A stretch of DNA of 64,000 nt from Haliotis asinina (lineage: Eukaryota > Mollusca > Gastropoda > Lepetellida > Haliotidae), in NCBI RefSeq assembly GCF_037392515.1, contig NC_090288.1, positions 18,632,969-18,696,968 of the forward strand. The letters are read 5' to 3'. Shown in pieces: positions 1 through 64,000 of this stretch. Position 1 is the stretch's first letter. Each line of letters opens with the position of its first letter. A program made the translations under genes and the position numbers. The notes beneath the pieces were generated by a model that worked only from the letters and a program-made list of their open reading frames with translations, made no database searches and was not told the origin of the DNA.

Positions 1-132
1 TTCTAGATCCTTAGCCCTTGGGCACCCCCTTCTAGATCCTAAGCCCTTGGGCAGCCCCTTCTCGATCCTTAGCCCTTGGGCACCCCCCTTCTCGATCCTT
101 AGCCCTTGGGCACCCCTTCTAGATCCTTAGGG
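1..132. repeat. 29-bp tandem repeat (minisatellite), cut by window start
   Basis: About 4.5 units of 29-30 bp, each close to TTCTAGATCCTTAGCCCTTG followed by GGCACCCCC. Units differ at single positions (TTCTAG/TTCTCG, CCTTAG/CCTAAG). The array breaks down at about 128, where the last unit runs into TTAGGGTTAG. The left limit is outside the window. Confidence 0.9.
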
Positions 133-2363
133 TTAGTGACTAAAGGTGAGGGTCGGCTTACCTTAGGTGCAAGTATATCCATCCATTGTGGGCTCCTGCG
201 AAGTCACCTATGACCCCGTGGGTAGTCAGCCAGTCGACATCTTGAAAACAATGGCTAGGTGTGGCTTCTCGCTTTGATGAATGGGTAGTTTGTTTTCATT
301 TACTGCGTAGAGCTAGTGTGATAATGACCCGATAAACGAGCACTAACTAACTGATCTCACCGGTGGTCCCGAGGTAGTGTGCCTGCTAATTAGACTAATT
401 AGCACCCGTCTGGAATCCCAAGACCCCTGCTGAGAGCGTTCGAGCCCCGCCAGCACAGCGAAAAATTGGAAAAAATGCGCCCGTAAAGTGCTCTAGTCCC
501 AAGTTCTGATTTTGCTAACCATGAGTGGTAAAGGTATTTTCATCTATTTCACACAAAAATATCGTGTTTCCTACAAAAATAGCGTTGATGACACAGTATT
601 GGCAAAACTGTAACTGCTTGCCACATCCAGGTATTTTGTAGGTTTTCGACAATGAGCCACACTTTTGCCTCCGCACTGCAAGAGAGTGTTTTCATCATGT
701 TGCTTCCTGTTTCATACATAACCTGTCACTAGCAGACGACTGATTTGGCTGAATTTCGCTTGCTGTCTTTTATTATGCAGGCAATTTATTTTGCATCTGA
801 AGTGGTATTAATGATCTCGGGTAAATAATATTGCTGTTTATTTGCTCTTTACATAACTTCACATCTGGATTTTAATTGTCAATAAAACGTCTACCAATGA
901 AACTGTTTGTGCACTCTGATCGGACACACACTTCCTTGATATAGCACTAGCAATGCAATCATCGAAATCACCAGAGTGTCGAATTCAGCTTGCTTTGGGC
1001 CAATGGCACTGATACATTACGAGCACCTTTTCGATCCTGTGAGGTGTTGGTTATACCTGAAGTTTATCAGAATCACTGATGATGTATTGATGTATTGATT
1101 TATAGTAGAATTATTAACAAAACCTAACACAACAATTACTGGAGGACTCACAAAAATATCTAAAAGCCCCAATATTAAGTACAATATAAAGGGTTGAACC
1201 ACTTAGTATTGCCTCTGTTCTGCTGAGGAAGAAAGATTATGGGGGAACTGAAGGAACTCTTTCTTTTCAAAACCTTTTTTGAGAATTTTCATCACATGGA
1301 GTTTAGAAATTGCTAATTAAATATAAGTCTGTATTTTTTTGACAATTTTCACTGAAAATAATACGGGCACTGATGCAGAGAAATCAATGGTCTAACGGTC
1401 AATGGTTTTAGTACAAAACCAAGCTGCAAGTTGGTCAGCACCTGCTACCTTGACCAAGGCGGACATGGAGACATGTCCACATTGGCAGAATTTCTTCACC
1501 CTAAACTGTGTGAAAGGTGGATGCCCTTCACATGCTGTTATTTCAAAATAACGCCTGTATTTCTTCTTTGATTGGAATAAAGTATTTGTTTGGTATAATT
1601 CTAACAGATTGCAAAGCTTAATATTTAGATAGTATTGAGGGTTGGCCCAACTTTCGCATGGCAAAAATCATGTGTAATGTTTGGTAACTACGCCCCTGGT
1701 CTATTATCTATGATAATAAAAACACATTTGATTTATTTGAATCCTTAAACAAATAACAATGACTTTTCCTTTGATTAAAATATCTGAAATTTTTCTTAGG
1801 TAAAAAATCTATACCTATTTACCCAAATACACAGCAAAAGCTTATATGTATTTCTTATGTAACTATTGTTACGAGTGTGTATTTTCTGTATATTTTGTTG
1901 TTAATTAAGTAGTAATTATTATTGGGTCACAATGTTTAGTGTTTTGAATAATAATTATGATGGGTCACATTTCGTATAATAGATGATCCACATTTTTAGG
2001 ATTCTCGCAGCAGGTTTTCCAGTAATTAACTGCCCTTGGCTTTTTATTATTTGACTTCTGGGAGACATTGCTAGAGCATTCTACGGTGTTGGCGATGGTC
2101 GTATGTGCCTGAACTTTTGGGAAATGACTGAATATATATATAAAGGCTAGTTGCTGTGTTGTTGGGGACACACATTCACATTCATTCGCTGGAGTTTATC
2201 ATTCTGCTTTGCCAATGCTTCATCTCTGTAACACTTGACAGGCAGCACACACACAGTTTCTGCTCTCTCTTGTTTTGCTGATTTCTTTGGTTTATTCCCA
2301 TTGCAGGATGCTCAAATTCAGCAGTGGAGTTTCAGTTAATGTCAACATTCTTAATCTGTAATT
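133..2363. other. Intergenic, no gene recognised
   Basis: No coding exon or RNA gene could be supported. Near 436 the stretch GCGTTCGAGCCCC resembles a polymerase III B box, so 130-470 may be an old SINE, but I cannot find a matching A box. A TATA-like run followed by AAAGG lies at about 2130-2143, some 230 bp upstream of the LINE reading frame, and could belong to its 5' region. The rest is AT-rich unique-looking sequence. Confidence 0.5.
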
Positions 2364-2891
2364 ATGATGTCTTTAGTTCTTGTGAAAACAGTGACTTTGC
2401 TGACTATTTTTACACAAACATTGGACATTTTCAAATGTGAGTTCTCACTGTGTAGCAATGGAAAAACAAGCTGCTATTTTTGGTTAACCCAGTGGACAAG
2501 CTGCAACATGGGCAAAGTTGACAGGATTACCCATGCCAGGGAGTACCTGATTGACATCCAACAAAAGCCCAATCTATCTCTGTGTGCTGATGTGGGCTTG
2601 TTAATTCCCTCACTAACTCAATTATCTGTCAATCAACGTAGACATCCTTTCAGGAGAGGAACAAAGGGAGGAAAGCGTCATCAAAAAGCAACTTGCACTA
2701 TCACTCAAAGTATTTGCAAGACAAACACTCTCACTTGTAAAGTGGGGAATTCTAAACTGAAGATAGCTCTGCTGAATGTCCGGTTTTGCTGCAATAAATG
2801 TGATCTGATTTATGATCTTGTCATAGATCAGGATGTTGACATACTTTTGTTAACAGAGACATGGCTCCGACAATCCGGAACTCTTGAATAA
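2364..2891 (+). pseudogene. CR1/L2-type LINE ORF2, N-terminal and endonuclease start
   Basis: A 175-codon open frame. Its middle carries a basic RRGTKGG stretch, and its end has the opening of an AP-like (APE) endonuclease: LKIALLNVR near codon 132 and DILLLTETWL near codon 160. In CR1/L2 elements these mark the first endonuclease strands. The frame stops just after TETWL. The next bases already read as the region before the reverse transcriptase, so most of the endonuclease, including its catalytic His/Asp residues, has been deleted. The upstream part (codons 1-60) is not recognised. This copy cannot be active. Confidence 0.75.
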
Positions 2892-4579
2892 ATATGCTCC
2901 TCTGAAAGTAAAGCTTGTAACAGATCGCCCAGCCACACCCTGGTCAGTTACACCAGAAGCAAGCAATCTCGACGCCATGCTGAGAGAGCAGAGAGGCGCT
3001 CCCACCTAGAGGTGCACAGACAGATCTTTTGTGCTGCACGCAACAAAGTGACACTTCTGATACAACAAGCTAAACATGCCTCACTGAATGATAAGATTCG
3101 AGAATCTGTGAGCGACCCAAAATCTCTACACAGGCTAATGTCACGGCTCCTTGGAAAAGTCTCAAACTCTCCATTACCAGATTCTGAGTCCAAAGGATCT
3201 CTCCCCAGTGAATTTCAAAGTTTCTTCACGCAGAAGATTGCCAAAATCAGCGCAGACATGATTGACTGAAGCCCGGGGATCCCTAAGCTTGGAGTTCTTC
3301 CCGAATCAAATGAATCAGGCTCTGCCAAATCTGAGTCTCCACAATGTCTGAGTTTTGATGAGTTTAGTGAGGAGGAGGTTCTATAACTTGTCAGAAAATC
3401 AAACCCTACCACATGTGACTTAGACCCTGTACCTACATCCATTCCTCTTGAATACATTGGTATCCTCCTGCCGGTTCTCACACGCATCATCAACGCAAGT
3501 CTTTCGTCCGGACAAGTTCCATCTGCTCTCAAGGAAGCACTTGTAAAGCCACTTTTCAAAAAGCCTGACTTAGATCAAGACACATTAAGTAACTACCGTC
3601 TGATATCAAACCTCAGCTGTCTCTCCAAGATTGTGATGCGAGCAGTTTGCACTCATCTATCTGATCTGTGCCGCAAGGGTCCGTCCTAGGCCCAGTACTT
3701 TTTACTCTTTATGTAAAAGGGCTGGGAAGTGTCATTAATAGACATCATGTCTATCGCCACCATTATGCAGATGACTCGCAGTTATATAATCTCTTCAATC
3801 CAACCTCCACTCTGGCCAGCTCTGCTCTAACTGAACTTTCTGTTTGCTGTGAAGAAACAATGGCTTGGATGCATGACAACAAGCTGAAACTCAATAGCTC
3901 AAAGACGGTGTGTATCATCCTTGGACCTGTAAAGAGGCGAGCAATATGTGATAGTAACTTGAATTTGACAATGCATCCATTGCAGTCTCAGAGACAGTTA
4001 AAGCCCGGGGCATTATCCTGGACTCTATCACTTGACAACCATGTCTTACACATTGTCTGAGGCTGTTTTGGTCAACTCCGCAACATCGGTCACATTCCTG
4101 CATCACCACTGAATCAACTAAAATCCTGGTCCTATTGCAACTCCTTACTTGTTGGTGCAACCCAAACCCAAATAGACAAACTTCAGCGCATTCGAAATGC
4201 AGCTACTCACATTGTCATGAAATCCAGAGAATACGCCGACGTTAAGCCTCTCCTCCAATCCCTCCACTGGTTGCCGATCCAGCACAGGATACAGTATAAA
4301 CTTCTATGCTTAACATTTCAATGCCTCTCTCGATCTGCTCCTTCATATCTTGCTGCTTCACTGACCGTTCATCAACCTTCTCGAACACTCCGCTCCCAGG
4401 GCAAGAATCTTCTCGTGCTCCCATCAGTCAGTACAGCCACCTACGGTAAAAGATCCTTTTCATATGCAGCATCAACAGCCTGGAATCAACTGCCTCAACA
4501 TCTGTGGGATTGTAATGAACTCTCCAATTTCAAGTCCCAACTAAAAACCCTTCTCTTCAAAACTGCCTTTTCTCTGTAG
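2888..4579 (+). pseudogene. CR1/L2-type LINE reverse transcriptase and C-terminal region, degraded
   Basis: The reverse-transcriptase half of the same LINE. Around 2890-3270 is the pre-RT linker, including FFTQKIAKI. From 3355 to 3665 are the fingers (KEALVKPLFKKPDLD, YRLISNLSCLSKI) with one in-frame stop at about 3385. At 3668 the sequence jumps to motif B ([14 protein letters not shown]), so motif A, which carries the first catalytic Asp, is missing. Motif C appears as HYADDSQLY at about 3757. The thumb and C-terminus (LHWLPIQHRIQYK, YGKRSFSYAASTAWNQLP) fill 4217-4579, ending at a stop. At least one frame break lies near 4060-4215. The clade assignment rests on the C-terminal motifs. Confidence 0.85.
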
Positions 4580-4880
4580 CTTTCCTTTCCTCCATTAGCG
4601 TCTGCGCTTTGAGCATGTATAACACCTGGAAAAATGTGCATTATAAGTATATTATTACTAATATTATTATTATTATAGATATCAGACCGCTCAATGTGTT
4701 ACATTCTGCACGATTGTTTCTCTCTCGCACTAAGACTTTGGTGACTTTGCTGTACTATATATTTTGTGACCCATTGCCTTAGATTTTGTCAGATTTGTAT
4801 TGTATTTGAAATCTGTATTGTGAAATTGACTTGTGACTTTATATAACTTGCTCTCTCGTTGCTAAATAATAGTATCTGAA

Positions 4881-5715
4881 TACTGTAAATCATGAAATTA
4901 ATGCGAGCATTTTATTAATGCGAAAAATGTGTCTGTACGTCTGGGGGTGTACTTTTGAGAACTTAATAAATGTCAGAAAACAGAAATCTCTTCTTGTCTT
5001 TATTTTCTTCAGGTTAGCATTCATCAAATCAATACAGAATAAAACAACAATTCAGACATCTTGTATAACATTAATTGACAATCGTGCACTCATTTCACTG
5101 ACACTACTCAATACCCATTGAAATTATTCATCGGCAAATTTTGTCAGAAAGCAGAAGCACACTGCACCTGACAATACAGGTCACTTCCTCATTACAGGTA
5201 GCGCAAGTCACATGTCATTATCACTGGTTACAATCATTGTCAATTGTTCAAAGTCATTGAAGCACATCAGCCAGACCAGACATTTTCCAGCCACGCAGGA
5301 TCATTTCGCGATCTTTGCTCACCTTTGAAATCGCGGCCTCCATCCATTTGGCATGGAGAGGCTTCATTACACTTATGCATAAATCCACATTTACATTATT
5401 ATTGTTGTCATAAGACAACAATAATAATGTAACAATAATAACAATAATAAGTAGTAGCAAGCAATCACGTGATCAAACATGGCAGCGTAGTCAAAACATT
5501 GTCAGCTCCATTCCATTCAATGCTTAACAAGCTCAATTCAGGTCACTAGTGTGTGGTAATAAGAAATGAAAAGAAAATGTACATCAAAGAATAAGGGTGT
5601 CGCATTTTCTGATCAACACACCGTCCTGAGCTCACATTAATTTCATGACGCATTTTAGACAAGACCTTTGCACCCGCATTAAATTCATGACGCATTAATT
5701 TCATGATTTACAGTA
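4881..5715. mobile_element. Non-autonomous DNA transposon (MITE) with 25-bp perfect TIRs
   Basis: Positions 4881-4905 and 5691-5715 are perfect inverted repeats of 25 bp beginning TACTGTAAATCATGAAATTA. If the outer TA is a duplicated target, the inverted repeat proper starts CTGTAAATC, which suits a Tc1/mariner-type element. A second inner copy of the CGCATTAA...TTCATGA motif lies beside the right TIR (5675-5690). The ~785-bp interior has no convincing reading frame, so it would depend on a transposase supplied in trans. Confidence 0.85.
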
Positions 5716-5824
5716 CCGGTACTTTTTACTTGTCTTTGTTCTGTTTTGCTGGTTCACAGGGGATTTCTTACATTGTTTGTCACTGTAAATTTCTTCACAT
5801 GTCAAACTTGATGCCAAACCTGCA

Positions 5825-6691
5825 ATGAGGAAATTTCTGATTTTGAAAATTGTGTTGAATCATTATATTGATGAGGGAATTTTTGAAGATGATGTTTTGG
5901 AAATGGTGCCAGAGGAATGTTCAGACCAATCGGAATTAAAGAAACTTGAAATTCAATTACAAATTCAAAAAGCAGAAAATAGAAAACAAGGAGAATTGAA
6001 AAGGACGGAAAAAGAAAGGAAAAAGTTTGAGATGGAGAAGGAAATAGAAAAAGAAATAGAAAGAGACAGAAATAGAAAGGAATTAGAATTGAAGAAATTA
6101 CAAGTTGACTCAGAAATTGCTCTGAAAAAAATGAAAACCCTTCTCAGACCTCAGATTCTTCCTTTTTTGACATTGCAAAGCGTGCTAGGCTTGTACCCCC
6201 TTGTACCCCCTTTGAGAAAGAAGTAGACAAATATTTTCTACATTTTGAGAAAGTTGCAGAAAATCTCAAGTGGCCTAGGGAGTCATGGACTATGCTGTTG
6301 CTTATTCAGCCTTGTCAGTACAACAAAGCTCAGATTATGATCTTGTCAAGAGTACACTTTTGAAAGCTTATGAGTTAGTGCCTGAGGCTTATCGTCGGAA
6401 ATTCAGAAATGCTCACTAAAGGGACAGTGAGACTTTTGTAGAGTTTGCTAGAGAAAAGGAAACATTGTTTGATAGGTGGTGTGGGTCTAAGGAAGTCACA
6501 GATTTTGAAGGTTTGAGACAGTAAGTGTTGATGGAAGATTTTAAGCAGAGTGTTCATACTGACCTTAAGACTTCTTTGGATGACCAAAAGGTTGATGACT
6601 TACAAAAGGCAGCAATGTTGGCAGATGATTATTGTTTGACTCACAAGAGTTCTTTTAGGTCTCATGGTAATACAAAGTTTTTCTGGCCATA
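5825..6691 (+). pseudogene. Gag of gypsy remnant
   Basis: The first 133 codons encode a very Lys/Glu-rich predicted coiled coil (runs such as ELKRTEKERKKFEMEKEIEK). A frame change near 6200 leads into a capsid-like region with EVDKYFLHFEKVAENLKWP, then KAYELVPEAYRRKFRN, FVEFAREKETLFDRWC and KAAMLADDYCLTHKSSF. This is the SCAN-like Gag pattern I know from fish and invertebrate gypsy proteins. In-frame stops occur at about 6360, 6418 and 6522. A CCHC zinc knuckle was not found after 6690. Confidence 0.8.
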
Positions 6692-6743
6692 AGGGCTTTT
6701 CCCCAGTTAAGACTTCAAGACATGCAGGGTTTATAAGGGTTCT

Positions 6744-7371
6744 GTGTCACTTCTGGAAGATAATTCTACCCCACGGCCTGTTATTTTGAGGGATACTGAA
6801 GCTCCTCAGTCTCTGATTTTGAAGGATATTTTGCCTTTTTCTGATGAGTCTTCAGCTAACTCAGATGTTTTGCTTCAGGGTATAGGTGGCAATTCCTCTG
6901 CTCCTCTCCATTTTGTGAATTTGACTTCAGATCTGATTTCAGGTGAGGTGAAAGTTGGTGTTCTTGACTCTCCCCCAATTCCGGGTGTCAATTTGTTGAT
7001 CAGTAATGATCTTATGGGGGCCAAAGTTAGCGCTGATCCTATTGTCACTGTATTGCCGGAGAGTTCAGTTAGTACAAAAAAGTTGGAGGATGAATTTCCG
7101 GGTATTTTTCCTTCTTGTGCAGTGACTCGTTCAATGTCAAAAGGCATTTCTTCAAAGACTTCCTTGCAGAATGTTACCATTTATGATTTGTCAGGTACAT
7201 TCATGGATCATTCTTTGTGTGAGGTGGAGACAGATGACTTATCTTCAAAGAATAGTAACTCTGCAGGACTTCTTGATAAGTCAGATAGTTTGTCAGATGG
7301 CGAACACATTCTTTCCAGAGAGCAGCTTATTAGTTCACAGGGTGAGGTTGTTGAAGTAGAAGTTGGCTAGT
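6744..7371 (+). pseudogene. Aspartic protease region of gypsy remnant
   Basis: A 208-codon open frame. Codons 14-24 read ILRDTEAPQSL where gypsy proteases have a D-T/S-G-A active site, so the catalytic Gly is Glu here (GAA at 6798-6800). Later segments (LISNDLMGAKV, AVTRSMSKG) match the linker that follows the protease in this family. Despite the lost active site the frame is open, which may be chance. The first codon shown is a non-ATG start, because the domain is simply the downstream part of a Gag-Pol polyprotein. Confidence 0.7.
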
Positions 7372-8082
7372 AAGGCTGTTTCTTTTGAGGAGGTTAGCAA
7401 GGTTCCAGTTTGTTATTACTACAAGGATGGTGTTCTGATGAGGAAATATAGGTCGCCGGATGTTCCTGCGGAGACTGAATGGAAATTGTACCATCAAATT
7501 GTGGTACCGAAATTATTTCGAAAACATGTGCTTTCATTGGCACATGAAAGTCCCATGGCAGGTCATTTGGGTGTAAACAAAACTTACGAGAGAATTTTGG
7601 CACATTTCTTTTGGCCCAGTTTGAGACAAGATGTAGCTGAATTTTGTAAGTCCTGTCGTGCATGACAAATTGTTGGAAAACCAAATCAGAAAATTCCTTC
7701 CAATCCCTTAAAACCAATACTGGTTTTCGAGGAACCTTTCAGTAGAGTTATTATTGATTGTGTTGGTCCACTACCTAAGACTAAGTCTGGCAATCAGTAT
7801 TTACTCACTATTGTGTGTGCTTCTACCAGATTTCCTGAAGCACTTCTGCTTCATAGGATTGTCCAGTCTTTGATCAAGTTTTTGAAAGTTTCAAAAGAAA
7901 ACATGAAGCTAACTATGACAGAAAGTCAAAAGAGAGAAATTTTACTTGTGGTGAGAAAGTGTTACTTTTGCTTCCCATTCCTGGTCAGCCATTTAGAGCA
8001 AGATATCAAGGTTCATATGTTGTTGACAAAAAGGTTAGCGACACAGACTGAGAAAGAGATTGTGTCATGTCAACATGATTAA
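7363..8082 (+). pseudogene. Integrase of gypsy remnant, core deleted
   Basis: The zinc-binding domain is clear: YYYKDGVLMRKYRSPDVP, HESPMAGHLGVNKTYERI and CKSCRA, where a TGA follows in place of the last zinc-knuckle Cys. The core starts with IIDCVGPLPKTKSGNQY (first catalytic Asp) and STRFPEALLL. It then jumps near 7865 to the C-terminal GPY/F-like region (VLLLLPIPGQPFRARYQG, read in another frame around 7960). The part holding the second Asp and the Glu is therefore absent. Confidence 0.8.
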
Positions 8083-8307
8083 GAAATGACATCAAACATG
8101 TCAATTGTATTGCCACACTCTCCCCAGTTATTGATTGTACTAAAGACGATTGTGAAAATGTTGTCAACATTTGTTGTTAGCAATGTGAAGTTTGATGATC
8201 TTAGTGATAATGTTTCACCAAAGTTGAGAAATTCTGATGTGTTAGCTCACCTTGATGAGAAACTATCACATTTAAAAGCCGGAGCAGAAAGTTCAAATGT
8301 CAGATTT

Positions 8308-9010
8308 GATTCATGAGTTCTCTCACTTATTTCCTGATGTGCCTGGTCGAACTGATGTTGTTAACCATGATATAGATGTAGGTGATGCTGTGCCTGTAAA
8401 ACAACACCCTTATCGGATGAATCCAGCGAAGCATTAATTTCTGCTGAAAGAGGTGAAATACATGCTGGACAATGACATTGAACTCAGTGACAGTCCATGG
8501 AGTTCATTATGTGTTCTTGTGCCGAAGAGTGGAGGTGGTTGGCGCTGCTGTGCTGACATGAAAGCTGTCAATGCGCTCTAACGAACTGTCTTGTATTCTA
8601 TTCCAAGAGTGGACAATTGCATTGGTCAAGCTAAATATATAAGTAAGTTTGATTTACAGAAAGGCTTCTGGCAGATTCCACTTACAGTCCGTGCAAAGAA
8701 AATATCGGCATTCGCTACAAGGTGATGCCGTTTGGTCTGAAGAACGCTCCAGCGACGTTCCAGAGACTTGTCAACAATGTTACATCAGGCCTTGATCGTG
8801 TCGAGGCTTACATGGACGATGTCATCGATTATGACATGGAGTGGGATGACCATCTGAAAAAGACTCATGCTTTCTTCAAAGACTGTCTGAGGCAAAGTTA
8901 ACTGTGTATCTTGCCAAGTGTGAATTCGGAAAGGCACAAGTTGAATTTTTAGGGCATGTTGTAGGGCACGGCCAGGTACAACCAGTTCATGCTAAAGTTG
9001 AAGCAATTGT
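8308..9010 (+). pseudogene. Reverse transcriptase of gypsy remnant
   Basis: Recognisable blocks are FPDVPGRTDVVNHDIDVGDA, SPWSSLCVLVPKSGGGWR, KFDLQKGFWQIPL and MPFGLKNAPATFQR, then the catalytic YMDD box at 8809-8820. LAKCEFGKAQVEFLGHVVG follows. There are stops at about 8436 and 8581 and frameshifts near 8720 and 8900. The region lies downstream of the integrase, opposite to the usual gypsy order. RNase H is missing because the element ends near 9010. Confidence 0.85.
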
Positions 9011-10232
9011 ACATGTGTACAACCATAACACTATGAAGTTCCACTGGTATCCTCAAAACAGTTTTGACCCATAAGTGCTTTCAGGGTACTTTCCTCTCCC
9101 TTGAGGTAACCCACATTTGGTGGTATAAACATGTTATTTGTCATCATTCATGTGTAGTACATCAATTGAAAATTGGCTATGTCTTAAGAAATAGGTGTAT
9201 TTTATGTGAGATTTTCTACAGTTCAGGTGATGAGAGAACAGAATGAATGATTCAGGTGCCACCAAACCAATAGTACAATGACTACAAGGATGGGTAATTG
9301 CAGCAATGATTCAGATTATTATGTACATTACTGTTGTTCTACATGGTGGTAATTCTCAGCTTAGCTCAACCTGTATCCTTGTTTTCCATCCTTCACACAG
9401 CGCTAATAAATCTGTCAAAGTGGACTGTATTGGCTCTAGGTTAATGTCCCCAAATCTATAACAAGGTTAGACTTCCCCAGTAAGCAGCTTTTTCCAACCA
9501 GTAGGATTTTGTCCACTCTATTTTCAGATACAATCCACTATCTTTAAGGTTATGTTCCTCTTTTCAATCATTAGGGTGAGGCTAGTTGTGAGTTTGACTG
9601 TGGTGGTAGTTATGAACACAGGTACAAGCAATATTGTCTGACTATTTGGTTTTGACATCAACATGATCATAATCATATATTTTCAGACTTCATGCAATAA
9701 CTTGTTACACAGATATTGTCAATACATATTTAAATGAATTGGTATTATCTTTTACAAGTTAGAGAGATGTTTTACAGTTGTTCAGTGATTAGCAAGAAGA
9801 CAACAAATGTTTCATAAGTGTCCAAAAATTCTAATATGAGGATAAGTACTCCAGGTCCTTTTCACCACTCAGGAATGTTGCCATTGTAATGACTTAGTTT
9901 ATGGCATGTAGTTATAGAGGCTTACACATCTCTCATTACATGACCAATGAAATGTGGGCAGCCTTGGTGTTTGGTTGTGCATCATGACATTTATTGCAGT
10001 CACAAAATACACTGTTAAAATGTCTAAAATTATGCATACCAATTGATATAAGAAAGTGTCAACTTAAAAGTGACTTTTTGCACAAAATACCCTTTTTTTA
10101 AATTTATTTGTTCAAGATATGCTTTTTTAGAATCAGAGATAAATCTCTACTTATTATTCATGAAATGCACCAACATGAAATACTAATTGCAAGACATACT
10201 TACAAACTATTTATTTATACTAGCCACTCCAG
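9011..10232. other. Intergenic / possible 5' region of MRPL42
   Basis: No gene seen. The first coding exon of MRPL42 that I recognise starts at 10233 in splice phase 1, so an upstream exon (5' UTR or transit-peptide start) should lie here or further left. I could not pick one. Confidence 0.4.
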
Positions 10233-13200
10233 CATGTATGACATACCGGAGGGCTGTCAGCACATCAAAACTATGCTGCAATCAGAACAACGATGACAGG
10301 TAAGCCCATACACTGGATTGCGGTTGGTATGTGTCACCCTTAGGACATCTGCAAATATTGTGAATGTGTAAGAAAACATTTCTCTCAGAGATAATATGTT
10401 TTGAAACCAGGTGGTGTTGGGAATGTTATATAATGTCATGTCATGTATTGTAAATAACTTGTATGTCCCAGTGTGATACGACCCGTGAAGGTCCCGGGGT
10501 AGAATAGGCCTTCAGCAACCCATGCTTGCCATAGAAGGTGACTATGCTTGTCGTAAGAGGCGACTAAGGGGATCGGGTGGTCAGACTAGCTGACTTGGTT
10601 GACACATGTCATCGGTTCCCCATTGCGCAGATCGATGCTCATGTTGTTGATCACTGGATCGTCTGGTCCAGACTCGATTATTTACAGACCGTCGCCATAT
10701 AGCTGGAATATTGCAAAGTGCGACGTAAAACTAAACTCACTCACTCACTCACCCAGTGTGATACAATGTCAAGATCAAAGTTTGCAAAAAACATAGCTCT
10801 TGAAATTATCATCAATGACACTAAAGGTCAAATTTTTCTTTAGAGGTCAAACATTCAGACGAATTTATTGGAGGCCAATGAAATTTTGTGCATCTTTAGG
10901 AATTGTCAGGTTAGAGCTCAGATCATAATATAAGAGACATACATGTTTCACACTAAATGTTGTTCATAAAATATGCTTGTTATTTTCAATAAAATGAATA
11001 TGTGTCTTATGTCTGTACTGTTTGGTTTATTATGTAAGTAGTCCTGAAAGAAAAGTAGCATATGCTGATTTCCATTGGATTCTGTTACATTTCACCAACG
11101 GATAGTATATACTTTATCAAACTGGAAGTGCTTCTAATCAGTGTTGTTTTAAACAAAAAGATTTTCTGTTGATGTCATTGATGCTGAAGTGCTTATAACC
11201 TGCTTGTGAATATCTACAGCCACTGGACATCTGGTGCCACAGTTTCACTGCACTGGGCATGTTTCTGTAACTGATGCAGCTAATGCTAATGATGTTTATT
11301 GTTCCTGTGAGCATGGGTTCAAATTGTCAAATTGTAGTAGTTGATGTTAGTAGGTTTGTCAGTAGCATATCCTTGCCTTTTGAAGTGGTAAACATCTGAG
11401 AACTGCATCACTTGTCCTTTCGTCCCACAATGATATAGATATAACTAGAATAGCTGTTGAGTAGCCTAGTAGTTAGAGAATTTGATTATTCCTCATATGG
11501 GTACACTGTGTGATGCCATTTCTCGCACCTCCTGCCATGGTATTCCAGGAATATTGCTTAAAGTGGTGTTTATCCATACTCACTCACTGAGAAAAATGTA
11601 ATACTGTTCAAAGCGATATTAATGAAAACTCACTAATGGGACTGAAACCATCATTATGTTGTATCCTTTGTACATTAAGATGGCAGCAGGTTGGGGTGGG
11701 GCAGGTAGGAAAAATTGGAACTGAGTACCTGCATGTACATACCCAAATCAGAATTGAGTACCTGGAAATGTAACGAATACAGTGCTCCCATCATCTTTCC
11801 GAATATTCAATCACAATTTGACAGATATTATTACAGAAAACTTGATTGGATAAGACATTGGAACTTGTCTTATTCTTTTTAATTTACACCTGTTAACTAA
11901 TATAAAGAGTAACACCATTACTTATATTCCTCATTGAAACACAGAATTGTTCAGTGCCATCGTTACTGTCACTTGACTTCTCACTGCGATAAAATAGTCA
12001 TTAGCAATAACCTCCATTATCCCAACAATACCAAAGATGTAAATGTGTGAATGAAAAACACAAGTTATTTATTCAACGTGTAGACAACTACTGATGTTCT
12101 AACTGAACCTAGAATGTTTTACAGTTACCTTAATGTAAACCTACATGGGGAAATATTTGATTGATGTATTTTCTGACTGGAGAATTCTGCATGATATATA
12201 GACAGGCAGTCTGTTATGCAAATGAGTTAAGCAACATAGCAAAATGCTTCACTTGCATGATCATTTTGCCGTTACAAAACTCAGTTGCATTACAGTTTGC
12301 TTGTTATACGTTACAGAGTACAGACTGTTACAAAGCCGTGAGTAACTCATTAACAACTGTATATGAAATATTTATAGCAGTTTAATTTTCATACTGCCAG
12401 AAGATTATTAAGTAGAGCATTGAAATGCTTTTGTTTGAATGTAATGGATAAAGAAATTGTCTAAATGCTTTATTTTCACGTCTGATGCTGAATCTTGTTT
12501 CCTTCAAGAAACCCCCAAGTGTGCCTGTCCCCAGATGGCAGCACTGTACTGTGCTGGCACCCGGCAGTGGAGTTCCCATACCAACACACAAAGGTAAGAC
12601 ATACCGGTAACACAAAAGGGTGCTTGTAGATGAGGGTCAGATACTGGCTACATTCACTGTTTTGTCATCCATTCGTAGCAATTGAAGTATAGCATCAATG
12701 GGGTCTGTGTTATGACTCTCATGACCTTTGAAGATCTGGATTAGAATTGATCATCAGCAACCAATGCTTGTAAGAGGCAACTAGCAAGATTGGGTGGTCA
12801 GGTTTGCTGACTTTCTTGAGACATATCATCATATTCCAATGCGTAGATCGATGCTTATGCTGTAGATCACTGGATTGTCTGGTCCAGACTTACTTATTTA
12901 CTGGATTATTGAATTCATACAAACAATGTTGTAATGTGACTCAGTTTTTATCCCCCCAGCATGTAATGCAGGGGGGGATATAGTCGTCGTCGCATCTGTC
13001 GTCGCATAGTTCAAAAACCGTTCAATATTTTCAGACCAAACTTGATACATATAATAATCTGGTCCTATGGTTGTGCCTTTTGCTATATACAGTTTTTCCA
13101 TGGAACTTTTTAGTGTTAGTCTATTGGTGGGGTGGGCTTCATTTCCGGAGAACAACTCAAAAACGTTCAGTATTTTTCTGCAAAACTTGGTACATATGTG

Positions 13201-15975
13201 GGGGAGACCCTAAAGTGGTGCCTTTTGCTATATACAGATTTTTGTGATTTACCATTTTCCCAGTTTCCATGGAAATGATTCGGACTTAGTCTCAAAATGG
13301 AGGGATGGGCTTCGTTTTCGACAACTCAAAAACTATTTAATATCTTTCAGCAAAACTTGGCAGACCACAAAGTAGTGCCTTTTGCTATTTACAAAGTTTG
13401 GGTATTTTCATTTTTCCTGGTTTCCATTGAAACAATTTGGACTTAGTCTCAAAATGGAGAGATGGGCTTCGTTTCTGGAGCACAACTCAAAAAACTATGT
13501 CATATCTTTCAACAGATCTTGGCAGACATATGAGACAGATCTTGAAGTGGTTCCTCTTGCTGTTTACATATATATGGCATTTATATTTTTCATGATTTCC
13601 ATAAATGGATACGTAGTCTAAAAAGTCATCAAGTAACTGTCAGATGATTTGTCCTTTCAAATATCTGGGGGCCGGGGGGATATGTCATCTTCTGATGACT
13701 CTTGTTATATCATATGGACAAACTTTGTGGATGAGCAATTTCTTTACACAGATGATGAGATAGTTCAATACAGATTCTTATATCGTTGTCAAGCTAGTAT
13801 AGTTGTCATACCAGTTTGAAAACGATACAAGAATCTGTATTGAAATGGTGCATTATCTGAATAAAGAAATTGTTCATCTATAAAGCTTGTCCATAAATTA
13901 CTGTCCAACTTCTATATAATGCCACTCAAAGCAGCTTTTTTAATGTTTATCAGTTGATTTTGTGAACATTTTTGGATGCTACAGCAAAAAGGTTCTAGAT
14001 TGTGCTAATCATTTTTCTTTTTAGATTCTTCTGAAATGCAAAGACAAATATGCCCAGTCTCATGTGTCATGAAAAGGTTAGAGGATTAGGTCATGAGTAG
14101 GAGAACCATGAAAATACTTGTGGTTATGTCCTTAGTTTACTGACTTCCAAATTTACGTGTGAGACATCTAATTTGGTAATGTGGAAATGGTCCATGATTC
14201 AGGTTTCTGTCATGGAAATGTTCAGTGTTATCATGATTATCAGTCAGTTTCTATCTACTGCTTTCAGCCTATTCCACGAAAGATTGAAGAATTAGCAGAG
14301 GTAAGTTCATTTCCTTCGCTAAAGTGTAGTTTGACTGACATGGTTAACATACAGTTTAGAATTTTAGGTCATATGTGTAATTTTCATGATTTTCAACGCT
14401 TCACAGGGTTTTAGCTCACTTCACAAACATAGGAGTCCTAGAGACCTCCAGTTATTAGTTGTAAGGGTAACTCTATGACAATATGAGAGTCCTGTGAAAT
14501 AACGGTCAAGAGATGTTTATTTTTTCACATTTCTTTAGGGCTTGGAATGAATCATTGAGCATGAGAGGTGAAGAATGATATGTTGCACGAAACTGCTCTG
14601 AAAGAAACAACCAAACACTTAGTAAAGTCATGGATGTGTTGTGGATACAGTCACTAATATTGTGTGTTCCTCTGGATGCAGCGAATATTTTGGGGGGGTT
14701 CAGTCTCTACACTTATGTGTACTGGACATACATTTGCATGACTTGTAAAACCCTGCCTTAATTGAAAATCAGAGAGAATGATGTCAATAATATTTTATTT
14801 TTGTTTTAAGTGTATCAAGGTTTTACACACTACAGAAATGCACATCCTGTAGGTATTAAGGTTTATAATGGTTGCCCCAAGAGATACTTTTTATTCATGG
14901 TCACTGATGTTTGACAAGAAATATACAGTTCCTGTTATATACATCCTGTAGGTATTAAGGTTTATAATGGTTGCCCCAAGAGATACTTTTTATTCATGGT
15001 CACTGATGTTTGACAAGAAATATACAGTTCCTGTTATATACATGATTTTTACGTCTTATAGTACAGTGCACTACACTACATTATTGATGTACATAAACCT
15101 TATAATGAGACAACTTGAAAATAATAATTGGGGATCTCAGATGCCTTTGGGTTATCAGAAGGGTGATCACTACAAGCAGGTATATTTGCTGGAAGACATC
15201 TTCTAACGAAATCCAGTATCATGACCATGATGTCATGATTTTGTAAATGGATGTCTATGAGCAGGTTGTGAATGTAACCTTAGAAAGAATTCAAACTGGT
15301 TAAATTAGGGATGTTTTCTTTGCACTAAAATATTGAATCCTTCAGCACACTTGATAGAAATCTGGTGTTATATGTTACATGTGTTGTTTCTTGTTGGAGG
15401 TACTGATGTTGACAATGTTGCCTCTATATAGGGGGAGTCAGTGCTTAAGGTGCAGTACCTTGTGTCAGAGAAACTGAAACATCGAGAGGACGGTCCAACT
15501 GACAAGGAGCTTGCCAACATATTCTTCACATCTAAACACCGGTGGTATTCACAGTACGTTGTACATTTCCATGTCATCAATTGTTTTTACAGGAGCCCAA
15601 CAAGAGTGTCATATTGATATTTTCAAGTGTCCTGCTATTTAGACAATTTTAAGAGACATAATATTTATCTACATATGAAAACTCTCTAGGGTATATTTTA
15701 ATTTTTCCTGAATTTTGATTGATCCAGATTGCCAGAATGGGTGCTGTACTCAAAGGGCTTAAGGGCTTTAGATATCTAAGTGTATCGACTCGGCTTACTT
15801 CAGCATTTTCCCCCAAAAGTTCTTTTACAATGCTGTTGTCATTTGCTAGATGCAAGAGAAATGTGCACGAGAGTGGAGGTTTGTGTTCAATTCCTGTATG
15901 CTGCTGCTTTATCTTCACAGGCCACAGAAGAAGTACAGGAAAGTTCGAACCCCAAAAGACAGGGACAGGATTTAG
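10233..15975 (+). CDS. MRPL42: Mitochondrial ribosomal protein L42 (mL42), five exons
   Basis: A component of the large subunit of the mitochondrial ribosome. Exons 10233-10299, 12509-12593, 14268-14300, 15432-15553 and 15921-15975 are each bounded by AG and GT, and their phases agree throughout. The fourth exon uses the donor CA|GTACGT. Diagnostic mL42 sequence is HPAVEFPYQHTK joined across the intron to PIPRK, and later FFTSKHRWY and the basic end KVRTPKDRDRI before TAG at 15973. I recall human mL42 having HPSVDIPYEHTKPIPR, TKHRWY and PPKDR at the same places. ATG 10238-10240 gives a short Arg/Ser-rich N-terminus that could act as a mitochondrial targeting sequence, but an upstream exon is possible. 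One exon is only 33 bp. Introns hold SINEs and foldback repeats. Confidence 0.88.
10487..10753 (+). mobile_element. Abalone-type SINE, full copy
   Basis: It runs from CGTGAAGGTCCCGGGGTAGA to ACTAAACTCACTCACTCACTC. The core contains GATCGATGCTCATGTTGTTG and CTGGAATATTGC. The same sequence recurs at 29318-29600 and, inverted, at 20022-20272. It sits in an MRPL42 intron. Confidence 0.85.
11455..11588 (+). mobile_element. tRNA-derived SINE, degraded
   Basis: The head TAGCCTAGTAGTTAGAGAAT resembles a tRNA A-box region. It is followed by CATATGGGTACACTGTGTGA and a tail GGAATATTGCTTAAAGTGGT ending in ACTCACTCACT. The tail is shared with the other SINE family in the window although the head differs. 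Located in an MRPL42 intron. Confidence 0.65.
12735..12902 (+). mobile_element. Abalone-type SINE, 3'-truncated degraded copy
   Basis: It aligns by eye with the 10487-10753 copy from GATTAGAATTGATCATCAGC to TCTGGTCCAGACTTACTTAT, but lacks the CTGGAATATTGC...CACTCACT tail. Confidence 0.6.
12948..13690. repeat. Interspersed repeat with internal ~145-bp tandem units
   Basis: Bounded by G-rich ends (CAGGGGGGGATATAGTCGTC at about 12968; GGGGGCCGGGGGGATATGTC at about 13667). The interior repeats a unit about four times with the order 'AACTCAAAAAC...TTTCAGCAAAACTTGG...GTGGTGCCTTTTGCTAT...TTTCCATGGAAATGATTCGG...TCTCAAAATGGAG'. The units are diverged. Lies in an MRPL42 intron. Confidence 0.7.
13711..13897. 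repeat. Foldback (inverted-repeat) element
   Basis: Two arms of about 85 bp face each other: ATGGACAAACTTTGTGGATG...TTCAATACAGATTCTTATAT against ACAAGAATCTGTATTGAA...CTTGTCCAT, with a loop near 13795-13815. A related half-unit with GGATAACAACTTCTG and TTTCAATACAGGTTCTTGTG occurs near 21515-21580. Confidence 0.75.
14842..15039. repeat. Perfect 99-bp tandem duplication
   Basis: The unit ACATCCTGTAGGTATTAAGG... at 14842-14940 is repeated without change at 14941-15039. Perfect identity in an intron means the duplication is recent or an assembly artefact. Confidence 0.9.
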
Positions 15976-16130
15976 GCTTTTCCACTTGTGGAAGTGGAGA
16001 GTGACTGTGTGTTGTATTTTAATCAAGTATTCAGATTGACTGCGCCAGACTTAGAAACCAGTGCAGTCTTGTTGCTATACTGTATGAAGCAAATATAGAA
16101 CTGTATTGATGTTTACAGATGAGTAGAAAT

Positions 16131-16136
16131 AAACTG
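16131..16136 (+). terminator. Candidate polyadenylation signal of MRPL42
   Basis: AATAAA lies 156 bp after the MRPL42 stop codon. No other canonical signal was noticed between the two. Confidence 0.5.
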
Positions 16137-16304
16137 TACACATGTTTCTCTGTTATGATTTGTTCTCTAGTAGTGCTTCTTCTGTGATAAACTGAAGGTA
16201 ATCTAGGCTTTTCAGCAATTACAAGATACGATAGCTCACTAACCAGTGCTGATAATGGGAGCATCTGATATAACATGCACAGCTTATACACAAACACATC
16301 ATAC

Positions 16305-16760
16305 ATTATCTTTCCTCACACATGAATGTCGCTTTCTGATTGGCTAAGCACTATTCTATTATTTTCAATGTACCCCGCTGGGAATTGCGAACTCATCTGG
16401 TGCTTCATGGTAGTACGTTTTTACCTTGAATAACATTGAATCACGCATGAAGCACGGAAATTACCGATGTTTTGCGATTGAAATCGATGGAATGGAGACA
16501 ACATTAAATCCGTTTACCTTGTGTTGTCTGCAAAATGGCGATTTGCCTAGCAGTCAACAGAAGTGGTTCAAACAGTTCAAAATTAAAATTCAGGTGTTCA
16601 GTAAGATAAATACATTGTTCACTGATCCATGGGCTCATGTGTGGGCTCAGGGTACTTACACAAACCTCAAGGGTACATGAGCCCATGGCCCCCTCGCAAC
16701 CAGTGAACAACTTATAATGTACTTTACATATGAAAATCCACAATAAAGATACGACACAAG
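16305..16760. repeat. Dispersed ~450-bp repeat, copy A
   Basis: Shared by eye with 25735-26310 in the same orientation. Matching stretches include TATTTTCAATGTACCC, GATGTTTTGCGA, TCTGCAAAAT and CAAACAGTTCAAAATTAA. No coding capacity is evident, and the nature of the repeat is unknown. Confidence 0.7.
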
Positions 16761-17453
16761 TAGTTTCACAGGCATCTTTATTGATCCATTCAGACAGACT
16801 TTGTAGAAATACCCTCACCTGCTATTTTGCCCATGTAATATGAAACTAAATACATGTACAAAAGTACTATTGTACAGCATTATTTATGATTAAGATCATT
16901 TACACCAATGTCACATGAAAAGCCATGGTATCAGGCCTTATGTCGGAATGTTGGATTCTGATTGACTGAAATGTAAGGTACTCTTATATTTATGATGGAA
17001 CTCAAATTCTCTGCTATTTTTCAATGAATGTCGGAGTATTCTTTCTGATTTTGACGAAAGCCTTGCAGATTTACTACTTAAGCCTTTCATATAACATCAG
17101 AATACTGAATGTTTTAAAGGCCGTGCAGTGCAGTTAATGTTCATGATTGAAAAGATATATGACCAATAACATCATCTGGTATGTGTTACATGCATGAGGA
17201 CAGAAGATAAATCTTAGCAGTGCATTCTTGAGTGGTAACTATCCTGTATTAGAAATTACCATTTCCAGAAACACAAGTGTGATATTACTGATAACCTCTC
17301 CATCATATGTCATTCACATTTTCTGTCATAAAAAAAACCTGTTTTTATCTCACAATAAAACCGACCTCCCAACAATAACTCACGTAATACCTCATATCAA
17401 AGGGCATTTTATAAACATGGTGTAAAGCAGTACATGGTTTAGTATAAAACTAT

Positions 17454-18020
17454 AAGTTCCCTTTGGTATGACTAATAAGACACGACCAAGTGTACATGGT
17501 TTAAATAATACACTGTAATGAGTTCCCCTTGGTATGATTGATAAGACACGACCAAGTGTACATGGTTTAAATAATACACTGTAAGGAGTTCCCTTTGGTA
17601 TGACTAATAAGACACGACCAAGTGTACATGGTTTAAATAATACACTTTAAGGAGTTCCCTTTGGTATGACTAATAAGACACGACCAAGTGTACATGGTTT
17701 AATAACACTGTAAGGAGTTCCCTATATTATGACTGGTAAGACACGACCAAGTGTACATGGTTTAATAACACTGTAAAGAGTTCCCTTTGGTATGACTGAT
17801 AAGACACGTACATGGTCTATATATAACACTCAGGAGATGAGACATAGGTGTAAATATAACACTGTAAGAAGTTCCCTTTAGTATGACTGATAAGCTATGC
17901 ATTGTTTAAATATAACACTAAGAGATGAGACATAGGTTTAAGCATATAACTAAGAAATGAGACATAGGTTTAAACATAACACTAAGAGTAAGAGACGAGA
18001 CATAGGTGGAAGTGTAACAC
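17454..18020. repeat. 62-66-bp minisatellite
   Basis: Six good units start at about 17454, 17520, 17587, 17653, 17715 and 17778, each containing AGTTCCCTTTGGTATGACTA and GACACGACCAAGTGTACATG. From 17830 to 18020 the array decays into shorter copies with GAGATGAGACATAGGT. Confidence 0.9.
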
Positions 18021-19159
18021 TGTTAGGAATAACTGGATGGACAGTGAGCTTGCTGAAACGCATTTATGTTTTGTGATTCTTAACAGAAATACTGCATATA
18101 TGAAATAATTCTTCAAACATACTGAAGATGTTGACTCTCACCAAATATTGTATGTAGTTCTATTACAAACTTCACATTGATTAGTTCAGTGTTCATCTGA
18201 ATACATCACAGGTGTGCTTTGACAGAGGAGAATATACACGTAAATGATCTACACTACTGAAGTAAATATACATCAGACATTCTAGCTATGCTACCTACAG
18301 CTTTTACAATGTCATACAGCATCTTGTAGCATGGTCACATTTCCAGGACGAGCTGTGTAGACTGCTTTAGACACTTTAAAACTTTTGTGTTGTAAGATTA
18401 ACTTGTAATCATCACAATAAACATGACAAAATACACTGCCAACCTTCACACCCCACATGTACATGTACCAGCTTCACAGGCAATCAGTTCCTTGCCATCT
18501 CACTTGCAATAAGAGCTAGGGCATTATTCATTTGCTGAGCACTCCAATATATTGTTAGAGGCATCCTTTCATAACATGTCATCAATCCTGTGGTACATGA
18601 TACATACAGGTATAGCAGAACAGAGTATAATATATTGTTACATACAGGTATAGCAGAGAAGCATAGGTATACATTTATGACATATCTATAAGCATCCATT
18701 TACAGTACATACAAACAACAAAATGTAAGGCCAAGCTACTTTGTTGTTAACAAAAAGAGATAATGACCAAAACAAATAATATAACCAGCTGATCAGAAAC
18801 ATCTGTCAAAAATTATGAGCAAGCAAAATGTAAAATCTTCATCTTTAGTGCATTTTACAATACGAACCAACAAAAACTGTTGAAGCTGACAAATCTAGGT
18901 CCAAGGACATGAATAACACCAAGTGATCTGGATTATTAATCACCACTCTGCTATCACAAAAAATGTCCTTAGATGTTACTACTCCACAAGAATTGTCACC
19001 TTGCTATTCTTCACTAATTTGATATCACCTCACTTTGCACTGCGTGAATTAATATTGGTTTGGGTTTTGTTTTTCAAGATTAGGACATAAGCAAATTTAG
19101 TATTTGATGAAAATTGAGCTGAAGATGAGGCAGAGATTTCAACCATCAGTGATGCCTCC
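18021..19159. other. No gene seen; probable 3' UTR and downstream flank of TEX36-like gene
   Basis: The part nearest 19160 is likely the 3' UTR of the minus-strand gene. I did not find a clear minus-strand AATAAA. The remainder between here and the minisatellite holds nothing recognisable. Confidence 0.4.
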
Positions 19160-22100
19160 TCACTCTGAGAGGACAGGGTCCTGCACTTGAGATGGTGGTA
19201 GCTGTGACTGAGGCACCATCTCCTGGGATGTTTGATCAGGTGGGGACAGACCTCCCATGGGTTCTTTGCAATCCGACACTTCAGTTGCTGCTGGAACGTG
19301 AGGTTTACTAGGTGGGCGAGGCACATACCAACTTAAACATGAAGCAACAGTTTCTCGAACTTGTGGCCGAGCAGACTTTGACCTCAGACGTTTTGAATGT
19401 GTTGACAACATTAATGCTTGATTGTTCATAGCATTTATGCAGTCCCTATTTGGTGACTCGTTTCCATGGGCATATCTATAAGTTGTTGTAGCAACACCTT
19501 CAAATGAAGTCTGAGGTCTCTTAACTATCAACTGATGACTTTGTCTTTCTGGCATAAAGTCTATCTTGTATGTGGAGGCCAGAGGGCGCATCCTGGCAAC
19601 ATATTCCCGCTCAGGCATCCATGATATAAACTCAGGTTTGAAGTTGTAGGTACTGTTTGTGACACGCTTCCTGCCAAGACCCTGGAAAGCATAAATAACA
19701 CACACAGAGGTGAGAGATGAAATGATACACATTAGGATGAAAGTTAAAATAGCACAAACGAGTACGAGTGAATGAGTGACTTTAGTTAAATGACACACTA
19801 CACCATATTCCAGCTATGTGGTGGTGGTCTGTAAATAATCAAGCCTGGACCAGACAAAACAGTGATAATATAACTTGAGCATCAATCTACACAATTTGGA
19901 TACTGTAATGTGTGAATAAAGTCAGCCAACCTGACCACACAATCCCGTTAGTTTCCTCTTATGACAAGCATGACCTACTGAAGATCAGTTCATACCTGGA
20001 TCTTCACAGGTGTACTGGTGGAGGAGTGAGTGAGTGAGTTTAATTTTAAGCAACACTCAGCAATATTCCAGCTATATGGTGGCGGTCTGTAAATAATCGA
20101 GTGTGGACCAGACAATCCAGTGAACAACATGAGCATCGATCTGAGCTATTGGGAACTGATGACATGTGTCAACCAAGTCAGCAAACCTGACCACCCAATC
20201 TCGTCAGTCCCCTTTTATGGCAAGCATGGGTTGCTGAAGGCCTATTCTACCCTGGGACCTTCACGGGTCACTGGTGGAGGAAGTTAAGTGAAGTAACATG
20301 GGATTAAGTGAGGTGGGCTTAACGCAATGCTTAACAGTATTCTAGTTATACCAAAGCATGTTTGGAAGAAAGCCCAAAGCGATGGACGCAGTATTTGAAG
20401 TTAACATCTGTCCTTAAACCTGAAGCTAACTGAAAACCACTCAGACAAACGGCTAAAGTTTTCTGTAGGTCCTTATGGCTGACAATTTTTTCATCCCCAA
20501 TAACTAAGAGTGCTATTTTTTAGAAACTGTTTTCGATGACTCTGACATATTCCTGTGTGAATATTTATTCACACTTTTCAGAGGACTCAGGTCTTGACAC
20601 AAATATTGATTTTGCTGGGAATTCCATATATAGTCAGGGCCCACAACGTCTTATGGTTCTGTGTCCCTATGGTCTGCAGCTTTTCAGGGTTAAGGGCAAA
20701 CACTGGGTGTAGGTATATCACCAAAAGGTAAAACCCAAGAGTTTGGATAAAGTGCACACAAAATTTTGAAACAAAACAGAGGCAAACTGAAATTCAAACC
20801 CCTACTTAAGTTTTTGCCATGGCCATGTGTAAGTGTGCACAACAAATTGTGGCCACTTAACAACTTGACCACTTCTTGGTGAACAACACATGTAACACTT
20901 ACCCATCAACTGCTAAGGTGAACATGACAAAAACATAACAAAAACAGCAGTCTATTTAAAGCACATCTTGGTTCTGGCTACCACTCAATAAAGGTCGGAA
21001 GACTTCCCACAATGTGTCACATCAGATGACCCAAACAACCAATCAAAGTATCACTAAGCATCAGGAGCATGAGAATGTGTTTTCCCGTCATGGTCATAAC
21101 ATAACCTTGAAGAGTTAACAGTATATTCAGGTACAGTTGTCATGGTCTTGGTGTCCTGACTGAAAGCGATAAACAGTTGAATGGAGGACTCTTTCCAATA
21201 ACCCACTGAAAATACTGCCAATATTGGGCCATCTATCAGAAATTACAGAGTTTCTGTTTATTGTTTACAGATAGAGAACTCAGAAAGCTGCTACTATTTG
21301 TCACAATATAGTCTGGAATGAAAGTCACCAGTCTCAAAACTAATCCCATTAGCTTGAGAAGTTGTTTCCTTCTGACTAATTTCGACTTTATGTTAGTAAC
21401 TTCATTGATCTGTTCAAGTTTGTGAAAAGTCTTATAATGTGATCTGTGATGGGATGCCTTCAGATTCTTATGTTAAAATTGTAACATCTTAAGAAAGTAA
21501 GTCTACTGTAGACAAACTTTATGGATAACAACTTCTGAATTTCATGAGTGGAATGTTTCAATACAGGTTCTTGTGCCTTTGACAAGAAGGATACCAAAAT
21601 CTCTATAGAAACATCACAATGATGAAATAAAACAGTTATCCCTAATGTATGTCTAACTTGCCCTTCAAAACTCTTCATATGCCATTACAAACAGTTAACA
21701 AAGTTTAAGTTTGACTGTCACGTCTGGTGTCTACCTTGTTGCCACTGCTGCCGAAATATATATCTAATTAATGTTGAGTGAACATGCCCTCCTGTAATTT
21801 ATCCACTAGTAGCAAAGGCATTCAACCTTAACGTGAAGCCCAACTAGTCCAACAACTATTGATCTATGGCATGCTTACAATGGCATATAAACAATACAGT
21901 GATTAGGTTACTTAGCTGCTATTTAATTCTTAAAGATCTTTTTCCACTCAGCTGCACTAAGCAGATCTGTAGAGGACCTTATCAGACGGGCCCTGGTTTC
22001 ACTCTCAACCTTGCTGATACTGCAGGCTTTGTGTGGGACCAAACATGCAACAGCACACTGAACAGTGGGGACTTTCTCAAACAACTTTAATAAAATAAGC

Positions 22101-25100
22101 CTCTTTACATTTCTTATTATTGCTGTCAACAAGGCTATTTCTTGTTTTGCATTTTCCATACAAAAGGACTTTTGAGCCCTTATCCTTTCAGGCCGTAATA
22201 CTTAACTGACTGAATTTTTTACATCATTGTATTCCTCCACAGTTCTATATGCTAACTACAAAGCATACTCATCTAAAGCAAAAACAAATAGCAAAATATG
22301 AAAATAGGAAATCAACTATTCTGATATCCTCCTATATATTCAGATAATTACATACATGAGTTTGCTTTCACACCTGTTTGAACAGTATTTCAGTTGGTCT
22401 CATGACGGTATTTCAACTTCAACTTGAGAAGCCCTAACAAGGGATATGGCACCAACAATCGAGGGATCAAAAGAAGGGCACGTCATGGAGCTGAACCATG
22501 GGCTTGCAAGAGCACATGGCAACACATGTCCTAGTCCACCACATTAAACTTGAAAGGTAAACATTAGTTTAAAGCATACAGAATTCAAACAGACAAGATT
22601 GTACTCCACATATTGCCTGAGATACGTTTGAGATGACTCATGCATATTTGTGTCAGTGGATGTTGGTAGAGGCCAGATGAGAGCATGACAGGTTAGAAAG
22701 TAATCATCAAAAAGTATTCTGTGCACTGTCAGCAGCCTTCATACTCATAACTCACACTAACCATGTCCAAATAAAAGACATTTATAAAAAGATATATAAA
22801 TATATATAAAATGCAAATATCTGAAGATTTCTACAAGCATATTGCTGAAGTTTTGACATACCAAAGATTGTAGTCCCTTCATCATTGTAAAGAAAGTCAT
22901 TATTGATACATAACATTTCACATGTTGACAATTGTTTCTATCAAAAGCATGGATAAGCATATACATATATATCTCTTCAAACTATTATACCTTGACACAC
23001 ACTCACAGGGAAATCAATCTCAGATCTCACTGACATACATTTAGTCTGTCCCGGGCTCTCTATGTATGCCTCCTAATCAGCCTGGGTGTCTTCACAGCCA
23101 CCATTGTAAAATCTTGGTGTTATTTGGAAAGTAGTGTCATAAAGTTTGGTTACCATTCTTTTCCTCAATTCAACATCTTAATCACAAACATAACAACAAG
23201 GAAAGCTCCATGTGTAAACGTTACCAAGTGTTTTTATCGAGACCCCAGTACGTATTTGAGGTTTGGTGTTTAATCTAGGAAATATGATATGCTTCACAGA
23301 AACTGATAAGGGCCACTAAATGTGTGATAGGGAACAATAAACCAAACATTAAATCAAGACTATATTTACCTTTGTGTTCAGAACTGGCATTTGTGAAGTG
23401 AGATTGTACAATCTGACCAACCTTCCAAGTTTTCATTAAACAATACACTTGGAATTAAAACAACATTTGTAGTATTGGCACCCTGATATGCAGTATCAAT
23501 AGTCAGTACATAGTTTAACATTCCTCAAACACCCAAAATAATTGTAATATAAAACATTTTCAACAAGCAAATGAATAATCAGTACTGAAAACTGATGAAC
23601 TTCAATATGAGAATTTACACATTATCTGCATGCACTGCTTGGACTGGAATTTGATGTGACACTATCACTGCCCATGCAAATTGATTTGTCCTCACCTCTT
23701 CAAAGTAGAGAGCGTTGTTGAGGAAGGAGTGCCGGTTGTCATGGTGGGAGAACACATGTCTGGTAATAGGTTGCTGAAAAGAAGTTTTTCAAAACTGAAA
23801 ACATGTTCCATTCAAAGTAACAATTTCAACAATCTGTCTGCAGAGGTACTACAGATATGTACCACAGGTATGTATGTGTCTGTGGTTTAAAAATGTACCC
23901 TAAACAAAGTCAAAATACAGAAACGTATGTGGTAAATGGGGGACAAGTTCGTCCTCTGACGAAAAAACCAACTGAAACATTTCATTTAATTGTTTCCGCT
24001 CAGTTGATTGTGAGAGGTCTTCTGCATCTCAAAATATTAATTACTGTATATGCTTGTTCTTATATAACACAGTCCAATGAGTCTGACATAACAATGTGAC
24101 ATTTCCGATCAAGAAAATGACACAGTGCAGAATGAACTCATCCTAGGGTATGTTTCAGTTTTCTAAGTTTGAATACGGAACACATACAAAAACAGACCAG
24201 AGGGACACCTCTGTAGTACCCATTCCAGCAATCACCCATTCAGGTTTAGTACAGCAGACACAAATTCTAATTGCACTGAAAAACCTGGTAGTCAACAGGT
24301 CTGTTTTTATCACTTTCAATTAACATCTGAAATCTGCAAATAGCAGGTAATAATCTACAATTATTTTCTCAATATCACATTCAATACAAAACATGGCTGA
24401 TATTGCACCTTCTATCAAACACTGTAGGTCATGTAAAGAGCACAATGGTCATGATGCCAAATGGAAAACCTATTCAGGAACATATCTAATTCCAAACAAG
24501 TTTTTGTGTGTAGCATCAATTTCAGGACTTTCACACAACACAGTTTCAAACGTTCAACTTCAAAAGTACTTCATTGTACATTCATTGCATGTCATGCCAC
24601 AAATCAGCCACAAGTCAGAGGTATGCAGGAAACTTTGTTAGGTTCGTTATTTTTCTAAGTAATTTCATGATTCCATCTATACTTCATCATTATCAAATGC
24701 ACATGAGATACGTCCAGGAGAAGTATGCCTCATGAGTACATGGATTTGGTAAGACATGGTGTATTCATATTTCCCCAGGCAGCTTTAACCAATTCATGCT
24801 GCAACCACTTGCATAGAAAGGAGCACTGGAGCTATTTGAAAGTCATTAATCAATATGTTGGGATTACTCTGAGGACAGTGACTTAAAACATTCTTGGCGT
24901 GGCAAGGGACAACTCTCATCTGAAATATTTTGTACTTCAACCACAGATAATTCAAACATCAGTGCTGACACATGTATGTAAACTAACCTGAAATGAGTTA
25001 TATTGCATTCGTTAAGGCTGAATTTTCTACCCATGTACCATACAAGCTATTACCCTAGCCTTTCCTGATACCCGTTGTATTAATTCCTGACATCAAATTT

Positions 25101-28100
25101 GTAAGAAATGGCACTATATTCTTCAGCTCGAAGGCTAGTATTTTGAATTACCATGTACTAAATTCCAAACAGGTGACAGTAAATTATGTCTAAATCTTCA
25201 AAAAAGACAATACCACCTTGTAATCATGAAAGAATAACATCTCACATTGGTCATTCTTTCAGCTGCATGATCATAAAGGATCCAGGTATTGAGACAGGTA
25301 CCCCAGTGCAACTCACTACCCTCCCACCCCAGGTAACTGGGCTAACCATCCCAGCCATGGTAGTCATAATAGGCAGGCTGTTATTTTGTCATCATGATAT
25401 AGAAAACACTGGTTTTCTTTTGAAATCATTAACAAATACACTGTTTGCTTTGAAAGAAAGAGAATTTTCAATCTGAAATCTCACCATTGACATTTTTACT
25501 TTCTGAAGACCCCTCTAAGTTATCTAATTCACATCCTAAGGAAAAATTCAATTAACAATTGCTTTTCAATTATCTCATAAGTTTAAATACCACATTAGTC
25601 TTCCCTTCTGTGTACATCTTCACCATTGCTATGACCACAATACATAGATGCATTTGAAAACCAAGTAGAAGAAAGTAACTGTTTAACACTTCTAATGCAG
25701 ATCAAGGGTTCAAAATGACAAAGACATATAAATTACATTATCTTACCTCACACTTAAATGTCTATGTGACTGGATGAACGCTTCTGTTATTTTCAATGTA
25801 CCCTGTGTACAAGCGAGGTGCATTGCAATACACCCTGCTATCAATAGCAACTCATTTGGTACTTTGTGGTAGTTTCTCTTTTTATCTCGAATGCCATTAT
25901 ATGATGCATGATGCACTGAAAGTACTGATGTTTTGCGAATGGAAATCGCTGGATGGGAGATAACTCTAAATCTGTTTATCTTGAGTCATCTGCAAAATCT
26001 ACCGATGACTACAAAAACATTTGACTCTCTTTCCAAAAAATAAATTTGACGAAACGTTCAAATGTAGTCCCTGTGAATATTAAGACATCGTGGCGAGAAA
26101 AAACAGCAAGATGCAAGATTCAAATCGTTTAAGGTTGGCTGAAATGTACAATCCAATACCTGTGCTTCAAACAGTTCAAAATTAACATTGAGGTGTTCTG
26201 TAAGATGAATATGGGACCATGGTTTGAGGTACCCTTGATATTTATGTTCCCTGAGCCCAGAGAACAACTTACAGTGTAAACTACACTGTGTCTAATTGTC
26301 ATCTACATTGAAAATCCAATACACATGCTACCCAATTCACAGCCTGGATGAGAGAACCCACTGCAAACTCTACTGGAACCCCATAACAGTGACATATTTG
26401 TTGAACTTACTAAACACTATAGAACACTATGCAGCATACATGCCATGAACACTGGACAAGGATCATAAATTTCTCTTTAATATGACTCTCTGAATCTATC
26501 AAGTACAGGACAAAGAAAAACATTTACTCTTCTTTGAGATACGGGGTCACACAAGGTCCCAAACATGAAATGACAACATGGTAAAAAGCTCTGGACTAGC
26601 ACTATAGAAAACATGACAGATCAATATATGTATTGATTGCCATAGATCATGTTGAACAGCTCTACAGTGGTGTATAGAGCTGCTTACAATCGGTCGATTT
26701 CATATAGGGGAAAGAGTGGCACACAGAATCTGATCACTTGTGGAAGCTTATGAGCAGGAAGATGTATTGACCAGTCACATGAAAAGGATTGTTTTGACAA
26801 ATTGTGGGATTTCCCCAAGCTTAACAGAATTACTATTATAAGCATATTCCCTGCTAAACATGCTTGAAACATTGCTGTCAGCTGAAAGGCACAGCTTAGT
26901 TGTCATGGGCCTGAGGCAGTGACAACATATTGCCATGTCAGAGATCTGGATTAGAATAGATCTGTATTGATACCTGCTTGGCAAACCAGCTTTAGGAGCC
27001 TAGGAATTGTTGTCCAAATATGTCTAACATCTACACATACACTTGGCCATATACACTCTCCAACTGCTACAGTCCATTTGAGTCAGAAATGATGAATTAC
27101 AAATTTTATCATTGTACAAAATTGTCACATAAATATATAAAGCCTATTTCCGCTACCGGCACCATTTACTAATACCCAACAGCTTTCAGATATTTGAACA
27201 TTTTCTGGACTCCACCAAAATGTTGTTTAAGAAACGCAAAAGTTGTAATCTCTCGCAGTGGGGTGAAACTGCAGAAACGGAACAGCCACTACCTTGTTGT
27301 GCACGGGATACACATGCCTTATGAAATATTAAGTTGAATGCTGACGTGAAACAACTCGTGATTAAAGTGTACGATTTTTGCCGTGCTGAAGCCGAAAGGG
27401 GCAAACCATTATATGCCATTAATAAATTCCGTAAGCGGAAAAATATGAGTGGTTCACGAAAGTTAACACTGATTTGTTTTATTTTAAGCTATCATTTATT
27501 ATGCATACATAGAGCTTGGACTGTTAAATCTCTCCTAGAGGAATCATCTGGTTACATCACAGAACTAGTAATCTCCTTCAAGGTCTGAAAACTGACCCGA
27601 CAAGAGGACAGACTACATTTTTTTAACCCGTCCTCCACAAAATTCAACCGTCTCGGATGTTGGGAAGGGCTATCTTTCCTTCACTGGCAACAGCCACAAT
27701 CCTTCGTCTACAGCTAAGTTCAACCTCACTCCTTGCAAAGTTTGTCAACTTAGCCTGGGAATACTGCAGTTTACTTATCACTGCATGGTGAATATTACAA
27801 ACTATACTTCTTTGTTTTCAAATAAGGAACAACTTCATCTTCTCTCTCTCTAATAGCCATACATTATTATTGTTTTTTCGTACTGTCTCTGGCGTACCTT
27901 TCACCAAGTCACATCAGACTGGTGTTTGCCAGTCAACAGCAGAAGGGAGCAAGTCTAGCTGTCAGGCAAAGCCCTGCAGAACTTCTCCCCTTATGTGAAC
28001 TGTTTATGACTTGATGTCATGTTGTTGTAAACAGTACAAAAGGGCATGTACATGAAGAAAGAACCTACTTATACGTGTTGTTAATTGTTGAAAATACGTG

Positions 28101-31100
28101 AATGTTGATGTGTAATGAACTTTAAGTTTTGTCTGAAGTAACTTCTTTTGTCATTTTTGCTTCTTGATATGAAATATGACATGGACAAATGTTATGTCAA
28201 AAATTATAAATTAATGTATGCTCATTTTGACTTTATATGGCCATTTTGACTTTTTGGTATAACAATTTTTAATAGGGGTTTGAGGCCACTTTGTCTTTTT
28301 TTGTGGCCATTCTGTCTTGGATATTTATGGCCATTTTGACATGTGGCCATTTCAACTGGGACCCCTTTAATTAACCAAATACAATTCTGTATTTACTTAC
28401 ACCATGTTTGGTAGGATTCTTGATAATTATCATGACCAAGCATCTCGAATGTGAGAGGAGTTTGAACAGCTAAAATAAAACTATAATGTTCACAGACAAC
28501 ATGCCTGTTGAACAGCTATTGGAAGCAGATAGGACAAAAACAATACAAGTACTACCAGTAAATTACTTCAAACTGTTACCTTTGCTCTCCTGTAGAATTT
28601 CTCTGGTGGCTGTGGTTTGGCTAACTGGCGATATTCACACACAAAGTCATTCCTTGATTTACTGCGAAAATGCCCATAATAGCCAGAGGGAAACTGGAAC
28701 AATAGTGTTTCAACATAAGAAAGCATCTGCTGAAAGATGGATCATGTGTTATGGTATGTTGTTTCAGTACTGGCTTTACACCAGCTATCACTGAAACGAA
28801 AACAAACATTTCTGCCATGTAATCAAAATTTCTGTGCCAAAGTTGGACATAGGTTGTTTTCGTCAAAGTACCCATTGAAACATCCATCCTCTAAGTGTTT
28901 CATGACAGGGAATATCTAAAAGTATATACCTTTCTCGTCTGCTGGCATAATTTAATAGCGGACCTTAGCAAACCTTCACGAAACTACCAAACTCCTCCCG
29001 TTCATTATGATGTGTTTTTGCACAATTAGTGAAGTAAATCAAGTGTGTGTGAATGATCATTTCCCTGTAGTTGTTTCCCATTACCATAGCTGACTAGTGT
29101 AAACATTCTTAACAGTGATCTCTTATGGTCAACAGAACAGGTTCTTAAAGGTCACATGCAACAAAAAGACAAACATAATTAAAACACAATTATCACTTAT
29201 TAATGACATGTAACATACACTGCTGATTGTGAAAAAAAACAAGTAAACCAAATTATAATTGTGCAATTGTGCAAAAAAGCGCAATATATTGTATGTGGGT
29301 TTTCTTCCCCAAAACGTCCCGTGAAGGGTCCCGGGGTAGAATAGGCCTTCAGCAAGCCATGCTTGCCATAAAAGGTGACTATGATTGCGGTAAAAGCCGA
29401 CTAACGGGATCGAGTGGTCAGCCTCGCTGACTTGGTTGACACATGTCATCGGTTCCCAACTGCGCAGATCGATGCTCATGTTGTTGATCACTGAATCGTC
29501 TGGTCCAGAGTCGATTATTTACAGACCGCCGCCATATAGCTGGAATATTGCTGAGTGCAGAGTAAAACTAAACTCACTCACTCACTCACTCACTCACAAA
29601 ATGAAGCCTGATTTCAAATGTAATGAAGACTTTTAATTGGCTGGTTAATTTGGTATTTCTTTTTAATGTCTACTTATTCTAGTTCTGTCACTCCATTCAA
29701 CCGGAAGCTGGCAGGGGTAATGGAGGCAAAGAACGATCTGAATACTACAAGTGGCGCTTAAAATGTTGAAAAAAACATATTTCACATGAGTAATTATCAA
29801 GCATGGGTTAGGAAATTTGTGAAAGCACAACCAAATGAGGAAATGGGAGTGTACCTTTGATGGTGGCAATATTTTATTTTGACATGAAAAATATTTTTCG
29901 ATCCGAAGCGAGGGAAGTACGTCGCCAACCTTTGCTCGCTTTGTTCGCATATATGAAGACATTGGCATATTCTCTCCGCTGCGCAACCCCATTTGCACTA
30001 CCGTGTGCCTGTGAGTGCACATTGGCGATGCTTCCCCATCCCTACAACCAGGTTTCAGCCCAGCTGATGAAGAGTCCTCACTGCGGGCATAGTTCATTCA
30101 TGACTTAATTAACGCAGAATACATTGTTCACTGAAGAGCATTTATTGTCTTCAATAATGAACATCGTTAGATACAGAAAATTACAATGAAATAGATAATC
30201 AAAGATACAGAGCAGGCAGGTCGACATTGGTACTTATAAATACACTTATATGTGTTACAGTTAAACAGTTATTGCAATCAAACGTTATGCTGTAATAGCA
30301 AATAAATTTCTGTACTCTGTTTGCATACTTGATAAATGCCTGTATGCAAAAGTATTTAACATGCTATGAGCTAATTATAGGATGTATTTCACTCATGTGT
30401 TTCAGTGTCAATGTAGGTCAGTCACAATGAAAGTTTGATTTATTCATGAGTAAAATGATCGGAATATATACACGATCTCTAAAAATACAAAATCTAACAC
30501 AGTTACATCCCTACAATTTACAAGTGGAAATCCAATTTTAAGGAAAATGGTAAATATTTAAAACTTGGGTATGGTGTAATGATTCCTTTTGTGAAGAAAA
30601 TATGGTGTTGTGTCTGCCATGATTTCAGCAAGGGTAAAACAGCTCAGTATATAACAGATATCCTATGTTCATACATCTGAAAGTGGGTGAATGGCAAGAA
30701 TTAGCAGCAATATGAAAAATACTGCTACCAGGTAGGGGAAATTGCTACCAATGTTAAAACCAGGTAGCAAGTACTTGCTACATGCTAAAAATAGTAACGT
30801 TCTAACACTGCAGTTATAGATCATCTGTCTGTGATGAACTCCACATTTCATTACACTATTCAGTACAAAATGCCCCTAGACATCAGTTTCTTTACCAGTA
30901 TTAATATTTCTGTGAACACCCTCATATTGAAAAATTTGTTTATCTAATGAAATGTGATTATCCATCACTCAACACTTAAGTTACAAATTTATCAAAACTG
31001 GACTTTGGTAAATATTTTAATATGTATCAATACGTTGTATGTTCTCTGTGTCACTCTGTGTGATTTTTTAAGAATAAAATATCTCTTCCATTTACAAGTT

Positions 31101-34100
31101 TCAGTTACATAGCTAAACCCTAATTATCTAGGATTAATTCATCCTGTCAGATAGGGGAGTAAGGTGTTTTCTATGCTAATTAGCTACTTCACTGTCTCAC
31201 AACTGGAAGTCTCACAATTGAATATTAGTTCTCCCAAATAGGTGTAGACCGGTTTATTGTGTGCATATAGAGATGATCTGTTTGATTTGCATTTTAGAAG
31301 TATGGTGAGAAATAAGAAAGTAAGATTTCTTATGGATAACAACTTCTTGTATTGTTTATGATGTGACGTAAATGAATCCACAGTGAAACCTTGCATCATA
31401 CACAACAGATGAACTTGTTATCCAAAAACAATGTACACAGAGATGTTGGATTTTGTAAATACATGCTCTCTGCATCTGCATTTGATCCAATCAAAAAACT
31501 ATCAGATGGTGAACTACTGCATGGCTGGAAACTGCCTTTTGTCAAAGTACAAAGCATGACAAAGCAAACTGACAATGTGAGTTTGCACCGGTTTCCGTCC
31601 AATCCAGTCATCTGAGAAAAATGGATGCAGTTTGTTTGCAACCCAAAGACATAATAAGATATCATGTGTTTCATACCTGCCTGTCTGTGTAATTAATAAT
31701 GTGACAGAGACAGAACTTGGATGAATGAGCCATAAATCAATGTAGTTCAAATTAAGGGTGGTCAATGATTGTGTATTGCATATTGTCATAAGCAGAAAGG
31801 CAGCCAGACACACAGGTGTCACTAATCAGACATTGAGTTTTGTCTGCGACAGGGATTGCTTCTCACAATCAACATATTTTTCCATGTTTCCGAAGATATG
31901 TATTAAAACATTTAAGTTTTGAAAGTGAGCTATTTTTAAAACTGAATAAAGTATTTCTAATGCTACACTGTCTTGAAGTACTGGACCAGTTTATTACTGC
32001 AGGCCCAAGATGCTTGTAATCACAAAAAACATCTCTTGGTCTCAAACTTCCGCCACAGCAATAATCCTTTTCACACATCACTTGTGTTTTCACGAGTCGC
32101 CTTCCCAGCTCAAGCTACATGAACCAAATCACTGCGCATGCACTATGGGCACAGCACAGCTGTTGAAACCACTTTTTCCACCTGGCACTAGGGTGAAATT
32201 ACTTTAATCTTTTGAACTCTGATTTCACAGGGTTTTTTTCATCGCATTATTTTTCAACTTATAAGTTCAATCAGGGAGACTCGAACAAGAGGAGCAGTCA
32301 CTCCTTGAAAAAACCCTTAAAGGTCACAGCCAACCAAAAAATCAAACATAATCAAAACACAATTATCACTTATTCATGACATATAACATACATTGCTGCT
32401 TTTAAAAATTCAAATAAACAAAATTATAAGCATACAATCGCGATTCAAAAGTACAATATTTTGTACTTCGGCTTACTTCCCTTGAAACGAAGCCCTCATA
32501 GCGGGTGGCTGTGCACTCAGGTGTAACGACGGCTTCCATTTGGCTGGTTCATTTGCTGATAAGCTGAGGGCTTATTGTGTGTACAGAAAGAAGATCTGTT
32601 TGATGGGCATTTTAGAAGTATGGCGAGTCACAAGAAAGTAAGATTGTTTATGGATAACAACTTCATTTATTGTACTTGATGTGTCGTTTCAGTATGGATT
32701 CATATACCGTTGTCAAAAAAAATCATTTAACTAGAAAAAGCTGTTATCCTTAATGAATGTATATAGAGATTTTGGGTTTTGTAAATACATGTTTTCTGAA
32801 TCTGTGTTCAATCCAATGAAAAATCATATCAGTAGAGATGGTGAACGACAGCGTGACTGGAAACTGCCATTCGTCCAAGTACAAAGCAGGACTTGAAATG
32901 GACAAAAGTTTGCACCAGTTTCCGTCTGATCTAGTCATACGAGAAAAATGGATGTAGTTTGTTTGCAACCCACAGACATAAAAACATGTCATGTGTACAA
33001 GCATCACACCTGCCTAATTACATAATGTGGCAGAGACAGGACTCAGTTGCACGAGTCATAAATCAATTTATTTTGTTTATGGCGTATAGCTTGATAGATG
33101 TTAAGCTCAAATTGAATGTGGTCAATGATTAAAGGTGGGTATATTGTCTTTAGCAGAGAGGCAGGCAGACATATAGGTGTCAATAAAATAGACATTGAGC
33201 TTTCAATGTGACAAAGGCTGCTTACCACAATCAACAATTTTATTTTATGTAACGAGTAGATTATTTACAGAACCAAGATTAGACTACTGCTCACAACCTC
33301 ATATGCCGGGCATGCATACTGTTTTAAGCTCCACGAACCTATTCACTGCGCATGCACTATGGGCACAGTGTAGCACAGCAGTTGAAACTACTCTTTTCCC
33401 CAGCGCTGGGGGAAATTTAGTGAATCGTTTGCATCATGGGCTTTTTTTTCATCATGTTTTTTCAACTTTATAAGTTGAATTGACATTTTTGATGATTTGT
33501 TTTGTAAGTGCATACCAAAAGGTATAAGAATCTGCAAAGTCATATTTTACGTTGCATCTGACCTTTAACATACGTCGTGGGTCGTTATGCAACCAGTGTA
33601 GTCAATATGGTAGCAGCTTAGTATTTCAGATTGACCCTGGTTTATTTTCAACAGGTGATAAATTCGCTGAGTGTTGTGACAACTGAAAAACGTATATATC
33701 AAAGATAAGTAACTATTTTGTCACTTCAGTTTAAGTCAAATAATTGTTATTAGTGTCAGTAATAGAACAGTAAATTGGTAGTAAAGATTCAAGTTTGTAT
33801 GTTATAGCTCACTGACTTCCATTCTCAATTCATCGCAGAGAGAGACTAAATTGTGTCAATAAAACCTTCTTTCACTCATTCGCCTAATTTGTAGAAGGGA
33901 AAAATACCTCTTGTTGAAAGGTATTTGCAAGTAATAAAGATAATTTTATGACTTTAAAAAATTGTCAGGGTGTATTTGAGGTGTGTGAAAAACATGACAT
34001 ATCGCTAATCTGTTCTGATCCACAACTGAAATACTACACTGTGTTGTTTGAGTGTTTCTAGTTATTGCTTCTAAAACGTCTTTCACATATACCTTTAATT

Positions 34101-35786
34101 CTTATGACAAGAATATGCTATCAGGTGAAATGTGCTTGCAAGTAATAGTGATAGTTATATGATTTTAGAAAAATTGTTAAGGTGTATCTGATGTGTATGA
34201 AAAATATGTCTGACCTGATCTGATCTGATCTGCCATTGATGCTGGTGATGCTTGAGGGTTATAGTGCCATAGCGTCTTTTTTTCTTGTTGACATTATTTG
34301 ACAAAACTGGAAAGGTGTTTACAACGCTTTGTGATAGTTCTAAGCTTTCTGTTTTTGAGGGGTGTGTGACAGTGTCAGTTAACATTTTGTTGATGTCCAT
34401 GCCATTTCCCACATGAAATGAGATATCTCAATTAATTATTAATGTAAACAATAATATGTCTCAAAGTAGATTATTTTAAACATGTAAGCACGTTCTAGCA
34501 ATAGTTTTGTGTTCTTAAAAAAGTTTTGGGAGGGATGACCTTGGTGTATCGTTTATTCTTTCATTCGTTCACATATGTACTTCTTTCTTTTATTCTTTCT
34601 TTTCTTACTGTCATTAATTCACATATAATTCTTGCTCATAATTCTTACTATAATTCATTCATTCATTGTGAAATTCAGACTGGTACAATACACTGGCTGA
34701 AGTACTGTTAAATGCAGCTGAAGTTGCACTAGGAAGGAACCAAGTTACTGTGTGCATTGGAGCATGACGAGGCACATGCTAATTAGTACAAATGGTAAAG
34801 AAAGCTAGGACGTGACCTATCCCTCTTATAGATTATCCCTGCTTGAATTTGCATTATTGATAACTTGTTACTGAAGTCCATACTAAAAGGTGACAGAATC
34901 TGCAAAGCGTTTGGGCTGCATGTGACCTTTAAGATTCTTTAATTTCCACTGTCAGAATGTGTGCAAGGGAAAATATGCCTGATCTTACATGGATGGAATG
35001 TTGTCCATTCTGAAGTTTATAACACAGGAGCAGTAGTCCATAACCCTCAAGCTTAATATCATGTTTTAGTTGGAGAACTGAATCTTCCATGAACTATAGG
35101 TGTGGCATCACAATCAGAAATTCTTTTTTTTTCTCAACATACCCATGTGATTGTTTATTCTAAGAAGGCAAAACTCTAAAAGCCAAGTATTTCTGCAAGA
35201 TGAAAAGTAATAATGGCAACAGTGCATATTTATAATGAACACATACCCATGCTCCCAGGTATGCACAAGGTGCTGACACATATAAATATAAGAAAAGATC
35301 CTTTTCTGATTATTAAAAATATGACATGTCTTAATATATACTAATATTTTTTGCACACATGTATATGAATAGTCTCAAGTAGAGTCCTGAACTTATCATT
35401 ATTTGTTATTTCAATGTGAAATATACATCACATAGCACCAAACGATCAACATGAAAACCAGAGTCATTACAAAATGACACAGAATTATGAGATGCTTAAA
35501 GTTTGTTTTTTTCAAATTTGTTCAAGATTGTTCAAACTATTTCTTCCTCATATTTTACTTTGCATAAATTGTGATACTGTTACCAAGTATTAACTCTCAA
35601 CTTAAACTTGTGCACACTGACAGCATGAGTTGACATATATCAGTAGTGAAGGTTTCCCACTGAATCATTGCACCGGCATTGGGAATTCGTTCATAAATAC
35701 GTATTGATAAAGATCACACTAATCAATACCAATATTGCTATCTGTTTTAAAATTCTTACCCAACTTCCAGCAATTTCGCTTGCCAT
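19160..35786 (-). CDS. TEX36: TEX36-like protein (testis-expressed 36 family), split gene
   Basis: First coding exon 35786-35760 (ATG, then EIAGSW, then GTAAGA). A later exon at 23773-23696 encodes 26 residues including VFSHHDNRHSFLNNALYFEE. The last exon, 19681-19160, starts GLGRKRV and runs 173 codons to TGA. The last two join in phase 0. I recall vertebrate TEX36 carrying HDNRHS, ten residues, then GLGRK; the same spacing occurs here across the intron. The C-terminal exon has repeated Ser-Thr-Tyr signatures (STYNF, STYKIDF, TTYRY) and a Pro-rich end. The cellular role of TEX36 is not well known to me. One or more exons between 23774 and 35759 are missing from this model. Confidence 0.72.
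19767..20013 (-). mobile_element. Abalone-type SINE, degraded, inverted
   Basis: Minus-strand copy with CATATTCCAGCTATGTGGTG, GTCTGTAAATAATCAAGCC and ACCTGACCACACAATCCCGT. It lies just upstream of the last exon of the TEX36-like gene, inside its last intron. Confidence 0.7.
20022..20272 (-). mobile_element. Abalone-type SINE, near-complete, inverted
   Basis: Begins with GAGTGAGTGAGTGAGTTTAA (tail, inverted), then CAATATTCCAGCTATATGG and GAGCATCGATCTGAG, and ends CTGGGACCTTCACGGGTCA. Directly follows another copy in the same orientation. Confidence 0.85.
20273..23695. other. Intron of TEX36-like gene
   Basis: No exon or RNA gene was supported apart from flanking SINEs and a half-copy of the foldback family near 21515-21580. 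Several short open frames here have no recognisable content. Confidence 0.5.
25735..26310. repeat. Dispersed ~450-bp repeat, copy B
   Basis: Direct-orientation relative of 16305-16760, somewhat longer because of an insertion (about 25990-26150 has no counterpart). It is clearly diverged from copy A. Confidence 0.65.
27334..27450 (+). pseudogene. Possible transposase N-terminal (HTH) fragment
   Basis: An open stretch of about 38 codons, including DVKQLVIKVYDFCRAEAERG and YAINKFRKRK. It resembles the start of the helix-turn-helix of IS630/Tc1-type DDE transposases found in molluscs. No catalytic domain follows. The resemblance is from memory only. Confidence 0.35.
28401..28469 (-). other. Candidate internal exon in TEX36-like gene region
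   Basis: On the minus strand a 69-bp stretch lies between TTTTATTTTAG and GTAAGTAAAT and reads open as VQTPLTFEMLGHDNYQESYQ. The splice sites look good, but the phase (2 in, 1 out) does not join directly to the exon at 23773, so another exon would be needed. This may be a chance exon. Confidence 0.3.
29145..29300. repeat. 5' terminus of TTAA-flanked repeat family
   Basis: TTAAAGGTCACATGCAAC at 29145, followed by CAAACATAATTAAAACACAA and TTATCACTTATTAATGACAT. Matches the left ends of the copies at 32317 and 62758. A SINE starts at 29318, so this copy is interrupted. Confidence 0.7.
29318..29600 (+). mobile_element. Abalone-type SINE, near-complete
   Basis: From CCCGTGAAGGGTCCCGGGGT to the CTCACTCACTCACTCAC tail, including GATCGATGCTCATGTTGTTG. 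Inserted just inside the left end of a TTAA-flanked repeat. Confidence 0.85.
31184..32280. repeat. Older, incomplete copy of the TTAA-flanked repeat
   Basis: Its interior matches the copies at 32317-33568 and 62758 onwards: the GGATAACAACTTCTT foldback, GTTTGCACC...TTTCCGTCCAATCCAGTCAT, GTTTGTTTGCAACCCA, GCAGAAAGGCAGCCAGACA and CACTGCGCATGCACTATGGG. The terminal TTAAAGGTCA ends are absent. Confidence 0.7.
32317..33568. mobile_element. Complete TTAA-flanked non-autonomous element, 1.25 kb
   Basis: Starts TTAAAGGTCACAGCCAACC and ends GTTGCATCTGACCTTTAA, imperfect inverted termini with TTAA outermost on both sides. An internal foldback (GGATAACAACTTC at about 32655) and a sequence identical in layout to the copy at 62758 fill the interior. 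No transposase frame. A TTAA target is typical of piggyBac elements, but the terminal sequence is not the usual CCC-type, so the superfamily is open. Confidence 0.75.
33569..35759. other. First intron of TEX36-like gene: repeat debris
   Basis: Holds a diverged direct duplication (about 33910-34020 and 34125-34235, both with TTGCAAGTAATA...GATAATTTTATG-like text) and, at 34860-34932, another right end of the TTAA family finishing GCATGTGACCTTTAA. This right end and the left end at 29145 may be the two ends of one older copy. Confidence 0.5.
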
Positions 35787-36103
35787 CTTAAATCTCTGAT
35801 TACTATCCGTCAGTTCATTGCGACTTCATAAAACTTTATTTTCAGATATCCAGCCTAACCAGCATGGGGGTAACCAAGAACCATCGAGCAATGGCGGAAT
35901 AAACAATCCGTTGTTTACGGTAGCTAGTCAACCCCTTCCTATGTAAATACATGCGGTTTACCTGGTCAGGTGGCCACATCGAAGCCAATCCCGACAGGTG
36001 CTCTTGTCACGTGACGTGACGTGACGTTTACTCGGACGTTTCCGTAGGTTTCCGCTCGAAATTGATATTTCCGGGTCAAACTTGTGTCGTCTGCTGTCCG
36101 AGA
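35787..36103. promoter_or_regulatory. Putative bidirectional promoter, TEX36-like / IHO1-like
   Basis: The gap between two divergent candidate start codons. The part at 36006-36028 reads TCACGTGACGTGACGTGACG, giving a CACGTG E-box and three overlapping TGACGT half-CRE motifs (36012, 36017, 36022). It is more GC-rich than its surroundings. CRE-type sites bound by CREB/CREM are common in testis promoters; the link here is inference. Confidence 0.55.
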
Positions 36104-36122
36104 ATGAAAAGTATAGTGGGTA
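36104..36122 (+). other. Candidate first coding exon of IHO1-like gene
   Basis: ATGAAAAGTATAGTGGGTAG followed by GTAATA; several GT donors overlap here (36111, 36116, 36120, 36124). None joins the 37853 exon with certainty, so the true first coding exon may differ or an extra exon may lie between. Confidence 0.3.
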
Positions 36123-36729
36123 GGTAATAGAGAAGAGATGTTAAGTTATGATAGCATATAACTTATATTAACATAAGATGTTGATTTATGTTAATTCTGT
36201 TTGTTGAAAACAATAGTTGTGACTTTGAACACAAAACTGTGCTAGGTCTTTTATCAAGATTTTTGACAAAATATCGTGTAAATCTAGGAAAGTCCAAAAA
36301 CAAGTGGCTCTACAGTCCTGTTGCTCGAATGAATTTGAAGTGTTTTCGTGAAAATCATCGCATACTGTTTCTACGTCTCCACCCTCTTTTAATCTGAACA
36401 GCACTTTTTTCAGAAACTAAACTCGACATGCACGGCAAGTGACAAATCTAAGCTGTAAAATGCTTTGCACCAGCAAAATAGAACCCGATCGACCAAGAAA
36501 GCAATGCACCCGTCTTCCCTGAGAAGCATTTTAAAAGTTGTACGGGTTAAGGAAAACCAAGTTCTATGGATAATCAACTTCTTTATTGCAAGGATCGACG
36601 TTTCGGTGTAGGCACAAACTACATTATGTACAAGCATGTGATACAAAGAGTTGTAACAAGCAGTATCAGTTAAAACTATTATTGTATACAGGCGGGACTA
36701 ATGAGAGAATCTGAAGCATGTTATAGAAA

Positions 36730-37475
36730 TGAAATTAGTGACTTTGTGGAGTGGTGTAATTCAAATTTTCTAGTTTTTAAATGTAAACAAAGCAAAAGAA
36801 ATGATAATTGATTTCAGGAAAGATAAATTATCTAACTCACCAGTAAACATAAATGACAAGGACATTGAAGTAGTTGAGGAATACAAATATTTCGGTACTA
36901 TTTCAGACTCTAAATTATGGAATTCTAACACTGGCAGTATATACAAAAAAATGCAAGCAGTGATTGCATTTTCTGTGGAGATTAAAACACTTCAAGTTAG
37001 ACCAAACCATTATGGTGCTTTGTTATGGAAGTTTTATCCAGACTGTTCTAACTTTTAATTTTCTATGCTGTTATGGGAATCTGTCAATTCAAAACAGAAA
37101 GAAATTGCTCAAAATTCTTAAGGCTGCATAAAAAAATTGGTCTATTGGAAAGTATCAGCTATTTTTATGAGCAGCAAATTATCAAAAAGACAAACAAAAT
37201 CCTAAGGGACCCGACTCATGTTCTAGTTTCAGAATATTCCATTTTCCCTTCAGGCCATAGACTGTGTGTGCCGACATTACAAACAAACATGGACCGCCAT
37301 TCTTTTTTACCTTCAAGTATACATGAAATAAACAAGAAAAGGGATTGCATGTGATTTTAGAGATTGCTGTTCTTTGATGCTTTTTGTTGTGTATGGATGT
37401 TTTTATGTTTATTTTAATGTGATTGAGACCTGAAGTGAAAATTTCCACTATATGGTGTGGACAATAAGGTGTTGT
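36730..37475 (+). pseudogene. Non-LTR retrotransposon RT C-terminal fragment
   Basis: Broken frames carry the post-palm part of a LINE reverse transcriptase: FVEWCNSNFLVF, AKEMIIDFRKDK, VEEYKYFGTISDSKL, then KKTNKILRDPTHVLVSEYSI and HSFLPSSIHEINKK. Motifs A to C of the polymerase are missing, so the copy is 5' truncated. Frameshifts occur near 36790, 37058 and 37180. It ends in the simple-repeat tail at 37476. Clade not assigned. It lies in the first intron of the IHO1-like gene. Confidence 0.75.
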
Positions 37476-37565
37476 CTCGTCTTGTCTTGTCTTGTCTTGT
37501 CTTGTCTTGTCTTGTCTTGTCTTGTCTTGTCTTGTCTTGTCTTGTCTTGTCTTGTCTTGTCTTGT
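37476..37565. repeat. (TCTTG)n microsatellite, about 18 units
   Basis: Ninety bases of TCTTG repeats, first unit imperfect (TCTCG). It directly follows the LINE fragment and so is probably its 3' tail, later expanded. Confidence 0.95.
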
Positions 37566-37566
37566 A

Positions 37567-37700
37567 AGTGAGTAAGTATGGTTTGCACTGTTTTTAACAA
37601 CATTCCAGCAATTTCATGGCAGGGAACATGCATTGTACCCAAGTGGAGAATTGAACACAAGCCATTCTACACCACAGTGGTAGAATGAGTGACTGCATTA
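37567..37700 (-). mobile_element. tRNA-derived SINE, inverted, degraded
   Basis: Minus-strand copy: GTGAGTAAGTATGGTTTGCA, AACATTCCAGCAATTTCATG, TGCATTGTACCCAAGTGGAG and ATTGAACACAAGCC. Related to the element at 11455. Confidence 0.6.
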
Positions 37701-37852
37701 TCCAATACTCACTGCCCATGGATGTAATGTGAAATGGTGTGTGATGGCAGCAGGCAAGGCAATATTGAATAATCAGTTATGTATTAGTATACTGCATGAT
37801 TTGTTTATCTGTATTTTTGCTCATTTATAATTTTACTTGTATTTCTATTCAG

Positions 37853-40800
37853 ACACCTCTGAAATCTACTGCTCCTCAGAATGCTTCGAAATGTTGTGTC
37901 AACAAGGGAGTTATTATCAGACAGTTTCAGGTAATATCAAAGATAACATTCTCTTTGCAGAATCTGAAAATTATTTTTGGTGATGAGCAAGTGAGTAAGG
38001 TTTTTGCTACTGTTGGCATCATTCCAGCAAACGACTAGTGGGGAATTGAACCCAGATCATCAGCATGATGAGTAAATGCTTAAGCCATTCACCTAACCCA
38101 ATGCTCCTAAGGTTATTGGATATTGCAACAAACCAATAACACACAAACTGTACTGACATGAAATAACACTAACATCATTTAAGAAAAGTCTCACATTGTC
38201 ATGAAGAAAATACACTGAACAGTCAGCCACAAGCTAGTGAATGGTTGGCATTATTGCAATCTGCAGGAATGAAATATGATCACTGACAATTGCTCCAAGA
38301 TGGAGTGATCAAACTGGCAGATTGCTGCATCATTGTGATGTAACAAAGGTATTGAATCCGAGATGAGTAATGGCAAAGACCTAGGTTCATTGGTTGATTG
38401 TCTGTCACATCAGGGATATGATGATGTCACACAGCAGAACTGTTGATAATACCCTAAAATATGATGTAGTAAGGTTTCTTTACCAGTGTACAGTTACAAG
38501 TATCTATAATTAAGCAATACATCATTACATTTCCACTTTTAGCATTTGTTGATTAATGTGTAAGCATTACTTAGTCTATGGATATATTATGTGTCTTGCT
38601 TCTTGAGGCATAACAGTCAACATATTAAAATCCAATGTGCAAGTATCTACAGATAATATGTCCATAAATATACCACTAAATATTTAAATATTAATACCAA
38701 ATTGATCTCAAGGGCACAGGTGCCTGTCAGATAATAAAAATATTACTTTATCCAGTGGGATACAATGAAAACATCAGCTAAATATGTTGGGGGCAAAGGT
38801 ATGTACATAGAGCTGATAAGCAAGTCAAAGCTACTGGTATTTCATTATAATATAAAGTGGTCATGTAAGATTTCAAGTAATGTGGTCAATGTTTCAGCAA
38901 TGAACGACAGGACACATGTCAACTGTTCCCTGATTCACAGCAGCATTCTGAGCTTACCTATTCCCAACCAGAGTTCTCACAAGTCAGCACACAAGATATG
39001 TTTACTCAACAGTTGTCCTGTGGCTCACAGAATGAGGTATATATTTTTGTCATTGTCCATTGAATAGACATTAGCCAGTACTGGTACTGTGAGATGGCCT
39101 AGGAAGTTTATCCCCTCAATATGTTGTACAGGGATATATTGTAATCAGTTTGTCAGTCTGTCCATCTGTAATAATTTTTGTCCTGTTTCTTTCTAACTGG
39201 TTTTCTTTATGAAATTATCAGGCTATTAGCAGATGCCTTCTGCTTTTAAGGGTTTTTATAAACAAAATGTTTACATTTTCCTCAGCAAAAGATTTGACTT
39301 TGACTCTGTTCATATTAGTGTGTTTGTCCAGGCGATAACTCTATAACTAATTGGTATCCTGAAACCCTGCACACAATACACTTACTACCAGGCTCTCAAC
39401 TGGTGATTTAGCTTTTTAGGGATTTATAGAACATTTAGTTTGTCCATTTCCATGGGAAAAGGTTTGACTATAACACTGTTCATATTGTTGTGTTTACTTT
39501 GTCAGGAAATCATACTTAGTGTTATTTTTTAACTTTAACACCGGTTACAGTTATAGTTCTAGTGGTCTTTGAATGCTTTCACTCTATATTCAATGCCATC
39601 ATGAAGAACAATTGGCAACTTGAAGTTTTTTTATGCTTTGCACATGAAATAAGTTTTTTCAGCCTGTTGATGAAGACTTACATAATCAAAGGATATCAAA
39701 CTTTAGAACTGTTTAGGAGTGCCTTGAACCATAGAAGGCGTTCAGTGTTTTTGTTTTTTTTCACATGTTTTCTGTTTTCCTAATTTCATGAGGCCCATAA
39801 TAAAATGAACATCCTTGATTTGAATCAGTGAATCAGATCAGAACAAGCAATATTGCCTGCTTTTTATTAACACTTGAGACTATTTATACTTGCAGATAAT
39901 GCATGGTACCCAGAGCAAGAAACCCACTCTGTACGATAAGTGGAAAAACAAAGGTGCATTCAAGCAAATGGTTGCAAGCAAACAAAATACCACCACTAGC
40001 AGTGTGACAAGCAGACCTTTGCAGACAAAATCTAATTTTGGTATTCACCAGCTGCAAGTAAACAAAGCAAGGGCAAAGGAGAGAGATGAAAGGTAATTTC
40101 CGTGTTATGAACATTTTCAGCCAGTTGAAATTTATCCAAACTCTTTCAGTATAGTTAAGCCCCATCCACAAAATAATTATGAAACAGGCTCAAATAAGAT
40201 GTGCACCTCTTGTAAACATTATGATGCCAGTTCATTCATAAATAGTTCTCAATACATCTGCCTCGTCATTACCCCATCCCCAGACAGTTGGTATTGCATT
40301 TAGACTGGGTAAAATTGCCCATTTAGAAAGGCAGGGGCCATGGCCTATTTTGCACATTAAAATAAAGAATGACCCATTAGAATTTTGATGTTTACCATTG
40401 ATACAAGGGCAGTGGCCCATTCTAAATTCAGAAAATCACTGGTAATCCAGAAAATGGCCCATTGTCAAAGTTCTATATCCTAATCCCTGTATGCACAACC
40501 CCATTCTGATGCATTCTTAACTCGATCAGCTTGTTTTCAGGCACCTATTCCCGTTCTCACTCCATTCCTAATGTGTGCAATCATAATAGCAATCACATCT
40601 TGGCCCAGTTTCTATAAGTACACAGCATGTTCTTGTCTTTTCTCATTCCCATTCTCAGTGTCAAGGTAGAAACATCAACATCACTATGGCTACCCGGAAT
40701 TCATGCTGTAAGTTGGCATAGGAATCTTCTGATGCCAGATGATGCTGAGTGATGGTGGTCTTCCTGGTTCCAAAGCTGTAATTGGTGTCTTCCTTTTAAT

Positions 40801-43800
40801 GAAGGGATGATGTGTTCAAAATGTTCATCAAACATGGGTGGGACTCAAGATCATCAAGGTTTAGGCCAGTTCCTCACCCAACAAGTTCTTGTACCTTTCT
40901 GCCTTTCTTGCTCAACAAACTCACTGTACTCTTGTTCTGCTTTCAGTGAAAATTGCAGGTAACAAGCATTCAACATGTTGAAAGCTGTAAACTTGTTCAT
41001 GTTCCATGGGTGAATTCTGTATACCAAATGATGAACTTGTTTCATAACCACATATTTTTTTACCCTTCCTTGTCATATCACACTGTACATGGTGTTGACG
41101 TAAGAACTGTGTGAGACCTACAGAAACATACTACCAATAAGGACAACAACTCATTCCAAACTTAGAAATGTGTAGAAACATACTACAAACGCCTTCAGAA
41201 CAATTCATTTTGTTTGAACACATTTACACGGAATAGCATAATAACTGAGAACATAATACAGTCAAGTTAGGTCAGTTTGCAAATGGGATGGACATGGTGG
41301 AAACTGTGTAATGTAATTGATGCCTGACTGCTCTGAGTCCACATATGTCATCAGTGAGATTGAAGTATGGTAGTACCGTTAATAACAGTGCAATCTCATT
41401 AAGGTATATTGTCACTCCATCCCATTTTACAAAAGGTAGAATGCTGGACATATTCATCGTTCTCAAGCACCCTTCCATCCCTATACCTGCATAGTGTAAC
41501 CATGCATTTACTTCTCCACAGGTCAAGGTAATCCTGTGGGTATTCAAGGTCCCTCTCATTACCTGATTGCCTTATCTGAGATACTGTGTGTAACCATTGC
41601 TCTACCAACAGCAAAGCATCCTGTGCAGAGTCAACCATCAACTTTCGCAGATTCAGCAATTTTTACTTTCTTCCTAGACTATAAAACTGGATGAAACTTT
41701 AATTCTTAATTCTTTTTCATGTTTCTTGTGAAAAAAACACCCTTTCAATTTGAGTGATTGTGTTTCAGAATTATGTTTCAAGTCTTTCTACAGTTGACAT
41801 ACTTACTTGCAGGGACTTCCTGCAACAAGTGGTGAACACTGTTCAAGACTGCTCCAAAGAGGTATGCCAAACTACAAATACAAGGGTGTCTGTTTTAAAG
41901 TCATAATGTTGTGTAACAGCGTTCCACCCATGATCACTTTACCGAATATCAGTTTTATATTTTGTACAATAACTTCTTCAGTTTTCACCCGAATGACTTC
42001 CTCTTTTAACAGAAGCTGCTACTGGTGATTTGTGTGTCATTCAATTATTTGTCTAAGTGTGAAGATCTGTTTTAAAACCATCAGAACCTTTGCATTTGTG
42101 TAATGTTATTATTGTTCATCTTTCATAAATGGTGACAAGATTTTTAATACGAAATGTACATTCACTGCAAAAACAAGTATGCAATCACTGCAAATGCAGG
42201 CGGAAAGTCACCCTATCACTGCACCTCTGCAGGACAGTGATTCCCGAGTTTGGTAAGGGGGAGTCGCTCACATTGTACATGCTTCTCCATAAAAATTATC
42301 ATCACCCCAAGTAGTATAATTAATGGTGGTTTTGGACCACCATTAATTAAACTACTAACTACTAATTAATATCAATAACAAAGATCTAGACCCCCATTCA
42401 AAACACTAAACCCAAAATGACACAACTCGTCTCCCATTGACACAAGGTCACAGTGGGGCTATTACCTTTACTACGCGAATGTCGATATATGGAGAACTGG
42501 GTCACAGCAGTGCATGGTCTCGCGTCAGCTGACAACCTATTGGAGAAATGATTTACATGAGGTATGAATCCTACAATATGCCTACGATATGTGAATTAAA
42601 ACTACAAGCGTGTGAAAGGGGATTGCGAAATTACTCTCATATGAGGAAGTCTGAGCTCATTCAATTACTAAAGGAACAAGCCCCTATACAATTACAATTC
42701 ACACCTACTGAGTGTGCTTTGGGGAAATAATTGAGAGGGTGGAAGATGGAAGTTCAAAGAAACATAGACGTTGAAGATGTAAGGCAATTGGTATTTGAAA
42801 AAGTGAATGAAGAACTGAATGATATAAAAGGTATTAAATTTCAACCCACATTAAAGATGACAATAGAGAAAGAACAGAGGAATGATGCTATTGACCAGAC
42901 CATTGTTTACTTCAGGGGTAATCTGGAACCTACAACACAGCCTGATACTATCAACTCTTCTTTTGACAGCTCATTCGTAAAAATTCGTGAATCACTAGAA
43001 CGTTTCACTAATATGGGGTCTGGTTGCGTTATTGTTATGATTAATATAGTCTACCTGGATATAGCAAACTATAAACCATTGAGAGGTGGAACGTCTTACC
43101 CCTGCCTAAGTATTTTAAGAACAAGTACGCTATGGTTAACGTTAAAAATCATGGTAATGATTGAAGGAGGATAGCGGTAAGATCAGCTAAATTTCCTGCT
43201 GAACATCATTCTGACAGACTCTCCAGTTATCCGGAAGATAATGGGATAAATTTGGAAGGTATAGATGAACCCACCCCTATCTCTCAGTGGACAAAAGTTG
43301 AAAAACAGAATCCACACCTAGCCATTTGGACACAAAGGTAATAACGTAATAGTGCACAGGATAAGCCCTTTAATGTATAAGGATGGTCGTAAAACAATCA
43401 ATTTATATATGACACAACAAGGTGAAAAACATCACTACACATGGATCAAGCATTTCAGCCAACTGTCAACGATCAATCAAAACATGGGGGAAAGAAACAC
43501 TTTTGTGAAAGGTGATTTCACGGGTTTTCTTGGGCTGATCTGCTTGATTCACACAGGGATGATTGTCGGGGTGTAGGGCAGACAGCCATAAGGGTAGATA
43601 TGCCGACAGAAAACATCAATATCTTGAAATTTAACAACTATAAAAATCAGATGCTAGTACCATACATTATCTATGCCGATTTTGAAGCTATCAATAAACC
43701 AATCGATACAGTGGCTCCATCCCCTGATAAAAGTTTCACCCAAAGATATCAACAACATGAAGCGTGTGGTTTGGATTTGCGGTCGTTCGTTGTGATGGCG

Positions 43801-46800
43801 TGGCTGAGAAATTTCTCCAATATTTACAGCATGAGGAGGTAGAGATCAGGAAAAAAATTGTATATCGTACAACCAATGCATATGACCTAAGCAGACAGGG
43901 AGGACTATATCAAAAGCACTCATTGTCATGTATGCTGTAAACCTCTGAATGGTGATTCAGTGCGAGACCACTGTCACGTGACAGGGAAATACAGAGGTGC
44001 GGCTCACATTGAGTGTAACTTAAACCCCATTCTTATTAATATTCCGGTGATGTTTCACAATTTACGAGGATATGATTCACACTTGATTATGCAGGCTATT
44101 TCAAAGGTAGAAGGCAAGATATCTTGTATCCCAAACAATATGGAGATAAATATCCTTTTCACTAAATAGGTTGAGATTCATTGATAATGTTCAGTTTCTT
44201 TTGTCGTCTCTAGACAGCTTGGTAAAGGCTAATAACCCAGACGACTTGGCTATAACTAATCAATACACAGAGGAGAAAACTAGAGCCTTGCTGCTATGCA
44301 AGGGTATTTACCCGTATGAATATATGGATGACTGGTCTAGGTTTAATGAAACAGAGTTACCTCCCATTGACTGCTTCTACAGCAAGCTACAAACACGCTA
44401 AAAATGTATGGGAACGACTAGGTTGTAAGACGCTAGGTGATTACCATGATTTATATTTGAAAACGGATGTGTTGAAGCAGGCAGATGTGTTTGAGATATT
44501 CAGAAAAATATGTTTGAAGTAATATGGGTTGGACCCGGCATGGTATTATTCTAGCCCTGTGCTATCGTGGGATGCCTTACTAAAGAAAACAGGTGTGGAG
44601 TTAGAATTATTCACGGTGATTATGATATGCATCTATTTATTGAGAAAGGGTTACGTGGTGGTATTTCCATGGTATCAAAACGTTATGCTAAAGTTAACAA
44701 CAAGTATGTGAAAGTCTATAACCCTGATAAACCTTCAACTCATCCACTCTGTCTCGATGCTAAGAACCTGTACGGCTGGGGTATGACTCAATATTTACCA
44801 ACAGGGGGATTTTAATGGGTGCCCAGTGGGGACTCCCCACACCCCTGTGGACAGCTGGATGTTATTGCACCTGATTCTGATAAGGGTTATATACTTGAAG
44901 TGGACTTAGAATACTTAAAGGAATTGCATACATCACCAGTGTTCACGAATAGCATCTGACCCTCTGACAAATCTGGCAGATTCACCAGTGGTCAGATAGG
45001 AATCACCAACCAGCCCCAGTGTCTGACTGAATATTTCACAATGTATTTGTGTGAAGTTGTCATTTGTGGCATGTGACACTTGTTTGCTGTCTATAAATCT
45101 TATGTTTGTTATCATATAATGTTAATAATTTCCATGCCAATTGTAAGAAATGTTAAATCTGAAAAGTTTAACTTTATTCTGTGGGTCCTGTGAATTTTAA
45201 GTGGGTGAGGCAGAACACAACAGTTACCCACTAGCATCGAGAGATTCAATCACTCCTTAGCCGAATGTTTGTTTGCACACCGATACTCACGTGACTTAGT
45301 GGGAGGATCCCCCACACCCCCTCTGGCTGCACATTACTCAGCTGTCCGCAGGACCCCCAATACAGAATGGGTAGTACGACTTCCTCATGTGGTTGACTCA
45401 GTGAATCGTGAAGTAACTAGGCTACTCAAAAAGAGGCCTGTAGATGCAATCCGTATGAAATCCATTGTACTTCAGCTGTCCGCAGCACCCACAGGGTTGT
45501 GGGGTTCCCCCACGATTCCAGATCGCGCACTCGTTAGATATTTATATTAACCAGGTGAATACGAGGGAGACACCCGTAGACGTGCTACAGATCCTATCTG
45601 GTCAATGAAAACATATAATATCGATTGAGTGGATGTCAAAGCAGGGGAGTCTAACCTGTACTTCCTGGTAAATGGGCCGCATAGAGGATTCGTACGTGAG
45701 GAATTACAAATCATACCTTGATCTTAAACAGGCGTTTAACTTCTTTGATGTAGTCCTTTTTCTTATCATAAATAAGCTGAAACCGCTTTCTATCCACGTC
45801 ATGCTCTTTGCATAAACGATAATGACCTTTCACCCCCCTACCACACACTGAACATGTGTAATTGATCTTTATGATGATGAGCACAATAACCTTGGCTGTT
45901 GCTCATTTTACCACAAATTTCGTTTTTCCCTATAAGTACCCAGTTGCAAACGTGTCTCATTTTGTGATATATTAATTTGTGAAATTGGTCTACTTGTTTC
46001 ACGATTAACACTGTCACCGCTAAAAGTATGATGAAGATCAATTCGTGATCTTTCTGTCCCTCTGAAGGAGTGTAATACTATGTCATGGTTGGTTCACTTA
46101 ATGGTTCCAGTTGTTTACCCGTTAATAATTAGTATTCTTTCATAGCTTCGTCAACGTCTGTGAAAGTTCTGACTTCATGGTTTTTGCGCTGGAGTATTGT
46201 GTCACTTTCTCTCTGCCTCTATCTCAGCCTCGTTTGACTTTCAATTGTGAAAACAGGAAATTACTCCCGGAAAATGCTAGTGCATTCACAAGAGCCCCAC
46301 CAACCATCAATGCCACCATAGCCATGTTATATATATTACTTTGAAATATTTTCAGGCATAATATCTTGCTTTACCAAGACATCCTTGGTGGCCATTGCCA
46401 TACCAATGTTCATAGTAAGCATAAACATGTCTTACATGTCAAAGTCGAGTTTTATAGTTGGTTGCTTGATGATCATTTTAGTCACATGAGAATACCCTAC
46501 TGCTAACTCGGAAACCACAAATGCGTAGTAGGCGTCGTTAACAAACATTTTTCCCTCAGACATAATATATATTATAATATATAATTTTAATTATAACATA
46601 ATATGAGGGTCAATAGTGTGGGTCTCCCCCACACACCCCAGTGGACTTATTTGGGTGACTTGCAGTGGGGAGTCTGCAACTGGCTGTGCTTGTGGTGGCT
46701 TGTTGTTAGCTGTCCGCAGGGCATATAATGAAACAACAGCAGTGGCTACTACACCACCTACACCCACCCATAATTTATAATTATGTTTATTGTGCCTGGC

Positions 46801-49800
46801 TAAGGTGTTTCTTCTGCCAGCCTCAACTCTTTTTGGGTTCTTCTTCTTGGTGACTTGTGTCACAGGTACCGGCGGTCGTCTGTCCTCTGGGCTCTTCACT
46901 TTGCAGTCTGTTGGGGTATGTGGTGTCCATCACTTGGCTGTCCGCCATCTTGTATGATATTATTGTTATTATTTGTTTTGTTAAATTTACAATGCTTTGC
47001 CGTGATAATCGCTGCCGTCATTGGGGCCAGATACATGCCATATTTGTGGTACAAAGCACAACTTATATAACTCAAGGCATCATCGATAAACGGGTCCTTC
47101 TCAAAGTCCTCCCACAAACAGAGATGATGTTCCAGTGGGATTGGTAAAAAGTGCGACACTATGCCGGTGTAAATCTGGGTAATAGTAGAACCTATGACTT
47201 TTGTCATCTCGGCCCCGAGTTCTGCCTCGTATCTAGTGTATAATTTACTGATTTCCTCATCCGACATTTTCTCAATCTTATCAGCGGTTATGTTGTCACC
47301 TAAATATTGCTTTCCCTTACCACCCACGACTGGCGTTAACAGTCTATCACGCTGCTTGTTGTCCTTTTCTTCCTCTGCAGATAACATCTGGTCTAGTAAT
47401 TCATCCGCCTCCATTTTTATAATATTTACTCTAGTTTTTCTTTTTAAAAAACAATATCCAACATACACTAAACACATAGAGATAAAGGTTAGATTACTAT
47501 AACTTCAAAAACAATGGAGGGGTCCTGCAGACATCCAACTGCAAGTTCCCCCATAGCCCCACTGCAGGTCATTACTAATCTATTGCGAGGTAATTACTAA
47601 AACATTACTAAAATTTACTAACATTTACTGAAATTGCTAGGTCATTACTAGGCTGACCTCAGGTTATTACTAAGCCGACTGCAAGTCACCACAGGTCATT
47701 ACTAAATATTGGGGGTGGGGGTGGGGGTCACCAAACCAAAAATGTGGGTTCCCCCCATACCCCCCAGCCGACTGCAAGTCCCTGCGGATGACTTACCCCC
47801 GAAAGTTGTTCAATATCTTCAAGCTACCAGATCCAAACATGTTGTAGTCAGCCATCCACAGGACCCTATACAGCGTGCTACACAAGTGTCGGATAGTATC
47901 AAAAAACTGTTGAGTATGTATTGGGATAAGCCGTTGCCGGGATTTGAATTTCCATTGAGGGAACTGTACGGTCTAGACGAAACCATGAAATGCGTACGCA
48001 GTGAACTCAGCAAGCCAAACTCAGCAAAACGGAAAATGATGATATGAAGCATTGTATCATGGAACGACTAAGCAATTTAGAAGACGAGAGATGCATGTGA
48101 TTGGAATCTGCTTCCTCGAATCATGAACAGTTTTGATCCCAGATCAGCCACATACGAGAAACAATTGATAGAATACTGAATGAGGATACAACTTTAGCCT
48201 ACAGGATTCGAATATTGTTCCGTGAGCAAGGCATCACCATTGCCAGTGTTTTGATGGCATTAGGTTGCATCATATCAACCATTGTAGTATCTGTTATTGG
48301 AGGACCGCAGGTCCCCACACCCCGGAGTCGTGGTGATGATATTAGAAACTGGATAAAAAAAACATCTGCAATCACTCGGGGGAAGCCTTGGCTAAACTCA
48401 CTGGTAAGGCTGCAGAAGCCCTGCCTGGTATCATAGGTACTATCGTATCATGGTTGCTTAGTACGCTGGGTAAAACCGTCACATGGCTTGGTCAAAATCT
48501 GTGGGCATTCATCGTCGCAGTGGCTGGTCGCAGTGGCTGGTCTCGTGTACGTTGCAGCTGGGGAATTTTTAGCCAAATAAGGTGGGGGGTATCCCCACAC
48601 CCCCACTATGGAATTTTGAACCATGTAAGACACAACCGGCCACAACACCTCCAACGGCCAGCACTGTTTTATAATCGATATGTTGTTGAATTGACGCCTG
48701 CACTGTGGGGGAGACCGTGTGAACTTGTGATAGTCTGTACGCTGACTCTGGTAGTGTTGCACTGTACCAGTTTCACCAGCATGTGTGACGTTGGAGACGC
48801 TTATATCAGCATTAACACCTAATTTTTTATCTGCTGTAGTGATGATTATTTCATTGTTGTAGCCCGTTATTGTATTTATTCTCATACACATATCACTCGG
48901 AGCCATGTACAATCCCACACCGAACAAATAGTCAACCTTTGACCTGGCATATTGCAACGTGTCCTGGTATCGTTTTATAGCGCTAGGTAGATCTACCGGT
49001 GATGCAATAGCATCCTCAATATTAACCATGAATTGTTTCGTCGTAAGCGGTTCCCTTACCTATGATAATTGAGCGCGTCTGTGATTGAGCGCCAAGAATA
49101 GCCCACACATATGTTCGAATAGAGTCGTTCAAGCGTATTGTACCAGCACGAGTGAATCCTTAAGATGTTTGATGTTTTTGATATCATTTTTGCCCAAGCC
49201 CCAAGATCAGTTTGCTTTATGTGGCTATCATGGATCTGTTCATTCATTGTGGGGCTCGTAAATGTATGACGGCGGGGGTTGTATGTACCATCTACAGAAC
49301 TAAGCATATATGTTCTAGACTTACAGAAGAACATGTAAACTTTACCGAGACTGTGGTTCACACCTGGAAGACGAAAGTCTTTATTTGTTGGAATCATGAA
49401 CTCCCCACAAATATGTTCGTACGCGCGTTTATCATATGGGTTATTTGTCATACTCCACACTTTATCTTGGGGGAGAGGAGCACTTATTTCCTTCAATATC
49501 TATCTCGTTTGATAATAAACATGAAACAAGACTGCCTTACTCAGTTCGTCTATACCGTAGTCTAGTGTCACACCCGACCCTGTCGTCGCACACCACACAG
49601 CAAAGTTGAGTTGGTTCTGACAAAATTGCATCGGGTTTTGATTCGAGTTTACCACCACCTGTGCGTTATTGACGGTCACGATACAGTTTTCAAAGATATC
49701 AATAAAAGCTGTTTTAAAACTCGTGCCATGGACAAACATTGACTCCAGAAAAAAATCATCTGATCTTTGTCGATGGAAAAAGGTTCTTCATACCGGATGG

Positions 49801-52800
49801 TTACTACAGTGTGTGTTCTCTCAATGATGAAATTTTCAAAGACTTGGGAGCAAAATTTATAATAAGTGACTCAAACGGAACATTGGTGTTAGACAATTCC
49901 AAAGGATCACACAACCTGAGATTCAGTGAACCGTTTGTGAGAATGCTAGGATTTACAACGATTGACTATGCACAGGAAATAACCCCTGGCATAAAAATCA
50001 TTGGCATGTGGTTACCAGATCTAATTCCATACCACAAGCTATGCGTTCATCTTAGCACAACAGATAATATACAAAGTGAGCATCCTTCCACGTTATTGAG
50101 GGCCGTCCCGATTAAAACAGAAAAATGCACCGAGTCATTTTTTATCGCGCCAATATAAAAAATTAGTAAATGGTAATTAAGAGTATCAATTTGTAAATAT
50201 AGGATACCTAAGCGTAACACTACATATACAAAATGGCTAGTAATCAAGGACCGGGAATGCGAATAAAGAGATGTGTTAATACAAGTTTATCCAACCTACG
50301 TGATGCTAGAGGGTTTGATGATGTAGGAACAGATGGTAAAATATACCCTTTTAAGCTTATGAACAGCATTTACAAACCAGTTGAAGTTCCCACCGTTTGT
50401 AGTAATTTAAACCTAGAGTAATTTAAACCTAGATACATCAGGATCTGACAGCAACACACGATACAACATAGTTCGCAACAATGCTGATGAATGGAGAATA
50501 CACCCATCGTTCGGTGGTAAATTGCTTGATTTAGAAGACTTTGATAGACCAACAAACGTTCAAAACAAACCGTACTATCTAATGCTCACTGACGACAACA
50601 GGTGGATGATATTACCATCTCAAATCAAATGGCTTCTCAACGTAACACCAATTTCACCATACATTTTCATGGAAAATTAAGACCACTACTTTAACAAAGT
50701 CGTAAACCATGGAATCCTACTCGCGGCTTACGTCCCATCCCAGAGACGCAGTGTAACCATCACAACAGTCTCAATTAGAGCAGCCCACATGCTGTCGTGT
50801 AAACCCGGAGATAGCGAGGTATTACAGTTGGTTACTGAATTCGATAGTGTGACTACCATCATGGAGAATCCCAGACAATTCCACGCTAGTCACTCAGGTC
50901 TAGCTAGGTGGACCACTGCAGAATGATTTTGAGATTGTGAAAGGAATAAAACTCCAGTGGGCTAAAAAACACCAGGGCAGAGTTTGCTCAATGTACGTGT
51001 GGGTGGGTGGTGATTCACGCACCAGTATACAAGGTGTCACAGTGTTAGTGGAAGACACTGTATCTCTAACCAAGATTTTCCTAACCAAGCACATCAATCT
51101 TATTAGTTTAAAGTTCATACATGTGGTATTGTCAGAAAAACAATTGGAAACTGTTTTCTAACAGTTTTATAAACGAAGGTAAGCTCTAATGTATTACTCG
51201 GTGATCTAGGACACACAAAGAGATTCAATTTACCTAGTGAGGAAAACACCCCTTACCTCTTTTACTTTAAAGATAACGTTTACAAACGAATGCCACTAGA
51301 AGATTTTACAGATCTTGAATGGCCTTGATTAAAAAAACTCTAACAAACCCTTATATCGTTTTTAATAAAAATTATTATGTTTCTAAAATTACTAACAACG
51401 GCATACTGAATTCCAGGTCGCAATGGCAACATGCTAGCACCAGTCGACTCGAATGCCAGTTTAGTCATTCACAGTATATACGATTACCAACGTGATTTTT
51501 TTCTTGATTCATATGGTATGATACCACACACAACAATATTTATAGACGTATATCTCACAAACATTTCCGAGCCAAGAATATATTTAGATGGTCTTAGAAC
51601 ATTTTGGCTTAAAAACCATGAGAATAAACGATGCCGAATTGTTATAAAGCAGGGCTACCCACCATCAATAAGCCTGGATGGTGTTCATATTATGGATGAA
51701 AACACGTCTAATAAGATCTCTCCCATTTACCTTGTACGATAATTTAAACCTCATGAGCTTAAAATGTATCAATCAAAAATTTAATGACATATAATTAAAA
51801 ACTAATTTATAAACTATATTATAGACAAACAGAATGGGGCTGTATCCGACCGTAGACGAAGAAGGAAATATTAAAGGCAGTGCAGATGGATTTCGACTGA
51901 AACAGATATGCAAAATACGTCAGCTAGAACAAGAGCGTGATACTCGGGCATCACTACATCAAAAATACAATAGAGCCTTAAACTACATAGATAGAGCTGA
52001 CACCACCGTAATGGCAGCTAGCATGGGATTAGGAGCAGTAGGAGTTGAATTGTTGACAACAGTCGTAGCCGCTCCGGATCCGGTGGTGTTAGGATTTGAA
52101 TTAGCAGCCGTAGTGGTGGGAACAGTTGGGTCAGTGTTTAAATTTGTATCCCAGAAATTGAATCGTAAAGTAAAGAAACAAGATGAAATTAGAATACTTG
52201 CTGTATCAAAATTAAACACGATAGAAGATCATGGTTCCACCGCACTCAATGACAATAAAATCTCAGAAGAGGAGTTTTGTTTGATCATAAGCGAACTAGA
52301 AAAATACAACAAAATGAAAAATGAGCTGACCTCTAGCCGGCTGCAAGCCTCTGCACCACCTGCGTATTCACCCTATTAGAGATTTGTTCACACCTATGTA
52401 TAACGATGGAAGTGTGGCGAGCTGAAAACATATCTTGGAGAGATGCTGAGTCTCTGATTGTTGACAAACTCGAAGAATTAGGGCCTGGCGGCTATCTATT
52501 AACTCTTGTTATTAATAAAGATGTCCACAAGGAGGATTTTCTGACTGATTTCAATGTTGATAATATAAAATTACACATATCCGAGTACCAAGATACCTAC
52601 ATAAGACTTGAATACGACACTGAACCCATAATCGATTTAGTTACTCTAAATATAGACCTTGATTGGTATCATTGTAGTCATTGTGATCAGCCAGGCGGTG
52701 AGCCCAACTTTATCAATAATGCATATCACAGTTGCCATAGAGCTGTCATGTGATTACAGTGTTAAATATAGTATATGCTTACTGATATGGCTATACATAC

Positions 52801-55800
52801 ACACATCTTTATTTTTCATTGTGCTGTGACTCAGCCAGACAATATCCATCGTGCTATACACAGCGTCTCGTTGCCATAGAGCTATCACGTGATCACAGTG
52901 TTGATAACACAGGATAGACCTGTTAAACTGCGATTATAGCTCTAGGTCCTGGGTAGCTCAATCGGTTTAGGTGTGGGCTTGTGTTCATTTGCGCAGCTGT
53001 TCATTGGGAGTTTGTATTCCGCCGTTGCCTCAGTTTGACTCCCTTGCACAAATTTCATGACGCAAGGGTCAAGTGGCCCTTGCAACTTTCGTGAACAAGG
53101 GGACTTTCACGTAGTAAAGGTGATAGCCCCACTGTGACGTGTGAATGGGAGACTGTTTGTGTCATTTCTGGGTTTAGTGTTTTGAATGGGGGTCTAGATC
53201 TTTTGTTATTGATATTAATTAGTAGTTTAATTAATGGTGATCCAAAACCACCATTAATTATACTACTCCCCGAACTATAAATTATAAATGGTCCTTTATG
53301 TAAGTCTGTACAAAACTTGATGCAAGCAATACTAGATGTTGCCAACAATACCTGTTAGCAATGAGAAGACCCTATTTGATAACAAAAGCATGAGATAAAA
53401 ACTATGGGATAACTGTTCTGTGTTTATCATTCTTAATAAATTGTGTATTTGGAAAAGACATTATGGTTCACGCCTGTGGTTTCCAGCACAAACAAGGGTA
53501 GAAAGAAAAATGTGAAATGTGTTTCTTTCATTATGATATATTTTTGGCTGTTTAAGAATTTCATGCAATTGCAAGATGCTCTCCTGATGTATATATCTAC
53601 TTTTGCAGGTTAGACTGACTTTAAGTGCTGTAAGAGAAAGGTTGGAACAAACTGCAGATCAGTCTGAACAAAATCTGCAACAAATCATAACAGCATGTAA
53701 GTATTTCAGTGATTATATGGGAAAGGAACATTACCTTCACTACCTTCAACATTTTTTTTGCACTGAAGTATGAAACACAACGCATCATTTTTATGAACAA
53801 AACTGATTGTTAACTGACAAAGTATTGGTAGTAAGATTATTTAGAGCTTATCAAAATTTGTTGATACTCCTACATATTTATGTCCCCACCACATATGTTT
53901 GGGGGCATTTAGGGTTACCCTCTGTGTCCATCCATTCGTTTATGCAAAACAGAAATGTACTCTACCCACTCTAATGGTGTGCATGTCATATTTTGTTTTT
54001 GCTCTTGATTGTTTTGGGGTTTTTTTTGTAAGTTTAGAGACATTAGAACAAAGGTACATTTTGCCGAATTTCTCTGAGATGATAGTGTAACAAGGGACAG
54101 AGGGTGTAGGGTAGGAAGTGGCTGTGGGAGTAAGTCATCCACTTCTCCTCCAAAACTATGTTATGGAATTCAGTGAACTAATACATGGGCTATCGTGGGT
54201 GCATGTCATATTTTTTTATTTTATTGGGTTTTTTTGTAAGTAAAGAGACATTTGAACTTAAGTACATTTTGCTGAATTTCTCTATGATGACAGTGTAATA
54301 GGGAACAAGGAGGGGATGTACATTATCCACTTCTCAAAAACTACCGTATGGAATTCATTTAGATTACACATGTGCTATTATATAGGGACTCTAAAGGTGT
54401 GCATCTCATATTTTGATTTTGTATTTTATATATTTTTTTCTGTTTTTAATGCAGTTTGAACTTACATTAATTTTGTTGAATTTCCCTCTGAATATAGTGT
54501 TATAGGGAAAGTCTATGTTATCCACTTCTGCTCAAAAACTACTTTATGGAATTTATGTAGATTTCACAAGTCCTTTAAAAAGACTCTAAAGGTGTGCATC
54601 TCATAGTTTAATTTTTCCAATTTAAATGGAGTTTGAACATACATAAGTTTTGTTAATTGTCTCTCTGAATATAATGTTATAGGGGATGAAGTCTATCCAC
54701 TTATCCACAAAATCTGCTCAACCGAATTGATTAATGTATACCTTCTTCATCCAATTTCTTAATTTTGTCACTTCTACAGATGTGTGAACTTACAGTACTG
54801 TGAAAAATGCTACAAAAATGGTTATCACCTTGTATTTTCTCATCTCAACTCTCTTCAGATCATAACCTGAAGTCAGTCTGCATTATTGAGGCCTCGAAAA
54901 TGTGTAGTATATCAATTATTTTGTGTGTGAGATGTGTAGGTTCTATGTAACACAATAATCCTGTTCACCCGGTATACGAGTGTATGTACTTCACAATCAC
55001 ATGCTTCAAGCGCTGCATCAGCAACACCAATAGCAACACAGAGAAGCTTGTTCACAACGTCATTAAACGGTGTTTAAAACTCCTCAAATTCCAAGCCAGA
55101 CAGATGGACTGGTAATGTTACCTGAGGGTGTCGGGGTGTTATACCCTCTCCCTAGGCAATCTGTATTTCCTCCACTCTTTGTCTGGGGATGATGTAGCTA
55201 GACGATATACTCAAGGATAAGTCCTTTTATTTTTGGTATAGTTTTTCACAAACAAAGGTCCTCAAATATTTCCTAGTTGCTGGTCTAAACACAACATTAG
55301 TTTACACCATCCTGGAAGAACTTGTTGGTTTCTGGCACAACTTCTGATACTACAAGTTCATCTGAGCCATTCTCTCAATATACAGAGAGAACCTCTCAAG
55401 TCAACGGTGGGGCCCAGAATCGCGCACCACTCACCGGACAGCTAACAAAATAGAAGTCGTGACAATTTAGGCTCCTCCCCCCCGAAATAATGTCCTACGT
55501 CATACAAAAATGACTCATACCCAATCTTAATAATTAGTTATGTTCATTAGTCCCTTTCCGAAACTTTATCAGTACCATCAAATTCTTCAAGTATAAAATA
55601 TCTTCGTTAATCAACTTTTAGCCATTCATCAACCAAACATTGACATATCTGACAAAATATCAAATAATATTTCAGACTGGTAGATGCCAGAAGATACTTA
55701 AACAAATTATTTCCGATCCTCTGCGTGTCCCTTTTATTGACACACTGACTATTAGTATCCGAATGTCCATCTGCCTAATCATGTAGGATCACAAGGTCCT

Positions 55801-58800
55801 AGTTTATGTCAGTTCAGAGAAATTACCATTTCCCCACAGAAAAGTGAATCCATGAAAATTCGGTTACTTGGTCAATGCACTTTCTCAGTACATTGACCCT
55901 ACCTAACTTGACTTCAATTTTTCCTTATATATTTATCAATGTTTTATAAACTTTTTAACTCTAAATGTCCTGGTTATAGTAACATAAAAAATTACCAGTC
56001 CAGGCACAAACGTGCCAATCCGGTTTTCAACAGTAAACAACAAAGTAATCAGGTTTCTGAATACTTTATTGTATGTATTGTAATGTCAAGGCTAAGCTAC
56101 ATGATCTGGTTTTGAAACTAGAAATCTGTTGCACTTTTTGCCTCACAATCAAGATCAGAGAAAAATGAATCTTAATCTGAGTCAGCATGGTCATTGTCAT
56201 TTTTTTCATCAGCGAGAACAAGGACATCATCATCTGCCGCTCAAACGCAGTAACATCCTTCAGAGATGTTAGGGGTAAAAAACACCAGACCACGGACAGG
56301 TTACTCTTGAAATTTGACAAACAGACAGTTCCGGATGGTCGTGCAGACGGGAAGTTTAAATGCTGCATTAAATACTTCCATCTTGCTAGAGACAGAGGGA
56401 AGCCATTTGTTAGCTATGATAGGGTGTACTATAGGGCCAGTTTTGCACTGGGCTTATCATATGACCAGGTATATGGGGTTGCAAAGAAATTTACAGTGGG
56501 GTTTGTCTCAAAACCAATAACCAGTAATAAGCCAGGTAGGAAACACAAGCAAGACAGTTTTGATAAAAGTGTTATTCGACGAGGTGTCCTGAAGTTGTAT
56601 GAATGGAAAATACCACCAACCTGTGCCAAAATGCAAGAGGAAATAAAAGACACCATAAACATGTCATGTCCAACGTTAGCTGTTGTACTAGTAGAAATGG
56701 GGTTCAAATATACAAAATGCAGGGATGACATGTCTTCAGAGAGAGATATTCCATTGTGTCCAATGCGGGCATCAAATCTAAGGTCCATCGAGGAATATCG
56801 AAACCAAGGTTTTCAGTGCGTTTATCTTAACAAAATGTGGGTAAGCAAAAAACACTTGCATGTGGCTACAGTCAGATAACACTGAAGCACCCACACTCCC
56901 GTCAAGAAAGGCAAGCGTCTGGTCATCCTTCACGCACACACCTCTGCCAAGGGTTTGATAGAGGGGTGTGATCTTGTATTCAAGGCAAAGTGCACAGATG
57001 GGGATTATCACCATGAAATGAATGGTGAGGTGTTATTGGACTGGTTTGAACTGTTGCCCTGCCTAGGCAAACCCAGCATCAATATTATGGATAACGCCAG
57101 TTACCATAACATATTGGTCCTGGTACCATTACTCCTACTATGAGTAACCTTAAAGCACATATGCAGGAATATATTACTTCCTATAATGTGCCTTACAAAC
57201 AATCAGAAACCAAGGTGCAGTTGTTAAAGAAGATAAACCAAAACAAAAAAACAGTCCAGATGACCTTACCTTACAGATGACCTGGCATTTCGACATAGTC
57301 ACTTTTTCTCTCCGTTCACCAGTGAGGCATTGTGAGCTCAACCCCATCAAGCTCATCTGGGCTAATTGCAAAGAGTTCATATCCAGACACAACAAGACGT
57401 TCAAACTATCTGATGTCAAGGTTCTGGTCTATGCCTCCTTTGCTAGAATTACCCCAGATGTGTGGCAAATGACTGAAGGTCATGTGCTGAAAATCAAAGG
57501 GGACTATCACAGTTCAGACAGTGTTGATTACAACAAAATTGCCCCCGTCATCATCCATCTGGATTATTCAGCTGATGACACAAGTACCATTGATTACACC
57601 TAGCATTCCAAGTCAACACTACATCTGAAGTCATCACCATAACGTAGTTTGACCAGCACACTATGGTACGTGAGCATATCAGTTCTTTTCCTGTCATTAA
57701 TATATAAGTAAATTTAATATATACCATCACAACACAAAACAATGAAAATACATACAATTAAAAACTAAACAAAGCATTACATTTCGACACTGCTACATTT
57801 ATCTATAACATACACCGTCAGCAGTGTAACGCTCTTTTACAATTCACCATGCTCAGACTATCATCTCCTGAAATTATTTATGTACGCATGGCATTCAGTA
57901 TTCTCATATAGTAATCAACTCTCTTATGAGATGACCACTTCCCATGCAGTGCATGAAAATCTCTGTGACTCGGGTCATGTTGTGGTCTGATTCATACAAC
58001 CATGTACATTGCTGATTTTTTTCAATTTTTTAAGGGTAAACCAGGACTTATCTGATAACAGTCTCCCAAACAACTGTTGTTGTGTATGTGATATATGGTA
58101 TGAAACACTTTCCTATACATATTATTATAGAATGAGGGCCAAAACCATTTTTGTAGCATTGTTTACATGACTTCAGTTGAATTTGGTTCTGTTCATCCTG
58201 TTCATCCCATACAACAGGGGGTGTACTTTATCCACTTCTCCTCAAATACCAGTGCACAAAACTCATTTAGTTTACACGTCTTTTATAGAGATCTAAAGAT
58301 GTGCATGTCATATTTTGTTTTTTGTATTTATAGGTTCTTTTTATGTTTATAAAGATATTTGAACTTTCTCTCTGATTATAGTGAAATAGGGGATTAAGTC
58401 TAAACCACTTCTCCACAAAAACTGCTCAACAGAATCAATTCATTCATTAAGCCCTGGAGCCGCTCCACTGCCCAACACCTGGCACCCCTCGCTGACTGCC
58501 TGATTGCTGCGACGAGACTAATTAATGCTAATCATGTCTGATTTCCCTGGCAGGTCTCGGATATGACAGGAAACTGTCTTGTCTCACAAACAAGTACTGA
58601 TTATTTAATTGTGTCATAAAGATGTAAATGGAAAAGAGGCCGATGTGAATACATAGATTACAGCATTTCAGCATGTTGTAATTTATGACATGTTTCTCTT
58701 ATACCCCTTTGCCAGTGTGTGCTGTATATTACACCTACGCGGTCTTTGTACGTGCGAGATGAACAAATATACAAATTCCTCCTGTCTCTCTCATAGTATT

Positions 58801-61800
58801 GACTGAATTATAATATATTATTTATAATAGAGTTTAAGAAGAGGGGGGGACTTGCATTATAATCGTCTACATTTTTTGCCAATACATTGCTCGTGCTTAC
58901 TGACTATTTCAAGGAAAGTATCAATAGGTGTGTATGTAACATGGAACATTTAGAGATTTATAGTTTGTCACTTTGTTCATCGTAACTTAACGCTGCAAAG
59001 ATACATCACCATTCATACACATACATACTGAATGATACATTTATCATTACTCGATGCTAAACAAAGCTTCCCGTCATGTGATGGGATAAAATATCCCGAA
59101 TGTAACGCATTATATCTCACTTACTCATTATACTGGCTGATACTTTGACCAATCGTATCGTGAGAACCTGTCAAAAAGGAAGGGCAAGGTGATGGGGCAT
59201 GGCCTAAATTTCTGAAGGGCACGTTTGGTCACTCAGATTGGATACACTGATTTTTTATAGTATTGTTGACCAGTGGATATGTTGTGTTTTGGTTGTATAT
59301 TCTAACTATCATGTAACAATTTGTGTATTGTCTGATATCGTATCGCTATCAAGGTTCACCAGATTGCACCCATTTGTGCATATACAGTACAGAGAATGAA
59401 GCGTACGTAGCACCAGCAAGTGGGTTGTCCGACAAAATAACAACACATGTTTTTTTTATGCTTGTCCCGGGACAGTCAGTTCAATAAGGGAGTAGGGGCG
59501 TGGCTACGTATAAATTCTACCGGAGACTGTTGTTACAAGACCAAAAGTAGCGCTAAATAATCTTATTACTGTAGTCTGAATGATGATACGCAAGGGTATC
59601 AATACCATGATTAATATGCTATCCTGCTTTTACTGATGATGGATCAACAGAATTAGTTGCTACACATGATAATTACAGAGCGGTGTCAAGAAACTTTCAA
59701 TAGCACATAAAGTAAGGGATTATGTAAGTGTGCCTTTCTTCGCATATGTTTGGATTCTTTGTTTGTAAGACATACTTAAACCAAATGATGTCCCTCTCAT
59801 ATCATTTTGTGAGATTAAATTGTTCAAAACATCTATGTCAATGGCAGTAAAGACGAATTTACGCACATGCCCAATAATCTATGAAAGAATTGTTTTCGCT
59901 GATACATTGCTAGTGTATACTGAATATTTTAAGGAAAGTACTAATATGCTAGTCTGTGACTTACATATAACAGATTCACAGTTTGTCGCTTTGGTTAATC
60001 TAGATTAACGCAGAAAATATACGTTATCGCACGAACATACATGCATACATATTGTATAATGCTAGTCCTTGCACATACATAAGACAAAAGATCATGGGAT
60101 GGGCGTCATCAAAGTTCCCGAATAGGTCGTTTTGTATCTCAACTGTTCAATATACTCCCTGATTTGTTATCTATGACCAATCGTATCATGAGATACCTGT
60201 CACATTGGAAATGACAAGTGATGGGGCATGGGCTAAATTTCTGAAGAGCACATTCGGTCACTAGACAGCTTGGACACAGATTGACCATTGGTTAGATCGC
60301 TGACTAATCGATATGTTAGATTTTGGCTCTATCAACTCTAGCTATCGTGAAAAAGTTTGTGTATCGTGAACATACATAATCGTAAGGATGCCTGAAATGT
60401 ACACGTAGAGCTAACAAGCACTTTGACAAGTTTATTTTTCTTTGAAGCGCTCAAAGCACTACTTCTGATTATTTTTACCCCGGATAACCCAATCCAACCA
60501 TTGAGTAGAGGTAGTATTTATTTGCATATACATTTTGTGCACACTACTTGTACATCAAACATAATGGCTTGCTGAACATTTCAATATAATCTGCACATTG
60601 TTACGAATGACTATCATAATTCAAGTACATGTATTATAGAGTTAAAAAAAGTAACACAATACTGATTTATTGTGATGTATACACTTGAAGTTGAATCTCC
60701 CCAAATATTTATGAAGATGGGGATAGTTATATTTGTTTTGAAAGCAAACGAGGTTCAGAAGATTGACAATGGGCGTGACACCACAAAACAGGTTGTCCAA
60801 TGATGTAACAGCGCATTAACTTGTTTTACACTTGTCATGGGACAAAAGTTTAACTGGACATGCATTCGGCCAGAGGCTGTTATTCTGAGGTTGAAAGAGG
60901 TGTTCACATATCTCCTTTAGTGTTGTCTGATTGAATGATTATACGCATCAATTCCGTAACTGATATATTATCCTCCTTTTACTGACGATGGATCTGATAC
61001 ACGTGATCATTACACTGGATAAGATAATTACAGAGATCAAATACAAACGTTTCTTACACAATGCTTATGTAAATTGCATTGAAAAATCACATTTCAAATA
61101 AGCATGAAACAGCTTGAACAAAATACCCCAGTTACCTTTGTATGGTTTATGTGTACTATATATGTATATTATAAGTAGATGCAAGAGTTATCACTTCATA
61201 TTCGATTATGTATTATTGTCAACTTTAAAAATCTATAGTCAGCAAATGCACAACTGGGCATGCAGAGCAGAGCTTGGTTTGTACTCTCTACTATTCAGAG
61301 TAATAAAATCCATGGTTCAGTTCTATAGTCATATTTTACAATCTCCAAAGACCATTTTGAAACATGCTTTTAATGAATCAGTAAAACCTGCCAAACACAA
61401 AATTGGATGGTACTATAAATTCATTTGCCTCTTAGATAAGTCGAACATCAAGGAAAGTAATCTAACTTCTTCCTCTGTTCTGAAGGACCTCCAAATTAAA
61501 TTCACAGTCATGTTCCACTCCTCTGTTCAAGGTATACCAGATTCACTAAATTCAAAGAATAAACTTAGAACCCACAGAAAATTTATATCAGAAATCAAAT
61601 TTTAACCGTACCTTGAACACTGCAAGATAAAACAAACTATGTCCACTTCACAAAGTTAAGACTGAGTGATCACTGGGTACCTTGAACTAGGTAGGAGAAC
61701 AAGACCACCAACACCTTTGGAAGATTATCTCTGTTGTCGATGTTTAGTCCTTGAATGTTCAGAAGTAACGTGCTACTTATTTAATTCCCTTTCTTCTCAA

Positions 61801-62621
61801 AATGTAAAATTTGAAAGTCTTACTACAACAGAAAAAATTAAGCTCATGTTTTGAAATACTCAATCAAATAATATAGAAATAATTTGTTACCACTTGTATA
61901 ACTTCAAACAAAAATAGAAGATTCCTTGATTGTCCAAGGCCATTATTATGCACATTATATCATATGTCTTGTTACTGTGTTTCATATATATACCTTGCTT
62001 ATGTAGCATCTATCGTCTAATTGTTATGATAAAGATCATCTATGTTTGTTTCTATATCTTTGTTCTTTTTAAGTTTATATTTGTAGTTTATAGAATATTG
62101 CCACTGTTCTTTAATGGAATGCGGGGCAAGTAATCTGGACGAATACACTTGGTTCCTACAAGTAGATACATGCAATACATGCTGACCATGGAGTTAAATC
62201 AATACCACTACTATTTAACACATATCATAGAGTGATTTAGTTCAGAAAGAGACCATTATGACATGATTCACACGAGGAGACTGAACTTTTCAATATTTAG
62301 ACAACAACCTGTTTCTATCTTGTTTCAAATGGAATGTTCTGGAGGGCATTCCCATATATGCAAATTGGGGTCATTTGTCAGGTCGTGGCTCATCTAACAC
62401 TTATCAAGCAGTAGTGTTAGGTAAGTCTTGTGTGGAGGTGGTGAATGAATGAAACACTTTCATGATTAACTTAATTATGAAATCAAATAACATTGTATTT
62501 ATGTTTTCTCTTTGTAGTCTTGGAGGAACTGTGCAAACAGCAAGATAAGATTCTAAATGCTGTTCAGGAGAAAGACAGTAACTCATGCAGGATACATGAT
62601 TTGGAAAAAGATGTAGCCATG
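37853..62621 (+). CDS. IHO1: IHO1 (CCDC36)-like meiotic protein, split gene, 3' end outside window
   Basis: In mammals IHO1 binds HORMAD1 on unsynapsed chromosome axes and promotes meiotic double-strand breaks. Coding exons are 37853-37930, 39896-40092, 41813-41861, 53609-53696 and 62518-62621, all AG/GT bounded with agreeing phases (0-0, 0-2, 2-0, 0-1, 1-0). The N-terminal part is polar and basic ([17 protein letters not shown]). From exon 3 onward a predicted coiled coil begins ([18 protein letters not shown]) and reaches ILNAVQEKD. The spacing from RAK (exon 2) to AVQEK (exon 5) is 72 residues, the same as RAK to AVQDK in human IHO1 as I recall it. A possible ATG-bearing first exon lies at 36104, but its join is unresolved. 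The large viral-like element sits in the third intron. Confidence 0.62.
37988..38107 (-). mobile_element. tRNA-derived SINE, inverted
   Basis: Read on the minus strand, the head is GGCATTGGGTTAGGTGAATG and later GATCTGGGTTCAATTCCCCA, a good polymerase III B box (GGTTCAATTCC). The tail side has GCATCATTCCAGCAAACGAC. It begins only 57 bp after the first IHO1-like exon. Confidence 0.65.
38108..39895. other. Intron of IHO1-like gene
   Basis: No repeat family, exon or RNA gene recognised. Confidence 0.5.
42310..42479. repeat. Left terminal inverted repeat of the Polinton-like element
   Basis: About 90% identical by eye to the reverse complement of 53106-53267. It differs by a 7-bp AACTACT insertion, small indels and single substitutions. 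The outermost 47 bp (42310-42356) form a palindrome with 21-bp arms, one mismatch and the loop TTTGG. Confidence 0.92.
42548..42730 (+). CDS. SAP-like small protein or broken N-terminus of PolB
   Basis: Sixty codons from an ATG. The segment [20 protein letters not shown] then [12 protein letters not shown] has the spacing of a SAP/LEM-like DNA-binding helix pair. The following frame, encoding the PolB N-terminus, begins 20-30 bases after the TAA and is in the same frame, so the stop may be a mutation in a formerly continuous protein. SAP-type modules next to PolB are familiar to me from related invertebrate elements (unverified). Confidence 0.6.
   Translation: MIYMRYESYNMPTICELKLQACERGLRNYSHMRKSELIQLLKEQAPIQLQFTPTECALGK
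42755..44935 (+). pseudogene. Protein-primed family B DNA polymerase, fragmented and truncated
   Basis: This family copies linear genomes from a protein primer. The N-terminal region (42755-43174) is open and includes ANYKPLRGG. Frames then change repeatedly (about 43174, 43350, 43580, 43845, 43960, 44170, 44400, 44525, 44570). Exonuclease signatures are YADFEAI at about 43672, HNLRGYDSH at 44058 and YLKTDVL near 44454. [15 protein letters not shown] lies between the first two. The first polymerase motif appears as [12 protein letters not shown] near 44752. The element's sequence departs from PolB after [12 protein letters not shown] (about 44930), so the KxY and DTD-type motifs are missing. 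A GC-rich cassette interrupts the frame at 44825-44856. Confidence 0.88.
45230..45720 (+). pseudogene. Integrase C-terminal part, Polinton-type
   Basis: Recognisable segments are [58 protein letters not shown] and [14 protein letters not shown], ending at a TGA at 45719. Together they match the end of the integrase that accompanies this PolB family (recalled from invertebrate proteins, not searched). The zinc-binding domain and DDE core were not found; about 300 bp between here and the PolB remnant are unrecognised. Two GC-rich cassettes interrupt the reading (45299-45360 and 45472-45526). Confidence 0.68.
45715..46041 (-). pseudogene. Cys/His-rich membrane-anchored protein, one frameshift
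   Basis: On the minus strand a short N-terminal hydrophobic segment ([13 protein letters not shown]) is followed by a Cys/His cluster ([20 protein letters not shown], then YCAHHHK). After a one-base frame change near 45850 a second cluster follows ([20 protein letters not shown]) and a Lys-rich end ([16 protein letters not shown]). The pattern suggests two zinc-binding units. No known family recognised. Confidence 0.55.
46129..46325 (-). pseudogene. Small membrane protein gene of the element, broken
   Basis: Begins [20 protein letters not shown], a single hydrophobic segment, then FLFSQL. Further on, in shifted frames, comes [12 protein letters not shown] at the end. I recall small proteins with this start and end next to similar PolB genes in corals and molluscs, with no known function. 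Its ATG lies about 11 bases past the stop of the neighbour at 46563-46336, suggesting co-transcription. Confidence 0.5.
46336..46563 (-). pseudogene. Small conserved element protein, one premature stop
   Basis: From ATG at 46563: [20 protein letters not shown], then a TAA at 46432-46434 after 43 codons. The same frame continues with [20 protein letters not shown] to a stop at 46336. The only defect seen is the single in-frame stop. No known domain. Followed closely by the membrane protein gene at 46325-46129. Confidence 0.55.
46591..46899 (-). CDS. Predicted single-pass membrane protein
   Basis: An open frame of 102 codons. The basic N-terminal half contains [20 protein letters not shown]. 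One transmembrane segment follows ([19 protein letters not shown]), then a Pro-rich tail. The last ~30 codons ([18 protein letters not shown]) are built from a GC-rich cassette rather than ordinary coding sequence, so the native C-terminus may have been replaced. The first codon at 46899 overlaps by four bases the end of the upstream gene. Function unknown; possibly a virion membrane or minor capsid protein. Confidence 0.6.
   Translation of the reverse strand: MKSPEDRRPPVPVTQVTKKKNPKRVEAGRRNTLARHNKHNYKLWVGVGGVVATAVVSLYALRTANNKPPQAQPVADSPLQVTQISPLGCVGETHTIDPHIML
46896..47414 (-). CDS. Conserved element protein with [18 protein letters not shown] motif
   Basis: ATG at 47414 gives 172 residues. 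I chose it over 47477 because the 21 residues before it look like untranslated sequence. An acidic N-terminus ([18 protein letters not shown]) is followed by [40 protein letters not shown] and [20 protein letters not shown]. The C-terminus is low complexity (an Asn run) and cassette-derived. I recall uncharacterised invertebrate proteins with this motif set beside PolB elements. The frame is intact. Role unknown; a structural or assembly function is a guess. Confidence 0.65.
   Translation of the reverse strand: MEADELLDQMLSAEEEKDNKQRDRLLTPVVGGKGKQYLGDNITADKIEKMSDEEISKLYTRYEAELGAEMTKVIGSTITQIYTGIVSHFLPIPLEHHLCLWEDFEKDPFIDDALSYISCALYHKYGMYLAPMTAAIITAKHCKFNKTNNNNNIIQDGGQPSDGHHIPQQTAK
47564..47707. 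promoter_or_regulatory. Iteron-like array between divergent genes
   Basis: About eight degenerate copies of RGTYATTACTAA: AGGTCATTACTAATC, GAGGTAATTACTAAAAC, CATTACTAAAATTTACT, AGGTCATTACTAGGC, AGGTTATTACTAAGC and AGGTCATTACTAAAT. It lies between the minus gene at 47414 and the plus gene at about 47770, where a shared promoter or replication origin could sit. Confidence 0.55.
47770..48565 (+). pseudogene. Conserved element protein with amphipathic membrane-active-like region
   Basis: The first part (47770-48047) reads [20 protein letters not shown] and [20 protein letters not shown]. After frame breaks near 48010-48180 comes [20 protein letters not shown], a hydrophobic stretch to about 48297, a GC-rich cassette (48299-48328), then DIRNWIKK. 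In another frame follows [20 protein letters not shown] with [20 protein letters not shown]. The Gly-rich amphipathic C-terminus suggests membrane insertion. I recall related uncharacterised proteins next to PolB genes in marine invertebrates. At least two frameshifts are present. Confidence 0.6.
48448..49739 (-). pseudogene. Large conserved element protein (candidate structural protein), broken
   Basis: One gene of about 430 codons read right to left from ATG 49739. Segments are [60 protein letters not shown] then [11 protein letters not shown], and near the end [20 protein letters not shown] then [20 protein letters not shown]. Frame breaks lie near 49510 and 49040, and the end runs into a cassette near 48600. 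Its size and position between capsid-like candidates suggest a virion component, but I recognise no fold. Divergent from the plus gene starting about 49742. Confidence 0.62.
49742..50240 (+). pseudogene. Candidate capsid/penton-like protein, C-terminus decayed
   Basis: An open frame to TAA at 50156 with [32 protein letters not shown] and [12 protein letters not shown] then [11 protein letters not shown]. The order 'PDGYY... MLGF ... LYVYC-like ... LLR-VP' is what I remember from Maverick-associated minor capsid or receptor-binding-like proteins. After the stop, another frame continues [11 protein letters not shown], matching the usual beta-strand end. There is no ATG at the 5' end of the frame: the first plausible codon near 49739 is TTG, so the start has probably been lost. 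Confidence 0.55.
50233..51329 (+). pseudogene. Element protein of ~360 residues (candidate capsid), several breaks
   Basis: ATG 50233 opens [20 protein letters not shown], which stops after 62 codons following a short duplication (TAATTTAAACCTAGA twice near 50402-50435). The reading then continues [60 protein letters not shown] and [20 protein letters not shown]. It ends [20 protein letters not shown] with a stop at 51327. Beta-rich composition. A 15-bp tandem duplication is one visible cause of inactivation; an internal TAA at about 50678 is another. Family unknown. Confidence 0.55.
51431..51742 (+). CDS. Uncharacterised intact element protein, 103 residues
   Basis: Complete frame from ATG 51431 to TAA 51740. 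Beta-strand-like pattern with [40 protein letters not shown] and a short polar end. No signal peptide or transmembrane segment. AT-rich intergenic DNA precedes it, as for the other right-arm genes. Undisturbed, unlike its left neighbours. Function unknown; a small capsid or fibre component is possible but unsupported. Confidence 0.65.
   Translation: MLAPVDSNASLVIHSIYDYQRDFFLDSYGMIPHTTIFIDVYLTNISEPRIYLDGLRTFWLKNHENKRCRIVIKQGYPPSISLDGVHIMDENTSNKISPIYLVR
51834..52379 (+). CDS. Intact membrane protein with C-terminal PPAY motif
   Basis: 181 residues from ATG 51834. Basic/acidic helical N-terminus (residues 20-60), then two hydrophobic segments: about 58-80 ([20 protein letters not shown]) and about 84-105 ([20 protein letters not shown]). 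A charged helical region follows ([20 protein letters not shown], then [20 protein letters not shown]). The last residues are SAPPAYSPY, containing a PPxY motif of the kind that recruits Nedd4-type ubiquitin ligases for ESCRT-dependent budding. I recall homologues in cnidarian and mollusc PolB elements. No break found. A role in virion envelopment or membrane handling is inference. Confidence 0.75.
   Translation: MGLYPTVDEEGNIKGSADGFRLKQICKIRQLEQERDTRASLHQKYNRALNYIDRADTTVMAASMGLGAVGVELLTTVVAAPDPVVLGFELAAVVVGTVGSVFKFVSQKLNRKVKKQDEIRILAVSKLNTIEDHGSTALNDNKISEEEFCLIISELEKYNKMKNELTSSRLQASAPPAYSPY
52406..52753 (+). CDS. Intact element protein with C-terminal Cys/His motif
   Basis: 115 residues from ATG 52406, 26 bp after the preceding stop, so probably co-transcribed. 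The N-terminal part alternates helix and strand ([36 protein letters not shown]). The end, [14 protein letters not shown] followed by AYHSCHRAV, carries CxxC and HxxCH and may bind one zinc ion. It is the last gene before the right inverted repeat. No known family recognised. Confidence 0.65.
   Translation: MEVWRAENISWRDAESLIVDKLEELGPGGYLLTLVINKDVHKEDFLTDFNVDNIKLHISEYQDTYIRLEYDTEPIIDLVTLNIDLDWYHCSHCDQPGGEPNFINNAYHSCHRAVM
52945..53045 (+). other. tRNA-like sequence beside the right TIR
   Basis: TAGCTCAATCGG (52954-52965) matches a polymerase III A box with one difference, and AGTTTGACTCC (53032-53042) resembles a B box with two. The 66-bp gap exceeds that of an ordinary tRNA and no clear cloverleaf folds, so a tRNA-derived SINE head or a captured tRNA remnant is more likely than a functional tRNA. 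Confidence 0.4.
53106..53267. repeat. Right terminal inverted repeat of the Polinton-like element
   Basis: Inverse of 42310-42479. The outer 47 bp (53221-53267) are a palindrome with 19-bp arms, AGTAGTTTAATTAATGGTG against CACCATTAATTATACTACT, with one mismatch and a 9-base loop. Confidence 0.92.
53877..54720. repeat. ~200-bp tandem repeat, four diverged units
   Basis: Units share GTGTGCATGTCATATTTTG-like text at 53977, 54198, 54395 and 54591, followed by 'TTTTTTGTAAG...GAACTTA...TTTTGCTGAATTTCTCT...TATCCACTTCTC...AAAACTA...TGGAATTCA'. One more unit lies at about 58140-58440. Located in the intron after the 53609-53696 exon. Confidence 0.75.
54721..56186. other. Intron of IHO1-like gene, nothing recognised
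   Basis: No repeat, exon or RNA gene could be supported. Confidence 0.45.
56230..57605 (+). pseudogene. IS630/Tc1-type DDE transposase with lost catalytic residues
   Basis: Helix-turn-helix region: [20 protein letters not shown] then GVAKKF. Linker: [20 protein letters not shown] and [18 protein letters not shown]. The core starts [13 protein letters not shown], where the family has YLDETW, so the first Asp is Asn. IMDNASYHN (about 57088) keeps the second Asp. [15 protein letters not shown] (about 57340) has Lys where the Glu is expected. Frames break at 56879, about 57140 and 57276. Inverted repeats and a TA duplication were not identified. The intronic copy is certainly inactive. Confidence 0.82.
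57606..58859. other. Intron of IHO1-like gene
   Basis: Contains one isolated unit of the ~200-bp repeat (about 58140-58440). Otherwise nothing recognised. Confidence 0.45.
58860..61050. repeat. Diverged tandem duplication, unit ~1.0-1.4 kb
   Basis: Blocks at 58880-59240 and 59905-60270 match (ATACATTGCTCGTG...TATTTCAAGGAAAGTA; ACCAATCGTATCGTGAGA; GATGGGGCATGGCCTAAATT). Blocks at 59420-59680 and 60780-61040 also match (GGTTGTCCGACAAAATAACA; TGAATGATGATACGCA; TTTTACTGATGATGGAT). The offset grows from about 1020 to 1360 bp, so the second unit holds an extra ~340 bp. Confidence 0.72.
61150..61855 (+). pseudogene. Non-LTR retrotransposon C-terminal fragment
   Basis: The frame 61114-61605 carries [20 protein letters not shown] and [13 protein letters not shown] before a stop. 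The next frame continues [20 protein letters not shown] and ends near 61855. This is the C-terminal region of a LINE ORF2, where a Cys/His zinc knuckle normally follows; the expected His after CCRC...ECSEV is missing. No reverse transcriptase motifs remain. Confidence 0.68.
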
Positions 62622-62757
62622 GTAAAACATGTTTCTTTATGCGATTCAGCAAAGTAAATCTGTTTTGGAGAAAGGATTTATAACTGGATAAGCTGAAACA
62701 CATTCATATTCCATTTCAGATTGAAAAAAAAGTGTTTAATGCACATAGTTTAATGAT

Positions 62758-64000
62758 TTAAAGGTCACATGCAACCAAAAAATCAAACATAATCAAAATA
62801 CAATTATCAATTATTCATGACATATACTATACATTGCTGCTCGTAAAAAATAAATAAACAAAATTATAAGCGTACAATAACGGTTCAAAAGTGCAATATT
62901 TTCTATTTGGGCTTACTTCCCTCGAAACGAAGCCCGCGGGAGACCGAACCCAGTCATGGTGGGTGGGGGTGCACTCACGTGTAACAATGGCTTCCGATTG
63001 GCTGGTTCATTTGCTGATACGCTGATGGCTCATTGTGTGTACAGAAAGATGATCTGTTTCATGAGCATTTTAGAAGTATGGCGAGTCACAAGAACGTAAG
63101 ATTCTTTATGGATAACAACTTCTTTTATTGTACTTGATACGTCGTTTCAGTATGGATTTATGTATAGTTGTCAAACAAAATCACATGCATCAGAAGAAGT
63201 TGTTATCCATAAAGAATGTGTATAGATATGTTGGGTTTTGTAAACACATGTTCTCTGAATTCGTGTTCGATCCAGTCAAAAATCATCTCCGTAGAGATAA
63301 TGAACTACTGCGCGGCTGGAAACTGTCATTCGTCCAAGTACAAAGCAGGACTTGAAACTGACAAAGAGTTTGCACCAGTTTCCATTGGATCCATTCATCC
63401 GGGAAAAATGAATGTAGTTTGTTTGCAACCCACAGTCATTAAACATGTCATGTGTACAAGTATCACACCTGTCTAATTACATAATGTGGCAGAGACAGGA
63501 CTCGGGTGCACGAGTCATGAATCAGTTTATTTTGTTTATGGCGTATAGCCTGATAGGTGTCAAATTGCGTGTGGTAAATGATTGAAGGTTTGTACTGCAT
63601 ATTGTCATTAGCAGACAGGCAGGCAGACATATAGGTGTCAATAAAATAGACATTGAGCTTTCTCTGTGACAAAGGTTGCATACCACAATCAACAAGTTTT
63701 TTTATGTAATGAGTAGATTATTTACTTGTTTGTGTACACAAGCAAGATTAGACTACTGCTCATGACCTCATACTCCGGGCAGGCATACTGTTTCAAGCTC
63801 CACGAACCTATTCACTGCGCATGCGTCATGGGCACAGCGCCGCACAGCTGTTGAAACCACTTTTTCCCTCAGCGTTGGTCGAAATTTAGTGAATTATTTG
63901 GACTCCGATTTCGCAGGTTTTTCTTTCATCACATTTTTTTTCAACTTTAAAGGTTGAATTGGCATTTTTGATGATTTGTTTTGGTAAGTGGATACTGAAA
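62758..64000. mobile_element. TTAA-flanked repeat copy, cut by window end
   Basis: Starts TTAAAGGTCACATGCAACC and follows the 32317-33568 copy throughout. An internal foldback has 23-bp perfect arms at 63102-63124 and 63194-63216 (TTCTTTATGGATAACAACTT...). The right end lies just past the window: the last bases, GATGATTTGTTTTGGTAAGT, correspond to about 33490 of the other copy. Confidence 0.75.

What the first reader, a model, noticed from the sequence alone, without database searches (positions are those of the whole stretch)
42310..53267. A TIR-bounded PolB/integrase element with a largely unrecognised gene set
Seen: long inverted repeats starting AG, PolB and integrase remnants, and about ten further genes on both strands. 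Known: Polintons/Mavericks and adintoviruses carry PolB, integrase, packaging ATPase, cysteine protease and two capsid proteins. I find no FtsK/HerA-type ATPase and no adenain-like protease, and most other frames match nothing I can name. Either this copy has lost that block, or it belongs to a lineage with a different gene set.
Basis: partly seen in the sequence, partly recalled or inferred. Interest (0 to 1): 0.88.

Follow-up and report, generated by a model that had tools for sequence, protein, structure and literature searches.

The report
Decayed Polinton missing its capsid block
This is the worn-out, partly deleted copy of a virus-like mobile element (a Polinton) in an animal genome; other copies in the same genome still carry the packaging motor and a likely capsid gene that this copy has lost, and a sister family has multiplied very recently.

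Summary
The inverted repeats and the PolB and integrase remnants are real and lie where reported. The "unrecognised gene set" is largely explained: the window copy lacks about 2.1 kb (47,685-47,902) that a copy on contig C6, 92% identical over the first kb, still has. There C6 holds packaging-ATPase and capsid-candidate frames. A 14.2-kb sister element on C11 carries an A32/FtsK-type ATPase (Pox_A32 E 1.1e-8), an rve integrase (2e-10), a Rho_N/Endonuclease VII PolB and a 434-aa protein with only weak Capsid_N matches. No adenain/Ulp1 protease family was found in 15 of 15 frames scanned of the sister element.

Unusual: the target-site duplication is 5 bp (3 of 3 other copies with both ends read; recalled norm 6); one subfamily has hairpin-forming termini; and the sister family's capsid-candidate gene occurs in at least 97 places at 98-100% identity (the best 97 of 2,749 candidates were scored), 94 without a stop, a very recent burst. 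About ten genes, several with membrane segments, remain unnamed.

The parts
42310..42483 (+). left TIR; first 47 nt form a terminal hairpin
53102..53267 (-). right TIR; outermost 47 nt form a terminal hairpin
42305..42309 (.). left 5-bp target duplication (CCCCA)
   Evidence: 4 of 5 match to right flank; 5 of 5 in copies C11a and C7 and C11b (read from the flanks printed)
53268..53272 (.). right 5-bp target duplication (CCCCG)
42548..42727 (+). Rho_N domain, N-terminal part of the PolB gene in the sister copy
   Evidence: PF07498 E 1.9e-7; in one frame with PolB in L027:4548-8261
42731..44935 (+). PolB remnant, broken in several frames; Exo I-like YADFEA 43672, Endonuclease VII-like stretch 43921-44019, Exo II-like HNLRGYD 44056, Exo III-like YLKTD 44454, motif A-like LDAKNLYG 44753; C-terminal part not found
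   Evidence: motif names recalled
45236..45718 (+). integrase remnant, C-terminal part only (residues 171-315 of 326)
   Evidence: sister copy rve PF00665 E 2e-10
45714..45860 (-). small Cys/His-rich protein, possible zinc binder
   Evidence: 95% (L013) and 65% (L027) identical in copies; no Pfam family above cut-off
45841..46325 (-). small membrane-segment protein(s), broken
   Evidence: hydrophobic segments; copies
46339..46563 (-). small protein with one in-frame stop
46594..46899 (-). 102-aa protein with one hydrophobic segment
46899..47414 (-). 172-aa protein, unknown
47685..47902 (.). deletion site: 217 bp here, about 2346 bp in copy C6, where ATPase and capsid-candidate frames lie
47706..48600 (+). 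protein with hydrophobic helices, broken (399 aa in sister copy)
48635..49739 (-). protein of about 400 aa with C-terminal membrane anchor, broken in several frames
   Evidence: 34 relatives; anchor remnant 48635-48700; anchor in 26 of 34 relatives
49739..50158 (+). 139-aa protein, unknown
50233..51327 (+). protein of about 320 aa, broken; candidate minor virion protein (inference)
51431..51742 (+). 103-aa protein, similar to a second gene of the preceding kind in the sister copy
51834..52379 (+). 181-aa protein with two hydrophobic segments, open frame, starts MG
   Evidence: 7 relatives at 42-48% identity
52406..52753 (+). 115-aa protein, unknown

Best explanation
The segment 42310-53267 is an old, inactive copy of an integrated Polinton/Maverick-type element. 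The intact kind would copy itself with its own PolB, package its DNA into particles with an A32/FtsK-type ATPase, and insert into chromosomes with a retrovirus-like integrase that duplicates 5 bp of target. Shown: TIRs, PolB and integrase remnants, absence of about 2.1 kb that in a near relative holds ATPase and capsid-candidate frames, absence of PolB residues 880-1238 and integrase residues 1-170, and counterparts in open frames elsewhere in the genome. Inferred: that the 434-aa protein is a double-jelly-roll capsid protein, that the neighbouring unnamed genes (several with membrane segments) are virion or entry components, and that particles form.
For: TIRs. PolB and integrase remnants match the sister copy. 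Sister copy domains: Pox_A32 E 1.1e-8, rve 2e-10, Endonuclease_7 8.4e-6, Rho_N 3.7e-11, all above cut-off; Capsid_N 0.012, below cut-off. DNA_pol_B_2 1.5e-5 and 4.4e-4 in copies C11a and C3, below cut-off. The C6 copy, 92% identical over the first kb, has the window's genes in the same order plus ATPase and capsid-candidate frames in a stretch of about 2346 bp that is 217 bp in the window. Of 9 fetched copies with the same TIR (C5 in one 10-kb stretch only), capsid-candidate remnants are in 3 (C6, C2, C3), ATPase remnants in 4 (C6, C3, C9, C11a), either in 5 (tblastn E <= 1e-4). No capsid or ATPase remnant was found in the window's element. Published Maverick PolB also carries an Endonuclease VII domain (PMC5803895, passages).
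Against: The capsid match is below Pfam's cut-off in both copies that gave one, and the C-terminal piece in C6 gave none; phmmer against PDB gives nothing meaningful. DNA_pol_B_2 was not reported for the sister copy's own PolB. No adenain/Ulp1 protease family in 15 of 15 frames. PolB-Int lies inverted in the sister copy relative to the window, so the sister copy is not a simple undeleted version. Four of 9 same-TIR copies (C5, C7, C13, C16) show neither ATPase nor capsid remnant in what was fetched. TSD 5 bp instead of the 6 bp I recall for Polintons.
Confidence: 0.93

Rival explanations
1. The lineage never had ATPase and capsid genes; its particles or spread use a different gene set.
For: None of the window's pieces match ATPase, protease or capsid families above cut-off (Pfam on 30 pieces; PHROGs on 10; NCBIfam on 10; motifs).
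Against: ATPase and capsid-candidate genes in copies of the same lineage, same place, same genome.
Confidence: 0.04
2. The window belongs to a deleted, non-autonomous subfamily that was copied in its deleted form by intact relatives.
For: C5, C7, C13 and C16 copies also show no ATPase or capsid remnants in what was fetched; the C7 copy is only about 6 kb between TIRs.
Against: The C6 copy, the best match at the left end, keeps the block; I did not look for a second copy with the same deletion junction.
Confidence: 0.12
3. The lineage has a maturation protease that sequence profiles miss, or the protease-like domain known from polinton PolB does the job.
For: A vOTU cysteine protease domain in polinton PolB is described (PMC11071308, abstract and section 11); PolB here is 1238 aa with a long N-terminal part.
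Against: Not tested: no fold of that part was made. The protease was identifiable in only 74% of 72 published Polintons (PMC4028283 section 4), so it may simply be missing.
Confidence: 0.5
4. The block of small membrane proteins is host or other transposon DNA captured by chance.
For: Most have no known family.
Against: The same genes, in the same order, 33-95% identical in several copies including the sister family.
Confidence: 0.03

Closest known systems
Polintons/Mavericks (Polintoviricetes)
   Same: TIRs, PolB, rve integrase, A32/FtsK-type packaging ATPase, probable Capsid_N-type major capsid protein
   Different: no recognised Ulp1/adenain protease; 5-bp target duplication (6 bp recalled); about ten unnamed genes, several with membrane segments
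Sf Maverick 1 and 2 of Spodoptera cells (PMC5803895, passages)
   Same: PolB with recombination endonuclease VII domain, integrase, A32-like ATPase
   Different: those carry a protease frame and a parvovirus-VP1-like CAP frame; here neither was recognised
Adintoviruses and meldviruses (Buck et al., PMC11071296 section 16)
   Same: PolB plus rve integrase; published cases pair these with unusual virion proteins
   Different: no sequence of theirs was on hand, so the hexon relationship is untested
The nine Polintons reported to lack MCP, protease and ATPase together (of 72, PMC4028283 section 4)
   Same: gene content of the window copy as it stands
   Different: here the loss is a deletion in this copy; relatives keep ATPase and capsid candidate

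Membership tests
[quoted passage not shown]
   PolB remnant to 44935 matches a 1238-aa frame; DNA_pol_B_2 E 1.5e-5 and 4.4e-4 in copies C11a and C3, below the 25.8-bit cut-off, not reported for the 1238-aa frame itself, where Endonuclease_7 and Rho_N are above cut-off. Protein priming itself not testable
Polinton/Maverick | retrovirus-like integrase | tested here: met
   PF00665 E 2e-10 in sister copy; window keeps residues 171-315 only
Polinton/Maverick | FtsK/A32-type packaging ATPase | tested here: met
   not in window; Pox_A32 E 1.1e-8 in sister copy, same gene in C6, C3, C9, C11a copies
[quoted passage not shown]
[quoted passage not shown]
   no family match for any candidate; fold of one candidate failed
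Polinton/Maverick | Ulp1/adenain-type cysteine protease | tested here: not met
   no such Pfam family in 15 of 15 frames of the sister copy; identifiable in 74% of published Polintons, so not obligatory
Polinton/Maverick | long TIRs beginning AG | tested here: met
   one of 12 termini (C2) begins GG
Polinton/Maverick | 6-bp target-site duplication (recalled) | tested here: not met
   5 bp, 5 of 5 identical in C11a and C7 and C11b (flanks); 4 of 5 in window
Adintovirus | hexon recognisable by BLASTp and PolB with OTU-like domain | not testable with these tools

The most novel reading that the evidence does not exclude
An animal genome holds a Polinton lineage in the middle of, or just after, a large burst: at least 97 near-identical copies of its capsid-candidate gene, mostly open, from a lineage without a recognised protease, with an integrase that duplicates 5 bp and a particle module rich in membrane proteins, which may still move or form particles.
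Probability: 0.4. Interest if true: 0.65.

Novelty: new member of a known kind. Interest (0 to 1): 0.4.

Why it matters
The window copy itself is ordinary decay. The wider point is that a Polinton lineage with a packaging ATPase and a probable capsid gene has expanded very recently in this genome, and Polintons have long been thought to be viruses without a demonstrated particle in animals (my knowledge). A genome with many young copies is a place where insertion polymorphism, expression and particles can be looked for.

Tried and rejected
IMG/VR scans with four protein queries and two alignments of this element's genes, and two DNA patterns of one PolB motif: no relative. GTDB contigs with two alignments: none. 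Homology search of the 139-aa protein: none. Two structure predictions failed: the anchored protein from a 27-sequence alignment, mean pLDDT 36.7, and the 139-aa protein alone, 34.6; no fold search was run on them. PDB sequence searches: nothing meaningful. Rfam: none at gathering threshold in 42000-53600. ARAGORN: no tRNA in the window. I considered that hairpin ends define the whole lineage and rejected it: the C11b sister element has only a weak fold there, as do the C13 and C16 termini. I considered 'a lineage with no packaging module' and dropped it once other copies could be read.

Papers: PMC11071308 abstract, sections 4 and 11, passages; PMC11071296 abstract and outline, section 16, passages; PMC4028283 abstract, section 4, passages; PMC5803895, PMC4046053, PMC4981718, PMC6431247, PMC3671162 passages only; Starrett 2021 and Kapitonov & Jurka 2006 not held, recalled. 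The paper searches were made; in the listings I saw no report of this element, of a 5-bp duplication or of hairpin-ended Polinton TIRs, but for most papers only listed titles and abstract starts were seen. Palindromes inside TIRs are reported for casposons (PMC4046053, passage).
Full report
OBSERVATION. The inverted repeats are at the reported coordinates: 42310-42483 and 53102-53267, 156 of 164 aligned bases identical. Between them, PolB pieces run from about 42,580 to 44,935 in several frames and an integrase C-terminal piece lies at 45,236-45,718. About a dozen other genes follow on both strands. The element has 15 stop-free frames of 100 or more codons against a mean of 2.1 in 200 shuffles; comparable stretches of the window have 3-13, some of them transposon-coded by look. 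No Walker A in six frames, no convincing Ulp1 pattern. Of 30 pieces scanned with Pfam only Rho_N at 42548-42727 passes its cut-off (E 1.9e-7); Endonuclease_7 at 43891-44166 falls below it (20 against 23.6 bits). PHROGs on 10 pieces gave nothing better than E 0.14, NCBIfam on 10 nothing above cut-off.

RELATIVES OUTSIDE. The 181-aa gene (51834-52379) has 7 relatives at 42-48% identity. The minus-strand gene at 48,635-49,739 has 34 relatives; one is a named Haliotis rubra protein (P0040) and one comes from a Sedimenticola MAG (P0027), so the host is plausibly a mollusc (inference). In 26 of 34 the protein ends in a hydrophobic anchor (P0039's segment, of other sequence, not counted); the window keeps a remnant of it in another frame at 48,635-48,700.

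OTHER COPIES IN THE SAME GENOME. The genome has 1.14 Gb in 159 contigs. The first kb of the element gave 66 matching pieces, 40 of 477 candidates being scored. I read nine copies that share the TIR: C6, C9, C11a, C2, C3, C7, C13, C16 in 16 stretches and C5 in one; and, lying beside C11a, a sister element C11b (C11 27,136,691-27,150,847; 14,157 bp; 325-bp inverted repeat 99.1% identical). In C6, C9, C11a, C2, C3 and C11b the window's genes recur with the same neighbours, apart from the PolB-integrase block of C11b.

THE MISSING BLOCK. Against C6 the window has 217 bp (47,685-47,902) where C6 has about 2,346 bp. That stretch of C6 holds an ATPase frame with GQTGCGKT and pieces of a protein that matches the 434-aa frame of C11b. 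In C11b the ATPase (212 aa) hits Pox_A32 at E 1.1e-8, above cut-off; the integrase hits rve at 2e-10; PolB (1238 aa) hits Rho_N and Endonuclease_7 above cut-off, while DNA_pol_B_2 was not reported for it and was found below cut-off in C11a and C3. The 434-aa protein hits Capsid_N at 0.012 and a piece in the C3 copy at 0.041, both below cut-off, and the C-terminal piece in C6 hits nothing, so the capsid reading rests on weak matches plus its place beside the ATPase. Of the nine same-TIR copies, 3 have capsid-candidate remnants (C6, C2, C3), 4 have ATPase remnants (C6, C3, C9, C11a) and 4 show neither in what was fetched (C5, C7, C13, C16). No trace of either was found in the window's element. 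A second loss in the window takes PolB residues 880-1238 and integrase residues 1-170. Hence the window copy is a Polinton with deletions.

WHAT STAYS UNUSUAL. (a) No adenain/Ulp1 protease family in 15 of 15 frames of C11b (10, 5). Published Polintons have an identifiable protease in 74% (PMC4028283 section 4), so absence alone is not new. (b) Target duplication 5 bp: C11a CAAGT, C7 CTTCT, C11b GATGT (read from the flanks printed), 5 of 5 each; the window CCCCA/CCCCG, 4 of 5. The 6-bp norm is recalled. (c) The termini of the window's subfamily fold as 47-nt hairpins: z -8.6 and -7.5 with DNA parameters; in 10 of 12 termini read, RNA-parameter energies are -16.4 to -26.3, in C13 and C16 -8.5 and -5.9 (no shuffles). 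On 10 termini (9 distinct; C13, C16 and C11b left out) 94.2% of cells pair and 4 of 500 shuffles reach the covariation score; but only one pair changes on both sides (4 cells), which 483 of 500 shuffles equal as a count of pairs, and 172 of 500 equal the number of pair types. Left and right ends of one copy are not independent. So the hairpin is real and kept, and the covariation is slight. The sister family C11b lacks it, so the lineage as a whole does not need it. (d) PolB-Int stands inverted in C11b relative to the window. (e) Several genes have membrane segments: the anchored protein, the 181-aa protein, the broken gene at 47.7-48.6 kb, and small minus-strand genes.

A RECENT BURST. A search of the genome with the 434-aa protein scored the best 97 of 2,749 first-look candidates; the 97 (the query's own place included) match over the full length or all but one residue at 98-100% identity, and 94 have no stop. 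The number of places is a lower bound; the identities are those of the best-ranked ones. The window's own subfamily is older: its TIRs differ at 8 of 164 positions, C11a's at 17 of 190, C7's at 11 of 176. Whether the young family moves today was not tested.

MECHANISM. Steps shown: inverted repeats, target duplication, replication and integration genes, packaging ATPase in relatives. Steps inferred from established knowledge of Polintons: protein-primed copying by PolB, packaging into particles, entry into new cells or genomes, insertion by the integrase. The membrane-segment proteins are probably virion or entry components; this is inference only.

VERDICT. Ordinary as a single locus, a new member of a known kind. 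The novelty is in the lineage: a recent, large expansion, a 5-bp duplication, no recognised protease and some ten unnamed conserved genes.

Noticed in passing
42310-42356 and 53221-53267: Both termini of the TIR are 47-nt hairpin-forming palindromes, kept in 10 of 12 termini read but absent in the sister family; one compensatory position.
   Followed up: yes
L014, L025, L027 (C11 27136691-27150847) and the places: Sister element family with at least 97 near-identical capsid-candidate genes in the genome, a very recent burst.
   Followed up: partly
2355-4576: Frames that look like a non-LTR retrotransposon (reverse transcriptase-like), by eye only.
   Followed up: no
5789-8079: Frames that look like a Ty3/gypsy-type retrotransposon, by eye only.
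   Followed up: no
13126-13706 and L009:4235-4807: A repeat in the window matches an insert inside the C6 copy (tblastn E 8.8e-21); the insert's frame has a weak CD59-like Pfam match, below cut-off.
   Followed up: no
44936-45208: About 270 bp without match to the sister PolB or integrase lie between the PolB and integrase remnants; origin unknown.
   Followed up: no
37449-37585: Short-unit tandem array (unit about 5 bp).
   Followed up: no
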